Assembly (NCBI GenBank): GCA_022563535.1
Contig: JADFNE010000004.1
Location: 1-64,000 of the forward strand
Reading direction: 5' to 3'
DNA length: 64,000 bases
Source of the DNA: Myxococcales bacterium
Lineage (GTDB): Bacteria > Myxococcota_A > UBA9160 > UBA4427
In this document: positions 1 through 64,000 of the stretch, piece by piece
How the letters are laid out: each line of letters starts with the position of its first letter
How positions within the stretch are numbered: position 1 is the first letter of the stretch
Translations under genes and position numbers: made by a program
The notes under the pieces: model-generated
Seen by the model: only the letters and a program-made list of their open reading frames with translations
Database searches by the model: none
What the model was told of the DNA's origin: nothing

Positions 1-1002
1 CACAATATAAACGGCCCGATCCCGGAGGGTGCTGAGGTCATCAAACTCGGCCCGCTCCATGGCCCGCTGGGCGAAACGGGCTTCAAGCAGATGGGTGCGA
101 TCTCGAAAAATCTTGAATTCACCCTGCGCTCGCTCAATCCCGTCGCCATTCATGCGAGTTTCGGTAAATCGGGGACATACGCCCTCCCCCTCGCCCGCAA
201 GCTGAACCTGCCCCTGGCCGTGACCTACTACGGCGGCGACGCGACCAAGACGATCAACACGAAAAACTCCTTCATTCGCGTCTACAACCGACGCCGCGCC
301 CGGCTCTGGCGCGAGGCCGACCTCATCCTGCCCTGCTCGGACTTCATTCGCCGGGAACTCCTCGCCAACGGGGCTCCAGACGAAAAGATGATCGTCCACC
401 ACAACACCGCCGACCCAACTACGTTCCAGCCTGGCGACAAGAGAGACCTGCTCGTCTTCGCGGGTCGCTGGACCGAGAAAAAAGGCATCGACACGCTGAT
501 CACCGCGCTGTCGAAACTGAAAAAAGAACTCGAAGGCTGGAGCGTCCGCCTGATCGGCGACGGCGAACTCAAAGGTAGCCTCGTCGCGCAACTCGAGGCC
601 GCTGGCGTAGAGGCTGAACTACCCGGCTGGGTCTCGTCCGACGACATGCCCAAACACTGGGCCGAGGCCCGCATCGCCTGCGTACCCTCGAAGCGCGCGG
701 CCTCGGGCAATGCCGAAGGCCTGCCACTCGCTTGCATCGAGGCGATGCTCTCGGGCTGCGCCCTCGCCGCCACAAAACACGCGGGCATCCCCGAGTGCGT
801 AATCGACGGCGAAACCGGCTACCTCGTGGACGAGGGGGACAATGCAGCCCTCGCCGATCGCCTTGCCAAGATGCTCAGCGACCGCGAAGCCACTGCCAAG
901 ATGGGCCGGGCGGGACGCGCCTACGCGATGGAGAGTTTCAACCTGCAAAAGCAGAGCGTGATCCTGGAGGATCACCTGCTCAGAATCGCGGGACTGGAAT
1001 AG
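1..1002 (+). CDS. GT4-family glycosyltransferase, 5' end outside window
   Basis: The frame is open from base 1 through to TAG at 1000-1002, so the gene starts upstream of the window; an internal ATG at 91 is not the start. The C-terminal half is a GT-B nucleotide-sugar binding domain. Near the middle of the visible protein, FAGRWTEKKGIDTL marks the start of the second Rossmann domain. EGLPLACIEAM carries the E-x7-E motif of retaining GT4 enzymes. It should transfer a sugar from a nucleotide donor to a glycan at the inner face of the membrane. A second GT4 gene follows after 8 bases, so the two are probably co-transcribed in a surface-polysaccharide cluster. Donor and acceptor cannot be told from sequence. 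Confidence 0.85.
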   Translation, partial: HNINGPIPEGAEVIKLGPLHGPLGETGFKQMGAISKNLEFTLRSLNPVAIHASFGKSGTYALPLARKLNLPLAVTYYGGDATKTINTKNSFIRVYNRRRARLWREADLILPCSDFIRRELLANGAPDEKMIVHHNTADPTTFQPGDKRDLLVFAGRWTEKKGIDTLITALSKLKKELEGWSVRLIGDGELKGSLVAQLEAAGVEAELPGWVSSDDMPKHWAEARIACVPSKRAASGNAEGLPLACIEAMLSGCALAATKHAGIPECVIDGETGYLVDEGDNAALADRLAKMLSDREATAKMGRAGRAYAMESFNLQKQSVILEDHLLRIAGLE

Positions 1003-1010
1003 ACAAAACA

Positions 1011-2093
1011 ATGGCTAAAATTCTAACGGTCGCGCTCATCAATTCGGACTACAAGCTGACCGGCGGCGTCAAGCGAATTTTCAACATCGCCCATCCGCTG
1101 CGAGAGCGAGGCTATCAGGTACAGCTCTACAGCCCCTCGCTCGCAATGCCGAGCTGGTCGGAGCATCAGGATTTCACGGTCCGCAGTCTGGATGAGTCGC
1201 TCCGAGACGAGACCGATTGCGCAATCTTCTTCAACCCGAAGTGCATTCCCTATCGCTATCTGGCGAAGAACCCCGCCACCCATAAAGTGATCTATTTCCT
1301 GCTCAACGGCGGGCACTACAAGCAGTCCTACCAGCGATGGATCAACCGGACTCAGCGCCTGCCCGATGTCTGCCTCGCCGGCAACAATGGACGCTGGCGG
1401 AACCAATACAAGCTGCGGGGCAAGCAGGATTTCGATCTGATCGGGGGAATCGACCTTGAGCACTTTACACCTCCGGTCGAAGCTCGGCAACGACGGGACC
1501 CGGGCGAACGACTCACTGTCATCACGCAAGGGAGGGATCCGTCGAACTTCAAGGGCAAGGGGACGAATATCATCATCAAAGAACTCGAGGCACTGTCCGA
1601 GCGGATCCGCCTGGTGATCTTCTCTAATAAGCGGGTGGGTTGTTCAAGTCGCAAAATCGAGTTGACCGAAGTGGTCGCGATACCTCCCAGCGAGATGCCG
1701 GAACTGTATCGATCGGCCGATCTACTGATTCAAAATGAGGACGACGCCGGAGGCTGGAGCAATACCGCCGCGGAAGCCATGGCCTGCGGAACGCCGATAA
1801 TTTGCACACCCTATACGACGAGTGATTTTGTAGAGCAACTGAAAACTTGCTTCGTGATCGAGCGCCGATCGGGCGCGATGCGGGAGGCCGTCGAATATCT
1901 GCTTGATCGGCCCAAGCTGCTCGAGGAGATGGCCGTGTGCGGTCACCAGCGGATTCAGAATTTTTCCTGGGAGAGCGTGGCGGATCAGCTCGAGGAAATG
2001 TTCCGCGTTCTGGCGAAGAAGTCGACCGCCGAGCTGGCAGCAGCGGGGAGTGGATTCAGGCGCATGTTGGATCGTTGGAGCGTCGGTTTCTGA
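1011..2093 (+). CDS. GT4-like glycosyltransferase
   Basis: A protein of 360 residues with the two-domain GT-B layout. The N-terminus, MAKILTVALINSDYKLTGG, is a typical first Rossmann strand with a glycine-rich turn. Near residue 250, EAMACGTPIICT is the usual nucleotide-sugar binding loop of GT4 enzymes, and NEDDAGGWSNTAAEAM supplies the E-x-x-E-like acidic region. I chose ATG 1011 because homology-like sequence begins there; the frame is open further upstream only across the previous gene. It follows the partial GT4 gene by 8 bases and converges on the GT2 gene that ends at 2110. Likely a step in surface glycan assembly; substrate unknown. Confidence 0.8.
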   Translation: MAKILTVALINSDYKLTGGVKRIFNIAHPLRERGYQVQLYSPSLAMPSWSEHQDFTVRSLDESLRDETDCAIFFNPKCIPYRYLAKNPATHKVIYFLLNGGHYKQSYQRWINRTQRLPDVCLAGNNGRWRNQYKLRGKQDFDLIGGIDLEHFTPPVEARQRRDPGERLTVITQGRDPSNFKGKGTNIIIKELEALSERIRLVIFSNKRVGCSSRKIELTEVVAIPPSEMPELYRSADLLIQNEDDAGGWSNTAAEAMACGTPIICTPYTTSDFVEQLKTCFVIERRSGAMREAVEYLLDRPKLLEEMAVCGHQRIQNFSWESVADQLEEMFRVLAKKSTAELAAAGSGFRRMLDRWSVGF

Positions 2094-2109
2094 GCACAAA
2101 ACACCGAAT

Positions 2110-3120
2110 TCAGGCCCTTCCCAGGTAGTTCGCCGCGCGCTGACCCACCGCTGACAGGATATGCGAGGAAAACGGGCGCGTTGCCAGCATGGAAGGAACG
2201 CGCCAGGGCTTCGCGACCGCCGCCGATTTGCACGCCACAAGCCAGACCGAGGCAACGACCCTCGAAAACTCGGGCTCTGGCAATGACTGCATGCGGGCAT
2301 TGGCTCCAAGCAGCCTGCGAAGCCAGATCGCGACCGCGTCGAGGGAGCTGGTATCGACGGCTCCCCGACGCAATTCGGGCCGGGTCAGAATGTAGTGGAG
2401 TTTCAATTCGTTATCGGTCGGTTCGATGTCCAACTCTCCGAGAAGTTTTCGGATCACCCGAAGTTTCGTTTCGGATCCAATTTTGACCTTTCGCGTCGTC
2501 TGTTCAGAGTGCAGCCGTTTGACCGTCAGAGCTTCTGGCAGATTCGCGATGTCGTGTTCGCGGGAGAGTCGAATGTGGAGGTCGTAGTCCTGGCATTGCT
2601 CGTAGCTCTCGTCGTATCGGAGGAGCTTCAGCGTATCCGCTCGCACCATGATCGAGGTCTGACTCAGAGAGTTGTTCCAGGGAAACCAGGCCTTCATCTC
2701 GCGAGAGGTCAGGGGATGACGCTTCAGCCGACTCGTTCCGGTCATGTCGTCCTGCTTGCGAATCCAGGACCCGACGGCGACGCAATCCTTGTGAGCCTCG
2801 AGATATGCGACCTGCTTTGCCAGGCGTTCCGGCATGGCAAAGTCATCGCTGTCCAGGGTTGCGATGTAGCGCCCTCGCGATAGATCGATTCCGCGATTTC
2901 GCGTCGGTGTGTTGCCGATGTTCTTCGAATTGGTCTCCACTCGAACGCGAGGGTCCCGGTAGGAGCGGGCAATCTCGAGCGAATCGTCCTCGGATCCATC
3001 ATCGAGGATCAGAATCTCAAAATCTCGGTAGGTCTGGGCAAGCATGCTGTCCACTGCTTGCGCGAGATAGCGGCCTCGATTGTAGACCGGGATGAAGACT
3101 GTGACGGTGGGCCGATGCAT
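2110..3120 (-). CDS. GT2-family glycosyltransferase
   Basis: 336 residues. The N-terminal GT-A domain is clear: TVTVFIPVYNRGRYLAQAV, then LDDGSEDDS (UDP-sugar binding) and TLDSDDF (metal-binding DxD-type motif near residue 93). QDYDLHIRLS near residue 185 is at the position of the catalytic-base (E/Q)DxD motif. The C-terminal third is variable and has no membrane segment, so it is a soluble or peripheral inverting transferase. ATG at 3120 gives a canonical N-terminus. It lies on the opposite strand to the two GT4 genes. A terminator at 3273-3309 separates it from the gene upstream, so it should have its own promoter in 3121-3272. Confidence 0.85.
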   Translation of the reverse strand: MHRPTVTVFIPVYNRGRYLAQAVDSMLAQTYRDFEILILDDGSEDDSLEIARSYRDPRVRVETNSKNIGNTPTRNRGIDLSRGRYIATLDSDDFAMPERLAKQVAYLEAHKDCVAVGSWIRKQDDMTGTSRLKRHPLTSREMKAWFPWNNSLSQTSIMVRADTLKLLRYDESYEQCQDYDLHIRLSREHDIANLPEALTVKRLHSEQTTRKVKIGSETKLRVIRKLLGELDIEPTDNELKLHYILTRPELRRGAVDTSSLDAVAIWLRRLLGANARMQSLPEPEFSRVVASVWLVACKSAAVAKPWRVPSMLATRPFSSHILSAVGQRAANYLGRA

Positions 3121-3503
3121 TCAAGTCTCAGTTGTGGTCCGAAGTCGCACGTCGACGGGTGCGAGCAAACTGGCCCGCCAATTTCGTTTCTAGCTTCTTT
3201 TCCATCTAGGCCAACATAGTAGTCCGAATGAGACGCCGACGCGTCCGACTTCGCTTTCCTTACAGCGCTCGGAAAAAAAGGTCGAAGGCAGTTCCGATGC
3301 CCTTCGACCTCGATCACGAACAGATTCATGCGTATGACGACTAGCCCACTGCTTCAGATCACATGATTTGCAATGCAACTATGAAGTGGTGTCGCCGCAG
3401 CGTACTGTCCGGCCACGGCCCCCGCTAGGGGTTGGGCACACTGGCTGGGCGGATTTGGCAGCGGTCGGCAAGAAGAATCAAGTCCAGCAATGCCTGGTTG
3501 GGT
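3121..3503. other. Intergenic region holding a terminator and a promoter
   Basis: 383 bases with no convincing coding sequence; the short frames here show neither family similarity nor the codon bias of the neighbours. The region holds the minus-strand intrinsic terminator described separately. Between that terminator and 3121 it must also hold the promoter of the downstream GT2 gene, but I see no clear consensus hexamers. Confidence 0.6.
3273..3309 (-). terminator. Rho-independent terminator (minus strand)
   Basis: GGTCGAAGG (3280-3288) pairs with CCTTCGACC (3301-3309) around a 12-base loop. On the minus strand the hairpin is followed directly by seven T residues (the A run at 3273-3279). 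This is a canonical intrinsic terminator for the SGNH-like gene whose stop lies at 3504, about 195 bases upstream on that strand. Confidence 0.8.
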
Positions 3504-4754
3504 CTAAATGGACCCAGACAAAGAATCCATCACCCATGCGGCGATCGATCGCGCAACCAACTCCTTTCCGAAGCGATTGAAGTGGCAGCACGGATCCTGA
3601 TAGACGTCTACGGCTACGTCCCGGAAAATTTGCGTGGCGTCGTAGAAAAGCACACCCGACTCGACGATCTGGCGAGATGCCTCGAACAAGTACGGATATC
3701 CCCGGGTGGCGATCGGCGCGTAGGGATGGTTCATGTCGAAGGCAATTTTCTTTTCGGAATCCGTCAGCAGCTTGCTTCCGGCGACGTACTGATTCGGTTG
3801 AAGCACGTGGAAGTAGGTCGAGCCGACTCCTTCGAGCACGTGGTGCATCAAGATCGATGATCTCGCCCACACGTTCGCGGCCTCGGCATAGACCTGGGCG
3901 ATGTCGTCGTATTTCTCATACGGACCCTGTGCCTCGAAGGGAAGATCGGTCCTCTCGGCGAGCAGCTCCCGCTGAATGCTTCCAATACGCGCGGCGGCGC
4001 GCCGCAGCTCGCGACTGCGATAGAGGCCGAACACGGCGCTGCGAGCCGCTACCGACGACTGGGCGTCTTGGATCTGCTCGAGTTGACCCTGCCTCAGAAA
4101 GGAAATCTCGCCGGCGCCCAGGACGGTACGTTGACTGGGTCTTCGATTTACGAACGAATTCCAGGACCTCGGATAGAATGGGTAAACCTCTCGCTCGTAG
4201 TTGTCTGTGATCGGCAGCACGATGTCGTTGAATCCGTCGATGTTCACCACCGCGTCGAACTCGGCTCCCAGGGCGAGAAAAAAAATCACCGAGGCCAGCT
4301 GTTGGGGTTGCTTGAAACCATCAACCGGAAGGCTTACGATGATCGGCTCGAGTTCGAGTCCGCGTGCTTCGAACTCGAGGCGAAACGCTTCGCCGAGCGC
4401 CGTCCGCACCTGGTTGGCCACCGATCCCCCCGTGACGGCGACGATGAACTTCCCCTTGGCGCGTTGTTGCAGCGGATGTGTCCTGCCGCTGATCCCCATG
4501 GTTTCGGGGCGATCCATCACATACCCGAGATAGGGATGGAGAATGCGACGCTGAGCGATCTCGGCGAACTCGGCAACCTCAACCTCAGGACCGTCCGGCG
4601 TGCCGTTTTGCACCGTGTGCCGCGGGAGATCGCTGAGCGAATAGAAATTACCGTAGCGGGCAAAGTAGAAGAGGTGGGCGAGGGTCTCGATCGAGATCAA
4701 GACGATCAAGGCGAGGACTAGCGCGAATGACCATTGTTTGCGGAAGCTTCTCAT
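3504..4754 (-). CDS. Membrane-anchored SGNH-hydrolase-like protein
   Basis: 416 residues. A single hydrophobic N-terminal segment (about residues 8-30) looks like an uncleaved signal anchor, leaving a periplasmic domain. That domain has SGNH/GDSL-type blocks: VAVTGGSVANQV near residue 105 (nucleophile block, GGS instead of GDS), NIDGFND near 170 (the N of the block with Asn), and DPCCHFNRFGKELVA near the C-terminus (the D-x-x-H pair). Such proteins often acylate or deacylate cell-surface glycans, which fits the neighbouring glycosyltransferases. The substrate is unknown. Start ATG 4754; stop TAG; an intrinsic terminator lies downstream at 3273-3309. Confidence 0.7.
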   Translation of the reverse strand: MRSFRKQWSFALVLALIVLISIETLAHLFYFARYGNFYSLSDLPRHTVQNGTPDGPEVEVAEFAEIAQRRILHPYLGYVMDRPETMGISGRTHPLQQRAKGKFIVAVTGGSVANQVRTALGEAFRLEFEARGLELEPIIVSLPVDGFKQPQQLASVIFFLALGAEFDAVVNIDGFNDIVLPITDNYEREVYPFYPRSWNSFVNRRPSQRTVLGAGEISFLRQGQLEQIQDAQSSVAARSAVFGLYRSRELRRAAARIGSIQRELLAERTDLPFEAQGPYEKYDDIAQVYAEAANVWARSSILMHHVLEGVGSTYFHVLQPNQYVAGSKLLTDSEKKIAFDMNHPYAPIATRGYPYLFEASRQIVESGVLFYDATQIFRDVAVDVYQDPCCHFNRFGKELVARSIAAWVMDSLSGSI

Positions 4755-4958
4755 TGCGCCCCAACCGTCTGCGAAACACGGTCGCTCCGCCGGGGCCAGT
4801 CTAGCTTGTTTGTTAGCGCGTCAAATTCAGCGGATCCGTCTCGCGTGAGGAACAGACCGCCATGGCAGCTACGCTCGGTCGGAGCCGCTACTATTTCGGC
4901 CGCACGGAGCCGAGCTCCGGCGTTTTCCATTCACGTTGAATACTAAGGAGACAGGACG

Positions 4959-5564
4959 ATGGCAGGAACCTCTTTCAACAAGCCGGCACACATGGCCGCC
5001 TTCGCGGACGTTGACGATCAGTGGGGTCCGTTGGCGAAGCTCGCCGGCTAGTGGGCCAGCGACAAGGGGCGCGACTTTTCTTATTCCTACTCGGAAAAGC
5101 AGGACATCGAAAACCTCTACCGAGAAGAAATCACGTTTGACCCCTTCGGTCCGGTGGACAACGGCCCGCAACGGCTATTCGGGCTGGACTATCGCATGAA
5201 GGCCTGGCGCATCGGCGCCGATGATTTTTTCCACATGGAAGTGGGATACTGGTTGTGGGAGCCTGCTACCGGCCAGATCTCGCGCAACTTCATGATTCCG
5301 CGGTCGACGACCATCAGCGCCGTGGGAAACGCTGCGGCCGATGCCACGAGCTTCACCCTGAGCGCCAAGCAGGGATCGTCGACCAACGGCATCCTGTCGA
5401 ACGAGTATCTCTTCAAGGGAGCGGCCAAGACCGTCTCGTATGAACTCGAAGTCGACCTTTCGGGCGGCAACTACGCCTACAAGGAAGACTCGGTTCTCGC
5501 GATGTCGGCTCACGACGGCGCCGAGATGCACCACACGGACGAGAACACGCTCTCGAAGATCTAG
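4959..5564 (+). pseudogene. Nitrobindin/FABP-like heme-binding beta-barrel gene interrupted by an in-frame TAG
   Basis: ATG 4959 has an excellent ribosome binding site (AAGGAG, about 8 bases upstream). Translation runs 30 residues to LAKLAG, meets TAG at 5049-5051, then continues in the same frame as WASDKGRDFS and on to a TAG at 5562-5564, about 201 codons in all. The product resembles the THAP4-C-terminal/nitrobindin-type beta-barrel family (Pfam DUF1794, annotated as FABP or heme-binding beta-barrel). Family-like blocks are ITFDPFGPVDN and HMEVGYWLWEPATGQISR. The stop replaces one residue inside the conserved L-x-G-x-W-x-x-x-x-G block. Only one base is needed to restore a sense codon. It could be a recent nonsense mutation, a sequencing error, or readthrough. 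Reinitiation at ATG 5154 would lose the first strands. Confidence 0.75.
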
Positions 5565-5604
5565 ACCGAACGAATCGAACGACGGTTCGATTGAATTTAC
5601 ACAG

Positions 5605-5637
5605 GGGAGCATCGGCCCGATTCGGGTCGATGCTCCC
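5605..5637. terminator. Long perfect hairpin, terminator-like but without a T run
   Basis: GGGAGCATCG (5605-5614) pairs perfectly with CGATGCTCCC (5628-5637). The inner part (CCCG with CGGG) extends the helix to about 15 pairs with a 3-base loop. It lies between the broken nitrobindin-like gene and the molybdenum hydroxylase operon. No U tract follows on either strand, so it may be an attenuating or transcript-stabilising structure rather than a classic intrinsic terminator. Confidence 0.6.
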
Positions 5638-5703
5638 GACGTTTCACCTGTTGATCCCGGCTGATTTCGGAGTAGACGTGCGGCACGGGCGCAACGCGCC
5701 ATA

Positions 5704-6615
5704 ATGACGGACCCTGAACCCGTCGAACCGAGCCGAGGAGCCCCACCGTTGCAAGCGTCTCGTTACGAAGCCCCCCAGAACGTCGAAGCAGCCGTCGCGC
5801 TGCTCAGAGCCCAGGGCGAAGCGCGTGTGCTCGCCGGGGGCACAGACCTCATTGTGCAAATGCGCCTCGGTGCCCCCAGGCCCGGCGTCTTTGTCGACAT
5901 CAAGCGCATTCCCCGCTTGAACGCGGTTCTGCTCGACTCGAAGGGACTCAAGCTCGGAGCGGCCGTTCCGGCGGTAGATGTCTTCGGCAACGATTCGATC
6001 CGCAGCCTCTGGCCCGGACTTGCCGAAGCCACCGACCTGATCGGATCGAGCCAGATCCAGGGTCGCGCGACCTGGGCTGGCAACCTCTGCAACGCCTCGC
6101 CTGCCGCCGACGCGGTCCCGGCGCTGGTCGTGTGCAACGCGAAGGCGATCATCGCCGGACCCGACGGAGAGCGATCCGTCGCCGTTGAAGATTTCACCAC
6201 CGGGCCGGGACAGAACGTGCTCGAGCGCGGGGAGTTCGTGGTCGAATTTAAAGTGCCGGCACCCGAGCCGAAGACCGCCGATGCTTATCTGCGCCTGATC
6301 CCGCGCAGCGAGATGGACATCGCCGTCGTGGGTGCCGCTGTCTCCATCAGTCTCGACCGCGACGGTGTAGTTTCCGCAGCTCGCGTCTCCCTCGCCGCGG
6401 TGGCGCCAAAGGTTCTGCTCGTCCCGGCTGCGGCCGAGGCGCTCGTCGGATCGCGACTCGACGACAGTGCGCTGGCTCGCGCGGCTGCGGCGGCGAGCGA
6501 CGCCGCAAATCCGATCAACGATCGCCGGGGCACGATCGAGTACCGAAAGAAGATCTCGGGGGTGCTCACAAAACGCGCCGCCAAAATCGCCTACGAACGC
6601 GCCCGGGCGCGTTAG
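5704..6615 (+). CDS. Molybdenum hydroxylase FAD-binding (medium) subunit, CoxM/XdhB-like
   Basis: 303 residues, the usual length for this subunit. The FAD-binding motif VLAGGTDLIVQMR lies near residues 42-54, and the second conserved block ATWAGNLCNASPAADAVP near 120-137 contacts the flavin. It passes electrons from the 2Fe-2S subunit to an acceptor in a three-subunit xanthine dehydrogenase-family enzyme. It is the first gene of a compact operon: the 2Fe-2S subunit follows after about 46 bases. The start is not well marked, because ATG 5704 lacks a clear ribosome binding site and TTG 5749 is an alternative. The large subunit suggests an aerobic-type hydroxylase, but the substrate is not identifiable. 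Confidence 0.9.
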   Translation: MTDPEPVEPSRGAPPLQASRYEAPQNVEAAVALLRAQGEARVLAGGTDLIVQMRLGAPRPGVFVDIKRIPRLNAVLLDSKGLKLGAAVPAVDVFGNDSIRSLWPGLAEATDLIGSSQIQGRATWAGNLCNASPAADAVPALVVCNAKAIIAGPDGERSVAVEDFTTGPGQNVLERGEFVVEFKVPAPEPKTADAYLRLIPRSEMDIAVVGAAVSISLDRDGVVSAARVSLAAVAPKVLLVPAAAEALVGSRLDDSALARAAAAASDAANPINDRRGTIEYRKKISGVLTKRAAKIAYERARAR

Positions 6616-6661
6616 TCCTTTTGACGAAAGCAATCCAGCATAGAGAGTGAGAACAAGCAGC

Positions 6662-7144
6662 GTGGCAAAGATTCAGATTCAAACGACAGTCAATGGCGAG
6701 CCCGTCGAGTTCTTGTGTGAAGGGCAGCAGAGCCTGCTCTCCACCCTGCGCGACGATCTCGGCCTGACGGGCACGAAGGAAGGTTGCTCGACCGGCGATT
6801 GTGGCGCCTGCTCGATCATGCTCGAAGGACGGCTGGTACCCGCGTGCCTGGTGCTGTCCGCGGAAGCCGAGGGACGCGAGATCGCGACGATCGAGGGCGT
6901 CGCCGACGGATCCTCGCTGCACCCCATCCAACAAAAATTTCTCGAACACGCCGCACTGCAGTGTGGCATCTGCACACCCGGCTTCATCATCGCGACCCAG
7001 GCGTTGCTCGAGCGCAATCCGAATCCCAGTGAGGAAGAGGCCCGCTACTACCTCGCCGGCAACCTCTGCCGCTGCACGGGTTACGACAAAATCATTCGCG
7101 CAGTCCTCGACGTTGCGGCGGAGCTTCGGGGAGAAGGCGCGTGA
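6662..7144 (+). CDS. Molybdenum hydroxylase 2Fe-2S (small) subunit, CoxS-like
   Basis: About 160 residues. The plant-type 2Fe-2S cluster is given by GCSTGDCGACSIML near residue 45. The C-terminal all-helical 2Fe-2S domain is given by CGICTPGFI and NLCRCTGYDKII; all eight cysteines are present. It relays electrons from the Mo cofactor to FAD. I place the start at GTG 6662 (VAKIQIQTTVNGEP); GTG 6647, five codons upstream, is equally possible. The stop TGA overlaps the GTG start of the large subunit (GTGA), a sign of translational coupling. Confidence 0.92.
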   Translation: MAKIQIQTTVNGEPVEFLCEGQQSLLSTLRDDLGLTGTKEGCSTGDCGACSIMLEGRLVPACLVLSAEAEGREIATIEGVADGSSLHPIQQKFLEHAALQCGICTPGFIIATQALLERNPNPSEEEARYYLAGNLCRCTGYDKIIRAVLDVAAELRGEGA

Positions 7145-9423
7145 GCGAACCCAACGAGCGTAAATTCAAGCAAGTGGGCACGCGACCGATTCGTCACGAC
7201 GGAGTCGATAAAGTGACGGGGCGCGCCGCCTTCGGCGCGGATCTGAGCCTGCCGGGAATGATCCACGGCGCAATTCACCGCAGCCCTCACGCCCACGCGC
7301 GCATCATCTCGATCGATACCAGCAAGGCAGAAGCGCTTCCGGGTGTAAAGGCCGTCGCCACTGCGGCGGACCTGCCCAATATTCCCTGCGAATGGATGGG
7401 CGAGCTCTCGGGCGGAATCGACTTTGGAGAGATCTCGCGCAACGTGCTGGCGCGGGAAAAGGTGCTCTATCACGGTCACGCCGTTGCCGCCGTTGCTGCG
7501 ACAACCCTCGAGCAGGCCCAGCAGGCCTGCAAGCTGATCGTCGTAGATTACGAACAGCTCGAACCGGTCATGAGTCTCGAACGGGCCCTCGCGCAAGACG
7601 CTCCCATTTTGCACGAGGACCAGGCGCCCATCGGCGCGAAGCCCCTGCCCGAAGGACCGACGAACGTGGCGCGGCGCATCGTGATCAGCGGCGGCGATCT
7701 CGAGGCGGGCTTCGCCGAAGCGGACATCGTGCTCGAACGAGAATTCAAAACCCCCATGGTCCATCAGGGCTATATCGAACCCCACGCCTGCCTGGTCAAC
7801 ACCCGTCAGGATGGCAAGAGCGATATCTGGTGCAGCACCCAGGGCCAGTTCATGGTGAAGAGTTCGACGGCGATGGTGATGGGCTGCGATCCGAACGATC
7901 TCAAGGTCACTCCGAGTGAGATCGGTGGCGGCTTCGGGGGCAAGACCACCATCTATCACGAACCGATCGGAATCGTGCTCTCTCGCAAGTCCGGGCACCC
8001 GGTCAAGCTCGTGATGAATCGCGAAGAGGTTTTCCGCAGCACGGGCCCGGCGTCCGGCGCCAGGATCAAGATGCGTATCGGCGCCAAGGCCGACGGCACC
8101 CTCGTCGCCGGCGATACCCAGTTGACCTTCGAGGCGGGCGCCTTCCGAGGCTCGCCGGTCGGTGCCGCCTGCATGTGCGTCTTCACGCCCTACAAGATTC
8201 CGAACTTCAACATCGAGGGGCTCGACGTCGTGCTGAACAAGCCGAGAGTCGCGGCCTATCGTGCCCCCGGCGCTCCAATTGCAGCCTTCGCGCTCGAACA
8301 GTTAATGGACGAGCTGGCCTGTGAGCTCGGACGCGACCCCATCGAGTTGCGACTTCAGAACGCAGTGCAACAAGGAGACCGGGCGCCCTACGGTCCGATT
8401 TTCAAGAGGATCGGCTTCCGCGAGACCCTGGAAGCGGCTCGACAACATCCCCACTACAAAGCACCCCTGGGCGAGAACCAGGGACGCGGGATCGCCAGCG
8501 GTTTCTGGTTCAACGCCGGCATGCAGTCGAGTGCCACGGTGAGCGTAAACGACGACGGCTCGGCGGTGGTGCGCACGGGCAACCCGGATATCGGTGGATC
8601 GCGGGTTTCCATGGCAATCATGTGCGCCGAGGAACTGGGCATCCCCGCCGAGCGCGTGCGCCCGATGGTGGGGGACACGGACAGCGTCGGCTATTGCGAT
8701 CTCACGGGGGGCAGCCGAGTCACCTTTGCCACCGGCATGGCGGTGATCGAAGCCTCCAAGCATGTGGTGGACGAGCTGCGCGCCCGGGCCGCAACCATCT
8801 GGGGCGTCGAACTGGATGCCGTCGAATGGCGCGACGGCTCGGCGGTCGGAGTGAATGGCGCTTCGGACAAAGAGCCCCTCGGGCTCGGCGAGATCGCCCG
8901 GCAAATGCGCATGACCGGCGGGCCCATCGTCGCGAGTGCTTCGGTGAATCCTCCGGCCGCGGGCCCGGCCTTCGCCACACATATCTGCGACGTCGAAGTC
9001 GACCCGGAAACCGGACGCACCAAGGTGTTGCGCTACACCGCAATTCAGGACGCCGGCAAGGCCATTCATCCGAGTTATGTCGAGGGCCAATTCCAGGGCG
9101 GCGCCGCCCAGGGCATCGGCTGGGCACTCAACGAAGAGTATCTCTGGGACGCCGAGGGCAAGATGGAGAACCCCGGCTTTCTCGACTACCGCATGCCGGT
9201 CGCTTCGGACCTGCCGATGATCGACCCGGTGATCGTCGAGGTGCCGAACCCGATCCATCCCTATGGCGTTCGCGGGGTGGGCGAGGCGCCCATCGTGCCG
9301 CCCCTGGCCGCGGTGGCCAATGCCGTGCATGCCGCCACGGGCATTCGCTTCGAGTCGCTGCCGATGACGCCGCCGCGGGTGCTGGCGGCCATCGAACACA
9401 AGATCGAACGCAAGAAAGGTTGA
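7141..9423 (+). CDS. Molybdenum hydroxylase large subunit (molybdopterin-binding)
   Basis: 760 residues, a typical length. It opens with the aldehyde oxidase/xanthine dehydrogenase alpha/beta hammerhead domain (VGTRPIRHDGVDKVTGRA). Cofactor-binding blocks include GGGFGGKTTIYHEP near residue 262, AYRAPGAPIAAFALEQLMDE near 375, and GVGEAPIVPPLAA near 715, whose Glu is the usual catalytic base. The AYRAPGAP loop differs from the AYxCSFR loop of form I CO dehydrogenase, so CO oxidation is unlikely. An aromatic, N-heterocyclic, aldehyde or acyl-CoA substrate is more probable. It starts at GTG overlapping the small-subunit stop and is followed after 9 bases by a MoaD-like gene. Confidence 0.92.
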   Translation: MSEPNERKFKQVGTRPIRHDGVDKVTGRAAFGADLSLPGMIHGAIHRSPHAHARIISIDTSKAEALPGVKAVATAADLPNIPCEWMGELSGGIDFGEISRNVLAREKVLYHGHAVAAVAATTLEQAQQACKLIVVDYEQLEPVMSLERALAQDAPILHEDQAPIGAKPLPEGPTNVARRIVISGGDLEAGFAEADIVLEREFKTPMVHQGYIEPHACLVNTRQDGKSDIWCSTQGQFMVKSSTAMVMGCDPNDLKVTPSEIGGGFGGKTTIYHEPIGIVLSRKSGHPVKLVMNREEVFRSTGPASGARIKMRIGAKADGTLVAGDTQLTFEAGAFRGSPVGAACMCVFTPYKIPNFNIEGLDVVLNKPRVAAYRAPGAPIAAFALEQLMDELACELGRDPIELRLQNAVQQGDRAPYGPIFKRIGFRETLEAARQHPHYKAPLGENQGRGIASGFWFNAGMQSSATVSVNDDGSAVVRTGNPDIGGSRVSMAIMCAEELGIPAERVRPMVGDTDSVGYCDLTGGSRVTFATGMAVIEASKHVVDELRARAATIWGVELDAVEWRDGSAVGVNGASDKEPLGLGEIARQMRMTGGPIVASASVNPPAAGPAFATHICDVEVDPETGRTKVLRYTAIQDAGKAIHPSYVEGQFQGGAAQGIGWALNEEYLWDAEGKMENPGFLDYRMPVASDLPMIDPVIVEVPNPIHPYGVRGVGEAPIVPPLAAVANAVHAATGIRFESLPMTPPRVLAAIEHKIERKKG

Positions 9424-9432
9424 GCATACGCT

Positions 9433-9675
9433 GTGGCGACAGTCATCTTCTCGAGGGCACAACGCGAGTGGGTCGAGGGGAACGAACGGGTCGAGATCGA
9501 TGCGGCCCGAATCGTCGATCTGATCGCCGCGCTCTGTATCCGCTACCCCCAACTCGAGGGAAAACTCGATAATGCCGCCGCCGCAATCGATGGCGACATC
9601 CACAACGAACCCAAGTACCTCCCTCTACAGCCCGAGAGCGAGGTCCATTTCATGGGTGCGGTGGCGGGTGGCTAG
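9433..9675 (+). CDS. MoaD/ThiS-family sulfur carrier protein
   Basis: 80 residues with the beta-grasp pattern of MoaD/ThiS proteins: VEIDAARIVDLIAAL in the first helix region, AAAAIDGDIHNE in the middle, and ESEVHFMGAVAGG at the end. The C-terminal Gly-Gly is where a carrier of this family is adenylated and thiocarboxylated. It starts at GTG 9433, nine bases after the hydroxylase large subunit, so it is the last gene of that operon. The placement suggests a role in supplying sulfur for molybdopterin or for maturing this enzyme. The exact partner is unknown, and no MoaE, MoeB or other cofactor gene lies nearby. Confidence 0.8.
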   Translation: MATVIFSRAQREWVEGNERVEIDAARIVDLIAALCIRYPQLEGKLDNAAAAIDGDIHNEPKYLPLQPESEVHFMGAVAGG

Positions 9676-9684
9676 CGAGTTCCC

Positions 9685-10062
9685 CTATCGCTGACTCGAG
9701 TGCATGAGGACCGCGTCGTCGAGAGCGGCCTTGAAGTCCGACAGGCCGAAGGGTTTGCGCAGGATGGAAGTCCTGCCACCCTCCTCGAGTCTACTGGGTA
9801 GCTCGAGTGCGAGGTCGCCGGTGATGACGACGGCGATCAACTCCGGGGCGCTCTCTCGCAACATCTGAATCACATCGAGACCGTTCAATTCGCTCTTCAA
9901 CATCCAATCGACGAAGATGACATCGGGGGTCATCATGCGCCCACTCTTCAATGCAGTGATGGCATCTCCAGCCGACTCGACTTCGTGACCGAGGCGCGAG
10001 GCGTATTTGCAAAGAGTGTCCCGGAAGTTCTCCTCATCGTCGATGATCAAGACTTTGGCCAT
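9685..10062 (-). CDS. Stand-alone response regulator receiver
   Basis: 125 residues consisting of one REC domain. VLIIDDEENF holds the acidic pair, DVIFVDWMLKS the phospho-acceptor Asp near residue 50, and ILRKPFG the conserved Lys. No output domain follows. I chose ATG 10062 rather than upstream starts because GGAGG lies 8 bases before it. It begins 19 bases after the stop of the histidine kinase gene and is the last gene of a PAS, kinase and receiver operon, so it is the likely phosphorylation target of that kinase. Confidence 0.9.
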   Translation of the reverse strand: MAKVLIIDDEENFRDTLCKYASRLGHEVESAGDAITALKSGRMMTPDVIFVDWMLKSELNGLDVIQMLRESAPELIAVVITGDLALELPSRLEEGGRTSILRKPFGLSDFKAALDDAVLMHSSQR

Positions 10063-10081
10063 ACTGTTGCCTCCGCCAATC

Positions 10082-11437
10082 TCAATCCGCGCCCGGATTG
10101 GCTCCACTATCTACTTCATCATCATACACCGCAAGCTCCAGTGCGATCGTCGTCCCCTTGCCCACCTGGCTCTGGATGTTGATCGAACCGTTGTGTTGCC
10201 TCGCGATTCCGTGCGCAACACTCAGCCCCAGACCCGTGCCACCCGAATCTCGCCTGGTCGTATAGAAGGGGTCGAAGGCGTGCTCCCGGACCTCGTCGGT
10301 CATGCCTTTGCCCTCGTCGGATACAGTCAATCTAATGAGGTTGCGCAGCCGCGGCAAGGCAATGCTGACACGATCTCCACAGTCGCTCGCCTCGATAGAA
10401 TTGCGAATCAGATTGACCACCACTTGTTCGAGCTCGCTGGCACTGCCCATCACGAAGGCCGGCCCTTCTTCGACCTGGCAGACTAACTGTACCTTTGCGC
10501 AGATTGCGTAATGCCGGACGAAGTCGATCGACCGCAGAACGATATCAGCGAGATCCACCTTGCCATGTTTCGTTTTCTTTTCGCGCGAGAAACGCAGTAC
10601 TCCCGCTACGATTTCCGCGGAACGCTCTACTTGTTCGTTGATAAACTCGAGCGCCATCTTGCATGCCGTCAGGTCGTCGTCGAGTAACGCTTCGTCGGCG
10701 CGCAGACGAATGATTCCCAAAGGGTTGTTCAATTCGTGGGCGAGGCCGGCCGCGAGGGTGCCCAGCGAGGCCAGGCGATCCGCTCGGTAAAGCGCCAGGC
10801 GCGACTCGGCAAGCTCCTGGGTCCGCTCTGCCACGAGGACCTCCAGCTGGTCGCGGTGCCGAACAAGCTCCAACTCCGCTTGCCTGCGCGCGCTGATATC
10901 AAAAAGGGAGACGTGACACTCCCTGAATCCGTCGCCATCGGATGCAACCGCGACCGACTCCATGCGAACCAGCAGATTTCCAGTCTTCAACCTCCCGATC
11001 TCGATTTCGCAGGACTGTTGCGTTCCAGTCTTGAACACTTCGGCGAGGTGCTGCTCCAGCTTGTACTTTTCCGCCCTGCGCAGGAAGAAGTGGAACGGCA
11101 GTTCGATCAACTGGCTGCGTCGTACGCCCAGCAACCTCTCCACGGTGAGGTTGGCCTTCAGCACTCTTCCCGTCGAATCGATGGTCATGTAGCCGTTGGG
11201 CGCGTTTTCGTATAGCGCGATGTACTTGTCCTTCACTACGAGCAACTCGATCTGCGTTCTTCGAAGCTCTTCATTCTGTATTTCGAGTTCCACCTGGTGA
11301 ACCTCGAGATCGTGCATCGACCTCTCGATCTCCTCCCGGGTCATCCCCTCGATGGCGGTCGCAGACTTACACAGACGTGTCTTTGCCCGCCTGCGAAGAT
11401 CGGCCGTCTGTCGCCTACTCGATTCCCCGTTTTGCAT
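10082..11437 (-). CDS. PAS-domain histidine kinase
   Basis: 451 residues with no membrane segment. A short coiled coil (residues about 35-70) precedes a PAS domain (about 72-190; ENAPNGYMTIDSTGRVLKAN). A HisKA dimerisation helix follows with GLAHELNNPLG, where His is the phosphorylation site, and then an HATPase with N box (NLIRNSIEA), G1 (DEGKGM) and G2 (GGTGLGLSVAHGI). The ATG start overlaps the end of the PAS/coiled-coil gene by 23 bases, and a receiver gene follows. The three probably form one cytoplasmic signalling unit. The signal is unknown; no heme or flavin signature is evident by eye. Confidence 0.92.
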   Translation of the reverse strand: MQNGESSRRQTADLRRRAKTRLCKSATAIEGMTREEIERSMHDLEVHQVELEIQNEELRRTQIELLVVKDKYIALYENAPNGYMTIDSTGRVLKANLTVERLLGVRRSQLIELPFHFFLRRAEKYKLEQHLAEVFKTGTQQSCEIEIGRLKTGNLLVRMESVAVASDGDGFRECHVSLFDISARRQAELELVRHRDQLEVLVAERTQELAESRLALYRADRLASLGTLAAGLAHELNNPLGIIRLRADEALLDDDLTACKMALEFINEQVERSAEIVAGVLRFSREKKTKHGKVDLADIVLRSIDFVRHYAICAKVQLVCQVEEGPAFVMGSASELEQVVVNLIRNSIEASDCGDRVSIALPRLRNLIRLTVSDEGKGMTDEVREHAFDPFYTTRRDSGGTGLGLSVAHGIARQHNGSINIQSQVGKGTTIALELAVYDDEVDSGANPGAD

Positions 11438-12413
11438 GATGTCGAAACTCCGCAGGAATTTCCCGCTTCATCATCTTTCGTTTTTTCTCATCTTTGTCGG
11501 CGCTCGCCAGTGCAAGTGATTTCCCTTCGAATCCACGATCACCCGAGTGCACCAACGCCCGCTCGGCTCCCCTGAGTGCGTTGATGTTGACGAAGGTAAT
11601 GACCAACCCATCGATCACGTTCTCGGCGATTCGATAGGGCATGATTCGCATCAGGTACCAGGTGTCATCCTCACTCCGCACCTCCGCCTGTTTGGACGAC
11701 TGCGTCCTGAGGACCTCTCGGGAATCGGACTCCAGCGCTGTGTAGTCGAGCCTGGAGACGATGTCCGCAAGAGGCCGTCCAACGTCAGAATGAATCAGCC
11801 GCACCACATTGGTCGCCTGGTGGGTGAAGCGCTTGACGCACAAATCGTTGTCCAAAAAGATGGTGGCGATGTCGCTGGCATCGAGGAGATTGCTCACTTC
11901 GTCGTTGGAGCGGGAGAGTTCTTCGATCTTGCTCTGCATCTCCTCGTTGGTGGATTTCAACTGATTGTTCGACGTCTCCAGCTCTTCAATGGTGCGCTGG
12001 AAGCTCTCCTTCGTTAATTGAAGCTCTCGCTCGAGCGTGATATCTCGACTGCCGCGCTTTTCTCCCCCCTTTTTCTCGAGCTTTCCTGTCTCGAGAGGAA
12101 TTGCAGGCGCGACATCTGCCTCGGGAGCAGCGAAGCCAACCATGATGAGGCCCCGCATCGGCCCTGAATCCGTAATCTGGCTGGCCGTCAAGTCCAGGCA
12201 AATGAATCCGCCGTCGGACCTCACCTGAATGGCTTTTGCAGCGGTGGTCTTGGAGAATCTTCTAGTCGGCGACTCTGCGGCGATTAGAGCTTGCTTTTTC
12301 GCGGGGGACTTGGCAGTCGAATTCGATGTGGGCTTCTCGCTCTTCTGCTTGGCGGCTTTTTGGGCCGTCGTCTGCGTTGCCTTATTCTTCGCCGCTTTCT
12401 TTCTCGCCGCCAC
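11415..12413 (-). CDS. PAS/coiled-coil protein related to the C-terminal part of CheB-CheR fusions, with a histone-like basic tail
   Basis: 332 residues. Residues 1-45 are Lys/Ala rich (repeats of KKAAK, TAQKAAK and SPAKK), like histone H1 or AlgP tails. Residues about 120-170 form a coiled coil with the ELETSNNQLKSTNEEMQSK pattern. They are followed by a PAS domain (DASDIATIFLDNDLCVKRF and IDGLVITFVNI). This coiled coil and PAS are the hallmark linker of CheB-CheR methylesterase/methyltransferase fusions, but neither enzymatic domain is present. It is the first gene of the operon with the downstream kinase and receiver. It may act as a scaffold or sensory partner of the kinase, perhaps nucleic-acid bound through the basic tail; that is inference. 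Confidence 0.75.
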   Translation of the reverse strand: MAARKKAAKNKATQTTAQKAAKQKSEKPTSNSTAKSPAKKQALIAAESPTRRFSKTTAAKAIQVRSDGGFICLDLTASQITDSGPMRGLIMVGFAAPEADVAPAIPLETGKLEKKGGEKRGSRDITLERELQLTKESFQRTIEELETSNNQLKSTNEEMQSKIEELSRSNDEVSNLLDASDIATIFLDNDLCVKRFTHQATNVVRLIHSDVGRPLADIVSRLDYTALESDSREVLRTQSSKQAEVRSEDDTWYLMRIMPYRIAENVIDGLVITFVNINALRGAERALVHSGDRGFEGKSLALASADKDEKKRKMMKREIPAEFRHHAKRGIE

Positions 12414-13027
12414 CGTGTCCCTCCCCCTAGTTTCGTTCGAAACAAGACCAAGGGCTCGCGATCTACAGCCTATTCCCGTGTTGCTGCCGTCAAACTTCGT
12501 TTGCGCATGATATCACTCGCTGCTCATCGAGTGAGAAAAAACAATGAAAACAGGATAAAACACCATGGCCTCATCGAGCAAAACTAGGCTGGAGAGTCGA
12601 TGTCATGATTTCCTCGCGCCGAACTCAAATGGCGAGAAGGCGACAGGTTTCGCTACTTCCGTTTCATAAATGACAGTTCCAGCCCAACGGACCTATCTTT
12701 ATTTTCGTTTCGAGGCAGATTGCCCACAATTGGGGAAGCAGTCTGAGAGAACACTCGCCAGCGTTGGAAGATGCCCTGGCCGCTCGAACTGAATTTGGGG
12801 ACATCTGATTTCTAGCAGGAGTCGGATTCGTCGAAGTCGATGGCGCCGCCGCTGGCTCTCAAAATAAGCATAGAGAACCGTCATCGATAGCGATGTTGCC
12901 GGTCATCATAGAACTCTTTTTGATTGCAGCTATTCATGTCCGACAGCGGATAAACGACGTCGAGGGCGGTGGGCTCTCGTACTGGTCGGACGGTCCCGAC
13001 AAGCCCCCCGCGCGACATTCAAAAGCC
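12414..13027. other. Intergenic region, divergent promoter area
   Basis: About 600 bases between the divergently transcribed PAS operon and the hypothetical gene at 13028. It is more AT-rich than its surroundings around 12520-12570, as expected for promoters. A frame continuous with the downstream gene is open from ATG 12893, so the last 135 bases may be coding. I see no RNA gene or clear repeat. Confidence 0.4.
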
Positions 13028-13459
13028 ATGGCCAACAGCGCACTAGTCGGCGACATCCACAGCATGTTTCACCAGGTGGAGCCGGTGGGACCCTTCGATG
13101 CCGGAACCCAGCGCGTGAGTCTACAAGCCGTGTTGGCGCCCGCCGGCGACGACTCTGGCGACTGGCTGGTGACGGATTGCGGCAAAGAGATTTATAGCGC
13201 TCCGTTGAACGAGATTCGCGCCAGCGTACTCTGGCAGGCCGATATCTACTCCAGCGAAGAGGAGCGAAAGTGCGTCGAACACGACACGCTCTCGCTTCGG
13301 GACATCGCACAGATCTTCAACGAAGATCTGTGCGAGCGTGGCGCAGACTTCCAGCTGGACGAAAACCTGCTCCACGACCCCGGGACCATGGGCTCACTCG
13401 CCAGCGTCTACCCCGAAGCCGTGCCCGTCGGGGCCGGGATGAGCATGTTTGACGTATAG
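13028..13459 (+). CDS. Hypothetical protein, about 143 residues
   Basis: I do not recognise a family. Third-position GC is high from ATG 13028 onward (MANSALVGDIHSMFHQVEPV), which supports coding. The protein is acidic and soluble, has no signal peptide or membrane segment, and contains two cysteines in its middle part. No good ribosome binding site precedes 13028. An in-frame ATG at 12893 would add 45 residues and is a real alternative start. It stands alone, converging on the S41 protease gene. Confidence 0.55.
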   Translation: MANSALVGDIHSMFHQVEPVGPFDAGTQRVSLQAVLAPAGDDSGDWLVTDCGKEIYSAPLNEIRASVLWQADIYSSEEERKCVEHDTLSLRDIAQIFNEDLCERGADFQLDENLLHDPGTMGSLASVYPEAVPVGAGMSMFDV

Positions 13460-13487
13460 CCGGGTCAAAGCGAGCCGTGTGCCGCGG

Positions 13488-14864
13488 CTAGTAGACTCGG
13501 GCTTCTCTGCGCCAGGGAGTGGTGCCGCGAGCTGAAACATCGGGCAATTTGGTTGCGGACGGTGCTGCGCGCGCTGCAGTCACCGTCACCGGGCACATGT
13601 CGGTTTCGATGAGCGTCAAAGCTGCGGCCAGTGAGGTTTCCATCGGGTCGCCCAGGGCCGTGCTCAGATCGTCATCGGCCTGGCAGTCGGGCGCTAGCCC
13701 ATCGAAATAGTCGCCCTGGCCGAGCTTGTTGGCGACGCGAAACGCAACGGCCCGCAGCAGCAGCGCCCCGTCACAGAAGCCGAAGGGCACCTGACCCACA
13801 GGTTTTCCGAATGTCTGACCTCCTACGATTTGGACATCTATCTCTGTGTAGGCAAGGAGACTGTTGATGATGAGCTCGCTGGCAGAAGCCGAATTTCCGG
13901 TCGTGATGAACACGATCTGGTCGAGGTCGATGGAATCTGTTTCATGCACGAAGAGAATGTCCTCGTCGGAATCGGAGTATTTTGAGTTGAACGTCAGTCG
14001 AAACTGAACCATGTCTTCGCGGGATGGGCCGCCCAGAAGATCGTTGAAAGTCGCCGCGACGTCGAGCAGTCCGCCGCCGTTGTAGCGCAAATCCACAATC
14101 AAGCGGCTCACCCCCATCGCCTTGAAGACGGCAAAGACCTGCCGCAAATCTGCGACGGCCGGGCCGATGAAGGTGTGGAAGAGCATGTAGCCGACCATGT
14201 CCCCATTCACATCGAATACGTCGGTAAAGGGCAGAGGGTCGATGACGATGACTTTGGTGGTGAGGTTCACGGTGCGCAAGTCGCCATTCGGGGCTTCCAG
14301 ATCAAAGCTGCGCCCTACTCCGAGTTGTGCGGGACCCAGGGCAAAAAAGATATCCTCGATCTCGGTCATGGAATCGATCGTCGTGTCACCGATGGCGAGG
14401 ATCTGATCCCCTCGCTGCATGCCCTGGGTTTCGGCCGGGCTGTCTGGAATGACTTCGGTAATGAAAATTTCGCCCTGATCGAGGTCGGACAAAAAGAAGC
14501 CAAAGCCCGGGTATTCCCCTTCGCCAAAGAACTGTTCATCGTCGCTCGTCGTCGTGATGTAGCTGAAGCCGCGATCGAAGATTTCTGGCATGTAGCGGAG
14601 GAAGTCGAGCAGGTCGTACTCGTCTCGATAAGAGCCGAGATCCAGGGAATACTTGCTCGCCTGGTCGGGCTCGTCGTTCCAGAGATAGACATCTTCCATG
14701 ATATCCAGCAGATCCGCCTTGCCCGCCTGGGCCGAGCACGGAAAGTCGCCGTCGTCGCCTCCGGACCCGCAACCCAGGAGCCCAACTAGCAGGAAGGCAA
14801 CAAGCGGCGCGGAGATCCGACAACGGCGGGCGCAGGTCGAGGTAGAGATCGAGGTGAAGACCAA
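13488..14864 (-). CDS. S41 (C-terminal processing-type) peptidase lipoprotein
   Basis: 458 residues. The N-terminal signal ends in a lipobox (LVGLLGC near residue 31), followed by a Gly/Ser/Asp linker, so the mature protein is a lipoprotein. A PDZ-like domain (IFITEVIPDSPAETQGMQRG) lies at about 125-200. The S41 catalytic core follows: LIVDLRYNGGG, the nucleophile Ser in FITTGNSASASELI near 323, and the Lys in GGQTFGKPVGQ near 350. The start is TTG 14864, preceded by GGAG five bases upstream; an in-frame stop lies further upstream. It lies 110 bases downstream of the hybrid kinase gene on the same strand. The natural substrate is unknown. Confidence 0.85.
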   Translation of the reverse strand: MVFTSISTSTCARRCRISAPLVAFLLVGLLGCGSGGDDGDFPCSAQAGKADLLDIMEDVYLWNDEPDQASKYSLDLGSYRDEYDLLDFLRYMPEIFDRGFSYITTTSDDEQFFGEGEYPGFGFFLSDLDQGEIFITEVIPDSPAETQGMQRGDQILAIGDTTIDSMTEIEDIFFALGPAQLGVGRSFDLEAPNGDLRTVNLTTKVIVIDPLPFTDVFDVNGDMVGYMLFHTFIGPAVADLRQVFAVFKAMGVSRLIVDLRYNGGGLLDVAATFNDLLGGPSREDMVQFRLTFNSKYSDSDEDILFVHETDSIDLDQIVFITTGNSASASELIINSLLAYTEIDVQIVGGQTFGKPVGQVPFGFCDGALLLRAVAFRVANKLGQGDYFDGLAPDCQADDDLSTALGDPMETSLAAALTLIETDMCPVTVTAARAAPSATKLPDVSARGTTPWRREARVY

Positions 14865-14974
14865 GGGAACTCCAACAGTGAAGGGACGATTCCTTCATAA
14901 TCTATCAATTCCCTGATTCTGAATCGATATGCCGCCAATTCATTGACGAACGGCGAGCGCCCCAGCGAAGAAAA

Positions 14975-17266
14975 TCAACTAGGTTGGAGATTACGCTCGA
15001 TGGCGCCCCTCAATTCTTCTGTGCGGATGGGCTTGCTCAGGAAATCGTCCATGCCTGCATCGAGGCATCGCTCCCGATCTCCCGCCATCGCGTTCGCGGT
15101 CAGAGCGACGATCGGGATATGCACGTTCTTATCCCGCTCGCCCAGTCGGATCTGACGTGTGGCTTCGAATCCATCCATGATGGGCATCTGGCAGTCCATC
15201 AGGACCAATTGATACGCCGCTGCTTCGACAGCCTCGACGGCCTCACGCCCGTTCACGACGACGGCGACACGATGGCCCATCTTCTCGAGCATGCGGACGA
15301 CCAATTTCCGATTCACCGGATTGTCTTCCACGACGAGCACCGATGCGCCGGCCTCCTGTTGATCCGAAAGTGCATCTTGCGTCAGATCCTTGTCGAGCTT
15401 CGAATCGTCTCTGACCAGGGGTCGCCCCGTGATTTCCGCGAAAGCGTCGAAGAGATGAGAGCGATGCATCGGCTGGGTGAGGTAACCGTCAATTCCGAGA
15501 CCGCGTGCAATCCGCGAGTCGCCGGGCTGACTCGAGGGGGCGAGCAAGATGAGTCGAAGATCGGCGAAGTCATTTGACCGCAGGCGCTTGATCGTAGGCC
15601 CGAGATCCTCGTCACCCGAAACTCCATGCAGGATCGCAAAATCAAAAATAGCGCGGCTTTCTCTGGACTCCTGCAGCGCTTGCAGCGCACTGTCCACCTC
15701 CGAACAGACGTGCAACTCGACGCCCCAGGTTTCGCAATAGTGTTGCAAGGCCTTCTGGTTCGCTCGACTCGAGGAAACGAGCAACGCCTTGAGGCCCCGG
15801 AGATTGCCCCGTGGGTTCGCTACGGACTGCGCTGCTCGAGGCTGCCTTTCGAAAACAGGTCTGAGACTAAACGACGTTCCCTCACCCAGGGTACTCTCGA
15901 CTTCGATCTTGCCTCCCATGAGATTCGTCAGCTGCTGGGCGATTGCGAGCCCCAGACCGGTCCCACCGAATTTGCGGGTCATCGAAACATCCGCTTGTGT
16001 AAACGAATCAAAGAGGGTTTCCACTCGATCCGGCGCAATTCCGATCCCCGTATCACTGACCGTGAAGCAAAGCTTCGAGTGCGGCCCGTCGTCGCTCTCG
16101 AGAACGACCTCGAGCGCGACCTCCCCCCCCTCGGGCGTGAACTTGAGCGAGTTGCCGATCAGGTTCATCAGAACCTGACGCAGGCGCCCCGGGTCGCCGC
16201 GCAACGCGACGGGGACGTCGTAGTGAATGAGCGAGACGAGTTCGATCCCCTTTTCCCAGGCTATCGGTGCGATGACGTCCATCACCCCGTCGACGGTCGA
16301 ACGTAGATCGAAATCGATCGTCTCGAGTTCCAGCCTGTCGGCTTCGATCTTGGAATAGTCGAGGATGTCGTTGATGACCGACAGCAGGGCTTCGGCAGAG
16401 CCCGCGACCGTATCGCCATATTCTCGTTGCTCTGGGGTCAGGTCGGTGGCGAGCAGTAGCTCTGTCATGCCGATGACGCCGTTCATCGGTGTGCGGATCT
16501 CGTGGCTCATGGTGGCGAGGAAGGCCGCCTTTGCTCGCGAGGCCGACTCCGCTTCGAGCCGAGCTTTTTCGAGACTCTCGACGAGTTCGTCCGACTGTTT
16601 GCGACGTACACTGGCGAAGACCGCGCCGATCAACGCTGCCAGCACGTTGGCGCCACCCGCCTTGAACGCCGCGCCCTGGAGCTGAATATTCGCCATCTTT
16701 GAATCCGCCGCAGCCTCGTTAAACAGGGATTCGACGGTGCCCTTGAGTAGCCTGGCTCGAATCATCACCAGGCGTTGCCGATCCTCGAGTTCCGACGATC
16801 CCGATTGGGTCGCCAAAATGGTAACCACTGCGATCCTGAATCCGTTGATATCTGCTTCGATCTCGGAAAGGATGGAGATCCGCGCGTCGGTGGCCCGTAG
16901 TACTCGGATCTCGAGCGATTCGGCTTTGGTGTACGCGACCTCCAGATCTTCGCTCTGGGCAAGAATCCTGGCGACCACGGCCCTCCACTGGCCTTCGGTG
17001 TTCGACGAGGTGCTCACGATCTCGAGGGTGATATTCGAAAGAATCGTTTGAACCTTCAGCCAAGATTCCGCTGCAGACGCCTGTCGGGTCACGTTCGAAA
17101 CCTGGCCCAGCAGCCATACGATCGAGCAGACACTGACGACCGCGAGTACTAAAACCGAGACAATGTAGCGCTGCGACATCGTGTGCAATGTCGCCTGGGC
17201 GAGAGAAAGCGGATCGATCGTGTCCGATGGCTCGCTTTCGACCTCGGTCGCTCCGAAAGTGGGCAC
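14975..17266 (-). CDS. Membrane hybrid histidine kinase (sensor-HisKA-HATPase-REC-REC)
   Basis: 763 residues. Two membrane segments (about 34-56 and 205-225) flank a periplasmic helical sensor of about 150 residues. HisKA carries [17 protein letters not shown], and the ATPase has [17 protein letters not shown] and [13 protein letters not shown]. The first receiver-like domain lacks the phospho-acceptor Asp ([14 protein letters not shown] has His at that position), so it is a pseudo-receiver. The second is canonical ([29 protein letters not shown]). No Hpt is fused; a separate Hpt gene lies at 25387-25800. GTG 17266 starts 11 bases after the stop of the NHL lipoprotein gene, so the two are probably an operon. 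Confidence 0.93.
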
Positions 17267-17277
17267 CGGGGAGTCCC

Positions 17278-18258
17278 TCAGCGCCGCGCCGAAGCCATGC
17301 GAAACACCTGGACCCGGTGGTTCGCGGTGTCGGCGACGTAGACCGAGCCATCGGGGCCGACGAGAATGCCGTGCAGGTTGCCGAATTGCCCCGGGCCGCT
17401 GCCCTCTTCGCCCCAGATCGCAATTACTTCTCCGGCTGGGTTGAACTTCTGCACCCGCGCTCCGGCGAGCTCGGATACGTAGAGATTGTCGCTGGCGTCA
17501 AAGGCAAGTCCAGCGGGCTTCAGGAACTGCCCCGGGGCAGTGCCCTTCGATCCCATCATGCGCAGATACTTCCCTTTGGAATCGAATACCTGAACCCGGT
17601 GATTGCCGAGATCCGCCACAAAGACGCGACCCGTGCTGTCGCACTTGGCGGCCTCGGGGCGAAGGAACTGACCCGGAAGAGAGCCTGCCTCGCCAAATGA
17701 AAACTGGAACACACCGCTTTGATCAAACACGTCTGCCCGGTTGTTTCCAGCCTCTGCCATGTAGAGCAGGCCGTTTTTGCAGATCTGCATGAACTCGGAC
17801 TCGGCGTTCTGACCTTCTTCAGTGCCGAACTCCGAGAAGCTCAGTTGTAGTTTGTGATCGGAGGAGTACTTGTGAATCTTGCCGGTCAGGTAGTCGGCGA
17901 CGAAGATCGACCCGTCCGGAGCAATCGCAATGCCTTCTGGCTTCTGCAGTCCGCCCTGATCCGCGTTTCGGCCACAGACAGTCGCCAGATACTCGCCGCT
18001 TGGCGAGAACACCTGGACGTTGGAATTGAGGGCATCCGTGACGTACAAGTTTCCCGACGCGGAGATCGCCATGTCCTCAACGTATTTGAACTCGCCTTTC
18101 CCTACCCCTTCTCGTCCGAGCGAAAAAACGTACTCGTAGTTCCCAAGATCGCGTTTCGCGGAGATCTCGTTGCAGCCAAAGACATTGGCGAACAAGGTTG
18201 TCGCGAACGCGATGGCCCAGAATTTTTGGGTCGTTTGAAAGAAGCCGCAGATGCGCAT
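17278..18258 (-). CDS. NHL-repeat beta-propeller lipoprotein
   Basis: 326 residues from ATG 18258, which has GGGGG about 4 bases upstream; the longer frame to 18609 is non-coding in character. The N-terminus has a lipoprotein signal ([16 protein letters not shown]). The rest is about six NHL repeats, each with the pattern [36 protein letters not shown] or [14 protein letters not shown], forming a periplasmic propeller. It lies immediately upstream of, and probably in one operon with, the membrane hybrid kinase at 14975-17266. It could be a ligand-binding partner of that kinase's periplasmic sensor; this is inference from position. Confidence 0.85.
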
Positions 18259-18913
18259 GTTTCCCCCGCAAGAATGTCGATTGCGATTTTGAAGTTCGTA
18301 TCCAATATCGACCACTGACGAAACCAACTGTTGGGGATTCAGGCGGGACTCGAAGGCTTTGAAAATCATAGGGAGAACGCCCGAGACGGCTCGCTCGAAG
18401 ACGTGACGCAATTTGGCGTATGCTGGTCGATGATGAGATGTGGCTGCGACAGTTCGAAGCGAGTAACGAGGCTCGGATGCCGATCTGCAAGAAGATCGCA
18501 ACTCAGCACGCAGGGCGGTGGCGTCGGTCCAAATTGTCTGCGCACGCCTGGCGCCGAAAACCGCTCCATCCGCAAATTCTATGAGCAGCAGGTGCGCAGG
18601 TTTTCGCACACCTGCGGCCCGACCTACTGGATTAGCAGATCCAACTCTCAGGTCTTCTCGATCCCCAGCACCATCTCGATCGCGTGGGTCCGAACTAACG
18701 CCGCAAAGACTGCAACGATCTCAGCCGGTTCTCGATACGGTTGCACATAAATTTTTTGCAATTTCACTCAACTCTTCGCCAGTCGAGGCCGATGCAGTAT
18801 TTGTGCGACCGCAGCGAATACAGGCGGAATCGGCGGTGCGTCTGGGGCGTTTCCCGGTGCTCATGGGTCGCAATCTCACTGCCGGCTGCTTCGACACCCA
18901 ATTGGGGCCCAAA
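18259..18913. other. Intergenic region between divergent signalling genes
   Basis: 655 bases between the NHL lipoprotein gene (minus) and the tandem receiver genes (plus). Frames crossing it lack family-like sequence and codon bias, including the upstream extensions of both flanking genes. It must hold both promoters. I recognise no RNA gene or repeat. Confidence 0.45.
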
Positions 18914-19309
18914 ATGAACGAAACCATCATGGTCGTCGATGACGACGAATCCAACCGCATGTTGCTCGAAACGCTGCTCGACGAAGAAGGGTACCAGGTC
19001 ATCGAGGCAGCAAACTACGGAGAAATGGCAACGGCGTTGCGGACTACGCAACCGGATCTTATTTTGCTGGACTACATGATGGATGGAAAAGACGGAATCG
19101 AAATCTGTCAATTGCTTCAAAACACGGCACTCTTGAAGTCGATTCCGATCGTGATGGTTTCAGTGGTCGACGACCGGGAGGTGATTAAACGAGGTCTCGA
19201 GGCTGGGGTGCGCGCCTGGATTACAAAGCCAGTGCGCGACGAAGAGATTCTCAAGTGCGTGCGCGCGAATATTGCGGCAATTGAACTCGAGAACTGGGAG
19301 GCGGTGTGA
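18914..19309 (+). CDS. Stand-alone response regulator receiver (first of tandem pair)
   Basis: 131 residues, one REC domain: IMVVDDDESN, LILLDYMMDGKDG with the phospho-acceptor Asp near residue 55, and ITKPVRDEE with the conserved Lys. No output domain. The start at ATG 18914 was chosen because REC sequence begins there; GGGG lies about 6 bases upstream. The stop overlaps the GTG start of the next receiver (GTGTGA), so the two are translationally coupled. The protein is roughly 60% identical to its neighbour by eye, showing a tandem duplication. No kinase is in the same operon. Confidence 0.9.
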   Translation: MNETIMVVDDDESNRMLLETLLDEEGYQVIEAANYGEMATALRTTQPDLILLDYMMDGKDGIEICQLLQNTALLKSIPIVMVSVVDDREVIKRGLEAGVRAWITKPVRDEEILKCVRANIAAIELENWEAV

Positions 19310-19671
19310 ACAACACAATCATGGTCGTGGATGACGACGAATCCAACCTCTATCTACTCGAGAGCCTGCTCGACGACGAGGGGTACAATGTCATCGGGGC
19401 GCGCAACTACCCGGAGATGGCGGCAGAGCTCCGAAAGGCGCGCCCTGCCCTCATTCTTCTCGACTACATGATGCCCGGAGAAAACGGCATCGAGATTTGT
19501 CGAATTCTGAAAAACGATGCGGAACTCGAATCCATTCCGATCGTGATGGTTTCGGCGGTCGACGATAGTGACACGATTGCCGAGGGGATCGAGGCGGGCG
19601 CGATTGATTGGGTACCCAAGCCGGTCGACGATGAAGCCATTCTCGAGCATGTTCGTTTAGCGGTCGGGTGA
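19306..19671 (+). CDS. Stand-alone response regulator receiver (second of tandem pair)
   Basis: 121 residues, a lone REC domain: IMVVDDDESN, LILLDYMMPGENG (phospho-acceptor Asp) and VPKPVDDEA (Lys). The GTG start overlaps the stop of the preceding paralogue by 4 bases. Differences from the paralogue are concentrated in the alpha-4/beta-5/alpha-5 face, used for partner contacts. The pair may therefore receive phosphate from, or compete for, different hybrid kinases in this region. Confidence 0.9.
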   Translation: MNNTIMVVDDDESNLYLLESLLDDEGYNVIGARNYPEMAAELRKARPALILLDYMMPGENGIEICRILKNDAELESIPIVMVSAVDDSDTIAEGIEAGAIDWVPKPVDDEAILEHVRLAVG

Positions 19672-19837
19672 TCCTGAGAGACAAACTCGCGCGGCAATCG
19701 GTTCGTTAGCCGGATAGACTTCCTGCGGGAGCCGCACTCGTTCCCGTGTTCCAATACCCTCCGAATCGCGTCCCCGGGGACCTGTATTTGCAACAAAGGC
19801 CCCAACTCCGGGTTACACTCGCCCTCGGAGCCACGCG

Positions 19838-20515
19838 ATGCAACGCGGAACCCTCGAAGAACTCGTCGAACGTCAAGCGCGGCGCTGGGAAATGCTTCAG
19901 CGACTCAGCTCGCCGCCCCCCGCTCTCTCCTGTGTCGCACTTTCACGACTTCCGCACTCGGGCGCTGCTGAGCTCGCTCAAAGCGTGGCCGAGAAACTTG
20001 ATTTCGGTCTGTTTGGAATCGAGATTGTCGATTGGATTGCGCGAGCCCGAGGTATCGACCGGGCGTTGGTGGCTGAGTTGGATGAGCGCGTCCGCAGCAC
20101 GATTGATCGCTATGTGCTCGACAGTTTTCATGAGCGGCGCTTTAGCGAGAGCCAGTATCTGCGTTCGGTGGTGCGAACCATCGTGACCCTCGGAGAGCGA
20201 GGGATGGCGGTGATCCTGGGGCGGGGTGCCCCATTCGTGCTGGGCCCCGAAAAGGCGCTTCGTGTTCTGGTGGTGGCTCCCTTCGAGCGGCGCGTCGAAA
20301 ACCTGGTCATGCGCGAGTCTTTGTCGTTGACCGATTCAAGGAGCCGTCTCAAGACGAAGGACGCGCAGCGACGCAATTTTCTCTCGCAGTTCGGAGTCGA
20401 CCCCGACGATCCATCGCTCTACGATCTTGTCGTCAACACCGACAGCCTCGGTCAAGACTCGGCAGTCAAGCTGGTGATCGATGCCCTCCACGCTGCACGA
20501 GACCGCGCGCGGTAG
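19838..20515 (+). CDS. Cytidylate kinase-like family protein
   Basis: 225 residues resembling the cytidylate kinase-like family (Pfam Cytidylate_kin_2). CVALSRLPHSGAAELAQSVA stands where the P-loop would be but lacks a full Walker A, and FGLFGIEIVDWIA and VILGRGAPFVL are typical family blocks. RSRLKTKDAQRRNFLSQFG matches the Arg-rich lid. Members are often not true CMP kinases, and their roles are poorly known. CGGAG lies about 9 bases before ATG 19838. It stands alone downstream of the receiver pair. Confidence 0.75.
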   Translation: MQRGTLEELVERQARRWEMLQRLSSPPPALSCVALSRLPHSGAAELAQSVAEKLDFGLFGIEIVDWIARARGIDRALVAELDERVRSTIDRYVLDSFHERRFSESQYLRSVVRTIVTLGERGMAVILGRGAPFVLGPEKALRVLVVAPFERRVENLVMRESLSLTDSRSRLKTKDAQRRNFLSQFGVDPDDPSLYDLVVNTDSLGQDSAVKLVIDALHAARDRAR

Positions 20516-20526
20516 CTACCGCCCAC

Positions 20527-21195
20527 TCAGACGTTCACCCAAACGCGATCCCCAGTGCCCGGCGGCGCCACGAATTGATCCCAGTCGGTCATTTCATCGA
20601 GACGACGCGGGCGGTAGTCCTTTGGCAGCTCGCTGTTGAGCACGAAGAACGCATTGGGCGCCCAGCTGTCTGTGTGGACGAGGGTGTATCCCTTGTCGAC
20701 GCCCAGCTTGTGAAACGCCGCGAGGCTGGCACCGTGGTAAGCAGTCTCGTCCCAGACATGGTCGGCTCGGTACTCGATCGTGCGCGCCGCATCTAGCGCA
20801 AAGAAGATATTGTATTCGACCACCACGACCCGCGGTGTAAAACGCTCGATCGCCTTCCAGACCCAGTAGTCGTTGCCGTCGATGTCTACCGAAAGCAGGT
20901 CAAAGGTTTTGGGGACAGCGTACTTTGAAAACAACGCTTCCACGTTTTCCGCGTTTACGAACTCCTGCACGACCAGTTCGCCGTCGGCGCGGTCGCTGCC
21001 TTCCATCAACAGTCCCGTCCAAGCTCGGTTGAGGCGCAGGTTCGCGGTGTTCGAAAGGTGCTGGCCGTCCCAGGCGCCAAACTCGACGAACTGCTTGTTG
21101 GTGGTGCCGATGCATTCGTAAATTCGCTGCAGGACGCCGTCCTCTCCACATTGGGAGTAAACCTGCGCCTCGAATTCTTTCAGATTTTCCAGCAT
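20527..21195 (-). CDS. FkbM-like SAM-dependent methyltransferase
   Basis: 222 residues. YSQCGEDGVLQRIYE followed by FVEFGAWDGQHLSNT is the SAM-binding start of FkbM/Methyltransf_21-like proteins, and FDLLSVDIDGNDYWVWKAI is the next conserved strand and acidic motif. Such proteins often methylate sugars or glycolipids, but the substrate here is unknown. ATG 21195 has AAAGGAAG about 4 bases upstream. It is transcribed divergently from the RND/MMPL transporter, sharing a 166-bp promoter region. Confidence 0.65.
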   Translation of the reverse strand: MLENLKEFEAQVYSQCGEDGVLQRIYECIGTTNKQFVEFGAWDGQHLSNTANLRLNRAWTGLLMEGSDRADGELVVQEFVNAENVEALFSKYAVPKTFDLLSVDIDGNDYWVWKAIERFTPRVVVVEYNIFFALDAARTIEYRADHVWDETAYHGASLAAFHKLGVDKGYTLVHTDSWAPNAFFVLNSELPKDYRPRRLDEMTDWDQFVAPPGTGDRVWVNV

Positions 21196-21361
21196 GACTT
21201 CCTTTACCTCGGGCTTTTGGGACTACCCAATGTAGAACGCCAGTGTGAAGAACGCCCGGCGGCGGTGGGGCGAAATAGACGAGCATAGGTCCGGACGCTA
21301 CGCTGGGCGTCTTCCCCAAAGGTGCAGGAGTCCCAGTGGAGCGAGGCCGCGAACCAAAACC

Positions 21362-23884
21362 ATGATCGCGTCACTCATCAAGGTCTACGAACGTCTGGTC
21401 CTCGAGCATCCGGTCATGACCCTTGCCCTGACCCTCATCGCGACTGCTGGGTTCGCCTGGCATGCCCAGGACTTCCAGTTGGATGTCTCTCAAGAGTCGA
21501 TGATGCTCGAGGGAGATGAAGCGCTGCGATACTACGAATCCATACAGGGGCGCTATGGATCCGAAGATTTTGTGATCGTCACCTACACCCCCAAGATCGA
21601 TCTCTTCTCGCAGCACTCGCTGGACCAGATCGCAGCCCTCAAGAACGAACTTCTGCAGATGGAGCGGGTCAAATCCGTCCTCAGCATCCTGGACGTCCCC
21701 CTGCTCGAGAGCCCACGCGTAAGCCTCAACGAAATCCAGCATGGCATCAGAACCCTGGCGGATGAGGACACGGATGTCGCGCTGGCGGCCGCTGAATTGC
21801 GCGGAAGCGTGCTGTACAAGAATCTGCTGGTCAGCAGCGATGGCAATACGACCGCGCTGCAAATCGTGTTCAAGCGCGACGAGCACTACAAAACCTTGCG
21901 CGACGCTCGCAACGCCCTGCGCTCGAAGCAGCTCGACGAAACCTTGACAGGAGAGGAGGATCGCGAACTCGCGCGCCTGACAGACGCGTTTCGGTCGCAT
22001 ACTCGGAGCCAGGGATCTCTACTCGACGCCGACATCGCTCACATCCGTACGGTGCTGGATCGCTATCGGGACCAGGCCTTGATCCATCTGGCCGGGGGAC
22101 CCATGATCGTCTCGGACATGATCTCCTATGTGCGCCACGATCTTCGGGTGTTCGGGTTGGCGGTCATTGCGATTCTCACGCTTCTGCTCGCAGTCATCTT
22201 CCGTCAGCCACGCTGGGTCTTGCTGCCGCTACTCACCGCCCTCGCCACCAGCATTGTGACCATTGGGTTCATCGGGGCTGCGGGTTGGCTCGTTACCGTC
22301 GTGTCGTCCAATTTTCTTCCCCTTGTTCTGATTTTCACCCTCTCATTGAGCATCCACCTGATCGTGCACTACCGCGAACTCCAGCGCGCCCACCCCGACT
22401 ACGAGCAATTCGTGCTGGTGCGCGACACCCTGAGGGCCAAGGCGATCCCGTGTTTCAATACCGTGCTTACCACGATGGTGGCATTCGGTTCTCTCGTCGT
22501 GAGCGGGATTCGCCCGGTGATCGACTTTGGTTGGATCATGGTGTTGGGGTTGTTCGTCGCGTTCGTGCTCAACTTCGTCCTCTTTCCGGCGAGTTTGATG
22601 CTGCTCTCGCCTGGCAAGCAACCTCCCGAACCCCGCTGGACCGTAATCATCACGGGTTCCTTTGCACGCGCGATCCACGGCCATAGTCCCATCATTCTAT
22701 TCACTACATCGATCATCACGCTCACTTGTCTTTGGGGAATGAGCCGTCTCAGCGTAGAAAACAGCTTCATCAACTACTTCAAGAAATCGACGGAGATCTA
22801 CCAGGGGATGCTGCTGGTGGATGAAAAACTCGGAGGGACTACCCCACTTGACGTCATCATCGACGCTCCGGCCGAATGGCTCGCCGATATGGAGTCCGAG
22901 GAGGGCGAAGGTGATGATGAAGAATGGGATCTCGACTACGACCTGGGTGGCGACGCCGGCATCACGGGCACGAGCTACTGGTTCAACAGTTTTCGCTTCG
23001 AGAAGATTCAAGCGCTGCACGACTATCTCGAATCCGTGGATGCCAGCGGAAAGGTCATATCCCTGGCCACGACGCTCGAGGTTCTCGAGCAGCTGAACAA
23101 AGGAGAACAATTCGACAACTTCCTGCTCTCGGTGCTCTACAAGAAGATCCCTCTCGAAATCAAGGACGCGATGATCTCCCCCTACCTCTCCGAGGACGGG
23201 CAGCAGCTTCGGATTTCAATGCGGATCCACGACTCGGACCAGACCCTGGTCCGCGACGCAATGCTTCGGGACATCTACGATCACCTGGTCAACGAGATGG
23301 GGTACAAAAAAGAGGACGTACACCTCACGGGCATGATGGTGCTCTACAACAACATGCTTCAGAGCCTGTTCCGGTCTCAGATCCTGACCCTGGGTGCGGT
23401 CCTGGGGGTGATCGCGCTGATGTTCGGCGTACTCTTTCGCTCCGTTCCGGTTGCGGTCGTCGCCATCATTCCAAACATCATCGCGGCGGTGTTCGTACTG
23501 GGATTGATGGGCTTGGTCGGCATTCCCCTCGATATCATGACGATCACGATCGCGGCGATTACCGTGGGGATCGCCGTCGACAACACGATCCACTATCTCC
23601 ATCGCTTTCGCGTCGAACTCCAGATCGACGGCGACTATCCCGCTGCGGTTCTACGCTCCCACGCCAGTATTGGCAGCGCGATGTACTACACGAGCACGAG
23701 CATCACGATTGGCTTTTCCATCTTCGTGCTGTCAGATTTCATTCCGACGATCTATTTCGGAATCTTGACCGCCCTCGCGATGGTGGCCGCGTTGGCCGCC
23801 GACCTGATCATCCTGCCCCTGTTGCTGGAGCGCCTCCGGCCCTTTCGGCTCGATCCTGCATCCGATCAGCGCGCAGCCTGCTAG
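21362..23884 (+). CDS. RND/MMPL-family (HAE3-like) exporter
   Basis: 840 residues with about 12 membrane segments in the RND pattern. One helix is followed by a large periplasmic loop (LDVSQESMMLEGDEALRYY), then a five-helix bundle, a second loop and another bundle. GIAVDNTIHYLHRF near residue 738 is the sterol-sensing/HAE3-type motif. It is the single-subunit size of MMPL/hydrophobe exporters, which move lipids or hopanoids. The second periplasmic loop contains a strongly acidic insert (EEGEGDDEEWDLDYD near residues 515-530). I chose ATG 21362 over the longer frame because the first membrane helix begins 14 residues later. Its stop overlaps the end of the kinase remnant on the other strand. 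Confidence 0.88.
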   Translation: MIASLIKVYERLVLEHPVMTLALTLIATAGFAWHAQDFQLDVSQESMMLEGDEALRYYESIQGRYGSEDFVIVTYTPKIDLFSQHSLDQIAALKNELLQMERVKSVLSILDVPLLESPRVSLNEIQHGIRTLADEDTDVALAAAELRGSVLYKNLLVSSDGNTTALQIVFKRDEHYKTLRDARNALRSKQLDETLTGEEDRELARLTDAFRSHTRSQGSLLDADIAHIRTVLDRYRDQALIHLAGGPMIVSDMISYVRHDLRVFGLAVIAILTLLLAVIFRQPRWVLLPLLTALATSIVTIGFIGAAGWLVTVVSSNFLPLVLIFTLSLSIHLIVHYRELQRAHPDYEQFVLVRDTLRAKAIPCFNTVLTTMVAFGSLVVSGIRPVIDFGWIMVLGLFVAFVLNFVLFPASLMLLSPGKQPPEPRWTVIITGSFARAIHGHSPIILFTTSIITLTCLWGMSRLSVENSFINYFKKSTEIYQGMLLVDEKLGGTTPLDVIIDAPAEWLADMESEEGEGDDEEWDLDYDLGGDAGITGTSYWFNSFRFEKIQALHDYLESVDASGKVISLATTLEVLEQLNKGEQFDNFLLSVLYKKIPLEIKDAMISPYLSEDGQQLRISMRIHDSDQTLVRDAMLRDIYDHLVNEMGYKKEDVHLTGMMVLYNNMLQSLFRSQILTLGAVLGVIALMFGVLFRSVPVAVVAIIPNIIAAVFVLGLMGLVGIPLDIMTITIAAITVGIAVDNTIHYLHRFRVELQIDGDYPAAVLRSHASIGSAMYYTSTSITIGFSIFVLSDFIPTIYFGILTALAMVAALAADLIILPLLLERLRPFRLDPASDQRAAC

Positions 23885-24036
23885 GGCTCGTCGTCCGATC
23901 GTGTCGGGTCCAGGGGCATGCGAATCACGAAGGTCGTTCCGGCTGGGCTCGAATCAAAATCGATGGTGCCGCTCTGTGCGTGGACGATTACGGCGTGCGC
24001 AATTGCGAGACCTTGGCCGATGAAGTTTTTGCTCGA
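23881..24036 (-). pseudogene. Remnant: last ~50 codons of a histidine kinase ATPase domain
   Basis: Directly downstream of the GGDEF gene's break, another minus-strand frame reads FIGQGLAIAHAVIVHAQSG, then TIDFDSSPAGTTFVIRMPL, and ends at TAG 23881-23883. This is the G2 box and final strands of a histidine kinase HATPase domain (compare GTGQGLAIA...GTTFxIRLP in the family). Nothing upstream encodes the rest of a kinase. The tail is joined, out of frame by one, to the REC-PAS-GGDEF gene at about 24028-24036. This is best explained by a deletion that removed an EAL-type domain and most of a following kinase gene. Confidence 0.75.
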
Positions 24037-25390
24037 GCTCAACTCGTTCCTGGGTCTCGGTGTTCAGAGCCTCGGAGTAGAACATGTAAGAACCTGGACC
24101 GCGAGCTTTCGCCTGATACATGGCCACGTCCGCCTTTCGCAGCAGCGTCTCCATGTCGTCACCATCTTGCGGCCAGGTGGCCAAGCCCATACTGCCGGTG
24201 ACCGTAAATTCGTGGCCATCGATCACGATTGGCTTCGGCAGGGTCGCGATGATCCGCTCTGCGACCGTTCTGAGATCTTGCGGTTCAACGACTTCCTCCA
24301 ACACCATTGTGAATTCGTCGCCCCCGAGTCTCGCGACAAAAGATTCGTCATCGCTGCCGCAACCTCGCGCCACCGAGTCCGTTCCCCGGACGCAGCTGCG
24401 CAGACGGCTGGCAATTTCGCAGAGCAGTTGATCTCCAATATTATGCCCGTGCGTGTCGTTGACTCGCTTGAAATCGTCGAGATCAAAGAAGATCAAGCCG
24501 ACGTGCCGATCATGGCGGCCAGCGCGCTCGATCGCTTGCGACAGCCGCGCCTTGAATGAAGCCCGATTGGCGAGCTGCGTAAGACTGTCGTGATAGGCGA
24601 GGAACCGAATTTGTTCCTCTGCTCGCAACTGCTCAGTGACGTCCTGTACTGCTCCGCTGAGCACCGAAGCACCCGATTCGCGCTCCGCGCATGCGCGGAT
24701 GTGGCGGTCGTCGCCGCCCTCCAGGTCCGGAACGCGGAACTCGAACGAGAAGTACCCCGGCTGGTTCGTCCCGCGCTCGAAGACCTCGAGGATTCCCGCC
24801 CGGTCTTCCTCGTGGATTCGAGTCACTAGATCGTCGATCGAAAGATCTCGGTTCGGCAAGCCTGGAATAACCCGCCGCGCCTCCGGCGAGACCCACAGGA
24901 TTTCCTCGCCGAAGTCGTAGCTCCAGCTTCCGAGCTGAGCGATTCGTTGTGATTGAGACAATTGTCGTCGACTGTCCTGAAGCTCGCCGAGCATTCGACT
25001 CGCCCGGAGCAGTGAGAGGGCGCGCTCCACGAGAATCAGCCAGTTGACCGGCTTCGCTACGAAGTCGTTCGCACCCACTTCGTAGCTCTTTCTCACCGAC
25101 TCGTCGTCGTCCTGCCCCGTGATCATCACGATCGGAACGTGCTCGAGGTCCTTTCGCTCGCGAAACTCGGCGCAGACCTCGAAACCATTGTGACCCGGAA
25201 GCGTGACATCGAGCAGGATCAAATCGGGCACTCGCTTGTTTACCTGCTCGAGTGCATTTTCGCCGTCCACCGCGGTCAATACTGTAAATCCGGCGCTCCC
25301 CAGAAATCCCTGGGCGAGCAGTCTCACCGTCTCATCGTCATCGACTACCAGGACAACGGGCCCCTTTTCTGTTGCGGAATCGAACGTCAT
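23954..25390 (-). CDS. REC-PAS-GGDEF diguanylate cyclase, 3' end altered by deletion
   Basis: 478 residues: REC (VVLVVDDDETV, LILLDVTLPGHNG, VAKPVN), PAS (about 150-260, IAQLGSWSYDFGEEILW), then GGDEF (about 270-440) with intact active site ARLGGDEF and an RGTD I-site-like motif. Between I-site and active site there is a 12-residue insert (GCGSDDESFVAR) that repeats the VAR triplet. After VELEQKLHR, the point where GGDEF proteins usually continue into an EAL domain, the frame runs into unrelated residues (PRSRNCARRNRP) and stops. The start ATG overlaps the Hpt stop (ATGA). The cyclase domain itself looks complete, so c-di-GMP synthesis may persist. Confidence 0.88.
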   Translation of the reverse strand: MTFDSATEKGPVVLVVDDDETVRLLAQGFLGSAGFTVLTAVDGENALEQVNKRVPDLILLDVTLPGHNGFEVCAEFRERKDLEHVPIVMITGQDDDESVRKSYEVGANDFVAKPVNWLILVERALSLLRASRMLGELQDSRRQLSQSQRIAQLGSWSYDFGEEILWVSPEARRVIPGLPNRDLSIDDLVTRIHEEDRAGILEVFERGTNQPGYFSFEFRVPDLEGGDDRHIRACAERESGASVLSGAVQDVTEQLRAEEQIRFLAYHDSLTQLANRASFKARLSQAIERAGRHDRHVGLIFFDLDDFKRVNDTHGHNIGDQLLCEIASRLRSCVRGTDSVARGCGSDDESFVARLGGDEFTMVLEEVVEPQDLRTVAERIIATLPKPIVIDGHEFTVTGSMGLATWPQDGDDMETLLRKADVAMYQAKARGPGSYMFYSEALNTETQERVELEQKLHRPRSRNCARRNRPRTERHHRF

Positions 25391-25800
25391 GCAATTTCAC
25401 TTCGGAGCGCATCGCTCGCCTGCGAGAACGCAGTCTCCAGTGGACCGATGAGTTCGACCACCTCCCCGGGCGCACCTCGTTTGCCTGCTGCTTCCGCCGC
25501 GGCACACAACTCGCTGAGACGTGAGGCACCGACGTTCCCGCTACTGGATTTGAGTGAGTGAGCGGCGGCGACCAGGCTCGGGGCGTCCTCGCTTGTGGCT
25601 GCATCTCGAATCGCAACCAGGAGTTCAGGCGAGCTGGACAGGAAGGATCCAATGACACGCTCGAGCAAATCCGGTCCCTGTTTTCCGATGGAACGGATGC
25701 GGTCGAGCGTGTCTCGAGACAGGATCGACTGGGTCGTTACCGGGAGCGCATCGGAAGTCTCGCCTTCGGCCCTAGGGGCCTCATCCAGCGGAGCATCCAT
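25387..25800 (-). CDS. Hpt (histidine phosphotransfer) protein
   Basis: 137 residues. After a short acidic N-terminus there is an Hpt four-helix domain with phosphorylatable His in AAAHSLKSSSGNVGA near residue 84. ATG 25800 was chosen because the upstream extension is basic and lacks domain character. The stop overlaps the start of the REC-PAS-GGDEF gene by 4 bases, so the two are coupled, and Hpt-to-REC transfer in cis is likely. Both hybrid kinases in the region (14975-17266 and 26150-28093) lack an Hpt, so this protein is a plausible shared relay; that is inference. Confidence 0.88.
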   Translation of the reverse strand: MDAPLDEAPRAEGETSDALPVTTQSILSRDTLDRIRSIGKQGPDLLERVIGSFLSSSPELLVAIRDAATSEDAPSLVAAAHSLKSSSGNVGASRLSELCAAAEAAGKRGAPGEVVELIGPLETAFSQASDALRSEIA

Positions 25801-26149
25801 AGGCTCTCGCCGGAAATTGAAGAGACGAATCCATGGCTTCCAAGATTTCAGGCGCAAGATTGGTTCCCGGTATAGCCACACAAAAGCGTTGGCTGTAGGA
25901 AGTCTTGATCGGCGCTGCTCGTTCCGAGCTTGAACTTTCGCGCCGCTGCTTCATGGGTGTCACTTCCAACGAACACCAAAGCTTTCAGTTTGAAAACCAA
26001 ACGCTGGACGTCGCGATGCGTTCCCCGAGCGAGCCTCGGTGTCTTCACCAACACCGTCTAGTGTGTTTCCCTGAGAGAAGTTCCGTGGGAGATCAAGTGC
26101 GAGAGACGATGCGCCGACAGAGACTTCAGCATTATCGGTGAGGAGAACC
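25801..26149. other. Divergent promoter region
   Basis: 349 bases between the Hpt/GGDEF operon (minus) and the second hybrid kinase (plus). No convincing coding frame. The strong ribosome binding site of the kinase (AGGAG at 26141-26145) marks its right end. I see no clear promoter hexamers. Confidence 0.45.
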
Positions 26150-28093
26150 ATGCGCGAAGAGTTGAGCCCGCTCCGCGCAGCTTTTGCCAGATGGGGAGCG
26201 GGCAGACCTGACTTCGGTGGCAAGGTCAAATCACCCGATTCATACTCTCGAGCCCACCAGGCATCGAGTCGGCTCCTGCTTCGCTCCGTTCTCGCAGGAG
26301 CCATTCTCGCATGCGCCAGTATTGTTTCGGTCGCTTGGCTCCAGGTCGAATTCTCGAACACTCGGGCGCTCGACGTCAACTCAGACGCATGGCGGAGAGT
26401 TCATTCTCTGCTCGCCGACATCACGACCGATCTCCTCAGCATGAACGTGTTGGAAGACACGGCTACGACGGCTGAAGTCCTGGCGCAAAGTGAGGATCTG
26501 GAGTTCGAGTTTTCTAGAGCCGAAAGCACATTTAGCGACGATCGCCGGTCTTCGATCTCCCAAGCTTCGATCCTCAGCAAGGTCGAAGCCGAAATTACAG
26601 CCTTTAGAGCGGCCGTCGTTGCAGCGTTGGCTGGAAGTCGACGGGAGTCCGATGAAAAGCGTTTGGAACTCCACCGCGATGCGCTCGTTCGCGCCAATCT
26701 GCTCAAGATCAGGGTGGATTCTCTCGCGGACAGATCTTCGATGCTTGCGGATCAATCTGGATCGCAGTTTGGCAAGTTGGTCCTGATCGCCACCGCTCCG
26801 AGCAGCATCGTTGCGGTGATCGTTGCAGCCTTGTTGGCGTTCGGGCGGCGGCAGATGGGCGCCCTGTTCGAGAGTCTTGACGCGGCACGACGAAGTGCCG
26901 AGGAAAGCGCTCGCTCCAAGAGCCAGTTCCTGGCGAACATGAGCCATGAAATTCGCACCCCGATGAATGGGGTCGTGGGCATGACAGAGCTTCTTCTCAG
27001 GACAGATCTTACCGATCGGCAGCGGCACTACGCTCAGTCTGTCGCTGGGTCGGCCGAGTCTCTGCTTACCATCATCAATGACATCCTCGACTTCTCAAAA
27101 ATCGAAGCGGGTAAACTCGAACTCGACAACACGGATTTCGATGTGCGCCGGATCGTCAGAGATGTTCTTGAACTGCTGTCGGTGCGCGCCAATGAAAAGG
27201 GTCTGGAGCTGACATGCCAGATCGACGAGGGCTTCGAGAGCAAGTTGCGCGGAGATCCGATTCGCCTGCGCCAGATCCTGACGAACCTGGTGGGCAATGC
27301 CGTGAAATTCACCGAGCACGGTCATGTCGTCGTCCGGGTGACGCGCGTCCCGCGCGACAGTGAGATCCAGACCCTGCGGTTCATCGTAGAGGACAGCGGA
27401 ACTGGGATCGCACCCGAGATCCAGGAAATGCTCTTTGTCCCGTTCGCCCAGGCCGATGCCTCGACGACCCGCCAGTTCGGTGGAACGGGTCTTGGCCTCG
27501 CTATCTCTAGCGATCTGGCCCAGCTCATGGGTGGTGAGATCGGGGTCGAAAGCACATTGGGCCTGGGTTCATCTTTCTGGTTCACCGCAAATTTTCATCC
27601 CTGCGAAGCGATACCGGCAAACGCACTCGACCAGCCGCTCGACCTCGACCCGGCGATGCTTCCAAGGGACGAGTTGAGCAAAGATGAAGAGGGCACCGGA
27701 CTGCTCGACGCTCACATCCTGCTGGCCGAAGACAACGTGGTCAACCAGGAGCTGGCGGTCGCGATGCTCGAGGAGTTCGGGTGTACGGTGACGGTGGTAT
27801 CCAATGGCATCGAAGCCGTGCGCGTCTCCGCGCAGTCGCATCACGACCTCATCCTCATGGATTGCCAGATGCCGCAGATGGATGGCTTCGAAGCCACCCG
27901 ACTGATTCGGAGTAGAACCGATGCGAATTCTTTAGCCCGACCGACACCGATCATCGCGCTGACGGCGAACGCGCTCGACGGAGACCGCGAGCGCTGCCTG
28001 GCCGTGGGCATGAACGATTACCTGGCCAAGCCGTTCTATCAAGTAGAACTCCACAGCATCATTGAGCGCTGGTGCGACCCCACCCGCGATTGA
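26150..28093 (+). CDS. Membrane hybrid histidine kinase (sensor-HisKA-HATPase-REC)
   Basis: 647 residues. ATG 26150 is preceded by AGGAGAACC. Two membrane segments (about 46-68 and 210-232) enclose a helical periplasmic sensor. HisKA has [17 protein letters not shown], HATPase has NLVGNAVKF, DSGTGIAP and [13 protein letters not shown], and the single REC has ILLAEDNVVNQEL, LILMDCQMPQMDG and LAKPFY. Its sensor resembles that of the kinase at 14975-17266 (LAQSEDLE...AES in both, then ILSKVEAEITAFR against [13 protein letters not shown]), so the two are paralogues. This one lacks the pseudo-receiver. No Hpt is fused; a divergent Hpt gene lies 350 bases away. Confidence 0.93.
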   Translation: MREELSPLRAAFARWGAGRPDFGGKVKSPDSYSRAHQASSRLLLRSVLAGAILACASIVSVAWLQVEFSNTRALDVNSDAWRRVHSLLADITTDLLSMNVLEDTATTAEVLAQSEDLEFEFSRAESTFSDDRRSSISQASILSKVEAEITAFRAAVVAALAGSRRESDEKRLELHRDALVRANLLKIRVDSLADRSSMLADQSGSQFGKLVLIATAPSSIVAVIVAALLAFGRRQMGALFESLDAARRSAEESARSKSQFLANMSHEIRTPMNGVVGMTELLLRTDLTDRQRHYAQSVAGSAESLLTIINDILDFSKIEAGKLELDNTDFDVRRIVRDVLELLSVRANEKGLELTCQIDEGFESKLRGDPIRLRQILTNLVGNAVKFTEHGHVVVRVTRVPRDSEIQTLRFIVEDSGTGIAPEIQEMLFVPFAQADASTTRQFGGTGLGLAISSDLAQLMGGEIGVESTLGLGSSFWFTANFHPCEAIPANALDQPLDLDPAMLPRDELSKDEEGTGLLDAHILLAEDNVVNQELAVAMLEEFGCTVTVVSNGIEAVRVSAQSHHDLILMDCQMPQMDGFEATRLIRSRTDANSLARPTPIIALTANALDGDRERCLAVGMNDYLAKPFYQVELHSIIERWCDPTRD

Positions 28094-28152
28094 CACCGCC
28101 GCACCCCCCAACATGATTTGCTCTGGAGCTGGCGTGCTCTAGATCTGCGAGT

Positions 28153-29610
28153 TCAGCCCAGCTCGAACTCGTGCAGCCCGCATTGGGCGTGCAGATCTTC
28201 ATAGGTCTTGAAGTCGCCCGGGAACAGGAACGGTGCGCGACCATTGGGCAGCTGGTAGTAGCTGTTACAGGACGACGCACCCCAGGAGTAGAGCGCGAAC
28301 TGTGTCAGCAACCAGTCGTTGTATTCGCGATGGGACTCATCGAGTACGACCATGGAACGGGCGTCGACACGCTGCTTCTCCTTCAAGAGACGCACGATCG
28401 TCGCGATATTCCTCTCGATCGTGACGAAATAGGGAACCTGAAGAACCAGTCCGTTTGGACCGGCGGCGAAGAAGTAGTTTGGAAAGCCCGGAGCCGCGAT
28501 GCCCTTGTGTGCTTCGGGCTCGTCACCCATCGCGTCGGCCAGCGCCTGTCCCTGATCACCCCTCACCTCGATGCGATCGAAATCCAGGATCCGATAGCCC
28601 GTGCAATAGACGATCACGTCGACTTCAACTTCGCGTCCACCTGCAATGAGAATCGAATGGGGTCGGACCTCCTGCAGACCTTCCGGAATGAGTTCCACGT
28701 GGTTGAGGGTGAGCGCGGGATAGAAATCGTCCGAGATGAGTGGGCGCTTGCAGGCGAAACGGCTGTCCGGGGTAAGGGCTTCACGAAGTTCGGGGTCCGA
28801 GATCGTATTATTGATGGATTTCCGCCCGACGTTTTCAAATTGCTCCATGCGTTTGTGTCCGAGGGTGGCCGCCTGGTGGACAAAGCTCATCATGAATCTT
28901 TGGACATACTGGGTAAGCCGGATCAGCGCGGGCATGTGGCGAAACCACGCGCGCTTGCGCTCCGAGTAAAACTTGCGCCCTCTCGGCATGATCCAGTTGG
29001 GCGTTCGCTGGAGCACCGTAACCTGACCTGCAATCTTGGCGATCTCGGGCACGATCTGCACTGCGCTGGCGGCAGAGCCCACAATCGCTATGTGCTTGCC
29101 GGAAAGGTCGACATCGTGATTCCACTCGGTCGCGTGCCAGCTATGCCCCTCAAAGGATTCCATTCCCTTGACGTCTGGGTAGAGCGGCGTGTGCTGATTC
29201 CCCATCGCATTGATGACGACGTCGAACTCGAAGCTCTCTCCCGATTCACTCGTCAGCTGCCAGATCCCATCGCCCCGATAAATCGCCTGGACAATGCGTG
29301 TGTTCAACCGGATATGGGGATCGAGCCCGAACTTCGTTGCGCATCGCTGGAGATAGGCCTCGATCTCGGGCTGCCCGACAAAGTTCGCGCTCCAATCGCT
29401 ATTGGGCTCATAGGAGAAAGTGTAGACATGAGCCCAGACGTCGCAGGCCAGCCCCGGATACGTGTGGAGATGCCAAGTTCCGCCAACGGCGTCCGATTTT
29501 TCGAAGATCGTGAAATCGCTGAAGCCCTGGGCCAGAAGCTCATGGCCCGCTGCAAGACCGGCGGGGCCAGCCCCGATGATGGCCACGCGAAGTGAAGAAT
29601 GATCGGCCAA
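28153..29610 (-). CDS. Flavin-dependent monooxygenase, Baeyer-Villiger type
   Basis: 485 residues. The N-terminal FAD-binding GxGxxG is VAIIGAGPAGLAAG, followed by GGTWHLHTYPGLACD, typical of class B flavin monooxygenases. FEGHSWHATEW near residue 155 matches the BVMO fingerprint FxGxxxHTxxW. The NADPH-binding fold has IAIVGSAASAVQIVPEIA near 175. It probably inserts oxygen into a ketone or oxidises a heteroatom using NADPH and O2; the substrate is unknown. The start is TTG 29610, with GGAGG six bases upstream. It stands alone, convergent with the hybrid kinase. Confidence 0.9.
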   Translation of the reverse strand: MADHSSLRVAIIGAGPAGLAAGHELLAQGFSDFTIFEKSDAVGGTWHLHTYPGLACDVWAHVYTFSYEPNSDWSANFVGQPEIEAYLQRCATKFGLDPHIRLNTRIVQAIYRGDGIWQLTSESGESFEFDVVINAMGNQHTPLYPDVKGMESFEGHSWHATEWNHDVDLSGKHIAIVGSAASAVQIVPEIAKIAGQVTVLQRTPNWIMPRGRKFYSERKRAWFRHMPALIRLTQYVQRFMMSFVHQAATLGHKRMEQFENVGRKSINNTISDPELREALTPDSRFACKRPLISDDFYPALTLNHVELIPEGLQEVRPHSILIAGGREVEVDVIVYCTGYRILDFDRIEVRGDQGQALADAMGDEPEAHKGIAAPGFPNYFFAAGPNGLVLQVPYFVTIERNIATIVRLLKEKQRVDARSMVVLDESHREYNDWLLTQFALYSWGASSCNSYYQLPNGRAPFLFPGDFKTYEDLHAQCGLHEFELG

Positions 29611-30070
29611 TGGAACCTCCGGGAAGTGGAGCCCACGGTCGCGTTCCTTCGAGAATCAAGAAGGAAAACAGCTACGGGCGGGGAAATTTGAGGTCGAATT
29701 ACACCGAGTATTTCAACCTGCACAACGATACTAATACTTGTGCGGGAATCTTCATTCTCGCTGCCACAGACCAAAAATGAGCCGGTCTTCGCCCCAATTG
29801 GCTGCCTCTAGCACGACTACACCAGACTACAGGCCCTCAATCGAAATCGTCTCGCTGTAGGACGTCCTGTGGTGATGGGACGGGGAACGCTGTAACGGCG
29901 AATTTCTCAAAAACTGACTCACAGTCGAAATCAACGACAACACGTACAACTTGATGGTCCACCAGGTGAGTGCGACGCAAATCAAAACACATTGCAGGGG
30001 CTAGAACGCTTGCGGTCTCGATGGCAGACCAATTACAATTCAAGCTGTACATATCGAAGAGGGGAGCACC
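29611..30070. other. Intergenic region
   Basis: 460 bases between divergent genes. A minus-strand frame at 29837-30052 has no recognisable family and no ribosome binding site. The area around 29690-29770 is AT-richer and may hold the monooxygenase promoter. No RNA gene or repeat recognised. Confidence 0.4.
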
Positions 30071-30388
30071 ATGGCAACACGAAGGACACGCAAAGCGAGT
30101 GGAGCGAAGGGAACCGCGAAGAGAGGAGCCAAAGCTTCCACCAGGCCCGGCCGAAAAACAGGCAAGAATGCTGCATCAAAATCAAGTTGGGGTGGCCGCC
30201 GCGCTGGTGCAGGACGCCCGGTGGGCTCGGGTACGGGGCCATCTCCAGATTCGCGGCGCAATCGGATCGCTGTCATGCTTTCCGACAAGGAGTTGCAGGC
30301 GCTAAAGAGCCTCGCCAAGGCAAAGAGGCTGCCGCTCGCGACCGCCGTCTACGAAATGGTCAAACCAAAGCTCCGTCGCAGGAGCTGA
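30071..30388 (+). CDS. Small basic protein with histone-like tail and possible ribbon-helix-helix domain
   Basis: 105 residues. The first 40 are rich in Lys, Arg, Ala and Gly (RRTRKASGAKGTAKRGAK). Then comes GGRRAGAGRPVGSG, an AT-hook-like GRP segment. The C-terminus RNRIAVMLSDKELQALKSLA then RLPLATAVYEMV has the strand-helix-helix pattern of CopG/Arc-type proteins. It is probably a DNA-binding or nucleoid-associated protein. GAGGGGAG lies 5 bases before ATG 30071. It stands alone. The family assignment is by pattern only. Confidence 0.65.
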   Translation: MATRRTRKASGAKGTAKRGAKASTRPGRKTGKNAASKSSWGGRRAGAGRPVGSGTGPSPDSRRNRIAVMLSDKELQALKSLAKAKRLPLATAVYEMVKPKLRRRS

Positions 30389-30488
30389 TCTCGCGCTTCT
30401 GATCGGGCACGTCTTTCGCGTTCGTTCGCGTTCTCTTGCGCCCCTTCACGTCCTTTCGCGACGCTCTCGATGCTCCGCGGGTGCGAGG

Positions 30489-31343
30489 CTACCACGTCGC
30501 CTTCGATTTTTCTGCGAAGTCGAAATCATCGAATATCGCGCGGAATCGCATCTCAACGAACGGTCGAGATCCTCGATGCGTCAGAACATGGAGACGATTC
30601 TCCCGCACCGCATTCACGACGATCGGGCCAACGGCTTCGGCGGGCATAGCGGTAATGTCCGGGAGTGGAGCGACGTTCGGCGCTTCGCCGGATTCCAAAA
30701 CTGGCGCCACTTGTTCGCCGAAACCTTCGGGTCGGTTCTGAATGGAGGTGGTCATGAGATCCGACTCGACGACACCCGGGCACAACACAGACACCCCGAT
30801 GCCTTCGCCCGCCAGTTCGAGGCGCAGCATCTCGCTGTAGCCCACACATGCGTATTTGCTCGCGACATACGCACCGATGGGAAAACCCTCGGTTGCCATC
30901 AGCCCACCGAGGGAGGCCGTGTTCACAATATGCGCATCCGGTGCGCTGGCGCGCAGCAGCGGCAAAAAGGCCTTGACGGTCTTTACGACTCCGAGCACGT
31001 TGACCGAGAGGGTGTACTCCCAGTCTTCGATCGTGTGCTCGTCGAGCGTTCCGATCCGCGCCATCACGCCGGCATTTGCACAGAGAAGGTTGACGCCCCC
31101 GGCCTCGGCTGCGACCTGCTTCGCAGCCGTCGCCAGGGATTCCACGGAAGTCACGTCCACTTGCACGGCGAAAGCCCGACCTCCACCCTCAACAATCTCA
31201 GCGGCAACCACTTCAGCACTTTCAACGCGAACATCCGCGACCGCGACCGTCATTTCTTCGGCCGCGAGTCCGAGTGAGATTCCGCGTCCAATTCCGCTTC
31301 CACCGCCCGTGACGACTGCGACCCTTCGAGCCAACTCCCTCAT
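30489..31343 (-). CDS. Short-chain dehydrogenase/reductase
   Basis: 284 residues, classical SDR: cofactor motif VVTGGGSGIGRG near residue 10, CANAGVMARIG, and catalytic YVASK near residue 160 with the preceding Ser in NTASLGG. ATG 31343 has AAGGAG seven bases upstream, which decides it over the longer frame to 31442. ADVR after the second strand suggests NAD(H) preference. It is divergent from the amidohydrolase gene with about 220 bases between. Substrate unknown; a small-molecule alcohol or ketone is likely. Confidence 0.88.
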   Translation of the reverse strand: MRELARRVAVVTGGGSGIGRGISLGLAAEEMTVAVADVRVESAEVVAAEIVEGGGRAFAVQVDVTSVESLATAAKQVAAEAGGVNLLCANAGVMARIGTLDEHTIEDWEYTLSVNVLGVVKTVKAFLPLLRASAPDAHIVNTASLGGLMATEGFPIGAYVASKYACVGYSEMLRLELAGEGIGVSVLCPGVVESDLMTTSIQNRPEGFGEQVAPVLESGEAPNVAPLPDITAMPAEAVGPIVVNAVRENRLHVLTHRGSRPFVEMRFRAIFDDFDFAEKSKATW

Positions 31344-31564
31344 CCATATTCTCCTTCGCGCGCACCCCATATTGCACAGCCGTGACCACAAGACGTTAAC
31401 GACCCCGGCAAGCACCTCCCAGACTGTGTTCTCGGCCCCCAAAGACCCTCAGAGCGAAATTTGGCGAAGAGGGGACGAAAGCGAGTTGCCTTGGTTCCAC
31501 TCGAGTGCTTTGCTCTGCTTTGGGCAGGCGGAGCGGCGCCAGGACAAGCCTGGAGATTTTCTCG

Positions 31565-32806
31565 ATGTCAAACATACTCATCATCAGTTCCGACTGTCAC
31601 GCTGGCGCGCTACCCGCGACCTACAACGAATACCTGCCATCCAAGTACCACAAAGCGGCCGAAGTCTGGTGGCTGTCCTACGTGAAGGAAATGATCGCGC
31701 GGACGGGGACCTTCTTCGACCAGGAAGCCGTAGACGACTACGCCGAAAAAGCCGGGGGCGCTGGGCAATTCCAAGCCTTGATGGAAACGAAGGGGGCGCC
31801 CGAGGATTCGGTACTGATGGCCCTGCTGAACGACGGGGCCAGCCCGTTTTCGCCTCGTGCCGGCGAGTGGGATGCGCAAGTTCGAACCAAGGAACTCGAG
31901 GATGATGGCATTGCGGCAGAGGTGATCTTTCCCCAGATGGCGCCGTTCGGTGCGGGCCTCCTGCAGTACCGCCACCCAGTGGACCCCGAGAACAACTTGG
32001 CGGGCATCCGGGCCTACAACCGCTGGCTCGCGGACTTTTGTAACACCCACCCCGGGCGACACGCCGGTGTCGCACTAATCAATGTCGACGACATCAACGT
32101 AACTTGCCAAGAAGTGCGCGACGCACATGAGATGGGTTTGTTCGGGGGAGTCTTGCTTCCGACGAGCACCGGCGACTATCCGTTCTACCACGACCCGCGC
32201 TACGAACCGCTGTGGGCAGTCTGCGAAGAACTCGGCATGCCGGTCCAGGCGCACTCCGGCTGGTCACCCGATTACGGTGACGCCGAGAGCGCCACAGCGA
32301 TGTACATCAGCGAGGTCGATATGTGGGCGCAGCGTTCGTTCACCGCCCTGTTGTGGTCCGGTGCTTTCGAGCGCCACCCGGGTCTGAATTTGATTCTGAC
32401 GGAAACCGGCACCGCCTGGATCTTGGAACGACTTCGCGTGCTGGAGTTCAAGGCGAACCTCCCCTTCTTCAGCCATTTCAGTGCAAAGCTGTCCAAGACC
32501 CCGACCGAATTTTTCCAGAGCCAGTGCTACATCGGTGCGTCCTTTATGCCCAAGCACGAGGGCGAGCAGCGACACAAGATCGGTCTCGACCGGATCATGT
32601 GGGGTTCGGACTATCCGCACATGGAGGGGACCTGGCCCAACACCAGGGAGTACCTGCGAAACACATTCAGCGAGTACCCCGAGGATGAGATCCGCGCGAT
32701 TCTCGGAAAAAATGCGCTCAATGCGTACGGCTTTGACGCCAAGGTGGTGGAACCGGTCGCCGACAGGATTGGCCCCACGCTCTCGAGCATCGTCGGCGAT
32801 GCCTGA
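31565..32806 (+). CDS. Amidohydrolase 2-family metal-dependent hydrolase/decarboxylase
   Basis: 413 residues, TIM-barrel amidohydrolase_2 type (ACMSD-like). It opens with ILIISSDCHAGALP, where SDCH replaces the usual HxH strand-1 metal motif. MPVQAHSGWSP supplies the central His, LTETGTAWILERL the next strand, and IMWGSDYPHMEGTWP near residue 350 the conserved Asp and His. Family members are hydrolases or non-oxidative decarboxylases. The neighbouring SDR and monooxygenase hint at degradation of a ketone or aromatic compound, but no pathway can be named. ATG 31565; GGAG lies about 9 bases upstream. Confidence 0.82.
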   Translation: MSNILIISSDCHAGALPATYNEYLPSKYHKAAEVWWLSYVKEMIARTGTFFDQEAVDDYAEKAGGAGQFQALMETKGAPEDSVLMALLNDGASPFSPRAGEWDAQVRTKELEDDGIAAEVIFPQMAPFGAGLLQYRHPVDPENNLAGIRAYNRWLADFCNTHPGRHAGVALINVDDINVTCQEVRDAHEMGLFGGVLLPTSTGDYPFYHDPRYEPLWAVCEELGMPVQAHSGWSPDYGDAESATAMYISEVDMWAQRSFTALLWSGAFERHPGLNLILTETGTAWILERLRVLEFKANLPFFSHFSAKLSKTPTEFFQSQCYIGASFMPKHEGEQRHKIGLDRIMWGSDYPHMEGTWPNTREYLRNTFSEYPEDEIRAILGKNALNAYGFDAKVVEPVADRIGPTLSSIVGDA

Positions 32807-32946
32807 TTCTTCCGCCCGATCGGTTTAGATCGCCTAAACGATCTGACTGCCCTCTGCGACCCAGCACTCTTGGCGAGCGCCGCCTCATGGTCGGCGCTAC
32901 GGTGAGCGATCGCGAAGCGAACTCACAGCCGGGACTCGAGGAAGTC

Positions 32947-33690
32947 ATGAATATTCGAACTGCAATTATCGTGGGCGCATCGTCGGGCATTGGCGCTGGC
33001 TTGGTAGCGGCGTTGGTCTCCCGGGGAACCCGGGTCGCCGCAGTCGCGAGGCGCAAGAACTCTCTTCAGGCTCTCGCCGATTCGTGCCAGGACGGCAAAA
33101 GCTCCGTCATCGTGCGCGAACACGATGTGCTCAATCTCGATGACGCGCCCATCGCGTTCGACGAACTGGTCAAGGCGCTCGGCGGATCGGTCGACCTCGT
33201 CATCTACTCCGCGGGAGTGATGCCGGAAATCGAAGAAGGTGAGTACAACACACGCAAGGATCGCAACATCGTCGATGTCAATCTGACGGGTGCGATCGCA
33301 TGGCTCAACCTGGCGGCGGCGCACATGGAATCGCGTGGGGCAGGCACCCTCGTGGGTATTTCCAGTGTTGCTGGAGATCGCGGTCGACGGGGCAATCCGG
33401 TCTACACCGCGGCGAAGGCCGGACTCACCACGTATCTCGAGGCACTGCGCAACCGAATGAGCCGCTACGGCGTTCATGTCGTTACCGTCAAGCCAGGGCC
33501 AGTAGCGACCGATATGACCAGGGGAACCGCCCTACCCCTGATGATTCCGGTAGATCGCTGTGTAGCTGGAATCTTGGCGGCTGTGGATCGGGGACGCCCA
33601 ATGACAACGTACATCCCCGGTGTTTGGTGGGCGATCATGTCGATCATTCGACTCGTACCTTCGGTCGTGTTTCGGAGAACCAATATTTGA
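32947..33690 (+). CDS. SDR, DprE2-like (decaprenylphosphoryl-2-keto-ribose reductase family)
   Basis: 247 residues. Rossmann motif IIVGASSGIGAG, then GRRGNPVYTAAKAGLTTYLE with catalytic YxxxK, and RYGVHVVTVKPGPVATDM. The region around ERVRRSNFVYGSTKAGL in mycobacterial DprE2 (recalled) aligns with DRGRRGNPVYTAAKAGL here. The C-terminal hydrophobic segment (VWWAIMSIIRLVPSVVFR) also resembles that of DprE2. ATG 32947 has GAGGA five bases upstream. The stop overlaps the ATG of the FAD oxidoreductase (TGATG). Gene order and coupling mimic the DprE1/DprE2 epimerase pair, so it may reduce a 2-keto sugar on a polyprenyl phosphate. Confidence 0.75.
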   Translation: MNIRTAIIVGASSGIGAGLVAALVSRGTRVAAVARRKNSLQALADSCQDGKSSVIVREHDVLNLDDAPIAFDELVKALGGSVDLVIYSAGVMPEIEEGEYNTRKDRNIVDVNLTGAIAWLNLAAAHMESRGAGTLVGISSVAGDRGRRGNPVYTAAKAGLTTYLEALRNRMSRYGVHVVTVKPGPVATDMTRGTALPLMIPVDRCVAGILAAVDRGRPMTTYIPGVWWAIMSIIRLVPSVVFRRTNI

Positions 33691-35102
33691 TGCCGGGCTC
33701 CCTGCGCAGATTGCCTCGACGCGTATTCGAAGGCTTTGGCTACACGACTCGCTCCGAGTCGGTGTTCGCCGCGCCAGAGTCCGTCGATGAGTTGAGGGAA
33801 ATCTATACCCGGGCGAGCGAAGAAAACATTCCGGTTCATCACCGAGGTGCCGGAAGATCCTACGGCGACGCGGCAATGAACGCCGGTGGCCTGATCGTCG
33901 ACATGCGGCGCATGAATCGCCTGCTCGACTTCGACCCAGAGGACGGGATCGCAGAGACAGAGCCGGGCTTTACGATCGAGAGCCTGTGGAAATCCATCCT
34001 GCCCCACGGCTACTGGCCGGCAGTGGTTCCCGGAACGATGTTTCCGACCCTCGGCGGCTGTGCGGCGATGAACATCCACGGAAAGAACCACTGCCAGCAA
34101 GGCGGGTTCGGCGACGCGATTGTCGATGCCGATCTGCTGACACCAGCTGGTGAGTTGATCCGAATCGCGCCAGACGAGAACAAAGAATTGTTTCGTGCTG
34201 CGGTTTCGGGCTTCGGAATGCTCGGCACATTCACCCGCATCAAACTCCGCACGAAGCGCGTCAAGTCCGGCAGCCTTCGCGTACAACAGCACCCCGCCGC
34301 CAACCTGCGCGAGCAACTGGCGTTCTTCGAAGAACACGTCGACCAGAGCGATTACATCATCGGCTGGGTGGACTGCATTGGCGGCGGTTCAGAACTGGGG
34401 AGGGGGCAGATTCATGTCGCCAACTACCTCGACGAAGGGCCGGACGCACTCGGGTTGAATCCGAGCGACCAGGCTCTTCCCAAGACGATCATGGGTGTCC
34501 CCCTCGGTCTGGTGGGAACCGTGCTCGGCATGGTTCAAAGCAACCCGGGCATGCATTTGGCGAACTGGGCGAAGTACATGGCTTCCAAGCTCGGCACGAA
34601 GCGCCCATACCATCAGGCGCACGTGGCATTCCAGTTCTTGCTCGACTATGTCCCGACCTTTCGCGATGCGTACCGCCCCGGCGGCTTCATTCAATACCAG
34701 CCGTTCATTCCCAAAGAGCACGCCCTCCCGGTCCTCGAAGAGATTCTCCGCAGAACCCAGCGCGCCGGCCTGGTCAGCTATCTCGGCGTTCTCAAGCGAT
34801 ACCGACCGGATGAGTTCCTGCTCTCCCACGCCCTCGACGGGTACTCATTGGCGATGGATTTCCCGGTGTCCCGTTCCAACCGTGTGGCGCTCTTTGCACT
34901 CTGCGGGGAGTTGTCCGAGATCGTTCTCGAAGCAGGGGGCAAGTTCTATCCCGCGAAGGATTCGGTGATGCGCCCGGAAGACTTCTCGAGAAGCTTTGGC
35001 GAAGACGCGGTGCATCGGTTTCAGGAGATGCGCCGCGAGGTGGATCCCGCGCGCATCCTGCGCAGCGATTTCTCTCTGCGAGTCGGCCTCGAATCGACCT
35101 AA
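33690..35102 (+). CDS. FAD-linked oxidoreductase, DprE1-like
   Basis: 470 residues. The FAD-binding PCMH domain has HHRGAGRSYGDAAMNAGG, GYWPAVVPGTMFPTLGG and AAMNIHGKNHCQQGGFGD. HGKNH is the conserved motif of DprE1 and related sugar oxidases. The C-terminus has GGFIQYQPFIP and KFYPAKDSVM, matching the DprE1 pattern FLQYQF...YTAKDS. At the position of mycobacterial DprE1 Cys387 (ICVDFP), this protein has LAMDFP, so the Cys is Ala. It starts on the stop of the DprE2-like gene. Together they probably epimerise the 2-OH of a polyprenyl-phosphate-linked sugar, giving a donor for a GT-C enzyme such as those encoded nearby. The exact sugar is unknown. Confidence 0.8.
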   Translation: MPGSLRRLPRRVFEGFGYTTRSESVFAAPESVDELREIYTRASEENIPVHHRGAGRSYGDAAMNAGGLIVDMRRMNRLLDFDPEDGIAETEPGFTIESLWKSILPHGYWPAVVPGTMFPTLGGCAAMNIHGKNHCQQGGFGDAIVDADLLTPAGELIRIAPDENKELFRAAVSGFGMLGTFTRIKLRTKRVKSGSLRVQQHPAANLREQLAFFEEHVDQSDYIIGWVDCIGGGSELGRGQIHVANYLDEGPDALGLNPSDQALPKTIMGVPLGLVGTVLGMVQSNPGMHLANWAKYMASKLGTKRPYHQAHVAFQFLLDYVPTFRDAYRPGGFIQYQPFIPKEHALPVLEEILRRTQRAGLVSYLGVLKRYRPDEFLLSHALDGYSLAMDFPVSRSNRVALFALCGELSEIVLEAGGKFYPAKDSVMRPEDFSRSFGEDAVHRFQEMRREVDPARILRSDFSLRVGLEST

Positions 35103-35159
35103 AATCAACTGAGCCCTGAAAGACGAGCGCCAACGGGTGCGCGGCAGTACAGCTTCCCG

Positions 35160-36866
35160 TCAATCTACGCGTCGCAGTACCTTGGCGTATGTCCGGTAGC
35201 GCCCCTCAAATCTCCGATCCAAAGCGAAGCGTGTCGTCAGGTAGTGGTGCAGTCGCGGATAGGAGCTTTCGAACCCCTCGAGTCCCGGATACTCCACCCC
35301 GGTGGCGCTGAGGACGAAGTCGACGCCGTTGTGTTCCAGATAGCCGATGATCTCGTCCTCCGCCTCCATGCCGGGAAGTCCCGGGCCCAGGGCTACGTAG
35401 CGCGTGGGGTGATCTCTTTCGCTCATGAAGTAGAACAGCGGGAAGTAAGGCACAGCAAAGATCTGGTCCTCCTCCGACAGCGCTGACTCCGTGTAGTCGA
35501 GAATCTCGTTCCAGAGGCGCGCGGTAGAGAGCCCTACCCAGAACGTGCCTCGAGGAGTGTGAACCGGCGCACGGGGAATCCCCAGATAAACGAACAGCGC
35601 CGCAAACGATGCCGCCAAGAACGCGCCCACGGCGGCAAAGCCGAGAGTCTTGTGAATACGTTTGAGCGCCGGTGCGGTGCTCGGCTCGAAACGAGAATAG
35701 ACGAAGACCGTCAGGGCCACGAGCGGCAACAAGGTCGGAGTCATGTAGTGCACTGCCGGAAAAGAGATGATGGTCAGATACAGCAGCACGGCGCCGAAGA
35801 AAGTGAACAGTGCGGCTTCGTCTCGCTGGGACCAGGAGCGCCGCCACAGCCCGTGCCCAAGGGTTGCCGCAGTCGCGGGGTAGAGTGCCACTGGCAGGTA
35901 GTAGACGACCCGCACAGCGAGATCGATCCAGCCCGTGTAGGCGATCAAGTACTGATACGCGTGGCTGGCCGCCAGACCGTCGGTTCCGTTCGCAAGCATT
36001 CCGGGTACCACCAGATCCTGGCTCATCCGCACCGCGTCGATTTGTTCAGTGAGCGGGAACAGACTCGGAAAGAGTCCGACCGGGGAGTCTCCGTAAATTC
36101 CAGCAATCAGGGTTACGCTGCGAATGAAGTCGTCGAAGATTCCGTTGATCGCCAGGTAGACGACCATCGGAAGACTGGCGAGGGCGATCCCTGCCAAGGT
36201 TGCAAGGCCTTCTCCGAGTAGATCCGCGAAACCGCGATCGCGCGCGCAGGGAAGCCCGATTGCGCTGCGCAACCATCCCGTCAACCAGTACAAGAGGACG
36301 CCGGCGCCGATCGCCACGGGCAGGTTTGGCTTGACCCAAAGCGCGGCGGCCAGCACTGCTCCAAAGACGAGTGCACTTCGGATGCGATGGGGCCCACGCT
36401 CGATCGACCACGCAGCGCGGAGTGCGACCAGGCAGAGCAGGATCGCCAGCGTGTTGTAACTGAAGTACTGCGCGTGCGGCCACATCCAGACCTGCAGTGG
36501 AATCGCGAGCGAGCCCGCGATCGCGGCCTTGCGACGAGGTACAAAACACAGTGCCAGGGCGAATACTGCGACGACGGAACTCGCGTAGACAATCGCAACC
36601 AACGCGCGCGAGACCAGCAGACTGCTGCCGAAAATCTTGAACGCAAGACCTTGAAGCAAGTATACTGCCGGAGTGAGTGGGACACTGATGTCCCGGTAGA
36701 GAAGGCGGCCGTGGGCTACGTCGTCGGCCGCCACCAGGACGATTCCCTCGTCGGACACGAAGGCATCGAGGGTAATGAAGCAGGATTGGAAGGCGAGACT
36801 CGCGACGACAAGCAGAATTGCAACGCCAAGATTCTTGGGCACGCGGAAATTATAGGATACGTCCAT
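35160..36866 (-). CDS. Polytopic membrane protein, GT-C (GT39/ArnT-like) glycosyltransferase fold
   Basis: About 568 residues. At least nine hydrophobic helices with short loops are followed by a soluble C-terminal domain. Near the N-terminus FVSDEGIVLVAADDVAHGRLLYRD has the acidic residue and 'GxxxYRD' loop found in the first periplasmic loop of GT-C enzymes that use polyprenyl-phosphate sugars. VPLTPAVYLLQGLAFKIFG continues that pattern. The donor could be made by the DprE1/DprE2-like pair 60 bases away. The start is uncertain: ATG 36866 overlaps the divergent HEAT-repeat gene's start, and GTG 36842 would leave a short divergent spacer. Neither has a strong ribosome binding site. Confidence 0.7.
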   Translation of the reverse strand: MDVSYNFRVPKNLGVAILLVVASLAFQSCFITLDAFVSDEGIVLVAADDVAHGRLLYRDISVPLTPAVYLLQGLAFKIFGSSLLVSRALVAIVYASSVVAVFALALCFVPRRKAAIAGSLAIPLQVWMWPHAQYFSYNTLAILLCLVALRAAWSIERGPHRIRSALVFGAVLAAALWVKPNLPVAIGAGVLLYWLTGWLRSAIGLPCARDRGFADLLGEGLATLAGIALASLPMVVYLAINGIFDDFIRSVTLIAGIYGDSPVGLFPSLFPLTEQIDAVRMSQDLVVPGMLANGTDGLAASHAYQYLIAYTGWIDLAVRVVYYLPVALYPATAATLGHGLWRRSWSQRDEAALFTFFGAVLLYLTIISFPAVHYMTPTLLPLVALTVFVYSRFEPSTAPALKRIHKTLGFAAVGAFLAASFAALFVYLGIPRAPVHTPRGTFWVGLSTARLWNEILDYTESALSEEDQIFAVPYFPLFYFMSERDHPTRYVALGPGLPGMEAEDEIIGYLEHNGVDFVLSATGVEYPGLEGFESSYPRLHHYLTTRFALDRRFEGRYRTYAKVLRRVD

Positions 36867-38709
36867 GTCAGTCGATAGCGAAGCAGTTGGAACCAACGGT
36901 CACCTCGGGCTGCGGTCCAAATACCAGGATTTAAGAGTCTGGCGCGGGGCTCACGTCCTCGCAGCCATAGGGTTCTACTTCGGTCTCGCAGGCGCCGCTT
37001 CCTCCGAAGTCTCTACTGTCGCGGTGCGACCGGGCACCAACTCAGGAATTCAATCAGCGCGCGTCCGCGTAGCCGAACTTCGCGAAGTCCTCCGGCAGCC
37101 CATGGATTGGAGCGAACGCAACGCACTGTTCCGCTCTCTTTCTCATCTCGTCTCTCGCCGCAACGCCAAACCGCACCTCGCTGCAATTCGAGAGTTGAGT
37201 TGGATCGAGCTGCCGAGCGCTGCAGAGGCCCTCGGCATCGCCCTGCGCGACACCGACTCTCCCCACCGCAAAGAAGCTGCGATGGCGCTTCTACGGGTTC
37301 GAAGAGTCGAGGCGCTGCCGGTCCTTCTCGAGACACTCCACGACCCAAACCCGGATCTGCGCAGCATCGTAGCGGGCACGATTGGGGATCTGGTGGGACA
37401 AGAGGATCTGCACTTCGACGCCAAAGACGTCCGGGCCGCAGAGACAGCACTCGCTCGCATGCTGGCGAGCGACAGCGATCCGCGGGTGCGATTGGCGGCA
37501 CTCGATGGGCTCACCCTGTTGGGCAGCGAAGAGGCGGTGTATTCGGCTTTCACCGTCGGCAGCAAAGATCCCGATGAGTTCGTGGAGTGTGGCCTCGTCG
37601 CGCGCTCGCGCTACCTCGTCAAGGGCGGGAAGGAGGCGCGCATCAACGTCCGAATGATACGCGAGTTCCTGCGCGACAAGCTGTCCGAAGAGTCACGAGT
37701 GCCCTCCACTGGCATTTTGAAACGCGCCTACTATGCACAGAAATACTATTCACCGATCAGCAAGCAACGAGCGTGCGTCGATGTCGAAGCAACCGCAGCG
37801 AGCGTGCTGGCGATCCTTCGCGACCGCGCGGCACTAACCAACTTGCTCCGTACAGCCTCCAATGACGTCGCGAGTCTGCGCGCGTCGGCGGCGAGTGCCC
37901 TTGCGAACTACAAGGACGACGAAGCACTGGCGTCGATTCGGCACGCACTCGTCGACCCGGTGAGAGGTGTGCGCCAGGCGGCCATCATCGGGCTGGGCGA
38001 ATCGCACGATCCACGAGCAGACCAGCTCCTGATCTTCACCTTGCAAGAGTCGACACCCGTAGATAGAAGAGATGCGGCGAAAGCGCTCGGCGGCTCCTTT
38101 GGCGCTTCGAGCGCACTGATCCGAGCCTTCGCCGACCGAGTTGTGCAAGTCCGCAACGAAGCCGAGACAGCGCTGCTTCGCAGTGACGAGGTCGTGCTGA
38201 AGCTCGAAGCCGCGCGCGCCGCCCTCCGGAGCGAAGCACTTGCGGAATCGAACGGTGGTCGTCTCGAGAGGCGTCGGCAGAAACTCGACGAAGGCTACGA
38301 GCGGTGGATGGCCGAAAGGCGGGAGAACGAGATTGCCCTCGCCGAGGGCCTGGCCTCACAGGATGTTCGGGTGCGAATCCGATCGGCACGGGTACTCGCG
38401 AAGTTTCGGAGTCCTGCGAGCCTGGAACTGTTGCGCGCATCCTTGCGCAGCGGAACGAGTCCACAAAACGAGATGGCCGCACTGTCCTTGGGGCTACGTG
38501 GCGACCCGAGTGCGCGTGCTGATCTCGAAAAGGCGTCCCGTGTCGAACATACGGCGCTATCGGTCGCAGCGATCCGAGCCCTGCAGGATCTGGGTCAACC
38601 CGAATCGCTGCCCCTGCTGCGATCCATCCTGGAAACCGATTCTCGCGAACGGGTCCGGACCGCGGCCAATTTCGCGATTGCGATGCTGAACAAGCGACAA
38701 CGGAACTAG
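36865..38709 (+). CDS. HEAT-repeat protein, probably exported
   Basis: 614 residues. A hydrophobic segment at about 30-47 (AHVLAAIGFYFGLAGAASS) looks like a signal peptide with a long N-region. The rest is a solenoid of HEAT/PBS-lyase-like repeats such as DPNPDLRSIVAGTIGDL, DSDPRVRLAALDGLTLLG and SQDVRVRIRSARVLAKF. Such proteins are scaffolds or binding platforms with no enzymatic activity of their own. ATG 36865 has AGGA seven bases upstream. The start lies one base from the start of the divergent GT-C gene. The next GT-C gene begins 5 bases after its stop, so they likely form an operon. Confidence 0.8.
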   Translation: MSVDSEAVGTNGHLGLRSKYQDLRVWRGAHVLAAIGFYFGLAGAASSEVSTVAVRPGTNSGIQSARVRVAELREVLRQPMDWSERNALFRSLSHLVSRRNAKPHLAAIRELSWIELPSAAEALGIALRDTDSPHRKEAAMALLRVRRVEALPVLLETLHDPNPDLRSIVAGTIGDLVGQEDLHFDAKDVRAAETALARMLASDSDPRVRLAALDGLTLLGSEEAVYSAFTVGSKDPDEFVECGLVARSRYLVKGGKEARINVRMIREFLRDKLSEESRVPSTGILKRAYYAQKYYSPISKQRACVDVEATAASVLAILRDRAALTNLLRTASNDVASLRASAASALANYKDDEALASIRHALVDPVRGVRQAAIIGLGESHDPRADQLLIFTLQESTPVDRRDAAKALGGSFGASSALIRAFADRVVQVRNEAETALLRSDEVVLKLEAARAALRSEALAESNGGRLERRRQKLDEGYERWMAERRENEIALAEGLASQDVRVRIRSARVLAKFRSPASLELLRASLRSGTSPQNEMAALSLGLRGDPSARADLEKASRVEHTALSVAAIRALQDLGQPESLPLLRSILETDSRERVRTAANFAIAMLNKRQRN

Positions 38710-38714
38710 AAACA

Positions 38715-40592
38715 ATGGGGGAAGTCCAGGAGATGTCGAACCGCCACGATTTCCAAGCATCGGGAGAGCCGCGTGTTGCAACGCTTCACGGCACCGGTGC
38801 GGTCGCGGCGGCTCGCTATGCGGGTCCCGTCTTGATGGCGGTCGTCGGCGCGTGTGCATTCGCGCAAGCCTGGCCCATGGGCCCCGACATCCAGGTGGAT
38901 TTCGGTCGCGAACTCTACGTGCCCTGGAGAATCAGCGAAGGCGATCGGCTGTATTCAGACATCGCCTACTTCAACGGCCCGCTTTCGTCGTATTGGAACG
39001 CCCTGTGGTTTTCCGTTTTCGGCATCGGGCTGTCGACGCTCAAGATCGTAAATCTATCGATCACGATCGCAATTGCCGGATTGTTCTACCGAATCCTGGC
39101 GACAATCTCCGATCGCTTTTCGGCCAGTGTCGCCGGGATCTTCTTCACGGGCGCGATCGCATTTGGCCAATCTCTCTCGATTGGAAACTACAACTACCTC
39201 ACCCCCTACTCCCATGAACTGACCCACGGCCTTGCACTCTCGTTGCTCGGCCTCGCGTGCCTGGCGGGACTGACACAGGGTGTCGATCGAAGGCGGGTTG
39301 CACTGCAGACCGGGGCGCTTGCTGCGCTCGTGTTCCTGACCAAGGCGGAGGTCTTCGCGGCCTTCGCCGTGGCGCTGTTCATCGGCTTTGCGCTGGAGCA
39401 TTGGACACGGAATCGAACACGCTCCGAAGCCCTCGAAGTCATTCGGGCGCTGTCGCTCTCTTTCGCGCTGCTGCTGATCGGTTTTTCTGCGTTGTTGTCG
39501 ATCATTGCGGGACCGGCCACAGCGCTTTCGGGAATCGTCGAACCCTGGCAATCGGTGACGAATTCGAGTGTAACTTCGCTGCCTTACTACCGATGGGTGA
39601 TGGGGACCTTGAATGTTTCCCGGAGCCTGGGATTGATCGCCGAGTGGTTGATCCGATACGGGATCTTCATTGCAGCACTGATCGGCCTCTCGCTCGCGGT
39701 CCGGGGCAAGGTCCTTAAGACGTGGGCCCCTCTCTCCGTCGTGGCCTTCGCAGCGCTGGTCTTCGCCTTCCCCGCCGAACCGGCCTTCGCCCTCCAGGCT
39801 CCCCGCCCGCTTGCCATATTGGTTCCGTTGATGTTGCTGGGACTGATGGTCAAACTCGTGCGCCAGAAACAGCGGGGCGTCGAGGTTTCCCGCTTGAACG
39901 TGTCGCAGGTGGTGGTGCTGGCCTTCTGTCTGGTTCTCCAACTCAAGATGGCACTCAATACTCAGTTCAATCACTACGGCTTTGCGCTGGTCGTGCCGTC
40001 GGCACTCGTCTTCATTGTCATGCTCATCAACTCGGGCTCCGCGTTGGTGGAGCGATTTTCTGGATCGCAATGGGTCTTTCGCCTGGGCGTCGCGGCTGCG
40101 GTCGCGTGGATTGCGATCGGCATTGCGACGCGAACTCAAGAGAGGTTCGCGGATCGACCTCATACCATCGGTCGAACTCCAGACCAGATGCGCTCCGACA
40201 CGCGAGCGCGCTACGTCGAGCGGGCGCTCGATGAACTGGCCAAGGCCGAGCCCGGGGCCAGTGTGGCCGTGCTGCCCGAGGGCGTCATGCTCAACTATCT
40301 CACCCGGCGCGTGAACCCGACACCCTACATCAATTTCATGCCACCCGAGATGCTGCTCTATGGAGAGACTGAAATCATCGAGGCATTCAAGAGCAGCCCC
40401 CCGGACTACGTCGTCTTCATGCACAAGAACACGCGGCTCTATGGCTACGAGTTTTTTGGCCGAGACTACGGTCGCAGACTCTATCGATGGGTCTTGTTCA
40501 ACTACAATTTGGTGCAGCGCATTGGCCCCAAGCCTTTTGAGAAAGGCGCTGGATTCGGAATTACAATTTACGAAAGATCGAAAGAGAAATGA
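38715..40592 (+). CDS. Polytopic membrane protein, GT-C (GT39-like) glycosyltransferase fold
   Basis: 625 residues with about 11-12 membrane helices. The first periplasmic loop, DFGRELYVPWRISEGDRLYS then DIAYFNGPLSSYWNALWFS, fits the GT-C pattern (acidic residue, W-x-I-x-x-G-x-x-x-Y, then GPL). The soluble C-terminal part (about 480-625) has no named domain. It begins 5 bases after the HEAT-repeat gene and precedes slyX. Likely transfers sugar from a polyprenyl-phosphate donor to a lipid or protein on the periplasmic side. It resembles in layout the GT-C gene at 35160-36866. Confidence 0.72.
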   Translation: MGEVQEMSNRHDFQASGEPRVATLHGTGAVAAARYAGPVLMAVVGACAFAQAWPMGPDIQVDFGRELYVPWRISEGDRLYSDIAYFNGPLSSYWNALWFSVFGIGLSTLKIVNLSITIAIAGLFYRILATISDRFSASVAGIFFTGAIAFGQSLSIGNYNYLTPYSHELTHGLALSLLGLACLAGLTQGVDRRRVALQTGALAALVFLTKAEVFAAFAVALFIGFALEHWTRNRTRSEALEVIRALSLSFALLLIGFSALLSIIAGPATALSGIVEPWQSVTNSSVTSLPYYRWVMGTLNVSRSLGLIAEWLIRYGIFIAALIGLSLAVRGKVLKTWAPLSVVAFAALVFAFPAEPAFALQAPRPLAILVPLMLLGLMVKLVRQKQRGVEVSRLNVSQVVVLAFCLVLQLKMALNTQFNHYGFALVVPSALVFIVMLINSGSALVERFSGSQWVFRLGVAAAVAWIAIGIATRTQERFADRPHTIGRTPDQMRSDTRARYVERALDELAKAEPGASVAVLPEGVMLNYLTRRVNPTPYINFMPPEMLLYGETEIIEAFKSSPPDYVVFMHKNTRLYGYEFFGRDYGRRLYRWVLFNYNLVQRIGPKPFEKGAGFGITIYERSKEK

Positions 40593-40605
40593 GAGTGAGG
40601 AAACA

Positions 40606-40845
40606 ATGAGCGAGCGAGACAATTCTGAATCCATCGCGAAACCAATCGACGAACGATTCCAGGTTCTCGAGAATAAAGTCCTCTATCAGGATCGTACGAT
40701 CGAAGAGCTGAACGACGTCGTGACCCAACAGCAGAATCAAATCGATCAGCTCAACCTGAAGGTCAAACGCCTGCGAGAACTCTTCGACAACCCTTCCGAC
40801 AGCGGCATCGAGGGCGGCGAGGAACCACCCCCACCCCACTACTAG
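40606..40845 (+). CDS. slyX: SlyX family protein
   Basis: 79 residues, a typical length. DERFQVLENKVLYQDRTIEE then LNDVVTQQQNQIDQLNLKVK is the long coiled-coil of SlyX. The C-terminus ends in EEPPPPHY, the Pro-rich ending common in this family. Function is unknown in detail; it is a small soluble cytoplasmic coiled-coil protein. GAGG precedes ATG 40606. It follows the GT-C gene by 13 bases and overlaps the stop of the convergent uup-like gene through a shared CTAG. Confidence 0.9.
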   Translation: MSERDNSESIAKPIDERFQVLENKVLYQDRTIEELNDVVTQQQNQIDQLNLKVKRLRELFDNPSDSGIEGGEEPPPPHY

Positions 40846-42773
40846 GTCGAGGTCGCTTCTCTGCGCGCTTCGAGCTCTTCCCAGCGGGCGACCAACTCCC
40901 CCGCGAGCTGGCGCGCGCGCTCGAGCTGTTCGCTCAGCTCCGCCACATCGACATCCCCGCCCTGGTAAGTCGTGGGATCAGCGAGGCGTTCCGTGATCGC
41001 GTCGGCTTCCGCTTCGGCCGCTTCGATGCGCTCGAAGAGCCCGTCGAGTTCTTTGTTTTCCTTGAACGTCAGCTTCTTGACCACCGATGAGTCGGTCTTT
41101 GCCTTGCGCTCGGGTTCGCGCCGCTTGTCGGCCGCGATAGAGCGTCGCTGTGCCATGTCTCGCTTTTCTTCTCTGTCGCGCTTCTCGCGGTAGTCAGAGT
41201 AGTTGCCGCGGTGGAGATCAACCTTGCCGTTTGCTTCGAAGGCCAGGATCGATGTCGCGACCCGATCGAGAAACCAGCGATCGTGACTGACGATCAGTGC
41301 GCTCCCTCCGTACTCGAGCAGCATGGCTTCGAGCGCTCCGAGGGTTGATACATCGAGATCGTTCGTCGGTTCGTCGAGCAGCAGCAGGTTGGTCTTCTCG
41401 CACAAAAGCTTTGCCAGACAAACCCGTGAGCGCTCACCTCCGGAAAGAACGCCCACCTTCTTGCGCTGGGCGGCGCCGTCGAAGAGAAACCGCTCCAGAT
41501 ACGAGCCGACGCGCATTCGCTCTCCGCCCAGCTCAATGTACTCGCGGTTTCCCACGACGGCGTCGCGTAGGGTTTCTTCATCGTTCAGGTTGGCGCGCGC
41601 CTGGTCGAGATAACCGATCCGCGTCGTGGTCCCGAGTTGATAGCTACCGTGAAGCGGAGCAAGTTCTCCCTGCACGCAGAGCAAGAGACTCGTCTTGCCA
41701 ATTCCGTTTGCCCCGACGATCCCGATGCGATCGCCGTTGCTGAGGTCGAGATTGAGAGCGTCAATCAGGACTCGACCGTCGCGTTCGAGAGTCAAGTTTT
41801 CGAGGTGGAGGATCGTCTTGCCCTGACGCGTCGTTTCAGCCCGCAGGTCTGCGGTCCTCTCCTGGGTTGGCGCGTCTTCTGCCAGGGCATTCAGCGCGCG
41901 TCCGATGCGTGCCTTTTGTTTTGTGCCCCGCGCTTTCGGCCCTCGGCGCAGCCATTCGATTTCGCGGCGCAGAAAATTCTGGCGATTGCGTTCGACCCGT
42001 TGGGCGTGGGCCTGGCGTTCGGACTTTCCCTCGAGATATTTGATATAGCCACCTTCGTAGCTATGGAGTTCACCTTCGTGAAGTTCGAGCGTCCGCGTTG
42101 CGACGTTGTCCAGGACATAGCGGTCATGGGTGATCAAGAGAAGCGCGCCGCGGAAGCGTTCGCGGAGGTGGTCCTCGAGCCATTCGATCGTGGCGACATC
42201 GAGGTGATTTGTCGGTTCATCCAGAATCGCCAGATCGGGTTCGCCGACGAGCAGGCTTGCCAACGCGACGCGCCTGCACTCGCCACCTGAGAGTGTTTCG
42301 ACCAGGCGTTCGGGGTCCGTGATCCCGAGGTGGTCGACGATCGCCTCGGCTTCGTGCATTCGCTCCCAACCGCCGAGCCGTTCCACCTCTTCCCCGGCGA
42401 TCGATTGCCGGTGAACCAGGTCGTCCATCTCCATGCTGCTCGCAGCGGACAGCGCTGACGTGAGTTCGTCGTGTCGCCGCTTGGCCGCACTCCATTCGAC
42501 GAGACTGCCGAGCACGACATCTCGCACACTCTGGCCTTCCGGAAGTTTCGGCTCTTGCTCGAGAACAGCGACCCGGGCCCCGCGCCGACGAGAAATCTTA
42601 CCGCCATCGTGCGCTTCTACGCCGGCGATGATCCGGCCCAAGGTGCTCTTGCCGCACCCGCTGTCCCCGACCAGACCGACGCGTTCTCCCCGGCGAATTG
42701 TCAACGTGACGCCCGCGAGAATTGTGCGGCCGGCATAACTCTTCAGCAAATTTTGGCAGTCGATTACGGGCAT
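40842..42773 (-). CDS. uup: ABC-F family ATPase, Uup-like
   Basis: 643 residues with two ABC cassettes. The first has Walker A GDSGCGKST and signature LSGGECRRVALASLL. The second has Walker A GANGIGKTS and signature LSGGERSRVCLAKLL. They are joined by the Arg/Lys-rich P-site linker typical of ABC-F proteins. The C-terminus (FKENKELDGLFERIEAAEAE onward) is the coiled-coil DNA-binding domain that marks Uup. Uup acts on ribosomes and branched DNA intermediates. I chose ATG 42773 over a TTG at 42797 because the ABC domain begins MPVIDCQNLLKSYAG. It lies 83 bases downstream of pfa3 on the same strand, so it may receive readthrough from the PUFA operon. Confidence 0.88.
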   Translation of the reverse strand: MPVIDCQNLLKSYAGRTILAGVTLTIRRGERVGLVGDSGCGKSTLGRIIAGVEAHDGGKISRRRGARVAVLEQEPKLPEGQSVRDVVLGSLVEWSAAKRRHDELTSALSAASSMEMDDLVHRQSIAGEEVERLGGWERMHEAEAIVDHLGITDPERLVETLSGGECRRVALASLLVGEPDLAILDEPTNHLDVATIEWLEDHLRERFRGALLLITHDRYVLDNVATRTLELHEGELHSYEGGYIKYLEGKSERQAHAQRVERNRQNFLRREIEWLRRGPKARGTKQKARIGRALNALAEDAPTQERTADLRAETTRQGKTILHLENLTLERDGRVLIDALNLDLSNGDRIGIVGANGIGKTSLLLCVQGELAPLHGSYQLGTTTRIGYLDQARANLNDEETLRDAVVGNREYIELGGERMRVGSYLERFLFDGAAQRKKVGVLSGGERSRVCLAKLLCEKTNLLLLDEPTNDLDVSTLGALEAMLLEYGGSALIVSHDRWFLDRVATSILAFEANGKVDLHRGNYSDYREKRDREEKRDMAQRRSIAADKRREPERKAKTDSSVVKKLTFKENKELDGLFERIEAAEAEADAITERLADPTTYQGGDVDVAELSEQLERARQLAGELVARWEELEARREATST

Positions 42774-42856
42774 GGCGCGGGAGAGTAACAGCCCCAAGAG
42801 CGCATGGGCCGGCTACTCACATCCTTTTCTATACTTAGCTCCGGAGAGCCAGGCTA

Positions 42857-45800
42857 CTAGGCCCCGACCTCGACCTTGGGCCCTTGTGGCCCGTAGAGCT
42901 TCGCTGCGAGAGAGCCGAGCCAGACGGACACCGGATCACTGCCGAGCCGCAGCAACCTGTGGCGCGCGCCCTCGATCAATTGAAGTGTTTCGGACCCCGC
43001 GAGCGGAGCCTCTTGCAGGATCCGAAAGAAGGTGGCTTCAATTTCTGACGCACCCGTTTCCTTCTGCCACTTATTGACCCGCGCGGAAAAGGCTCGATCT
43101 CCGGCGTTCGGCTTCTCGTGTTTGAGCGGGGGGCCGAGCGCGTTCATCGCTGCGAGCACACGTCGACCGCGTTCTCCGTAGGCGAAGCTGCCGAGTTCTT
43201 TGGGGGAAATCGGCGCGCCGATCGTGTAGTCCTGCGCACCGTGAGCGATCGGAAATTCGAGTTTGCCCACAGCCGGCTGTACCGACAGGCCGCCCGAAAT
43301 GCGGATGGGCACGATGGGAATCTCGAGTTCGAGTGCGAGATCGAGAAACAGCGAACTGATCTTCGTCACGGGTTCCCGACAACTCTGGCTTCGAGTGCCC
43401 TGGGGATGCACGAAGAACGCGCGGCGACCGGCGGCGAGATCGGGCTTTAGATTCGCGAGAATTTCGAACATCGAATCCGGCTTCGATTGATCGAAGTAGA
43501 GAATCGACTTCGGATCTCGGGCACCTGGATACGTCGCAAGCATTTTCAGGATCCAACCGATCCAGCCCTGTTCGTGTTTCGCGTTCGCCATCGTGACGAC
43601 TTGAGTTCCGGTGAGGGCCGAGAGCATGTTGGTGACGAGCAACGACTCGATCTGCACCTGATGATTGCCAACGAATATTGCGCCCCTGCCCCCGAGCGAT
43701 GCAAATGCGTCGGGGTCTTCGACTACGACCCGACCCACGTAGCGCTGGATCAAGCCCTCCCAAAGATCCTGTCCCAACCATTGAGAATCGATTCCCAGCA
43801 ACGGGTTCCAGAAACGGTGCAGCCGTTCGAGCGCAAGCGACCGGCTGTTTCGATCGAAGCCCGTCTCGTCCCGCACCACAAAATCCTGACCGTCCCGATA
43901 GACTTCGATCGCGAGCCTGTTCAGGGGCAACGCATCGGGCAGATCCCCCGGATGCAATCGTTCGCGCAGAGCGAGATGCTCCTTGATGGCGATCGTCTCT
44001 ACGTCTTTACTGCGATAGATCCCCTCGATGGTCCCGGGCATCCAATCGCTGGCCAGGACTTCGGCTTCGCAGAGTCGCGTCTCGCCATTTCTGCGTCGGG
44101 AAAGCGACACCCCCTCGACGAATTCACGATCGCGAAGGAAGCTGCGACGATCCAGCGGAGTAGCGGACCCCAATGCACCCTTTGGAAAACAAGCTTCCAC
44201 GAGCGAGAGTTCTGCGAAGACGCCCTGGTCGCCGATTAATTGAATTTTAAAGCGGGGCAAATCTGGTTTTGCGAGATAGCCGTCAAAGCGGATCTCACAC
44301 CGGACCTCTCCCCGGTTGGGAATTTCGCCGTACAGGGTGAGTGCAGTAATCCGGGCCGGATAGGCGACCTTGTCCTTCGCAATCTCCGGCGCCCACAGGT
44401 GCAGTTGATCGTGGGGGATACCGTGCAGTGCCGCATCGAGAAGCGCAGGGTGCAACAAACCGATCGGCACACTTCCCGCGCTGGCATCCAGGACCAGTGA
44501 GGCGCCGTGATCGGTGATCTCGCCGCGCTTCATCAACTGGAAGGCAGGTCCGTGGAACAAGTTTCCGGAAAGGTAGGGATCAGAAATCTCCCTTCCCTCT
44601 TCGGCGTTCAGCGCCGGGGGTGCAGGCTTTCGATCTCCCGTTTCGACTCTTGCCGACGCGACCTCGATTCCTTCGCTCGAATCGAGTGCATCTCCCGAGT
44701 CCGCGTAGAGTTGCACGAAGTATGAGTTGGCAGATCGTGGTTCGACTTCGGTCCACAAACGCCGCGGGCCATCGAAGTCCACCCAACCCTTGAGCTGAAC
44801 GTCGTGCAGTGCAACGACCTGTCCCGGAACCGCGCAGGCCAGTTGATCTGCAATACACATCATCGGCAGGGCCGGACGATTCCAGGTCGGACAGTGGTCG
44901 GCAAGCCAGAGATCGACCGCGGGGTCGAGAATCACCTCGGAACTTTTGGATTTGCGACCGCGGGATGGCGGCGCTCCCGAGACGATGCGCATTCCCATTC
45001 CATCGGCTGAATAGATTCGAATGCCGTCGCACCACAGTGATGCGCTTGCAATCGCGAACGGGCCGTTCTCGTCTCGTCCGACTTCGGTCACATCCAACGT
45101 GACTTGAACCGTGTTGTTCAGCGGCACCACCTGTCCGCGGTACTTCCAGGTCATCGGCCGACCCAGCGCGATGGGCTCGAACCGGGGCGCGTCGATGCCT
45201 TCGCCCATACCGCTCTCCAACATGAAAAACTGCAAGGTCTGGATCATGGCCTCGATCCCGAGCGACCCCGGCTGCACCGGATCCTGAAAGAAGTGCGCCT
45301 TGAAGTACCAGTCCTCCGCGTCGATGCTCCGCTCCGCTCGCACCCGGCCGAGGCTCTCGGCACCGCCTTCGGGCCAATAGCCCGTCACCCGATCGAGGGT
45401 GCGCAGTCTTGCGCCGCCCAACCTGAGACTACCGGCGAAGTAGCGATCGGGTTCACCCGTGAGGTCGAGATTGAAGTCACTCGCCTCACTCAGAAGTGCG
45501 CGTTGCTCGTCGCTGGTGGGCTGACCGATTTGATTTTCGAGCGACAGCGCCTCGGGGGGGAAGAAGCCGAACACGGTGTCCATGACATAGACACGCCGCT
45601 CGCCCTGCTCTCCCGACAGGAAACACTCGACGTCGAAGCTCACGACGATCATACCGGCGGCCTTGGAGATGTTCTTGAGGGTGACCGCAGTCCGCAGGGT
45701 ACCGGCATCTTCAAATAATTCGGCCTCGAGTGTGGCGGTACCGTCCAGGTTGCGAAAGCAGACTTCGTCGTCGACGGTGAGGGCCGAACCGATATAGCTC

Positions 45801-48800
45801 GCGAGCCAGCCGCAGGGTTGCAGGGCGGCCTCGAGGATCACGCAGTACGGCAGCGTTCGAGCACCGTTTTCATTCAGATACCAGGCGTCGGGCGGTATGT
45901 CGTATTCGATCTCGACGGTCGAGCCGACCTCCATCGCCCCGATTTCTCCGCTGATCTTCGTGGCGCGAGATACGAACAAGTACGGTGGACCCGGGAGTCG
46001 CGGCACGCGACCCGGTGCATCGAAGCGCGTATACATCGGCCCAAACGCGTCGGAAGGCTTGCCCCAGGCACACGCGAGCATCGATTTTTGATCAAAGGCA
46101 AAACGCCCGCCGTCTTTTGTCGGGACACTGGCGACTGGTTTCGATTCAACGAGGCTGGCCAGCAGCTCTTTGCGATTCGAAAGCGGCCAGTCGGGAACCA
46201 GCGAAAGGCCCGTGCGCCGGGCGTGAAATGCCTTGCGTCCGTCCACGGTACAGAGCAAGTCGGCGTAGAGGGTGGGAACCGGGCCGTCGATCACTTCTTC
46301 GACGAATACTTCGTAGACGACGTGCTTTGATTGCGGCGTCACCTGACCGCGGCAACGCATCTGGATCGACTCTCCGATCACCGGTTGGAAGCGCCAGGAG
46401 TCTCGCTCGAGGGTGAAGCCCAGCGCGGCGAGATAGAACGACATCGCCTGCAGGCAGCCTTCGAACATCAGGGTTCCCGGCATGCAGGGATCGTTCTTGA
46501 AATGTCCGTCGAAGAACCAGTCGTCCGGATGCACCGGGGCTTCGGCGCGCAGGTAGCCACGCCCCCATGGCCCACCCGTCGGATCGAATTCACTCACCTC
46601 GTCGAGAAAGAGCATCTTGCCGCTCTGGATCGCCGGGCTTTCGGTGTGCGTGCGACTGTGTTCGAAGCCGTCTCCAAAGCACTCCCATGTCCGGCCTTCG
46701 GCAAACGCCCGAAGCTGAGCGCGATCAAAACTCGATTGCGTACACGCAACCGCGGGTGGGTCGAGCCGGGGATTCTTCGTCGGCTCGGCCTCTTCGGCAG
46801 ACCACAAGATTCCCTCGGAGTTGGCGAGTTCTTCATCGCTGAAGAAACCCGCTTGCCCACCCTTGATGCTGATCCGCGGCACCCCATCGATCAGGCATTG
46901 GTAGTGAAAGAAGAACAACCGAATGTCGTCTTGCCGCGCGTGACCATCAACGTGGATCTCATAGCAGAGGGTGTCACCCGGCTGCGGAAGATCACCTTCG
47001 TAGGTGAGTTCACAACCGAGCAGCCGATACACCCGCTCCCCCTGATTGAGGAAGTCGGCACCCATGTACGAGATCAACATCAGGTCCGCCTGCCCGGACT
47101 CGATCATGATGCCGGCGGGCATGCGTCCTCGATTGAGATACCAGGAATCGTCGAGCACGTCGGTCTCGGTCCACATGATCCCGGCACCGTGCTCACCCGG
47201 CTTGGCGTCGATTCCCGTAACACGATCTGCCAGCAAAAGCGGAGGCTCGGGCATTCGTACCTGGCGCGCGAAGCCGTCTTGCTGTTCGAACATCGGACCG
47301 TAAATCTCGGAGATGCGACCCGATGCGTGAATCTCGACTTGAGCACGATCGAGGGTGGGGCCAATCGGATGCTGGATAACCTGGTTCGACACTGGGTCGG
47401 GCTCATCTAGCTTGCTGGGTACTGGCTTGGTTACTGGCTTGGGTGCAGCCACGACCGCAGGTCTGGGATGCGAGCTGGGCGCGGTGACTTTAGTCTGCAC
47501 GATGGGCGCGGGCGCGGAAACGATCGGTTGAACAACCGGGGCCAGAACGGTTCCACCGGTGCTCAATACTTCGGCGGTCGGCCGCAGGTTCTGGCGCAAC
47601 GCAAGAAAGCGTTGATGCATTTGTGCCTGTTGGCTGACGAATTGCTGATGAACCCGGGACAACTGTTCCACATGCTGTTGCCAGACATCCACCGCGGGAC
47701 CGGCGGAGCCAGTGGGGGCACTGATGGCCGCCGCCGCGGGAACCTCGATGGGTAGCGGTATCTCGGTTTGGATCGCGGCGGGCACGACCCAGTCCTCATC
47801 CATGATCGAGGGAAGTGCCGGCGCAGGCTGCATGATCTCTACTCCATCGGAATGTTTGCTCCGGGTCGGAAAACGGACAGCTTCTCGATGTCCGGGTAGT
47901 CGCAGGTGCGGTGTCTTGCGTTGCTGATCTGTTGCAGAGAGTTGTGGCGACGTGTCGCGCACTACCGGGTTCAGCCGCTCCAGCAACCGCGAAGGATCCA
48001 CCGGAACGCCGGCGGCGATCAACGCTGCGATCGCCTCGAAGATGGTCTCGATTCCCCGTCCCTTTCGGTCGAGGGCGACCACGACCGCCTGCTGGTTTCG
48101 CTCGCCCAACAAGTCGCGAATCCAACCCGAGCACGCGCTCATCGGGCCGTGCTCGATAAAAACCCGCACACCATCCGCCCACGCGCGTTCGATGACCTGC
48201 GAAAAGTCGAGGGTGCGATGAGCCTGGTTCATGATCGTCTGGGTGCAGGCCTCGGTTTCGGGGGTGTAGGCCGCGTCGCTGCCGCCGGAATAAAACCGCA
48301 CGCCGGGGACCGGGGTGACTTCGCGTCGATGAATATCGAGCCACGCATCGCGGAACTCGTCGACTTCGGGGACGTGCGCGGCCATGTTGTAGTCGAGCTT
48401 GTGGCAGCGCCCGTTTCCAAGTTCTTCGCTTACCCGTTGAACGATCCGCTGACATGCATCGGCGTCACCTGCGATCACGCAATCATTTTTGGTGTGGATG
48501 ATTGCGAGGTGGAGACGCTCCTCGCTGGCAATCCACTCGCGCACCCGGGCGACCGGTGCCAGGAGTCCCCACACGGCCCAACGAACTTCTTCGAGTTGCC
48601 CGTCTGCAGCCCCCCACACCCGAGCGATCGCATCGAAGGGACCGGCCAGTTCGTTGGTGTAGAGCCCGCTCTCGTCGATCTCCCGGCGCATCGCGTCCAT
48701 GTCGGTCCAGGCCCCGAGCGCAAAGAGTGAGTTGCTCTCTCCCGACGAGTATCCAATCGCCGCATCGGGTTCAATTTCGAGCAGACCCCGGGTCAACTCC

Positions 48801-51736
48801 GCGTGCATCTGGCTGAGACACGAAGCACCCCAGAGCCGTTGATCGTTTGTGGCCGCGGCGTCTTTCCCCTCGAACACCCAGCTCATTGCCTCCGCGAGTC
48901 CGTCGAAGCGACGTCCGAGCCGATCGCCCAACTCGGGCAACGCCGCCAGCAGTTCTTCGCCCATGCCGTGGTATGCCGAACCGGCGGAGGTAAAGACGAA
49001 TGCGAGATCACCGCGGACCGGCTCGGCGCGATAGTGAACGCCCTCGCCCGGCGGAGCACCATCGATAATATGTGCGCGCGCCCGCTGGATCCTTTGCTTT
49101 AGCGTCTCGTCGTCCCCCGCGACCAGAACCAATCGCGCGGGCAATGCCGTGCTCGAAGAATCGCTTGCAGGTGTCGAGGTTCTCCCCTCGTCAAGCGCCG
49201 CCAACACGCTACTTGCGTCGCGACCTTCGTAAATATGTAACATCATCGAGCTGCGCTCAGAACGAGGCGGCGATTCAACGTGTTCCGCGAGACTCCAAAT
49301 CGACTCAACGCCCTCTGCGCCGCTCATCGCCGCAACGGCCAGGCGCGCGGTTCTCCTACCGGACGAAAGCCAAGGCCTGCCATCCGGGCGTCTGCGGTGA
49401 TGAAGAGACAGGGCCGCGGCGGTCAGATGCAAAAGTCCCGAGGCCGCGTGCGCGTGTCCCCAACGATCGTCGAGAGATCCGATTTCGCTCTGGGGACCAA
49501 AGTTCAGTACCCGGTCGTCGGTCGTTACTTCTCTGTCTCCGTCGATTACAGCGTAGATCCGATCGCCGTCGCGCTCAGCATCTTCGAGACGCTTGATCAC
49601 CAATGCGACTGCGGCATCTCCGGGAATCTCGCATCCCGATCCCGAAGACAGACACTCGCGAGCGGCCGCGACATGAACAGGCTCGCACGACATGTCTACC
49701 GCTCCGACCAGCGCGGCATCGAGTTCGTGCTCGCGCAGAGCACGCAGCGCAACCCTTAGCGCTTCGAGTCCGGAGCGTTCTTCCAACGAGATCGTGCAGC
49801 TCGGTCCGGCGAGGTCCAGTTGACGGTTGAGCCGGTTCGCCACGATGTTCGGCATGCTGCCGATGACCCCGGCGGATTCGAGCACATCGACCACGCCATC
49901 GCGCGCGTTTCCCAACCAATCCTCTTCGGCTTGACTCTCCAGGTCGATCCCCAAAGCCACGGCCCACTCTGCGAGTCGCCAGCGTGCGCCGTAACGCGCG
50001 ACCTCCGGATCGGTCCCCATGCCGACATAGACGCCGGTTCGCTCCCTGGGCAGAGCAGCGACTTCGGCCGCCGCCTGGCATCCGGCGTCCAACATCAGAA
50101 GCTGCTGTGGAAGTGTCTGTCGCAGATCGTTGGGCGGGATTCCGAGCGCCGCGATATCGACATCGAAGACCTCGATGCGCCCCTCGAGTTTTCCACTCGC
50201 GTCGGGCTTCACACAACTCGCTCCCCCGAGCAAAGCATCGCTGAAGGCAGCGCGATCGGGACAACCAGACGCCACGACCCCAACGCCCACAATCGCGACG
50301 GGCACGAGCTTGTCGCCGACCACAAATTTTGCCAACTGAGGATCCGCCGGAACGGCGTTGGCAATGGATCGCTCTGGATCAAATTGTTCGACAATCAAGT
50401 GTGCGTTGTTGCCACCAAAGCCGAAGGCCGAGATCCCGGCGCGCCTCACCCCGTCCGATACAAAGCCGGGCACTTGCCAGGGTTCCGCTTTTTCGAGAAT
50501 GCGAAAAGAGGATCCGTCGATCGCATCGATCGGGTCGTCGGCGTGAAGTGTCGGCGGACGAACGGAGGCGCGCATGCCCTCCAGTACTTTGATCAGACCG
50601 GCGACACCTGCCGCGGTGATGAGATGTCCCATGTTCGATTTGAGCGAGCCGATCCCGACAGGCTCCGGCAGGGTTCCGAAAACATCGCCGAGGCTTTCGA
50701 TTTCCGTTGCATCGCCGATCGCGGTACCGGTTGCGTGGCACTCGAGCAGCGAAATATCCCGGGGCGACACGCCGCTCACTTCGTAGGCCGCGCGAATGGC
50801 GCGCACCTGGCCTTCTCGCGCGGGAACCAATGCGCCCTGACCGCGGCCGTCGTTCGAGAGCCCCACCCCGCGGATCACACCCAGGATCTCATCTCCGTCG
50901 CGACGCGCATCTGCTAGCCGTCGCAGCGCAACGAACGCCGCTCCCTCGGCCGGCATCAAGCCGTCGGCTTCGCGATGGAAGGGGCGGCTCCGCCCGCTCT
51001 TGCTGAGCGCCGAGAGCGCCGAGAACCCGACGTGGATGAAGAGATCGTCCGCACAATTGACTGCACCCGCGAGCATGACATCGGCCCGATCGTCGTGGAG
51101 CCAGTCACACGCATACTTGATCGCATAGAGCGAACTCGCGCAGGCGGCGTCGAGGGCAAAGGCGCCGGCTTTGAGCTCGAGCGCGCGTTCGAGAATCAGC
51201 GCCGGCAACCCCGAAGTAAATCGATTGCGCGGATCGGGTCGTGGCTCGGTCGCCGAAAGGTCTGAGTCGGCTCTCCAGATCGATTCGGCGTAGCGCGACA
51301 TCGACGCGGAAGGAAAGGACAAGTTGCCGAAGATGGCGCCAACTCGCGTGCCACTCGCTGCGTGCCCCGCATCTCGCAATGCTTCGCGCGCAGTGTGGAG
51401 CACCCACTGAAAGAGTGGATCCAGGCTCGTCACATCTTCTGCTTCGATCGCGAACCCGGTCGGATCAAAGCACTGCTCGAACCCCTTCACATAGCCACCG
51501 CGATCGGTGGAGGTGCGATCGACCGTGGAGGACCCAGCCGCGAGCACTCGTTCGGTCGCAATCCCCCACCGACCGGCCGGCACCGGACCGAGAACGTCCT
51601 TCCCCGCCAGAACCAGTTCCCAGAGTTCTTTGGGATTCAGCGCGCCCGGCAGCACGCAGGCACGTCCAACGATCGCGATCGGTTCGAAAGAGGGATTCGC
51701 AGGTCGAGAAGATGAAGGGGGTGATGATGACGACAA
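42857..51736 (-). CDS. pfa3: PUFA synthase subunit Pfa3 (KS-CLF-AT-DH-DH-DH'-AGPAT)
   Basis: 2959 residues. KS has Cys199 in LDAACASSLYA plus His motifs ECHATGT and NMGHLITAAG. The second KS-like domain is a chain length factor: where DTACSSS is expected it has SLEERSG, so the Cys is Glu653. AT: Ser997 in GYSSGES. Then a Gln/His-rich helix and Pro/Val linker. Two FabA-like double-hotdog dehydratases: His1745 (DGHFKNDPCMPGTLM) and His2148 (KAHFFQDPVQPGSL). A PKS-type DH-like fold follows (NLFHGPAFQLM, HPALLDAALHG), then at about 2550-2630 a degenerate AcpS-like stretch. The end is an AGPAT domain: NHQVQIE with His2692 (NHx4E) and HPQGTRS in place of FPEGTRS. The only N-terminal start is TTG, one codon after the in-frame TAG of pfa2. 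It likely elongates, dehydrates and transfers the finished PUFA to a glycerolipid. Confidence 0.9.
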   Translation of the reverse strand: MSSSSPPSSSRPANPSFEPIAIVGRACVLPGALNPKELWELVLAGKDVLGPVPAGRWGIATERVLAAGSSTVDRTSTDRGGYVKGFEQCFDPTGFAIEAEDVTSLDPLFQWVLHTAREALRDAGHAASGTRVGAIFGNLSFPSASMSRYAESIWRADSDLSATEPRPDPRNRFTSGLPALILERALELKAGAFALDAACASSLYAIKYACDWLHDDRADVMLAGAVNCADDLFIHVGFSALSALSKSGRSRPFHREADGLMPAEGAAFVALRRLADARRDGDEILGVIRGVGLSNDGRGQGALVPAREGQVRAIRAAYEVSGVSPRDISLLECHATGTAIGDATEIESLGDVFGTLPEPVGIGSLKSNMGHLITAAGVAGLIKVLEGMRASVRPPTLHADDPIDAIDGSSFRILEKAEPWQVPGFVSDGVRRAGISAFGFGGNNAHLIVEQFDPERSIANAVPADPQLAKFVVGDKLVPVAIVGVGVVASGCPDRAAFSDALLGGASCVKPDASGKLEGRIEVFDVDIAALGIPPNDLRQTLPQQLLMLDAGCQAAAEVAALPRERTGVYVGMGTDPEVARYGARWRLAEWAVALGIDLESQAEEDWLGNARDGVVDVLESAGVIGSMPNIVANRLNRQLDLAGPSCTISLEERSGLEALRVALRALREHELDAALVGAVDMSCEPVHVAAARECLSSGSGCEIPGDAAVALVIKRLEDAERDGDRIYAVIDGDREVTTDDRVLNFGPQSEIGSLDDRWGHAHAASGLLHLTAAALSLHHRRRPDGRPWLSSGRRTARLAVAAMSGAEGVESIWSLAEHVESPPRSERSSMMLHIYEGRDASSVLAALDEGRTSTPASDSSSTALPARLVLVAGDDETLKQRIQRARAHIIDGAPPGEGVHYRAEPVRGDLAFVFTSAGSAYHGMGEELLAALPELGDRLGRRFDGLAEAMSWVFEGKDAAATNDQRLWGASCLSQMHAELTRGLLEIEPDAAIGYSSGESNSLFALGAWTDMDAMRREIDESGLYTNELAGPFDAIARVWGAADGQLEEVRWAVWGLLAPVARVREWIASEERLHLAIIHTKNDCVIAGDADACQRIVQRVSEELGNGRCHKLDYNMAAHVPEVDEFRDAWLDIHRREVTPVPGVRFYSGGSDAAYTPETEACTQTIMNQAHRTLDFSQVIERAWADGVRVFIEHGPMSACSGWIRDLLGERNQQAVVVALDRKGRGIETIFEAIAALIAAGVPVDPSRLLERLNPVVRDTSPQLSATDQQRKTPHLRLPGHREAVRFPTRSKHSDGVEIMQPAPALPSIMDEDWVVPAAIQTEIPLPIEVPAAAAISAPTGSAGPAVDVWQQHVEQLSRVHQQFVSQQAQMHQRFLALRQNLRPTAEVLSTGGTVLAPVVQPIVSAPAPIVQTKVTAPSSHPRPAVVAAPKPVTKPVPSKLDEPDPVSNQVIQHPIGPTLDRAQVEIHASGRISEIYGPMFEQQDGFARQVRMPEPPLLLADRVTGIDAKPGEHGAGIMWTETDVLDDSWYLNRGRMPAGIMIESGQADLMLISYMGADFLNQGERVYRLLGCELTYEGDLPQPGDTLCYEIHVDGHARQDDIRLFFFHYQCLIDGVPRISIKGGQAGFFSDEELANSEGILWSAEEAEPTKNPRLDPPAVACTQSSFDRAQLRAFAEGRTWECFGDGFEHSRTHTESPAIQSGKMLFLDEVSEFDPTGGPWGRGYLRAEAPVHPDDWFFDGHFKNDPCMPGTLMFEGCLQAMSFYLAALGFTLERDSWRFQPVIGESIQMRCRGQVTPQSKHVVYEVFVEEVIDGPVPTLYADLLCTVDGRKAFHARRTGLSLVPDWPLSNRKELLASLVESKPVASVPTKDGGRFAFDQKSMLACAWGKPSDAFGPMYTRFDAPGRVPRLPGPPYLFVSRATKISGEIGAMEVGSTVEIEYDIPPDAWYLNENGARTLPYCVILEAALQPCGWLASYIGSALTVDDEVCFRNLDGTATLEAELFEDAGTLRTAVTLKNISKAAGMIVVSFDVECFLSGEQGERRVYVMDTVFGFFPPEALSLENQIGQPTSDEQRALLSEASDFNLDLTGEPDRYFAGSLRLGGARLRTLDRVTGYWPEGGAESLGRVRAERSIDAEDWYFKAHFFQDPVQPGSLGIEAMIQTLQFFMLESGMGEGIDAPRFEPIALGRPMTWKYRGQVVPLNNTVQVTLDVTEVGRDENGPFAIASASLWCDGIRIYSADGMGMRIVSGAPPSRGRKSKSSEVILDPAVDLWLADHCPTWNRPALPMMCIADQLACAVPGQVVALHDVQLKGWVDFDGPRRLWTEVEPRSANSYFVQLYADSGDALDSSEGIEVASARVETGDRKPAPPALNAEEGREISDPYLSGNLFHGPAFQLMKRGEITDHGASLVLDASAGSVPIGLLHPALLDAALHGIPHDQLHLWAPEIAKDKVAYPARITALTLYGEIPNRGEVRCEIRFDGYLAKPDLPRFKIQLIGDQGVFAELSLVEACFPKGALGSATPLDRRSFLRDREFVEGVSLSRRRNGETRLCEAEVLASDWMPGTIEGIYRSKDVETIAIKEHLALRERLHPGDLPDALPLNRLAIEVYRDGQDFVVRDETGFDRNSRSLALERLHRFWNPLLGIDSQWLGQDLWEGLIQRYVGRVVVEDPDAFASLGGRGAIFVGNHQVQIESLLVTNMLSALTGTQVVTMANAKHEQGWIGWILKMLATYPGARDPKSILYFDQSKPDSMFEILANLKPDLAAGRRAFFVHPQGTRSQSCREPVTKISSLFLDLALELEIPIVPIRISGGLSVQPAVGKLEFPIAHGAQDYTIGAPISPKELGSFAYGERGRRVLAAMNALGPPLKHEKPNAGDRAFSARVNKWQKETGASEIEATFFRILQEAPLAGSETLQLIEGARHRLLRLGSDPVSVWLGSLAAKLYGPQGPKVEVGA

Positions 51737-51739
51737 TCG

Positions 51740-54700
51740 CTACGCCTGTTCCTGGCTGGGCAGTAGATGCGTTTCCACGCCAATGAACTCCGCGAGCAGG
51801 TTGCCACTGGCATCGTGAAACACCAGATCCGAAACGCTCTTGCTCCCGACAGCACTCCGGCCCGTGAGCGTGCAGCGGATCGGTTCGCTTGTCGGTGCGT
51901 CTGCCCAGGTTCGAATCTCGTTGATTCCCGTCGGGAGCGATGCACCTCCGAGCACATGCTTGCACCAGAGCAACGCGAGCTGCAGCCCACCGTCGAACGC
52001 GAGCGGGTCCGTGATCCACACCGTCTTGCCCGAGTTGGAACGCTCGTCCGCCCAACTCGATTGCTCTACCCCGGAAAGCTCCGCGACCATGCCGCGCTCC
52101 GAGATGCCAGAGATGTTTTGAATCACCTGGAACGCGGGTCCGTGGAACAAAAGCTCGCCGTCGTAGATTTCGGCCTCGCCCCAACTCCCGAGCGCGAGTT
52201 CCTGTTCGTCGACCACATGGGACTGCGAGGTACCGCGCTCGGTAGCCAGTTCCGCGGTGCACCGGTAGTAGATGCCGCCCTTGCGATCTGCCAATTCCAG
52301 GGCCACCGTGGCTCCACTCCCATTGGTCAATTGTCGGGCGTGCACGACCAAATGCTCGCAACCTCCAGCGAACTCTCGCAACGATATTCCGCGCAACACC
52401 TTGAGCTCCGACAAACGCTCGAGCACCAACTCGGGACCAAATGCCTTCGCGCAGCGCGAGAACCATTCGATCACCATCGCGATCGGAACGACCGGCGTGC
52501 CCTTGATCGCATGATCCGCGAGATAGGGATGGGTCTCGTCCCCGACGACTACGCTCAGGGAAAACGACCGCCCTTGCAATTCGGGATCCGACAATGCGGC
52601 GAGTGCTTCGGCCTTGGGTTCGCCCCCTAGTACCAACTCGATCTGCTCGGGAGCGCTGCCCGCCACCTCGTCGACCAACATCTTGGCACCGACGCCGAGC
52701 GGGATCAGCGGCACACCCATCGATTCAAAGTGCGCCTTCAACTGCGGGCTCACCATTCCGCCTTCCCATGGGCCCCAACCGAGAGACTTCACCAGACAAG
52801 CACCGTTGCGACGCCTGAATTCCGCAACCGCGACCTTGTTCAGCACTTCGTTCGCCATCGCGTAGTCGACCTGGCCCACGTTTCCACAGCGCGCCGCTAC
52901 CGAAGAGAAGAAGCACAACAACGCGATTGGATCGTCGGCCGTGGCGGCCAGCAGCGTGCGCAGCCCTTCGACCTTCGTATCGAAGACGCGATCGAATTGA
53001 TCACCGGTCTTCTCGGTGATCCGCTTGTCTGCGATCACTCCGGCGCCGTGCACGATTGCGGCAATGTCTCCCCAGTCGGCGCGGACCTCGGTCAGTGCCG
53101 CTGAGACCGATTCGAGACTCGTTACATCTACCGCCATGTATCGCGCCTGCGAGCCCGCTTTCTCGATCTGCGAAACCGTGTCCCGCACCTCGCGACTCGC
53201 AAGTATTGAGCCGACCTGCTTGCCGAGTGCGACCGGTGTCAGTTTTTCTCCGAGCGAAACCGCATGTGCGAGCAGCGCGCGTTTGAGCGCCGCGTCTCCC
53301 TCGACGCCGTGGCAACACGGCGGATCTTCTGCGAGTTCCGTGCGTCCGAGCAGCACGAAGCGGAGTGCCGCTTCGCTCGCCAATCCGATCAACGTGGTTG
53401 CGGTGACGCCACGCGCGCCACCCGAGGCCACCACAACATCTCCATCGCCCAGTACAGGGGTCCCGCGAACGACTTCGACGGGCTGGCTTCGCAGCACAAC
53501 GCGTCTGCCCGACGCACTGAGTCCCACATCGAGATCGGGGCCACCCAAAACGAGTTCGTCCGCGATCGCGCTGGCGAGTTGTTCACCACTGCGTCCCGCG
53601 CGTTCGAGGTCGATCGCCTTGACCGAAACTCCCGGCCACTCCTGGGCGACGGTACGTGCCAACCCTGCACATCCGGCGAGCCAGGCCCGCGCTGGTGCGA
53701 AGTCCCCTGTTCCAAAGTTTCCACCCGTATCCTGCAGCGTGACGAACACGCCCTCGCCGGATGCCTTCGCTTCGAATCGCTCTGCTACCGCACGGGCGAC
53801 TTCGAAGGCTTCGCGATTGACGCGCGTCGCAGCGAGATCGTCCGAGACTTCGCGCAAGCCGCCAAGAAAGACCACACCGCGAAGATCGCCCGCCGGAATT
53901 TGCGTCACCGCGACAGCGGACACGCCCCGGGTTTCCAGGGCTTCGGCTACCTGTTGCGCAAGCCCTGTCCCCTCGTCGGTGACAATGATTTGCCCTTCCC
54001 CGAAGAGACCATTTTGTGCCATCCCAATCGCCGGCTGCTCGACGGCTGCGAGCACATAGCGACCGAGGCCTGCGCCCACTGGAGGGTCGTCGGCATCACT
54101 GGCCGCTTCGTCGGCCGCGGAAGCGCGGTTCGGGCTCGTGCTAGTTTCGCGTCCCAACTGCCCGTTCAGGTATTCGACCACCTGGCCCAGGGTCGCGAGC
54201 TTGGCCATTACCGCGGTATCGACTTCCGGCAGACCCGGCGCCAGATCGTTCATCGCGGAGAGAATCTCTACTCGCTTGATCGAATCGATCCCGAGGTCAG
54301 CCTCGAGTTCCATTTCCATGTTCAACATCTCCGGCGGATAACCGGTCTTGTCCGACACCACTTCGAGCAACAACGCGTGCAGATCGACTCCGCCACGATT
54401 GGCTTCTGGCTGAACCGCGGGCGGCTCGACCTCCGGTGCCGCCACCGGAGCAACGGCCGGGGGGACGGACTGGACGACCGGCGGCGTCACGAACGCAGGA
54501 GCGGTCGGCATGGGTTGAGCAACAGCGATTGCCGGTTGCACCACGGGTGCCGCCGCAATCGGTGAAGAGAGCGGCGCAGCAATCGGTGCCTGAATTGGCT
54601 GCACAACCGGTGCCGCGGTTGCCGCGGGTTGCAATCCGGCCTGCACCGAAAACGATTGGAAGCTGCGTTCGATCGTATCCAGATAGGCGGTATGGGTCTG

Positions 54701-57700
54701 GGCCATCGCCTGCATGTACGCCGCATGAGCTTCTGCGGTGTGACGTTGAGCTTCCTGATAAGCCTGCGCCCAACCGGGTGACGCCGCGGCGGGAGCCGGG
54801 GCAGTGCTTTGTGTGATCTGTCCAGCAATTGTTGGAGCAACAACTGTCGGATCAACAATTGTCGGATCAACAACAGCTGGCGCCGCAGTCTGTGCGGTAG
54901 CGCGGTCGGATTCGCTGCGAGGTACTTCGACGTACACGGTCTCGATCTCCTTTTCTTTGCGGGGCGGGTTCGGCCCAGGTAGCGCGGCTGTGCCTCCCTG
55001 GGGCGGATATGGCTTGCCGTAGTTGCTGCCGTTGATCGGAATCTTGAGCTTCGGCTCCGCGCGATCGTGCGGGTTCTCGGTCTCGACGAAGTCCGACCAC
55101 AGTGATGCGTAGTCGAGCGCGTGTCCCTCGACCGACAATCGCGCGATCGCCTCGAAGAAGCTGCGCACTCCGTCCCTGCCCTTGCGATCGAGGTTCACCG
55201 CGGCATGGGGCCGATCCTCGAGAATTCGTCCCACCAGGCCGGTCAACACCGACCCCGGTCCAACCTCGACGAAACTCCGCACACCCGCTGCGTACATGGA
55301 TTCGATCATGTCGACGAACTTCACCGGGCAAGCGAGTTGTTCCGCGAGCTTCGCGCGCAGCGTGTTCGGGTTCGGATCGTGGACCGCCCCGGTCGTATTC
55401 GAGTAGACGGGTTTCGCCGGGGCGGAGAACTCGACCTCCGCCAGGTATTCGCCAAACGCTCCGCTCGCCTTCTCCACCACCGGTGAATGAAATGCCGTTG
55501 CGACGGGAAGCCTGCGCGCCGTGATGTTCTGCTCGGCGAGCTTCGCCTCGACGGCCTCGATCTCGTCGGTCTCTCCCGAGAGCACGACTTGTTGGGGAGC
55601 ATTGTGATTCGCAATCACGACTCGGCTGTCCCAGCCCGCGAGCAGGTCGCGGATCTCTTCGATCGGCTTGGACACCGCGGTCATCGCGCCCGGGGTCACC
55701 GCAGCCTGGGCCATCAACTCGCCACGCCGACGGGCGACCGCGAGGAAATCCTTCTCGCTGAGAACGCCCGCGGCGTGCAGCGCCGTGACCTCGCCGAAGC
55801 TATGCCCCGCGAAACAATCCGCTTGCAGACCCAAACCGTCTAGCAGACGCAAGAGCGAAAGACTGGTGCAACCGATCGCGGGTTGCGCCCACTCGGTCGC
55901 GGACAGGGTGCTGGCCTGACTGGCCTTTTCCTCGTCTTCGAACGCAGTACGGGGGAACACCACGTGATGAAGGCGCGTCGTCCCGTCCCATTTGAAGTCC
56001 GCCGCGCGATCCCAGGGCTCGATCGCGCTGGCGAAGTGCATCGCGACCGACGCGCCCATGTGCAGGTACTGACTGCCCTGCCCGGAAAAGAGATACGCGA
56101 GATCTCCAACGCTACTGCCCTGACCGGTGCCGTAGTAAATCCCGGTCGGGGTCGAAAACGATTGGGCAGGTGCGCTGTCGATGCTCGTCGCGGCCTGCTC
56201 GAGCTTGACAGCCAGGTCGGCTTCGTCGTTGGCGACCACGGCCAGACGCACCGGCGCCGCCGGGTCGAACTGAAGTTGGCTAGTGCGCGCCAGCCATTGT
56301 AGATACCCGGACTTCGAACTCTCGCTGGCACGCGAGCGTGCTTCTGCGACCAAAGCGTCGGGGCTTCCTCCGGAGAGTGTCACCAGCTCGGAGCCGAGAG
56401 CCCGCAAGCGCTTCGCAGGTCGCGACGCGACGCCGTCCTTGGGTGTGTACTCGGTCATGGCAATATGAAAGTTCGATCCACCAAAGCCGAACGAACTCAC
56501 CGACGCGCGCCGGGGGTGACTCGAGTCGCGCACCCAGGGTCTTGTCTGCGTCGAGAGATGGAACGGAGACTGTTCGATTTCGAGCAACGGGTTGGGCCGC
56601 TCCACCTTGATCGTCGGCGGCAAGACCTTGTGGTGCAGTGCCATCACGGCTTTGAAGAGTCCCGCGGCTGCCGAGGCCGCCTTGGTGTGGCCGATCTGCG
56701 ACTTCACGGAACCAATCGCACACCACTGCATGTCTTCCCGGCCCGATTCGCTAAACGCGGTCGTGAGCCCCTTGAACTCCGCGGCGTCCCCCGCCTTGGT
56801 ACCGGTCCCGTGTGCTTCGACGAGTTCCACCTGCTCCGGGCCGAAGTCCGTCTGTGCGTAGGTGCGGCGCAGCGCTCTGGCCTGTCCCTCTGGAAGCGGC
56901 GCGTAGACACTCTTGGCCCGGCCATCCGACGACGAACCCACGGCGTTGATGACAGCGTAAATTCGATCTCCATCGCGCTCCGCATCTTCGAGACGTTTGA
57001 GCGCCACCATCCCGAGCCCCTCACCGAGCATGGTGCCGTCGGCCTGATCCGAGAAGGGGCGGCAGTCGCCAGTCGGGGACAGAGCCGGCGTTTTGCTGAA
57101 GCACATGAACATGAAAATGTCGTTCATCGCGTCGACGCCACCGGTGATGACCATGTCCGAATCGCCGAGATAAAGTTCGTTGACTGCCATCGAGAGTGCC
57201 GAAAACGTCGAGGCACACGCGGCATCCGTCACGCAATTGGTACCGCCGAGATCAAGTCGGTTTGCGATGCGGCCAGCAACCACATTACCCAGCAGCCCGG
57301 GAAACGTGCTTTCGCGCCAGGGCGTGTACTGATCGGAGATGCGATCGCAGACCGCTTGCACCTCTGCTTCGGGCAGGCCGCTGTCGCGCAGCGCTTTCAC
57401 CCAAACCGGGCGCTGGAGCCTGCTCACCATCGAACCCAACAACTCCTGGCCCGAGGTCACGCCCAGGATCACCGAGATATTCGAACGATCGAGCTTTTTG
57501 AGGGCTTCACTCGACTGATTGCACGCATCTTCGAGAACGCGCTGGGCGACGATCAATGCGAGCAGTTGCGCGGTATCGGTTTCGGGGACGAGGTTTGGGG
57601 GCACGCCCCAGCCGAGGGAATCGAAGTCGATGTCCTTCAGAAACGCGCCGCGCTTCGCATAGGTCTTGTCCGGCACCGAGGGGTCGGGGTCGTAGTAGTC

Positions 57701-57856
57701 GTCGATCAACCAATGGGATGGCGGGACATCGGTGATCAGATCGCTTCCCTCGAGAATATCCTTCCAGAAGCCGGTGGCGTCGAGCGAACCCGGAAACAGG
57801 GCACTGACGCCAACCACGGCGATGGGCAGACGGGACGATTGATTCGATTTGGACAT
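51740..57856 (-). CDS. pfa2: PUFA synthase subunit Pfa2 (KS-MAT-ACP-KR-DH)
   Basis: 2038 residues from ATG 57856 (MSKSNQSSRLPIAVVG); the longer frame overlapping pfaD is rejected. KS: Cys214 in TDAACASTFSAL, with EAHGTGT and GHTKAASAAAG. MAT: Ser686 in GHSFGEVTA. A long Ala/Pro/Val/Gln linker with a coiled segment follows. ACP: one copy only, phosphopantetheine Ser1192 in LGIDSIKRVEIL; I find no second copy of this motif. KR: VVVASGGARGVTATT near 1475 with Tyr in GQVDYAMANE. C-terminal PKS-type DH: HPYLADHAIKGTPVVP near 1778 and LLFHGPAFQVIQ. It loads malonyl units and performs condensation and ketoreduction. It ends in TAG, which is in frame with pfa3. Marine PfaA has five to nine ACPs, so the single ACP is unusual. 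Confidence 0.9.
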   Translation of the reverse strand: MSKSNQSSRLPIAVVGVSALFPGSLDATGFWKDILEGSDLITDVPPSHWLIDDYYDPDPSVPDKTYAKRGAFLKDIDFDSLGWGVPPNLVPETDTAQLLALIVAQRVLEDACNQSSEALKKLDRSNISVILGVTSGQELLGSMVSRLQRPVWVKALRDSGLPEAEVQAVCDRISDQYTPWRESTFPGLLGNVVAGRIANRLDLGGTNCVTDAACASTFSALSMAVNELYLGDSDMVITGGVDAMNDIFMFMCFSKTPALSPTGDCRPFSDQADGTMLGEGLGMVALKRLEDAERDGDRIYAVINAVGSSSDGRAKSVYAPLPEGQARALRRTYAQTDFGPEQVELVEAHGTGTKAGDAAEFKGLTTAFSESGREDMQWCAIGSVKSQIGHTKAASAAAGLFKAVMALHHKVLPPTIKVERPNPLLEIEQSPFHLSTQTRPWVRDSSHPRRASVSSFGFGGSNFHIAMTEYTPKDGVASRPAKRLRALGSELVTLSGGSPDALVAEARSRASESSKSGYLQWLARTSQLQFDPAAPVRLAVVANDEADLAVKLEQAATSIDSAPAQSFSTPTGIYYGTGQGSSVGDLAYLFSGQGSQYLHMGASVAMHFASAIEPWDRAADFKWDGTTRLHHVVFPRTAFEDEEKASQASTLSATEWAQPAIGCTSLSLLRLLDGLGLQADCFAGHSFGEVTALHAAGVLSEKDFLAVARRRGELMAQAAVTPGAMTAVSKPIEEIRDLLAGWDSRVVIANHNAPQQVVLSGETDEIEAVEAKLAEQNITARRLPVATAFHSPVVEKASGAFGEYLAEVEFSAPAKPVYSNTTGAVHDPNPNTLRAKLAEQLACPVKFVDMIESMYAAGVRSFVEVGPGSVLTGLVGRILEDRPHAAVNLDRKGRDGVRSFFEAIARLSVEGHALDYASLWSDFVETENPHDRAEPKLKIPINGSNYGKPYPPQGGTAALPGPNPPRKEKEIETVYVEVPRSESDRATAQTAAPAVVDPTIVDPTVVAPTIAGQITQSTAPAPAAASPGWAQAYQEAQRHTAEAHAAYMQAMAQTHTAYLDTIERSFQSFSVQAGLQPAATAAPVVQPIQAPIAAPLSSPIAAAPVVQPAIAVAQPMPTAPAFVTPPVVQSVPPAVAPVAAPEVEPPAVQPEANRGGVDLHALLLEVVSDKTGYPPEMLNMEMELEADLGIDSIKRVEILSAMNDLAPGLPEVDTAVMAKLATLGQVVEYLNGQLGRETSTSPNRASAADEAASDADDPPVGAGLGRYVLAAVEQPAIGMAQNGLFGEGQIIVTDEGTGLAQQVAEALETRGVSAVAVTQIPAGDLRGVVFLGGLREVSDDLAATRVNREAFEVARAVAERFEAKASGEGVFVTLQDTGGNFGTGDFAPARAWLAGCAGLARTVAQEWPGVSVKAIDLERAGRSGEQLASAIADELVLGGPDLDVGLSASGRRVVLRSQPVEVVRGTPVLGDGDVVVASGGARGVTATTLIGLASEAALRFVLLGRTELAEDPPCCHGVEGDAALKRALLAHAVSLGEKLTPVALGKQVGSILASREVRDTVSQIEKAGSQARYMAVDVTSLESVSAALTEVRADWGDIAAIVHGAGVIADKRITEKTGDQFDRVFDTKVEGLRTLLAATADDPIALLCFFSSVAARCGNVGQVDYAMANEVLNKVAVAEFRRRNGACLVKSLGWGPWEGGMVSPQLKAHFESMGVPLIPLGVGAKMLVDEVAGSAPEQIELVLGGEPKAEALAALSDPELQGRSFSLSVVVGDETHPYLADHAIKGTPVVPIAMVIEWFSRCAKAFGPELVLERLSELKVLRGISLREFAGGCEHLVVHARQLTNGSGATVALELADRKGGIYYRCTAELATERGTSQSHVVDEQELALGSWGEAEIYDGELLFHGPAFQVIQNISGISERGMVAELSGVEQSSWADERSNSGKTVWITDPLAFDGGLQLALLWCKHVLGGASLPTGINEIRTWADAPTSEPIRCTLTGRSAVGSKSVSDLVFHDASGNLLAEFIGVETHLLPSQEQA
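54826..54870 (-). repeat. Three 15-bp tandem units in the pfa2 linker
   Basis: CAATTGTTGGAGCAA, CAACTGTCGGATCAA and CAATTGTCGGATCAA stand head to tail, each five codons long. In the pfa2 frame they encode the pseudo-repeat VVDPTIVDPTVVAPT in the flexible linker between MAT and ACP. The in-frame unit length allows slippage to change linker length without breaking the gene. Confidence 0.8.
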
Positions 57857-57923
57857 CTCTTGTTTTACCCCTTGGTTCGAACGATTCGAAAATCGAATTG
57901 GATCCAGCTTCGATGATTTCAAT

Positions 57924-59558
57924 TCAACTGAGCGGACGAGGCCTGAAGTCAAACGCCGCCGGTGGGACGGGAACGCCAAAGCTGCGCAGCTGTTGAGCAC
58001 GCGTCAGTACTGCCGCGCCTTCGAGCAGGTTGCGCGCAACCTGAACGACGTTGCGGTTCTCCGGCTCGGCGAGAAAGCTCCCGGCGCTCCACGCATTGAA
58101 CGCGCCCATCGCCGGGCCGCACCAGATCTGATAGTCCGGGCGGCGATCGCGAATTCCTGCGATGGCCCAGCGGCTCGACTGGCCGAGATAAGAGCGAAAC
58201 ACGAGGGCCATTTTGTGTTTTGGGTCGGCTTCCGCTTTGTCGATTTCGCGGGGATCTCGCTCTTGCCAAAATTTCCGGGTATCGCGCCACGCGTCCGCGA
58301 GAGAAGTGCGCAGAATGTCCTTTTCGAGCTTCGCCGTCTCATCCGCCGGTAGCGCATCGAGGGATTCGAAACCGCGATACAACTCCAAGAGCTTCCTGGC
58401 GCGCACGCCGAAGAACGTGCCCCGCTTGAGCACCTGAACTTCAACGCCCAACTCGAACATGTCCGCAGCCGGGGCCATCATGATGTCGGCGAGGCCCGCC
58501 TGGGCGAGCATCTGCTTGCCGTCCGCATCGAGTCCACTCTCGACGCAGGCCTGGTTGACCGAGCCGGTCAAGACGTACGATGCACCCAGGGCAAACGCCG
58601 CCGCGACGGCACCCGGCGTCCCGATCCCGCCGGCAGCACCCACCCGAATTGGACGCCGATAACCCCGCGCGCTGGCGATTTCGTTGCGCAGACCGAGAAT
58701 CGTCGGAAGCAGTGCACTCAGCGGTCGGTTGTCGGTGTGACCTCCCGAGTCAGACTCCACAGTGAAGTCCTCCGCAACCGGAAGCTGGCGCGCAAGCTGG
58801 CCTTCCTCAGCCGTGAGCTTGCCAGCTGCAACGAGCGCATCGACCATCTCTGCAGGCGCGGTCTCGAGGAAGTGGCGCGCGACCTCGGGTCGAGAAATCT
58901 TGGCAAACACATAGTTGCGACGCGTGATGCGACCGGCGGAATCTGTGCCCAGCCCCGTGTATGCGTAGCGAACGACGTGCGGAGTCAGTCCCATGTAGGC
59001 AGCGGCGGAAACCCGGCGCACACCGCGACGGATGTAGAGGTCTGCGATCCGCTCTTCGATCGCGGGTTCGTTGGGGGAATGGATGAGGTTTGCCCCCCAG
59101 CTGAGTCCACCGTTGTCCGTCGTGCCAAGCGCTTGTTCGAGTTCGTCGAGGGCCTGCTCGACCGTTGCGGGCCCGAGGCCGGCCGCGCCAAAGAAACCGA
59201 GAAACCCTGCCCGGGACATCGCGATGACCAGGCGCGTAGTCGCGATGCCATTGGCCATCGCCCCCGAGACATAGGGAAAGCGAACCCCGTGGATCTCGCA
59301 GAAAGATCGATCGCCCAACCATTCGGGGTATATAGAAGGAAGCATCCCCAGCACTGGCCAGCTGGGCGTCCCAGCCGGCAGTTGAGTGCCAGCGGGGGAG
59401 AACTGTCCGCCCTGGGCGATCCCCAGGGCGCCGGTCGTTGGATCCTGCACGACGTATGCCGCGCTGCGAACTTGGGCTGCAAGCGCCAGTAACTCTGCCT
59501 GTTTGAACGCCGGGGTCGCTCCATTGCCCCCACCCGTCCAGACCCCGATCGCTTCCAT
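57924..59558 (-). CDS. pfaD: PUFA synthase enoyl reductase Pfa1/PfaD (nitronate monooxygenase-like fold)
   Basis: 544 residues, similar throughout to PfaD. Conserved blocks are GVRFPYVSGAMANGIATTRL, NLIHSPNEPAIEER, ESDSGGHTDNRPLSALLPTI (FMN-binding and catalytic region near 300) and GAAGGIGTPGAVAAAF. QACVESGLDADGKQ and KMALVFRSYLGQSSRW complete the match. It reduces enoyl-ACP intermediates using FMN. I chose ATG 59558, with GGGAG about 5 bases upstream, over the TTG at 59630. It is the first gene of the operon; pfa2 starts 67 bases after its stop. In myxobacteria the ER gene is likewise first (pfa1), whereas marine clusters place pfaD last. An FMN enoyl reductase acting on this synthase is a family-based inference. 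Confidence 0.93.
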   Translation of the reverse strand: MEAIGVWTGGGNGATPAFKQAELLALAAQVRSAAYVVQDPTTGALGIAQGGQFSPAGTQLPAGTPSWPVLGMLPSIYPEWLGDRSFCEIHGVRFPYVSGAMANGIATTRLVIAMSRAGFLGFFGAAGLGPATVEQALDELEQALGTTDNGGLSWGANLIHSPNEPAIEERIADLYIRRGVRRVSAAAYMGLTPHVVRYAYTGLGTDSAGRITRRNYVFAKISRPEVARHFLETAPAEMVDALVAAGKLTAEEGQLARQLPVAEDFTVESDSGGHTDNRPLSALLPTILGLRNEIASARGYRRPIRVGAAGGIGTPGAVAAAFALGASYVLTGSVNQACVESGLDADGKQMLAQAGLADIMMAPAADMFELGVEVQVLKRGTFFGVRARKLLELYRGFESLDALPADETAKLEKDILRTSLADAWRDTRKFWQERDPREIDKAEADPKHKMALVFRSYLGQSSRWAIAGIRDRRPDYQIWCGPAMGAFNAWSAGSFLAEPENRNVVQVARNLLEGAAVLTRAQQLRSFGVPVPPAAFDFRPRPLS

Positions 59559-59702
59559 GTCACTCCCTTGCACAAATATCTGCGCAGCGTCTTGTGCTGT
59601 GTCTTCACGCAATTCAACCGTCGTGCTCAATCACGACAGCAAGTGTCAATTCGTACTGTGGGGAATGGGGGGGCGGCGATTCCCAGATCCATGCAGATTT
59701 TA

Positions 59703-59720
59703 AGCGTACAACTGTTACTC
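59703..59720. promoter_or_regulatory. FabR-like operator, pfaD-proximal (one strong half)
   Basis: AGCGTACAACTGTTACTC. The left 14 positions match the E. coli FabR operator as I recall it (AGCGTACA, two variable bases, TGTT), but the right arm degenerates after TGTT. It lies about 145 bases upstream of the pfaD ATG, directly before a TAAAAT hexamer on the pfaD strand. Binding here would be expected to repress the PUFA operon. Confidence 0.6.
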
Positions 59721-59832
59721 GAATGAACTCAAGCTGGACTATCGTTCGGTTGAGCTCTCGGGTCAACTCAGTCGCACCGAGTATCAGGGCGAGATTGGTT
59801 ACGATTTTGTAAATTTTGAGCGAATCGATTTG

Positions 59833-59850
59833 AGCGCACATATGTTCGCT
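59833..59850. promoter_or_regulatory. FabR-like operator, palindromic, fabR-proximal
   Basis: AGCGCACATATGTTCGCT is an 18-bp inverted repeat with one mismatched pair. It matches the FabR operator pattern (AGCG-ACA, two bases, TGTTCGCT) at nearly every position. It ends where a TATATT hexamer (59850-59855) begins and lies 52 bases before the regulator's ATG, the place expected for autorepression. Confidence 0.75.
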
Positions 59851-59901
59851 ATATTTTTTCGGGAAATCCCCTAGAAAACGGGAAGCCCGGGTCCAACATT
59901 C

Positions 59902-60528
59902 ATGCCCAGCCGCGCCGAACAGAAACAAGCCACCCGTCGCTCAATCATCGAAGCCTCGCTCGCGCTGAGCGCCGACCGCGGCTTTTCGAGCTTGAGCTTG
60001 CGCGGCGTCGCGAAAGAAGCGGGGATCGCGCCGACTTCCTTCTACCGACACTTCGCGAACATGGACGAACTCGGACTCGCCCTGGTTGACGAGGTGGGGA
60101 TGTCGCTGCGTCAACTCGTCCGCGAGGCGCGCCGCAAAGTCGACCACAGTGGCAAGGGCAGCGTGATCCGGGCCTCGATTCAGACCTTTCTGAGCTTTGT
60201 CGAGAAGAACGAGAATCTGTTTCGGATGTTGCTCGGCGAAGGCTCGGGGTCTCCGCCGCACTTTCGTCGGGCGATCGCGAAAGAGATCGAACGCTTCACC
60301 CAGGACCTGGCGGAAGATTTGATTCGTGAAGCCGACGCGACCGGGCGGCCGATCGCCTACGTCCATCATGCGGCAGAAGCGATGGTCACCGTTGCGTTCA
60401 ACCTCGGGGCCAGCTCGATCGATCTTCCCCGCGATCAACGGCTCGCTGTGATTGAACGGATCATTATCGAAGTGCGAATCATCATGCGGGGCGCCCAGGC
60501 AGAGGCAGGATCCCTCAATCGGAACTAG
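59902..60528 (+). CDS. fabR: TetR-family repressor of the FabR type
   Basis: 208 residues. The N-terminal HTH reads RAEQKQATRRSIIEASLALS then GVAKEAGIAPTSFYRHFANM, almost the same as E. coli FabR (REVAREAGIAPTSFYRHF). The core LALVDEVGMSLRQLVREAR, GKGSVIRASIQTFLSFVEKN and FRMLLGEGSGSPPHFRRAI also follow FabR throughout. FabR is a TetR repressor that senses the balance of unsaturated and saturated acyl thioesters and controls fabA/fabB. Here its gene is divergent from a PUFA synthase operon, with FabR-like operators between them. So it most likely adjusts PUFA synthesis to membrane acyl composition. It converges, 3 bases apart, on the methyltransferase gene. Confidence 0.88.
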   Translation: MPSRAEQKQATRRSIIEASLALSADRGFSSLSLRGVAKEAGIAPTSFYRHFANMDELGLALVDEVGMSLRQLVREARRKVDHSGKGSVIRASIQTFLSFVEKNENLFRMLLGEGSGSPPHFRRAIAKEIERFTQDLAEDLIREADATGRPIAYVHHAAEAMVTVAFNLGASSIDLPRDQRLAVIERIIIEVRIIMRGAQAEAGSLNRN

Positions 60529-60531
60529 AGC

Positions 60532-61332
60532 CTAGGCGTCGTAGAAGGTCATGGGAGCGGGATCGGCGGAAAGGCGTCGGTGCATTGAGGTTCGCGTCTT
60601 GATGCCGTCATAGATGCCGCTGATCCAGCCGCGTTCGGTCATTGGCACGTCTCGAAACGAGCGCTGAGATGTCGATGCGTCGGTCCCGTCGGTTTTCTCC
60701 AGGACGATCACGAGATTTTGCACCGGATCGTGGGGGTCCTGTGAGCACTCGCGAATGAGATAGCCCTGATCTCGCAGGGCGGCGTCGAGTTTGTCGGCGG
60801 TAATTTTTGCGCCGAATTGTTCGCGGCCGATCGCTTCGCTGCGATTGGCTTCGAATTGAAACAGGAAGAGACCGCCTGGCACCAGCACACGCAAGGCCTC
60901 GCGCAGATAGCGCTCGATCACTTCGATGTGGGTGATATGTTGGAACACCCCAGCGCACAGGCAGTACTCGACAGACGCATCCGGCTGATCTGCCAAGGAC
61001 GTGCCGTCATTGAGTTGGAAGCGAACGTTGTCGAGAGCGGCGCAGCGGGCAGTGGCTTGCGCGATCATCTCGGCTGAAATGTCAAATCCCAATACGTTTT
61101 TGAATCGACTCGCGAGGGGACGGCAGTAGCGCCCTACCCCGCAGCCAATCTCGAGAATGCTCGATTGCCCTGGCGGGAACACACCGTAGTCGTCGTATCG
61201 ATCCATCATCCGCTCGACGAACCGCTCGCCCACGATGGCAAATTCTTCTTCGTTCCACTCGGTACCGGATTGGAGATGGGAGATGAAGCCGAGACGACTG
61301 TTCTTGCTCAGACCATTCCAGAGCTTCTTCAT
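60532..61332 (-). CDS. Class I SAM-dependent methyltransferase
   Basis: 266 residues. Motif I is ILEIGCGVGRYCRPLA near residue 60, followed by FKNVLGFDISAEMIAQA (acidic residue binding the ribose), DASVEYCLCAGVFQHI and LRVLVPGGLFLFQFE. This is a methyltransf_11/25-type fold. The C-terminal 70 residues are not recognisable and may bind the substrate. Start ATG 61332 lacks a strong ribosome binding site. It is not obviously part of the PUFA system, since the genes converge. Substrate unknown. Confidence 0.82.
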   Translation of the reverse strand: MKKLWNGLSKNSRLGFISHLQSGTEWNEEEFAIVGERFVERMMDRYDDYGVFPPGQSSILEIGCGVGRYCRPLASRFKNVLGFDISAEMIAQATARCAALDNVRFQLNDGTSLADQPDASVEYCLCAGVFQHITHIEVIERYLREALRVLVPGGLFLFQFEANRSEAIGREQFGAKITADKLDAALRDQGYLIRECSQDPHDPVQNLVIVLEKTDGTDASTSQRSFRDVPMTERGWISGIYDGIKTRTSMHRRLSADPAPMTFYDA

Positions 61333-61510
61333 GTCTCTGACATGAGCGGACGCACTGTTGCGAAACAGGCGTCGTTTGAGGTCGGACAGGAGCTAGCGCG
61401 GTGTCTTCATCACCCGGGACGTATCGGATCGGACCAGACCTTACTTGCGCACAGATTGCCGGTTGGTCCGATTGGATGCGAAAAGAGGCGCGGGAGCTCG
61501 AGCGCCGCGC

Positions 61511-63265
61511 TCAAGGCGAGAGCTTGAATACGCGAACGCGCGAGTCCTCGTGCGATGGGGGACCGAGTTGAAGTTCGAATTGTTTCGAAATCCGGTCGAG
61601 GACCTCTCGGGGCATGCTGCTCATCGGTTCGTATTGACGGCGCTGATAGAAGTCCGCCGACGATGGAAGTTGCGCACGTGCGGCCGCCAGTGCCTGGCGG
61701 GTGCGATCCTTGTGCAACACCACATGGCTGAAGCCGAGGGTGCGAAGATGATTCACATCGATTTGGCCGGTTGCCCGCGGCGCGAACCCCGCCAATTCCC
61801 GGAGTACGGCGTCGTTTTCCAATGCAGCGATTCCTCGGGGTGGGACTGATATGTAGCCGCCTGCAATCGGTCGCCGGTGCCGGGTCTGGTACGCGAGATT
61901 GAGCGCGGCGGTATTGTGATCCGATAATGGGATATCGAGAATGGCACCTTGGGCCTCGTCGGCCAATTGATCGAGGATCGGCGAGAAAGCGACCTGTTGC
62001 ACCGGGTAGGGCAACCAGAGAAATTCAAAACCGATCAACGTGAGGAAGACGGCGGCGGCATGACGCCGCTTGTGAATGCCCGCGGCGAAGCCGATCGAGG
62101 CCAGGACTGCCAATGCGAGCATGGAGATGACGACGAAACGATTTGCGACGCGCAAACTCTCGAGAACTGGAATGTGCTCGAAGAGCGCGTGGGGCAGCGT
62201 GATGCCGAGGGGCTGACCGCCGAAGCTTGGATGAGCGCCGAGCGCGAGAACCATCGAACTGAACAAGATGAGCGTCCAGGCAACCACGGAGCGATCCATT
62301 CGCGCCCGAACCAGTGCCAGACCTGCAAGGAAAAGCGCCGCGAAACCAAAGTACGCCTGGGACCCGAGTGTGCGGTATGTGCGAGAGCCGCTGTAGTACG
62401 CCTCGGTCAATGCCCCGAACAACGGGTGATGATCGCTCGGCACCAGGAAGAACGTGAGATCGATTCCCCTGTCGATGGGCGGCTTGGTGTAAAGCGCAAC
62501 GTCCGACGCCTGCGACAACATCGACAAGACGACCGGGGCCACCGTGACACCGAACACGGCTGCTGAAATCAGGAGTTGGGGAGCTGCCCGCTGAACACTG
62601 CGGATGGGGTCTTCTGCGCGAATCCACTCGACGGCCCAGATCCAGGGCAAGATGAACAAGGTAAAGACCGCGTAGTGGAGACAACTCAACGCGTTCAGGG
62701 CGAATACCAGGCCGAACATGACGGCGTCGCGTCGCGATCCCTCGCGCACGATGCGAAGCCCATAAAGGGCTACCCAGGGAAGGAACTGAAGGCTCGACAA
62801 GTTCAGATGCTCGAGACTCTGCTCGAAGTGATGAGGGAAGAAGGCAAAGATCAGACCGGCCATGTACGCCCCAGCTCTATTTTTGCTGATCTCGAATGCA
62901 AGCTGGTGCGCGGCGATGCCTGAAAGAAAAAATCCGAGCAACGTTGCGAAGTTCAGGGCGGCGATCGGCCCCAGCAGCAAATTGATCGGGAACGCAACGA
63001 TCTGGTTGAAGGTCGAGTGCGTGTGGAGCACGAGGGAAACGCCGTGGGGGTGGAACAAGTACTCGGTCGCGAAGGGATTGGTGCCGAGTTCGACCAGCGC
63101 CTCGCGCCACCACCAGAAGTTCCAGAGATTCTGCCAGATATCGTTCGAACCGTGGGGCAGGTGCGTAGTGAGATGGCGAACCAATGGCCAGGTAAAGAGG
63201 AGCGTGAGCGTCCCGTAGAAGCTCACGACACCCCACGTCGATTCGGAAAAAGAACGCCGAGTCAT
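61511..63265 (-). CDS. Polytopic membrane protein, GT-C-like
   Basis: 584 residues with about 11 membrane helices and a soluble C-terminal part of about 170 residues. The first loop (THLPHGSNDIWQNLWNFWWW) and FATEYLFHPHGVSLVLHTHS resemble large bacterial membrane proteins classed with GT-C glycosyltransferases. I cannot confirm a catalytic residue beyond the acidic SND. ATG 63265. It lies 178 bases upstream of the methyltransferase gene on the same strand. Function unknown; a role in cell-envelope glycan assembly is a guess from the fold. Confidence 0.6.
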   Translation of the reverse strand: MTRRSFSESTWGVVSFYGTLTLLFTWPLVRHLTTHLPHGSNDIWQNLWNFWWWREALVELGTNPFATEYLFHPHGVSLVLHTHSTFNQIVAFPINLLLGPIAALNFATLLGFFLSGIAAHQLAFEISKNRAGAYMAGLIFAFFPHHFEQSLEHLNLSSLQFLPWVALYGLRIVREGSRRDAVMFGLVFALNALSCLHYAVFTLFILPWIWAVEWIRAEDPIRSVQRAAPQLLISAAVFGVTVAPVVLSMLSQASDVALYTKPPIDRGIDLTFFLVPSDHHPLFGALTEAYYSGSRTYRTLGSQAYFGFAALFLAGLALVRARMDRSVVAWTLILFSSMVLALGAHPSFGGQPLGITLPHALFEHIPVLESLRVANRFVVISMLALAVLASIGFAAGIHKRRHAAAVFLTLIGFEFLWLPYPVQQVAFSPILDQLADEAQGAILDIPLSDHNTAALNLAYQTRHRRPIAGGYISVPPRGIAALENDAVLRELAGFAPRATGQIDVNHLRTLGFSHVVLHKDRTRQALAAARAQLPSSADFYQRRQYEPMSSMPREVLDRISKQFELQLGPPSHEDSRVRVFKLSP

Positions 63266-63531
63266 GGCTTGGTTCCAGGTCGACGGGGGGTGGCGGTGAA
63301 GACTGCTGCGATCAGCAAAATCGTGCTGCTCGCAATGGCATCGCCAAGTTAGACCGTTTCCGAACGCGAGACCAAGTCGACAAGCTCACGCTTGAAGATC
63401 CCCGTGCAATCGAGAACCCGACTAGGCGAAACATCAGAAGATTCGCATAGTTGAACTTGATCTTCCGTCCGAGGTCAAAGCTTTGCGCAACCTCGCGGCG
63501 CCGTCTAGCGACGGCCTCCGCGCGATCCCTG
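63266..63531. other. Intergenic region between helicase and GT-C-like gene
   Basis: 266 bases after the helicase stop and before the GT-C-like start, both minus strand. Frames across it show no family-like sequence. No clear terminator hairpin was found. Confidence 0.4.
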
Positions 63532-64000
63532 CTAACCCCGCGACCCCCGCGACCCACGCGACCCACGCGTAGACGAACCCGCCGGTCGGGCTTGCCTGCG
63601 GCGTCTCGAGGGCGCTTGATCTCCGGATCGCTTTTGCCCGCTGTAGCCACCACCGTTACCACCGCGCCGACCCGTTGGGCGTGCGGATTTTCCGCGTCTA
63701 CCCATATCGAGGACTTCGCCTTCAAAGCCCGTCACCGTGCGGCGCGGAATCTTTTCTCCGAGTTTGCGCTCGGTGTCGCGAAGCCAGGAAACGTCGTCCC
63801 GGGTTACAAAAGTCACGGCCTGACCCTCGAGTTCGGCACGACCGGTGCGGCCAATGCGGTGGGTGTAGGCCTCGGGCGTATTGGGCACATCGTAGTTGAT
63901 GACGTGGGACACACCCTTGACGTCGATTCCGCGCGCCGCAATGTCCGTCGCGACCAGAATGTCGAAACGACGCTTGCGAAAGCCTTCCATGGCCCGGTCG
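63532..64000 (-). CDS. DEAD-box RNA helicase, C-terminal part (RhlE-like); gene runs past window end
   Basis: The frame is open to base 64000, so the N-terminal RecA domain lies outside. Visible are the last helicase motifs: FDILVATDIAARGIDVKGVS (motif V) and HRIGRTGRA (motif VI), which place it in the DEAD-box family. After VTRDDVSWLRDTERKLGEKI comes a basic, Gly/Arg-rich tail (GRRGGNGGGYSGQKRS) ending in repeated RGS (RGSRGSRGSRG). Such tails bind RNA non-specifically. RhlE-type proteins work in ribosome assembly and mRNA turnover. The DNA of the RGS tail is a 9-bp tandem repeat. Confidence 0.9.
   Translation of the reverse strand, partial: DRAMEGFRKRRFDILVATDIAARGIDVKGVSHVINYDVPNTPEAYTHRIGRTGRAELEGQAVTFVTRDDVSWLRDTERKLGEKIPRRTVTGFEGEVLDMGRRGKSARPTGRRGGNGGGYSGQKRSGDQAPSRRRRQARPAGSSTRGSRGSRGSRG

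Follow-up and report, generated by a model that had tools for sequence, protein, structure and literature searches.

A myxobacterial-type PUFA synthase operon divergent from a fabR gene in a Myxococcota genome

In this study, we describe three genes, pfa1-pfa2-pfa3, on the minus strand of a 64,000-nucleotide stretch of DNA from a Myxococcales bacterium (hereafter the window). With a rough probability of 0.8, they constitute a complete, horizontally exchanged PUFA synthase of the myxobacterial type (Type L) under its own FabR repressor. The domain set, active-site motifs, tree placement, divergent fabR, FabR box and patchy distribution can be read directly from the sequence, while production of C18-C24 polyunsaturated fatty acids by the operon is predicted. 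The core synthase adds one member to an already known type. To the extent of the literature searched, the dedicated FabR switch is an undescribed variant: neither a published FabR-PUFA synthase pairing nor published work on the regulation of myxobacterial-type PUFA synthases was found there. FabR linked to its operator would represent a concrete, testable control circuit, and deletion of fabR or of the box could serve as an engineering handle to raise yield. Tentatively, at somewhat less than even odds, we propose a mobile cassette in which a PUFA synthase travels together with FabR and its operator, is repressed by its own class of product and works with one ACP and an altered terminal acyltransferase.

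Gene and domain organization

Pfa1 comprises the ER, Pfa2 the domains KS-MAT-ACP-KR-DH1, and Pfa3 the domains KS-CLF-AT-DH2-DH3-DH4-AGPAT. Positions are those of the window.

57924-59558, minus strand: pfa1, enoyl reductase of the PfaD family (TIGR02814, 616 bits, cut-off 449 bits; PfaD structure 6lkc, E 2.6e-155)
51740-57856, minus strand: pfa2, KS-MAT-ACP-KR-DH1, PfaA homologue (TIGR02813, omega_3_PfaA, 1375 bits, cut-off 1010 bits; Pfam domains)
56441-57850, minus strand: KS1 of pfa2, active site DAACAS
55091-56110, minus strand: MAT of pfa2, GHSFGE
54146-54400, minus strand: single ACP of pfa2, LGIDSIKR
52691-53500, minus strand: KR of pfa2 (domain match)
51743-52570, minus strand: DH1 of pfa2, PKS-type dehydratase (PS-DH; PF14765/PF21089)
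42857-51736, minus strand: pfa3, KS-CLF-AT-DH2-DH3-DH4-AGPAT, PfaB plus PfaC homologue (domain and family profiles, motifs)
50357-51700, minus strand: KS2 of pfa3, DAACASS
49127-50326, minus strand: chain length factor (CLF) of pfa3, GPSCTISLEERSG around the position of the active-site Cys of a KS
47957-49066, minus strand: PfaB-type AT of pfa3, GYSSGES (TIGR02816, 1.9e-18)
46187-47296, minus strand: DH2 of pfa3, FabA-type dehydratase/isomerase, HFKNDPCMPG (PF07977)
44927-46081, minus strand: DH3 of pfa3, FabA-type dehydratase/isomerase, HFFQDPVQPG (PF07977)
44177-44926, minus strand: DH4 of pfa3, PKS-type dehydratase (PF14765), WLADHCPTW with its His aligned to H2270 of Minicystis rosea
43247-43816, minus strand: AGPAT-like acyltransferase of pfa3 (PF01553), motif I NHx4E, motif III HPQGTR

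The pfa1 ORF (57924-59630) is open up to a TTG at 59630, and the ATG at 59558 serves well as its start. For pfa2, which stops at 51740, the ORF opens at a GTG at 58000 and the ATG at 57856 is the likely start. Pfa3 (2959 aa) starts with a TTG four bases after the pfa2 stop, and its domain order matches over the full length that of a 75-78% identical Pfa3 in a genome of the same family. From these profiles and motifs, assignment of the three genes to a PUFA synthase is confirmed far beyond chance. The initial annotation had proposed a pfa1-pfa2-pfa3 operon with the ER first, which ORFs, family scores and domain order bear out; of its extent, 42857-59558, the pfa1 start at 59558 is sound, whereas the functional unit reaches 60528 and includes fabR.

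The CLF of Pfa3 lacks the KS active-site Cys motif. DH4, located between DH3 and the AGPAT, keeps the catalytic His equivalent to H2270, as in the M. rosea AA/DTA subtype, where DH4 (H2270) steers product choice (PMC6731297). An Sfp-type PPTase, as expected for the PfaE function, is encoded elsewhere in the genome (C51:21228).

PUFA synthases have been reviewed as containing two to over 10 ACPs (PMC4882568). The single ACP is thus atypical, and could reflect low flux or an assembly collapse. Counted in the assemblies, the window has one ACP and its relatives have one to five. There is a nearly even chance that a tandem array was collapsed during short-read assembly: three ACPs are present in the sister L085, the contigs of G286, G140, G198 and G055 start within the ACP array or shortly ahead of it, and resolved arrays contain common exact runs of up to 153 bp. 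A genuine single ACP is favored by its occurrence in L086, L104, L115, L122 and L134 as well as in an isolate, Saccharopolyspora spinosa (L163), and by linkers that on both sides of the ACP have the lengths of those in G251.

The C-terminus of Pfa3 reaches 37.9 bits against PF01553 (Acyltransferase, cut-off 23 bits). Since it has NHx4E and HPQGTR in place of the PlsC/AGPAT motifs NHx4D (I) and EGTR (III), with Gln replacing the motif III Glu, the domain is termed AGPAT-like despite passing the Pfam cut-off. NHx4E instead of NHx4D is present in 76/76 AGPAT copies of the family. A reading of HX4E as loss of function was dropped because the motif is found family-wide, M. rosea included. Late acyltransferases of lipid A use Glu at the HX4E position, and HX4E turned up in lipid A papers in the literature search. 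Direct transfer of the product by the fused AGPAT is a predicted role, and is kept as such because no published experiment isolating the domain was found in the literature searched on PUFA synthases. For marine systems, the PfaB-type AT was reported as terminal acyltransferase (PMC12895367).

The divergent fabR gene and its predicted operator

No regulator had been given in the initial annotation. The gene at 59902-60528, divergent from pfa1, exceeds the cut-off of the NF008402 FabR equivalog (151 bits), and is the sole FabR in the genome. The following features were assigned to this region.

59902-60528, plus strand: fabR, TetR-type regulator repressing unsaturated fatty acid synthesis (NF008402 equivalog, 239.8 bits; DesT structure 3lsj, E 1.7e-27)
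59833-59850, plus strand: predicted FabR box A, AGCGCACATATGTTCGCT (matches the E. coli motif at 15/16 specified bases)
59738-59766, minus strand: sigma-70-like pfa1 promoter, TTGACC-N17-GATAGT (L086 and G251 have the same hexamers and spacing)
59703-59720, plus strand: possible FabR box B, AGCGTACAACTGTTACTC (12/16; weak, 8 sites of equal score in 64 kb)

The FabR box motif is that of E. coli (PMC4273635). Box A, located between fabR and pfa1, matches a palindrome like AGCGTACACGTGTTCGCT as sought near a target promoter. It is the best match in the 64 kb window, and in 4.6 Mb it is the only match with 0 mismatches to a slightly relaxed pattern.

FabR is rare in the phylum (8/284 over the cut-off), and the three strongest are all divergent to pfa1. 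FabR was also found in L086, L089 and L090. Altogether, fabR is divergent to pfa1 in six genomes, a linkage that follows one subclade of the tree. A FabR box of at least 13/16 is located upstream of pfa1 in five of the six genomes with fabR vs none of 19 relatives without it (Fisher 1.1e-4). G251 carries fabR without an E. coli-like box (best score 10/16), and two other palindromes are present in its intergenic region; the operator therefore varies. In G240 and G286, both carrying Pfa3, fabR was not detected; for G240, the contig is fragmentary (3.5 kb), and the upstream half of G286 is unassembled because its contig starts inside the ACP. Neither fabR nor a box was found beside pfa1 in L085.

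The known regulators of fabA/fabB and desA (FabR of Escherichia and Shewanella) and DesT of Pseudomonas share with the window the FabR equivalog and a palindromic box, and in Shewanella fabR and the unsaturation gene desA are divergently oriented (PMC4273635), as are fabR and pfa1 here. The window differs in the presumed target, a PUFA synthase, and in the host, a member of the Myxococcota.

Autoregulation from a divergent promoter is common among TetR regulators, and box A is nearer to the fabR start (~52 bases) than to the pfa1 ATG (275 bases), so that FabR might control only itself, or other genes, its place beside pfa1 being incidental. We consider this unlikely in view of the fabR-pfa1 linkage in six genomes tracking one subclade, the lack of another perfectly matching box in the genome, and the weak second site, which begins ~18 bases downstream of the -10 region of the conserved pfa1 promoter; two boxes are also present in L089 and G278. 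As repressor of the operon, FabR together with unsaturated acyl thioesters would occupy the fabR-pfa1 intergenic region. This would establish a feedback loop on membrane unsaturation, in which enough unsaturated fat switches the synthase off.

Relationships, predicted product and horizontal transfer

In the ER tree, the window and M. rosea form one clade (support 100/100) apart from Shewanella-type PfaD (6lkc/4yx6), Persicobacter, Streptomyces globosus and the thraustochytrid-type enzyme. In the Pfa3 tree (KS to DH3), which contains no Shewanella PfaC, Shewanella-type sequences being limited to the ER tree, the window lies within a 71-row clade including M. rosea that is split from Persicobacter and S. 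globosus with 100% support. The phylogenetic check of KS, CLF and ER suggested with the initial annotation thus groups the window with M. rosea, and a placement with non-PUFA synthases, named there as contrary evidence, was not seen. The ER gene comes first on a single strand, followed by the pfaA-type and pfaBC-type genes, and the pfaC homologue contains an AT and a C-terminal AGPAT, both as in Type L. Together with the ER tree, these features agree with the earlier assignment to the myxobacterial type and not the marine pfaABCD type, and support a myxobacterial-type (Shulse-Allen Type L) PUFA synthase. A marine pfaABCD system was rejected by gene order and ER tree; a PKS or non-PUFA lipid synthase is unlikely from family scores and trees.

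The marine pfaABCD systems (Shewanella, Moritella) share the KS-MAT-ACP-KR, KS-CLF-DH-DH, AT and ER activities, and the ER is homologous to the marine-type structures 6lkc and 4yx6, yet belongs to another clade. In the window, the ER gene is first and not last, Pfa3 includes the AT as a fused domain, and DH4 and AGPAT are additional. The Aetherobacter DPA/DHA-type systems, compared by description, have the pfa1-2-3 order, an AT within Pfa3 and a C-terminal AGPAT (PMC4882568, PMC8436480), but no DH4 (PMC6731297). M. rosea (CP016211, L127/L183; AA/DTA-type), the nearest proven PUFA producer, agrees in gene order, complete domain order (with the AT and the DH4 His), HX4E AGPAT, and ER and Pfa3 clade. 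However, its Pfa3 is only 48% identical, it has three ACPs instead of one, its AGPAT motif III is HVEGT vs HPQGT, no FabR homologue was seen beside its pfa1, and its upstream FabR-box score is 10/16.

For product formation, the Sfp-type PPTase would charge the ACP, whereupon KS/MAT of Pfa2 and KS-CLF of Pfa3 would lengthen the acyl chain using malonyl units. KR, DH1/DH4 and the FabA-type DH2/DH3 would carry out dehydration and isomerization in some cycles, while other cycles would be reduced by Pfa1, so that methylene-interrupted cis double bonds arise. Release of the product, probably into phospholipid, may be the task of the PfaB-type AT, the AGPAT or both.

For many clusters of Type L and other Pfa-like kinds, no PUFA product has been demonstrated. 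Type L members with uncharacterized products are listed (PMC3098273), and related genes in Sorangium yield linoleic acid only (PMC4882568). Both would fit a secondary lipid other than a PUFA or else a shorter product, e.g. linoleic-type C18 or a hydrocarbon precursor, and the relatives are mostly uncultured. Such a product is distinctly unlikely here: the AT absent in Sorangium is present, as are the Pfa2/Pfa3 domains and active sites known from M. rosea, and the trees group the window with M. rosea and apart from S. globosus. Directly next to the operon lie genes for a regulator, a methyltransferase and an ABC ATPase; thioesterase, glycosyltransferase and NRPS genes are missing from this immediate neighborhood.

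The sister of the operon is that of L085, a gammaproteobacterial MAG (98; 99/93 in the trees), with 82% identity for Pfa1 vs 60% for RpoB, and the operon is absent from same-genus genomes. This patchy distribution points clearly to horizontal transfer. L085 being a MAG whose record name is only a label, its contig could be mis-binned, leaving no transfer between phyla, but composition makes this very improbable, as the 73-kb contig, together with its pfa stretch, shows a GC of 0.55 and a tetranucleotide correlation of at least 0.90 with 4/5 other contigs of the bin, against 0.48-0.65 with the window genome.

The type extends beyond myxobacteria: its 496 relatives come from, among others, Planctomycetota, Acidobacteriota, Actinomycetota and Gammaproteobacteria. 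Related family members differ in how many ACPs they have, whether an AT is present and which AGPAT motifs they carry, a natural diversity that is useful for finding determinants of yield and product.

The synthase operon and its type

The initial annotation had described a PUFA synthase operon, and this identification stands.

57924-59558, minus strand, Pfa1, PfaD-family enoyl reductase (ER)
51740-57856, minus strand, Pfa2, PfaA homologue
42857-51736, minus strand, Pfa3, fused PfaB/PfaC homologue with C-terminal acyltransferase

Active-site motifs were found in KS1, MAT, ACP, KS2, AT, both FabA-type DH units, DH4 and AGPAT, and inspection of the chain length factor (CLF) of Pfa3 showed that the KS cysteine motif is absent from it. 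All three reading frames are uninterrupted, and pfa1, pfa2 and pfa3 are real, complete genes. Immediately downstream of pfa3, an ABC-F type ATPase gene is located on the same strand (40842-42797, minus strand); no close homologue of it was found beside pfa3 in the related loci L085 and L086 or in genome G251.

Relatives were collected from phylum genomes, family genomes, named genomes (496 relatives, 80 kept) and plasmids. According to the domain census, most share the order KS-CLF-(AT)-DH2-DH3-DH4-AGPAT. In the ER tree, a clade of the myxobacterial type (100/100) contained the window, Minicystis rosea, Enhygromyxa, Pseudomarimonas, Mycolicibacter and others, while Shewanella-type PfaD (PDB 6lkc, 4yx6), Persicobacter, S. 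globosus and the PUFA synthase PDB 9sdd fell outside. The 9sdd enzyme comes from a thraustochytrid. The Pfa3 tree agreed as far as its outgroups reach, and the phylogeny thereby bears out the earlier assignment to the myxobacterial and not the marine type. Within this type, the window falls in a subclade of 8 rows, separate from that of M. rosea. The synthase is Type L of Shulse and Allen; since Type L was already known beyond myxobacteria (PMC3098273), "myxobacterial" denotes an architecture, not a taxon. The operon is ordinary in kind; what makes it an interesting variant is the proposed dedicated FabR switch.

Pfa3 proteins without detectable PfaB-type AT (L089, L108, L115, L120, L121, L151 and others) do not group together in the Pfa3 tree but are interspersed with AT-bearing relatives. 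This scatter suggests that the AT, described in the literature as product-determining, was repeatedly lost or gained. Also, G288 of the same family carries a far more divergent Pfa-like synthase (C164 and C128, L040; 43% over KS-CLF), possibly of a different type.

Domains related to product, yield and release

The M. rosea synthase (L127), which yielded n-6 arachidonic/docosatetraenoic-type PUFAs in yeast (PMC6731297), has exactly the domain order of the window but three ACPs instead of the one assembled in Pfa2. When DH4 was inserted into the Aetherobacter enzyme, the product profile changed, an effect lost in the H2270A variant (PMC6731297). In L127 this His is residue 2270 when translation begins at the valine (GTG) preceding RFEPIAIVG, and the window retains it (WLADHCPTW). 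Together with the published role of DH4, this favours a predicted profile more like that of M. rosea than of Aetherobacter, but the same study describes product control as a complex interplay of domains (PMC6731297).

Relatives carry one to five ACPs (three in L085, the sister of the window; one in L086). Collapse of an array during assembly is a live possibility for the single ACP, because resolved arrays contain shared exact runs of up to 153 bp and several MAG contigs begin in or near the array. As PMC5067506 reports more yield with unchanged profile at higher ACP number, a truly single ACP would be expected to reduce flux but not to change the product.

The C-terminal acyltransferase of Pfa3 passes the Pfam cut-off. 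Motif I reads NHx4E instead of NHx4D in 76 of 76 copies, and motif III is HPQGTR in the subclade of the window; most other copies read HVEGTR. By these motifs the domain is best named AGPAT-like. Chain release may fall to this domain or to the PfaB-type AT; for marine systems, PfaB was reported as terminal acyltransferase (PMC12895367).

FabR and its candidate operator

59902-60528, divergent from pfa1, fabR (239.8 bits, cut-off 151)
59833-59850, candidate FabR box, AGCGCACATATGTTCGCT
59703-59720, weaker candidate FabR box, just downstream of the pfa1 promoter
TTGACC-N17-GATAGT, putative sigma-70-like promoter into pfa1

The divergent gene is FabR by the curated equivalog model, and DesT is its nearest solved structure. 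It is the sole FabR of the genome (next TetR-type match 42 bits). FabR exceeded the cut-off in 8/284 phylum and 1/30 family genomes; the three strongest in the phylum (window genome, G251, G278) each lie divergently to pfa1, as does fabR in L086 (85.6% identical), L089 and L090. A close functional parallel is Shewanella, where fabR represses the divergent desaturase gene desA (PMC4273635). No report of FabR paired with pfa genes was found in the open-access papers searched.

The candidate box matches 15 of the 16 specified bases of the E. coli box AGCGTACACGTGTTCGCT (PMC4273635) and scored highest in 64 kb with the E. coli motif (runner-up 12). With the pattern relaxed by one base, a choice made after the site was seen, 4.6 Mb contain no perfect match besides this site. 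Upstream of pfa1, boxes scoring 13-16 occurred in 5/6 fabR-bearing genomes versus 0/19 relatives whose pfa1 has no adjacent fabR. Because the sequences are related, the p value (1e-4) is only indicative. Promoter hexamers and spacing are identical in the window, L086 and G251. The dedicated switch leads to a directly testable feedback hypothesis.

In G251 (L068), the fabR-pfa1 intergenic region before 18319 contains two other palindromes, GGTGTACGGGTGTGCACC and GTGTACGCTTGTACAC, possibly an altered operator of its FabR. Weaker FabR-like genes occur in other Myxococcota (L268-L270, L273, L274); in L273 and L274 the adjoining frame resembles a ferredoxin-reductase-type protein, and by analogy with DesT these two may be desaturase-linked. 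Convergent with fabR lies a SAM-dependent methyltransferase gene (60532-61332, minus strand), which resembles cyclopropane fatty acid synthase models only weakly, far under cut-off.

Distribution, probable transfer and neighboring genes

The operon is absent from three same-genus genomes (RpoB 90-91% in the two compared) and present in two other genomes of the family, G286 and G240. Both trees give it L085 as sister (98; 99/93); this copy comes from a MAG that carries the label Pseudomonadales, and identity to the window genome is 82% in Pfa1 and 71% in Pfa3 versus 60% in RpoB (Pseudomarimonas 61%). As the L085 contig also matches its own bin in composition, these data suggest that the operon moved between a lineage of Myxococcota and a gammaproteobacterium, long enough ago for amelioration. 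Transfer into the gammaproteobacterium is the more likely direction, because L085 is nested among Myxococcota copies.

No Pfam match was obtained for the large window ORFs 61511-63265 (584 aa), 38715-40592 (625 aa) and 35160-36896 (578 aa). About 12 kb past the window, contig C4 encodes a separate reducing type I PKS (76487-82903; L167:488-6904, plus strand; 2138 aa), a single KS-AT-DH-ER-KR-ACP module that is not PUFA-like; KS proteins resembling it are common within the family.

Follow-up and report, generated by a model that had tools for sequence, protein, structure and literature searches.

A type-L pfa cluster encoding one acyl carrier protein domain in a Myxococcales genome

The pfa cluster and its ACP domain

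The window analysed here, a stretch of 64,000 nucleotides from a Myxococcales bacterium, carries a three-gene pfa1-pfa2-pfa3 cluster on the minus strand (59630-42857). The first gene, pfa1 (57924..59630, minus strand), encodes a homologue of the enoyl reductase PfaD (TIGR02814, 616 bits against a cut-off of 449). It is followed by pfa2 (51740..58000, minus strand), which encodes a PfaA homologue of 2086 amino acids that was identified by Pfam and that passes the curated cut-off of the NCBIfam model TIGR02813 (1374.9 versus 1010.1 bits), and by pfa3 (42857..51736, minus strand), encoding a PfaC homologue that lacks an ACP. Pfa2 contains a KS (residues 59-578), a MAT (636-929), a single PP-binding ACP domain (1206-1276), a KR (1524-1746) and a DH domain (1816-2085), and thus displays the KS-MAT-ACP-KR(-DH) order of the PfaA/Pfa2 family. 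Sequence inspection revealed intact catalytic motifs in the KS (Cys and His), the MAT (GHSxG), the KR and the DH domains.

In Pfa3, Pfam detected a KS, a KS-like (CLF) match, an AT, two FabA-like regions, a PS-DH and an acyltransferase (AGPAT), corresponding to the arrangement KS-CLF-AT-DH/FabA-DH/FabA-PS-DH-AGPAT; the same domain set is found in the relatives G054, G289 and others. The AGPAT domain (PF01553, residues 2670-2814) has homologues in relatives. Its motif at residue 2691 reads NHQxxxE instead of the usual NHxxxxD, and the glutamate is also present in those relatives in which the motif is readable. A TetR-family gene (59899..60525, plus strand) lies divergent from pfa1 and is a candidate regulator of the cluster; an 86%-identical ORF adjoins the pfa cluster of G054, so that the gene is kept beside both clusters. 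Further along this contig of the window genome (G000:C4, approximately 76.4-83 kb), beyond the window, lies another large type I PKS ORF, of 2202 amino acids, with an ACP of its own.

The sole ACP domain of Pfa2 covers 54173..54385 on the minus strand and was recognised by Pfam PF00550 and by a custom ACP profile of 71 positions. A preliminary description of this DNA had placed it at 54180-54430, a range that covers the ACP and also takes in some upstream linker. The phosphopantetheine-attachment serine is encoded at 54281..54283 (minus strand) within LGIDSIKRVEIL, and the motif GGNATHGAYWSNATH occurs only once, at 54292-54278 on the minus strand. This serine is residue 1240 when translation is counted from the upstream GTG and residue 1192 when it begins at an internal ATG (MSKSNQ...), the start for which the earlier numbering, Ser1192, is correct.

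Several searches bear out the earlier observation of one ACP across the three proteins. Besides the motif count, a Pfam search placed its single PP-binding match in Pfa2 (P0001 residues 1210-1278, 26.2 bits), leaving Pfa1 and Pfa3 without one, and across the whole genome PF00550 gave six matches, one of which lies in the pfa cluster (54167-54373). In addition, the family-built ACP profile, run at full sensitivity against all six-frame ORFs of the window, returned one match at 112.7 bits, with the runner-up at 3 bits. A hidden or degenerate second ACP was considered for the Pfa2 linker and for Pfa3, and none was found at full HMM sensitivity. Exact repeats within the pfa2 DNA do not exceed 15 nt, so that no relic of a second ACP copy is visible.

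Upstream of the ACP lies a conserved, helix-like linker segment (54650..54772, minus strand; WAQAYQEAQRHTAEAHAAYMQ..., WAQAYQEAQ...IERSFQSF), which is not an ACP and is similar in multi-ACP relatives. A segment resembling it, WQQHVEQLSRVHQQFVSQQ..., occurs at residues ~1420-1460 of Pfa3. These helix-like segments of Pfa2 and Pfa3 are possibly a docking or dimer element.

Classification and ACP number among relatives

The window cluster combines the type-L gene order pfa1(ER)-pfa2-pfa3 with a fused KS-CLF-AT-DH Pfa3, an AGPAT at the Pfa3 C-terminus and a PPTase at a separate locus, all of which are type-L traits. Two PPTases are encoded in the genome, on contigs C51 and C11 and thus neither of them in the window; the C51 enzyme is HetI-like, with a score below the cut-off of the HetI model. 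The type-L systems of Aetherobacter and Minicystis rosea share with the window the ER-first Pfa1-Pfa2-Pfa3 order, the KS-MAT-ACP-KR-DH and KS-CLF-AT-DH-DH-AGPAT arrangements and a PPTase encoded elsewhere, and the extra PS-DH before the AGPAT in the window Pfa3 resembles DH4 of M. rosea (PMC6731297, PMC8436480). The contrast between the one ACP of the window and myxobacterial type L is drawn here on the multi-ACP relatives that we counted. By architecture and phylogeny, the predicted synthase belongs with the type-L, AGPAT-bearing pfa clusters.

Marine PfaA proteins (types A and B; Shewanella, Moritella) share the TIGR02813 family and the A-subunit domain order with the window, and their systems are not known to contain an AGPAT. 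Marine type A clusters differ from the window by 4-6 tandem ACPs and by separate pfaB and pfaC genes (PMC3098273). For marine PfaA, published ACP numbers range from 2-9 (PMC3585217), which is wider than the five to nine given in the preliminary description. Actinobacterial pfa-like clusters (Streptomyces, Kribbella, Rhodococcus rhodnii) resemble the window in having one ACP in a KS-MAT-ACP-KR-DH protein, but they form a separate clade with 41-46% identity over the ACP-KR-DH part, and an AGPAT match was not found in these loci.

Multiple tandem ACPs have been named a "distinguishing characteristic" of PfaA/Pfa2 (PMC3098273), and the window has one ACP. Nevertheless, the 2011 survey of pfa types kept single-ACP clusters if their architecture and KS phylogeny fitted (PMC3098273); lacking tandem ACPs alone therefore does not exclude membership. 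With single-ACP pfa-like clusters admitted as early as 2011, the window cluster is a low-ACP form of a known system and not a new kind. Tandem ACPs, the premise of the preliminary description, are indeed the usual hallmark, but as a universal rule this is too strong.

The comparison of ACP number covered 80 named homologous loci plus 60 further stretches taken from genomes within the phylum of the window organism. The phylum yielded 33 full-span Pfa2 genes, a count that takes in G054 and leaves out the window; five of them have one ACP, ten have two, nine have three, three have four, five have five and one has seven. The named loci include 19 full-span genes with one ACP, 18 of which are from Actinomycetota. 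The other single-ACP cases of the phylum with an AGPAT-bearing Pfa3 are G346, G184, G343 and G217, and no AT domain was found in Pfa3 of the latter two. A KR-DH tree of 127 rows requires no fewer than 12 switches between single and multiple ACPs, and members of the same genus can be unlike in ACP number (one in G343 versus two in G277; two in G137 versus five in G260). Thus, one ACP is a minority state that has been reached repeatedly, with the caveat that every single-ACP gene counted comes from a draft assembly, and ACP number in the Pfa2 family is evolutionarily labile. In records that are finished or consist of one or two contigs, the six homologues have two to five ACPs (G160 five, G231 three, G359 three, L117 two, L137 three, Embleya two); no single-ACP homologue is among them, but the sample is too small to decide. 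Likewise, no finished single-ACP record was found among plasmids, where the sole match, Embleya NZ_CP108785, has two ACPs, and no relatives were found in viral contigs. Two divergent KS-MAT-ACP-KR proteins from the family of the window organism, L010 (G017) and L011 (G011), show 37% identity and have one ACP motif each.

The close form of Pfa2 is found in the class only in the window genome (G000), G005 and G054 among 91 genomes, plus the distant G009. This patchy spread over two families would therefore reflect horizontal transfer or repeated loss. The close relatives, whose ACP number the preliminary description had proposed to compare, are divided. G054, a separate genome that belongs to a different family within the order, encodes a full-length Pfa2 of 2085 amino acids that is collinear with the window protein and has one ACP; the two are 78% identical in the N-terminal 1121 amino acids and 74% identical in the ACP-KR-DH part. 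The G054 cluster also shares the three-gene order and the similar TetR neighbour, and it differs from the window by sequence divergence only. The nearest relative, G005 (76%), lies on a contig that starts inside its ACP, and such a start is the typical mark of a tandem array in the Pfa2 family; completing the G005 gene from another contig failed, as the assembly lacks both pfa1 and the N-terminal half of Pfa2. L058, the next relative after G005, has at least two ACPs. Counting it as single-ACP was rejected, because the profile finds one ACP but the first residues are the tail of an earlier, near-identical copy. G289 on a neighbouring branch has three ACPs, and the window Pfa2 falls in a supported clade that contains multi-ACP synthases of the same architecture. 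The ancestor of this small clade probably had more than one ACP, and the window lineage has probably reached one ACP by losing copies.

Natural single ACP or assembly collapse

The predicted synthase is a complete enzyme set of the type-L, myxobacterial style, and the single ACP of its Pfa2 is likely genuine. Among the options raised in the preliminary description, a natural single ACP is the best supported, because the full-length orthologue of G054 is alike and single-ACP homologues recur.

Collapse during assembly, which the preliminary description had also considered, appears unlikely, although ACP arrays break the assemblies of relatives and the contig of the nearest relative starts inside an ACP. 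Pfa2 would in that case contain at least two near-identical ACPs, and the assembler would have bridged the upstream and downstream linkers through one copy. Of 26 contigs cut off within Pfa2, 21 have their start inside an ACP or at most 100 residues upstream of one, whereas approximately 25% would be expected if contig ends were otherwise spread evenly along the gene (p = 2.7e-9). The at least two copies in L058 point in the same direction, as do ACP copies sharing exact runs of 150-272 nt in some drafts (G291, G260, L075, L088, L089). However, near-identical copies usually break the contig, and several drafts show two copies instead of one, even where copies are identical over at least 200 nt (G291, L075, L088). 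Both G000 and G054 would have had to collapse to one copy and yet remain contiguous, on contigs of 131 kb and 53 kb, respectively. Furthermore, the array copies of G160, G231 and G359, the phylum's one- or two-contig genomes, are exactly identical over no more than 56-95 nt at a stretch, which large-k assemblers normally resolve and do not collapse. In our judgement, a natural single ACP is therefore favoured over collapse. In the drafts of the actinobacterial homologues L075, L088 and L089, the DNA of the two ACPs is 97-100% identical, and the true copy number may be higher.

Function of a one-ACP synthase

The serine of the Pfa2 ACP would be armed by a PPTase from another locus; we infer this to be the C51 enzyme. 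The lone ACP would then ferry the growing chain among the KS-MAT, KR and DH domains of Pfa2, the KS-CLF and the DH/isomerases of Pfa3 and the ER Pfa1, before the AGPAT domain would release it onto lysophosphatidate; this direct route has been suggested for the synthases of myxobacteria (PMC6731297). Because one tether would take the place of several, each synthase would have fewer chains in progress and hence a lower output, whereas the KS-CLF, DH and AT domains would continue to determine chain length and unsaturation. In Shewanella japonica, PUFA output fell but did not cease when five of the six ACPs of PfaA were inactivated, according to the account of Jiang et al. 2008 given in PMC3585217, and changes in ACP number altered yield but not the product profile in constructs with at least four ACPs (PMC5067506). 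On these grounds, a one-ACP synthase is expected to run at lower flux without a change in the type of product, and by analogy one working ACP suffices chemically for PUFA production.

A related lipid synthase that normally has one ACP and makes another product, such as a hydrocarbon, a glycolipid or a specialised lipid, would be compatible with a real single ACP and is a doubtful reading of the window cluster. Single-ACP homologues of uncharacterised product dominate in Streptomyces and other Actinobacteria (type L of Shulse and Allen), and Pfa-like genes are able to contribute to the formation of specialised lipids (PMC13291983). The window Pfa2, however, groups with multi-ACP synthases of its own architecture, the cluster has all of the AGPAT, AT and DH/isomerase domains seen in myxobacterial synthases that produce PUFA, and the published changes in ACP number cited above left the profile unaltered; the different product suggested in the preliminary description is thus without support. 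That carriers encoded elsewhere replace the missing ACPs in trans is very improbable: the genome has other ACP genes, but an ACP-specific search of it found no second ACP of the PUFA type (LGIDSIKR), and the remaining ACPs either resemble that of the FAS or are part of another PKS.

On balance, we lean towards a naturally single-ACP, AGPAT-fused PUFA synthase that is common to at least two lineages of the order and that would provide useful PUFA levels without a tandem array. Tandem ACPs are considered a hallmark of PUFA synthases and also the lever for their yield. A complete one-ACP synthase of the myxobacterial type beside close multi-ACP relatives would offer a natural comparison of array size and, if truly single, a naturally minimal system in which to ask why ACP arrays exist. 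Perhaps more useful is the lesson that ACP counts from draft genomes are unreliable for the Pfa2 family, because contigs break at the ACP array.
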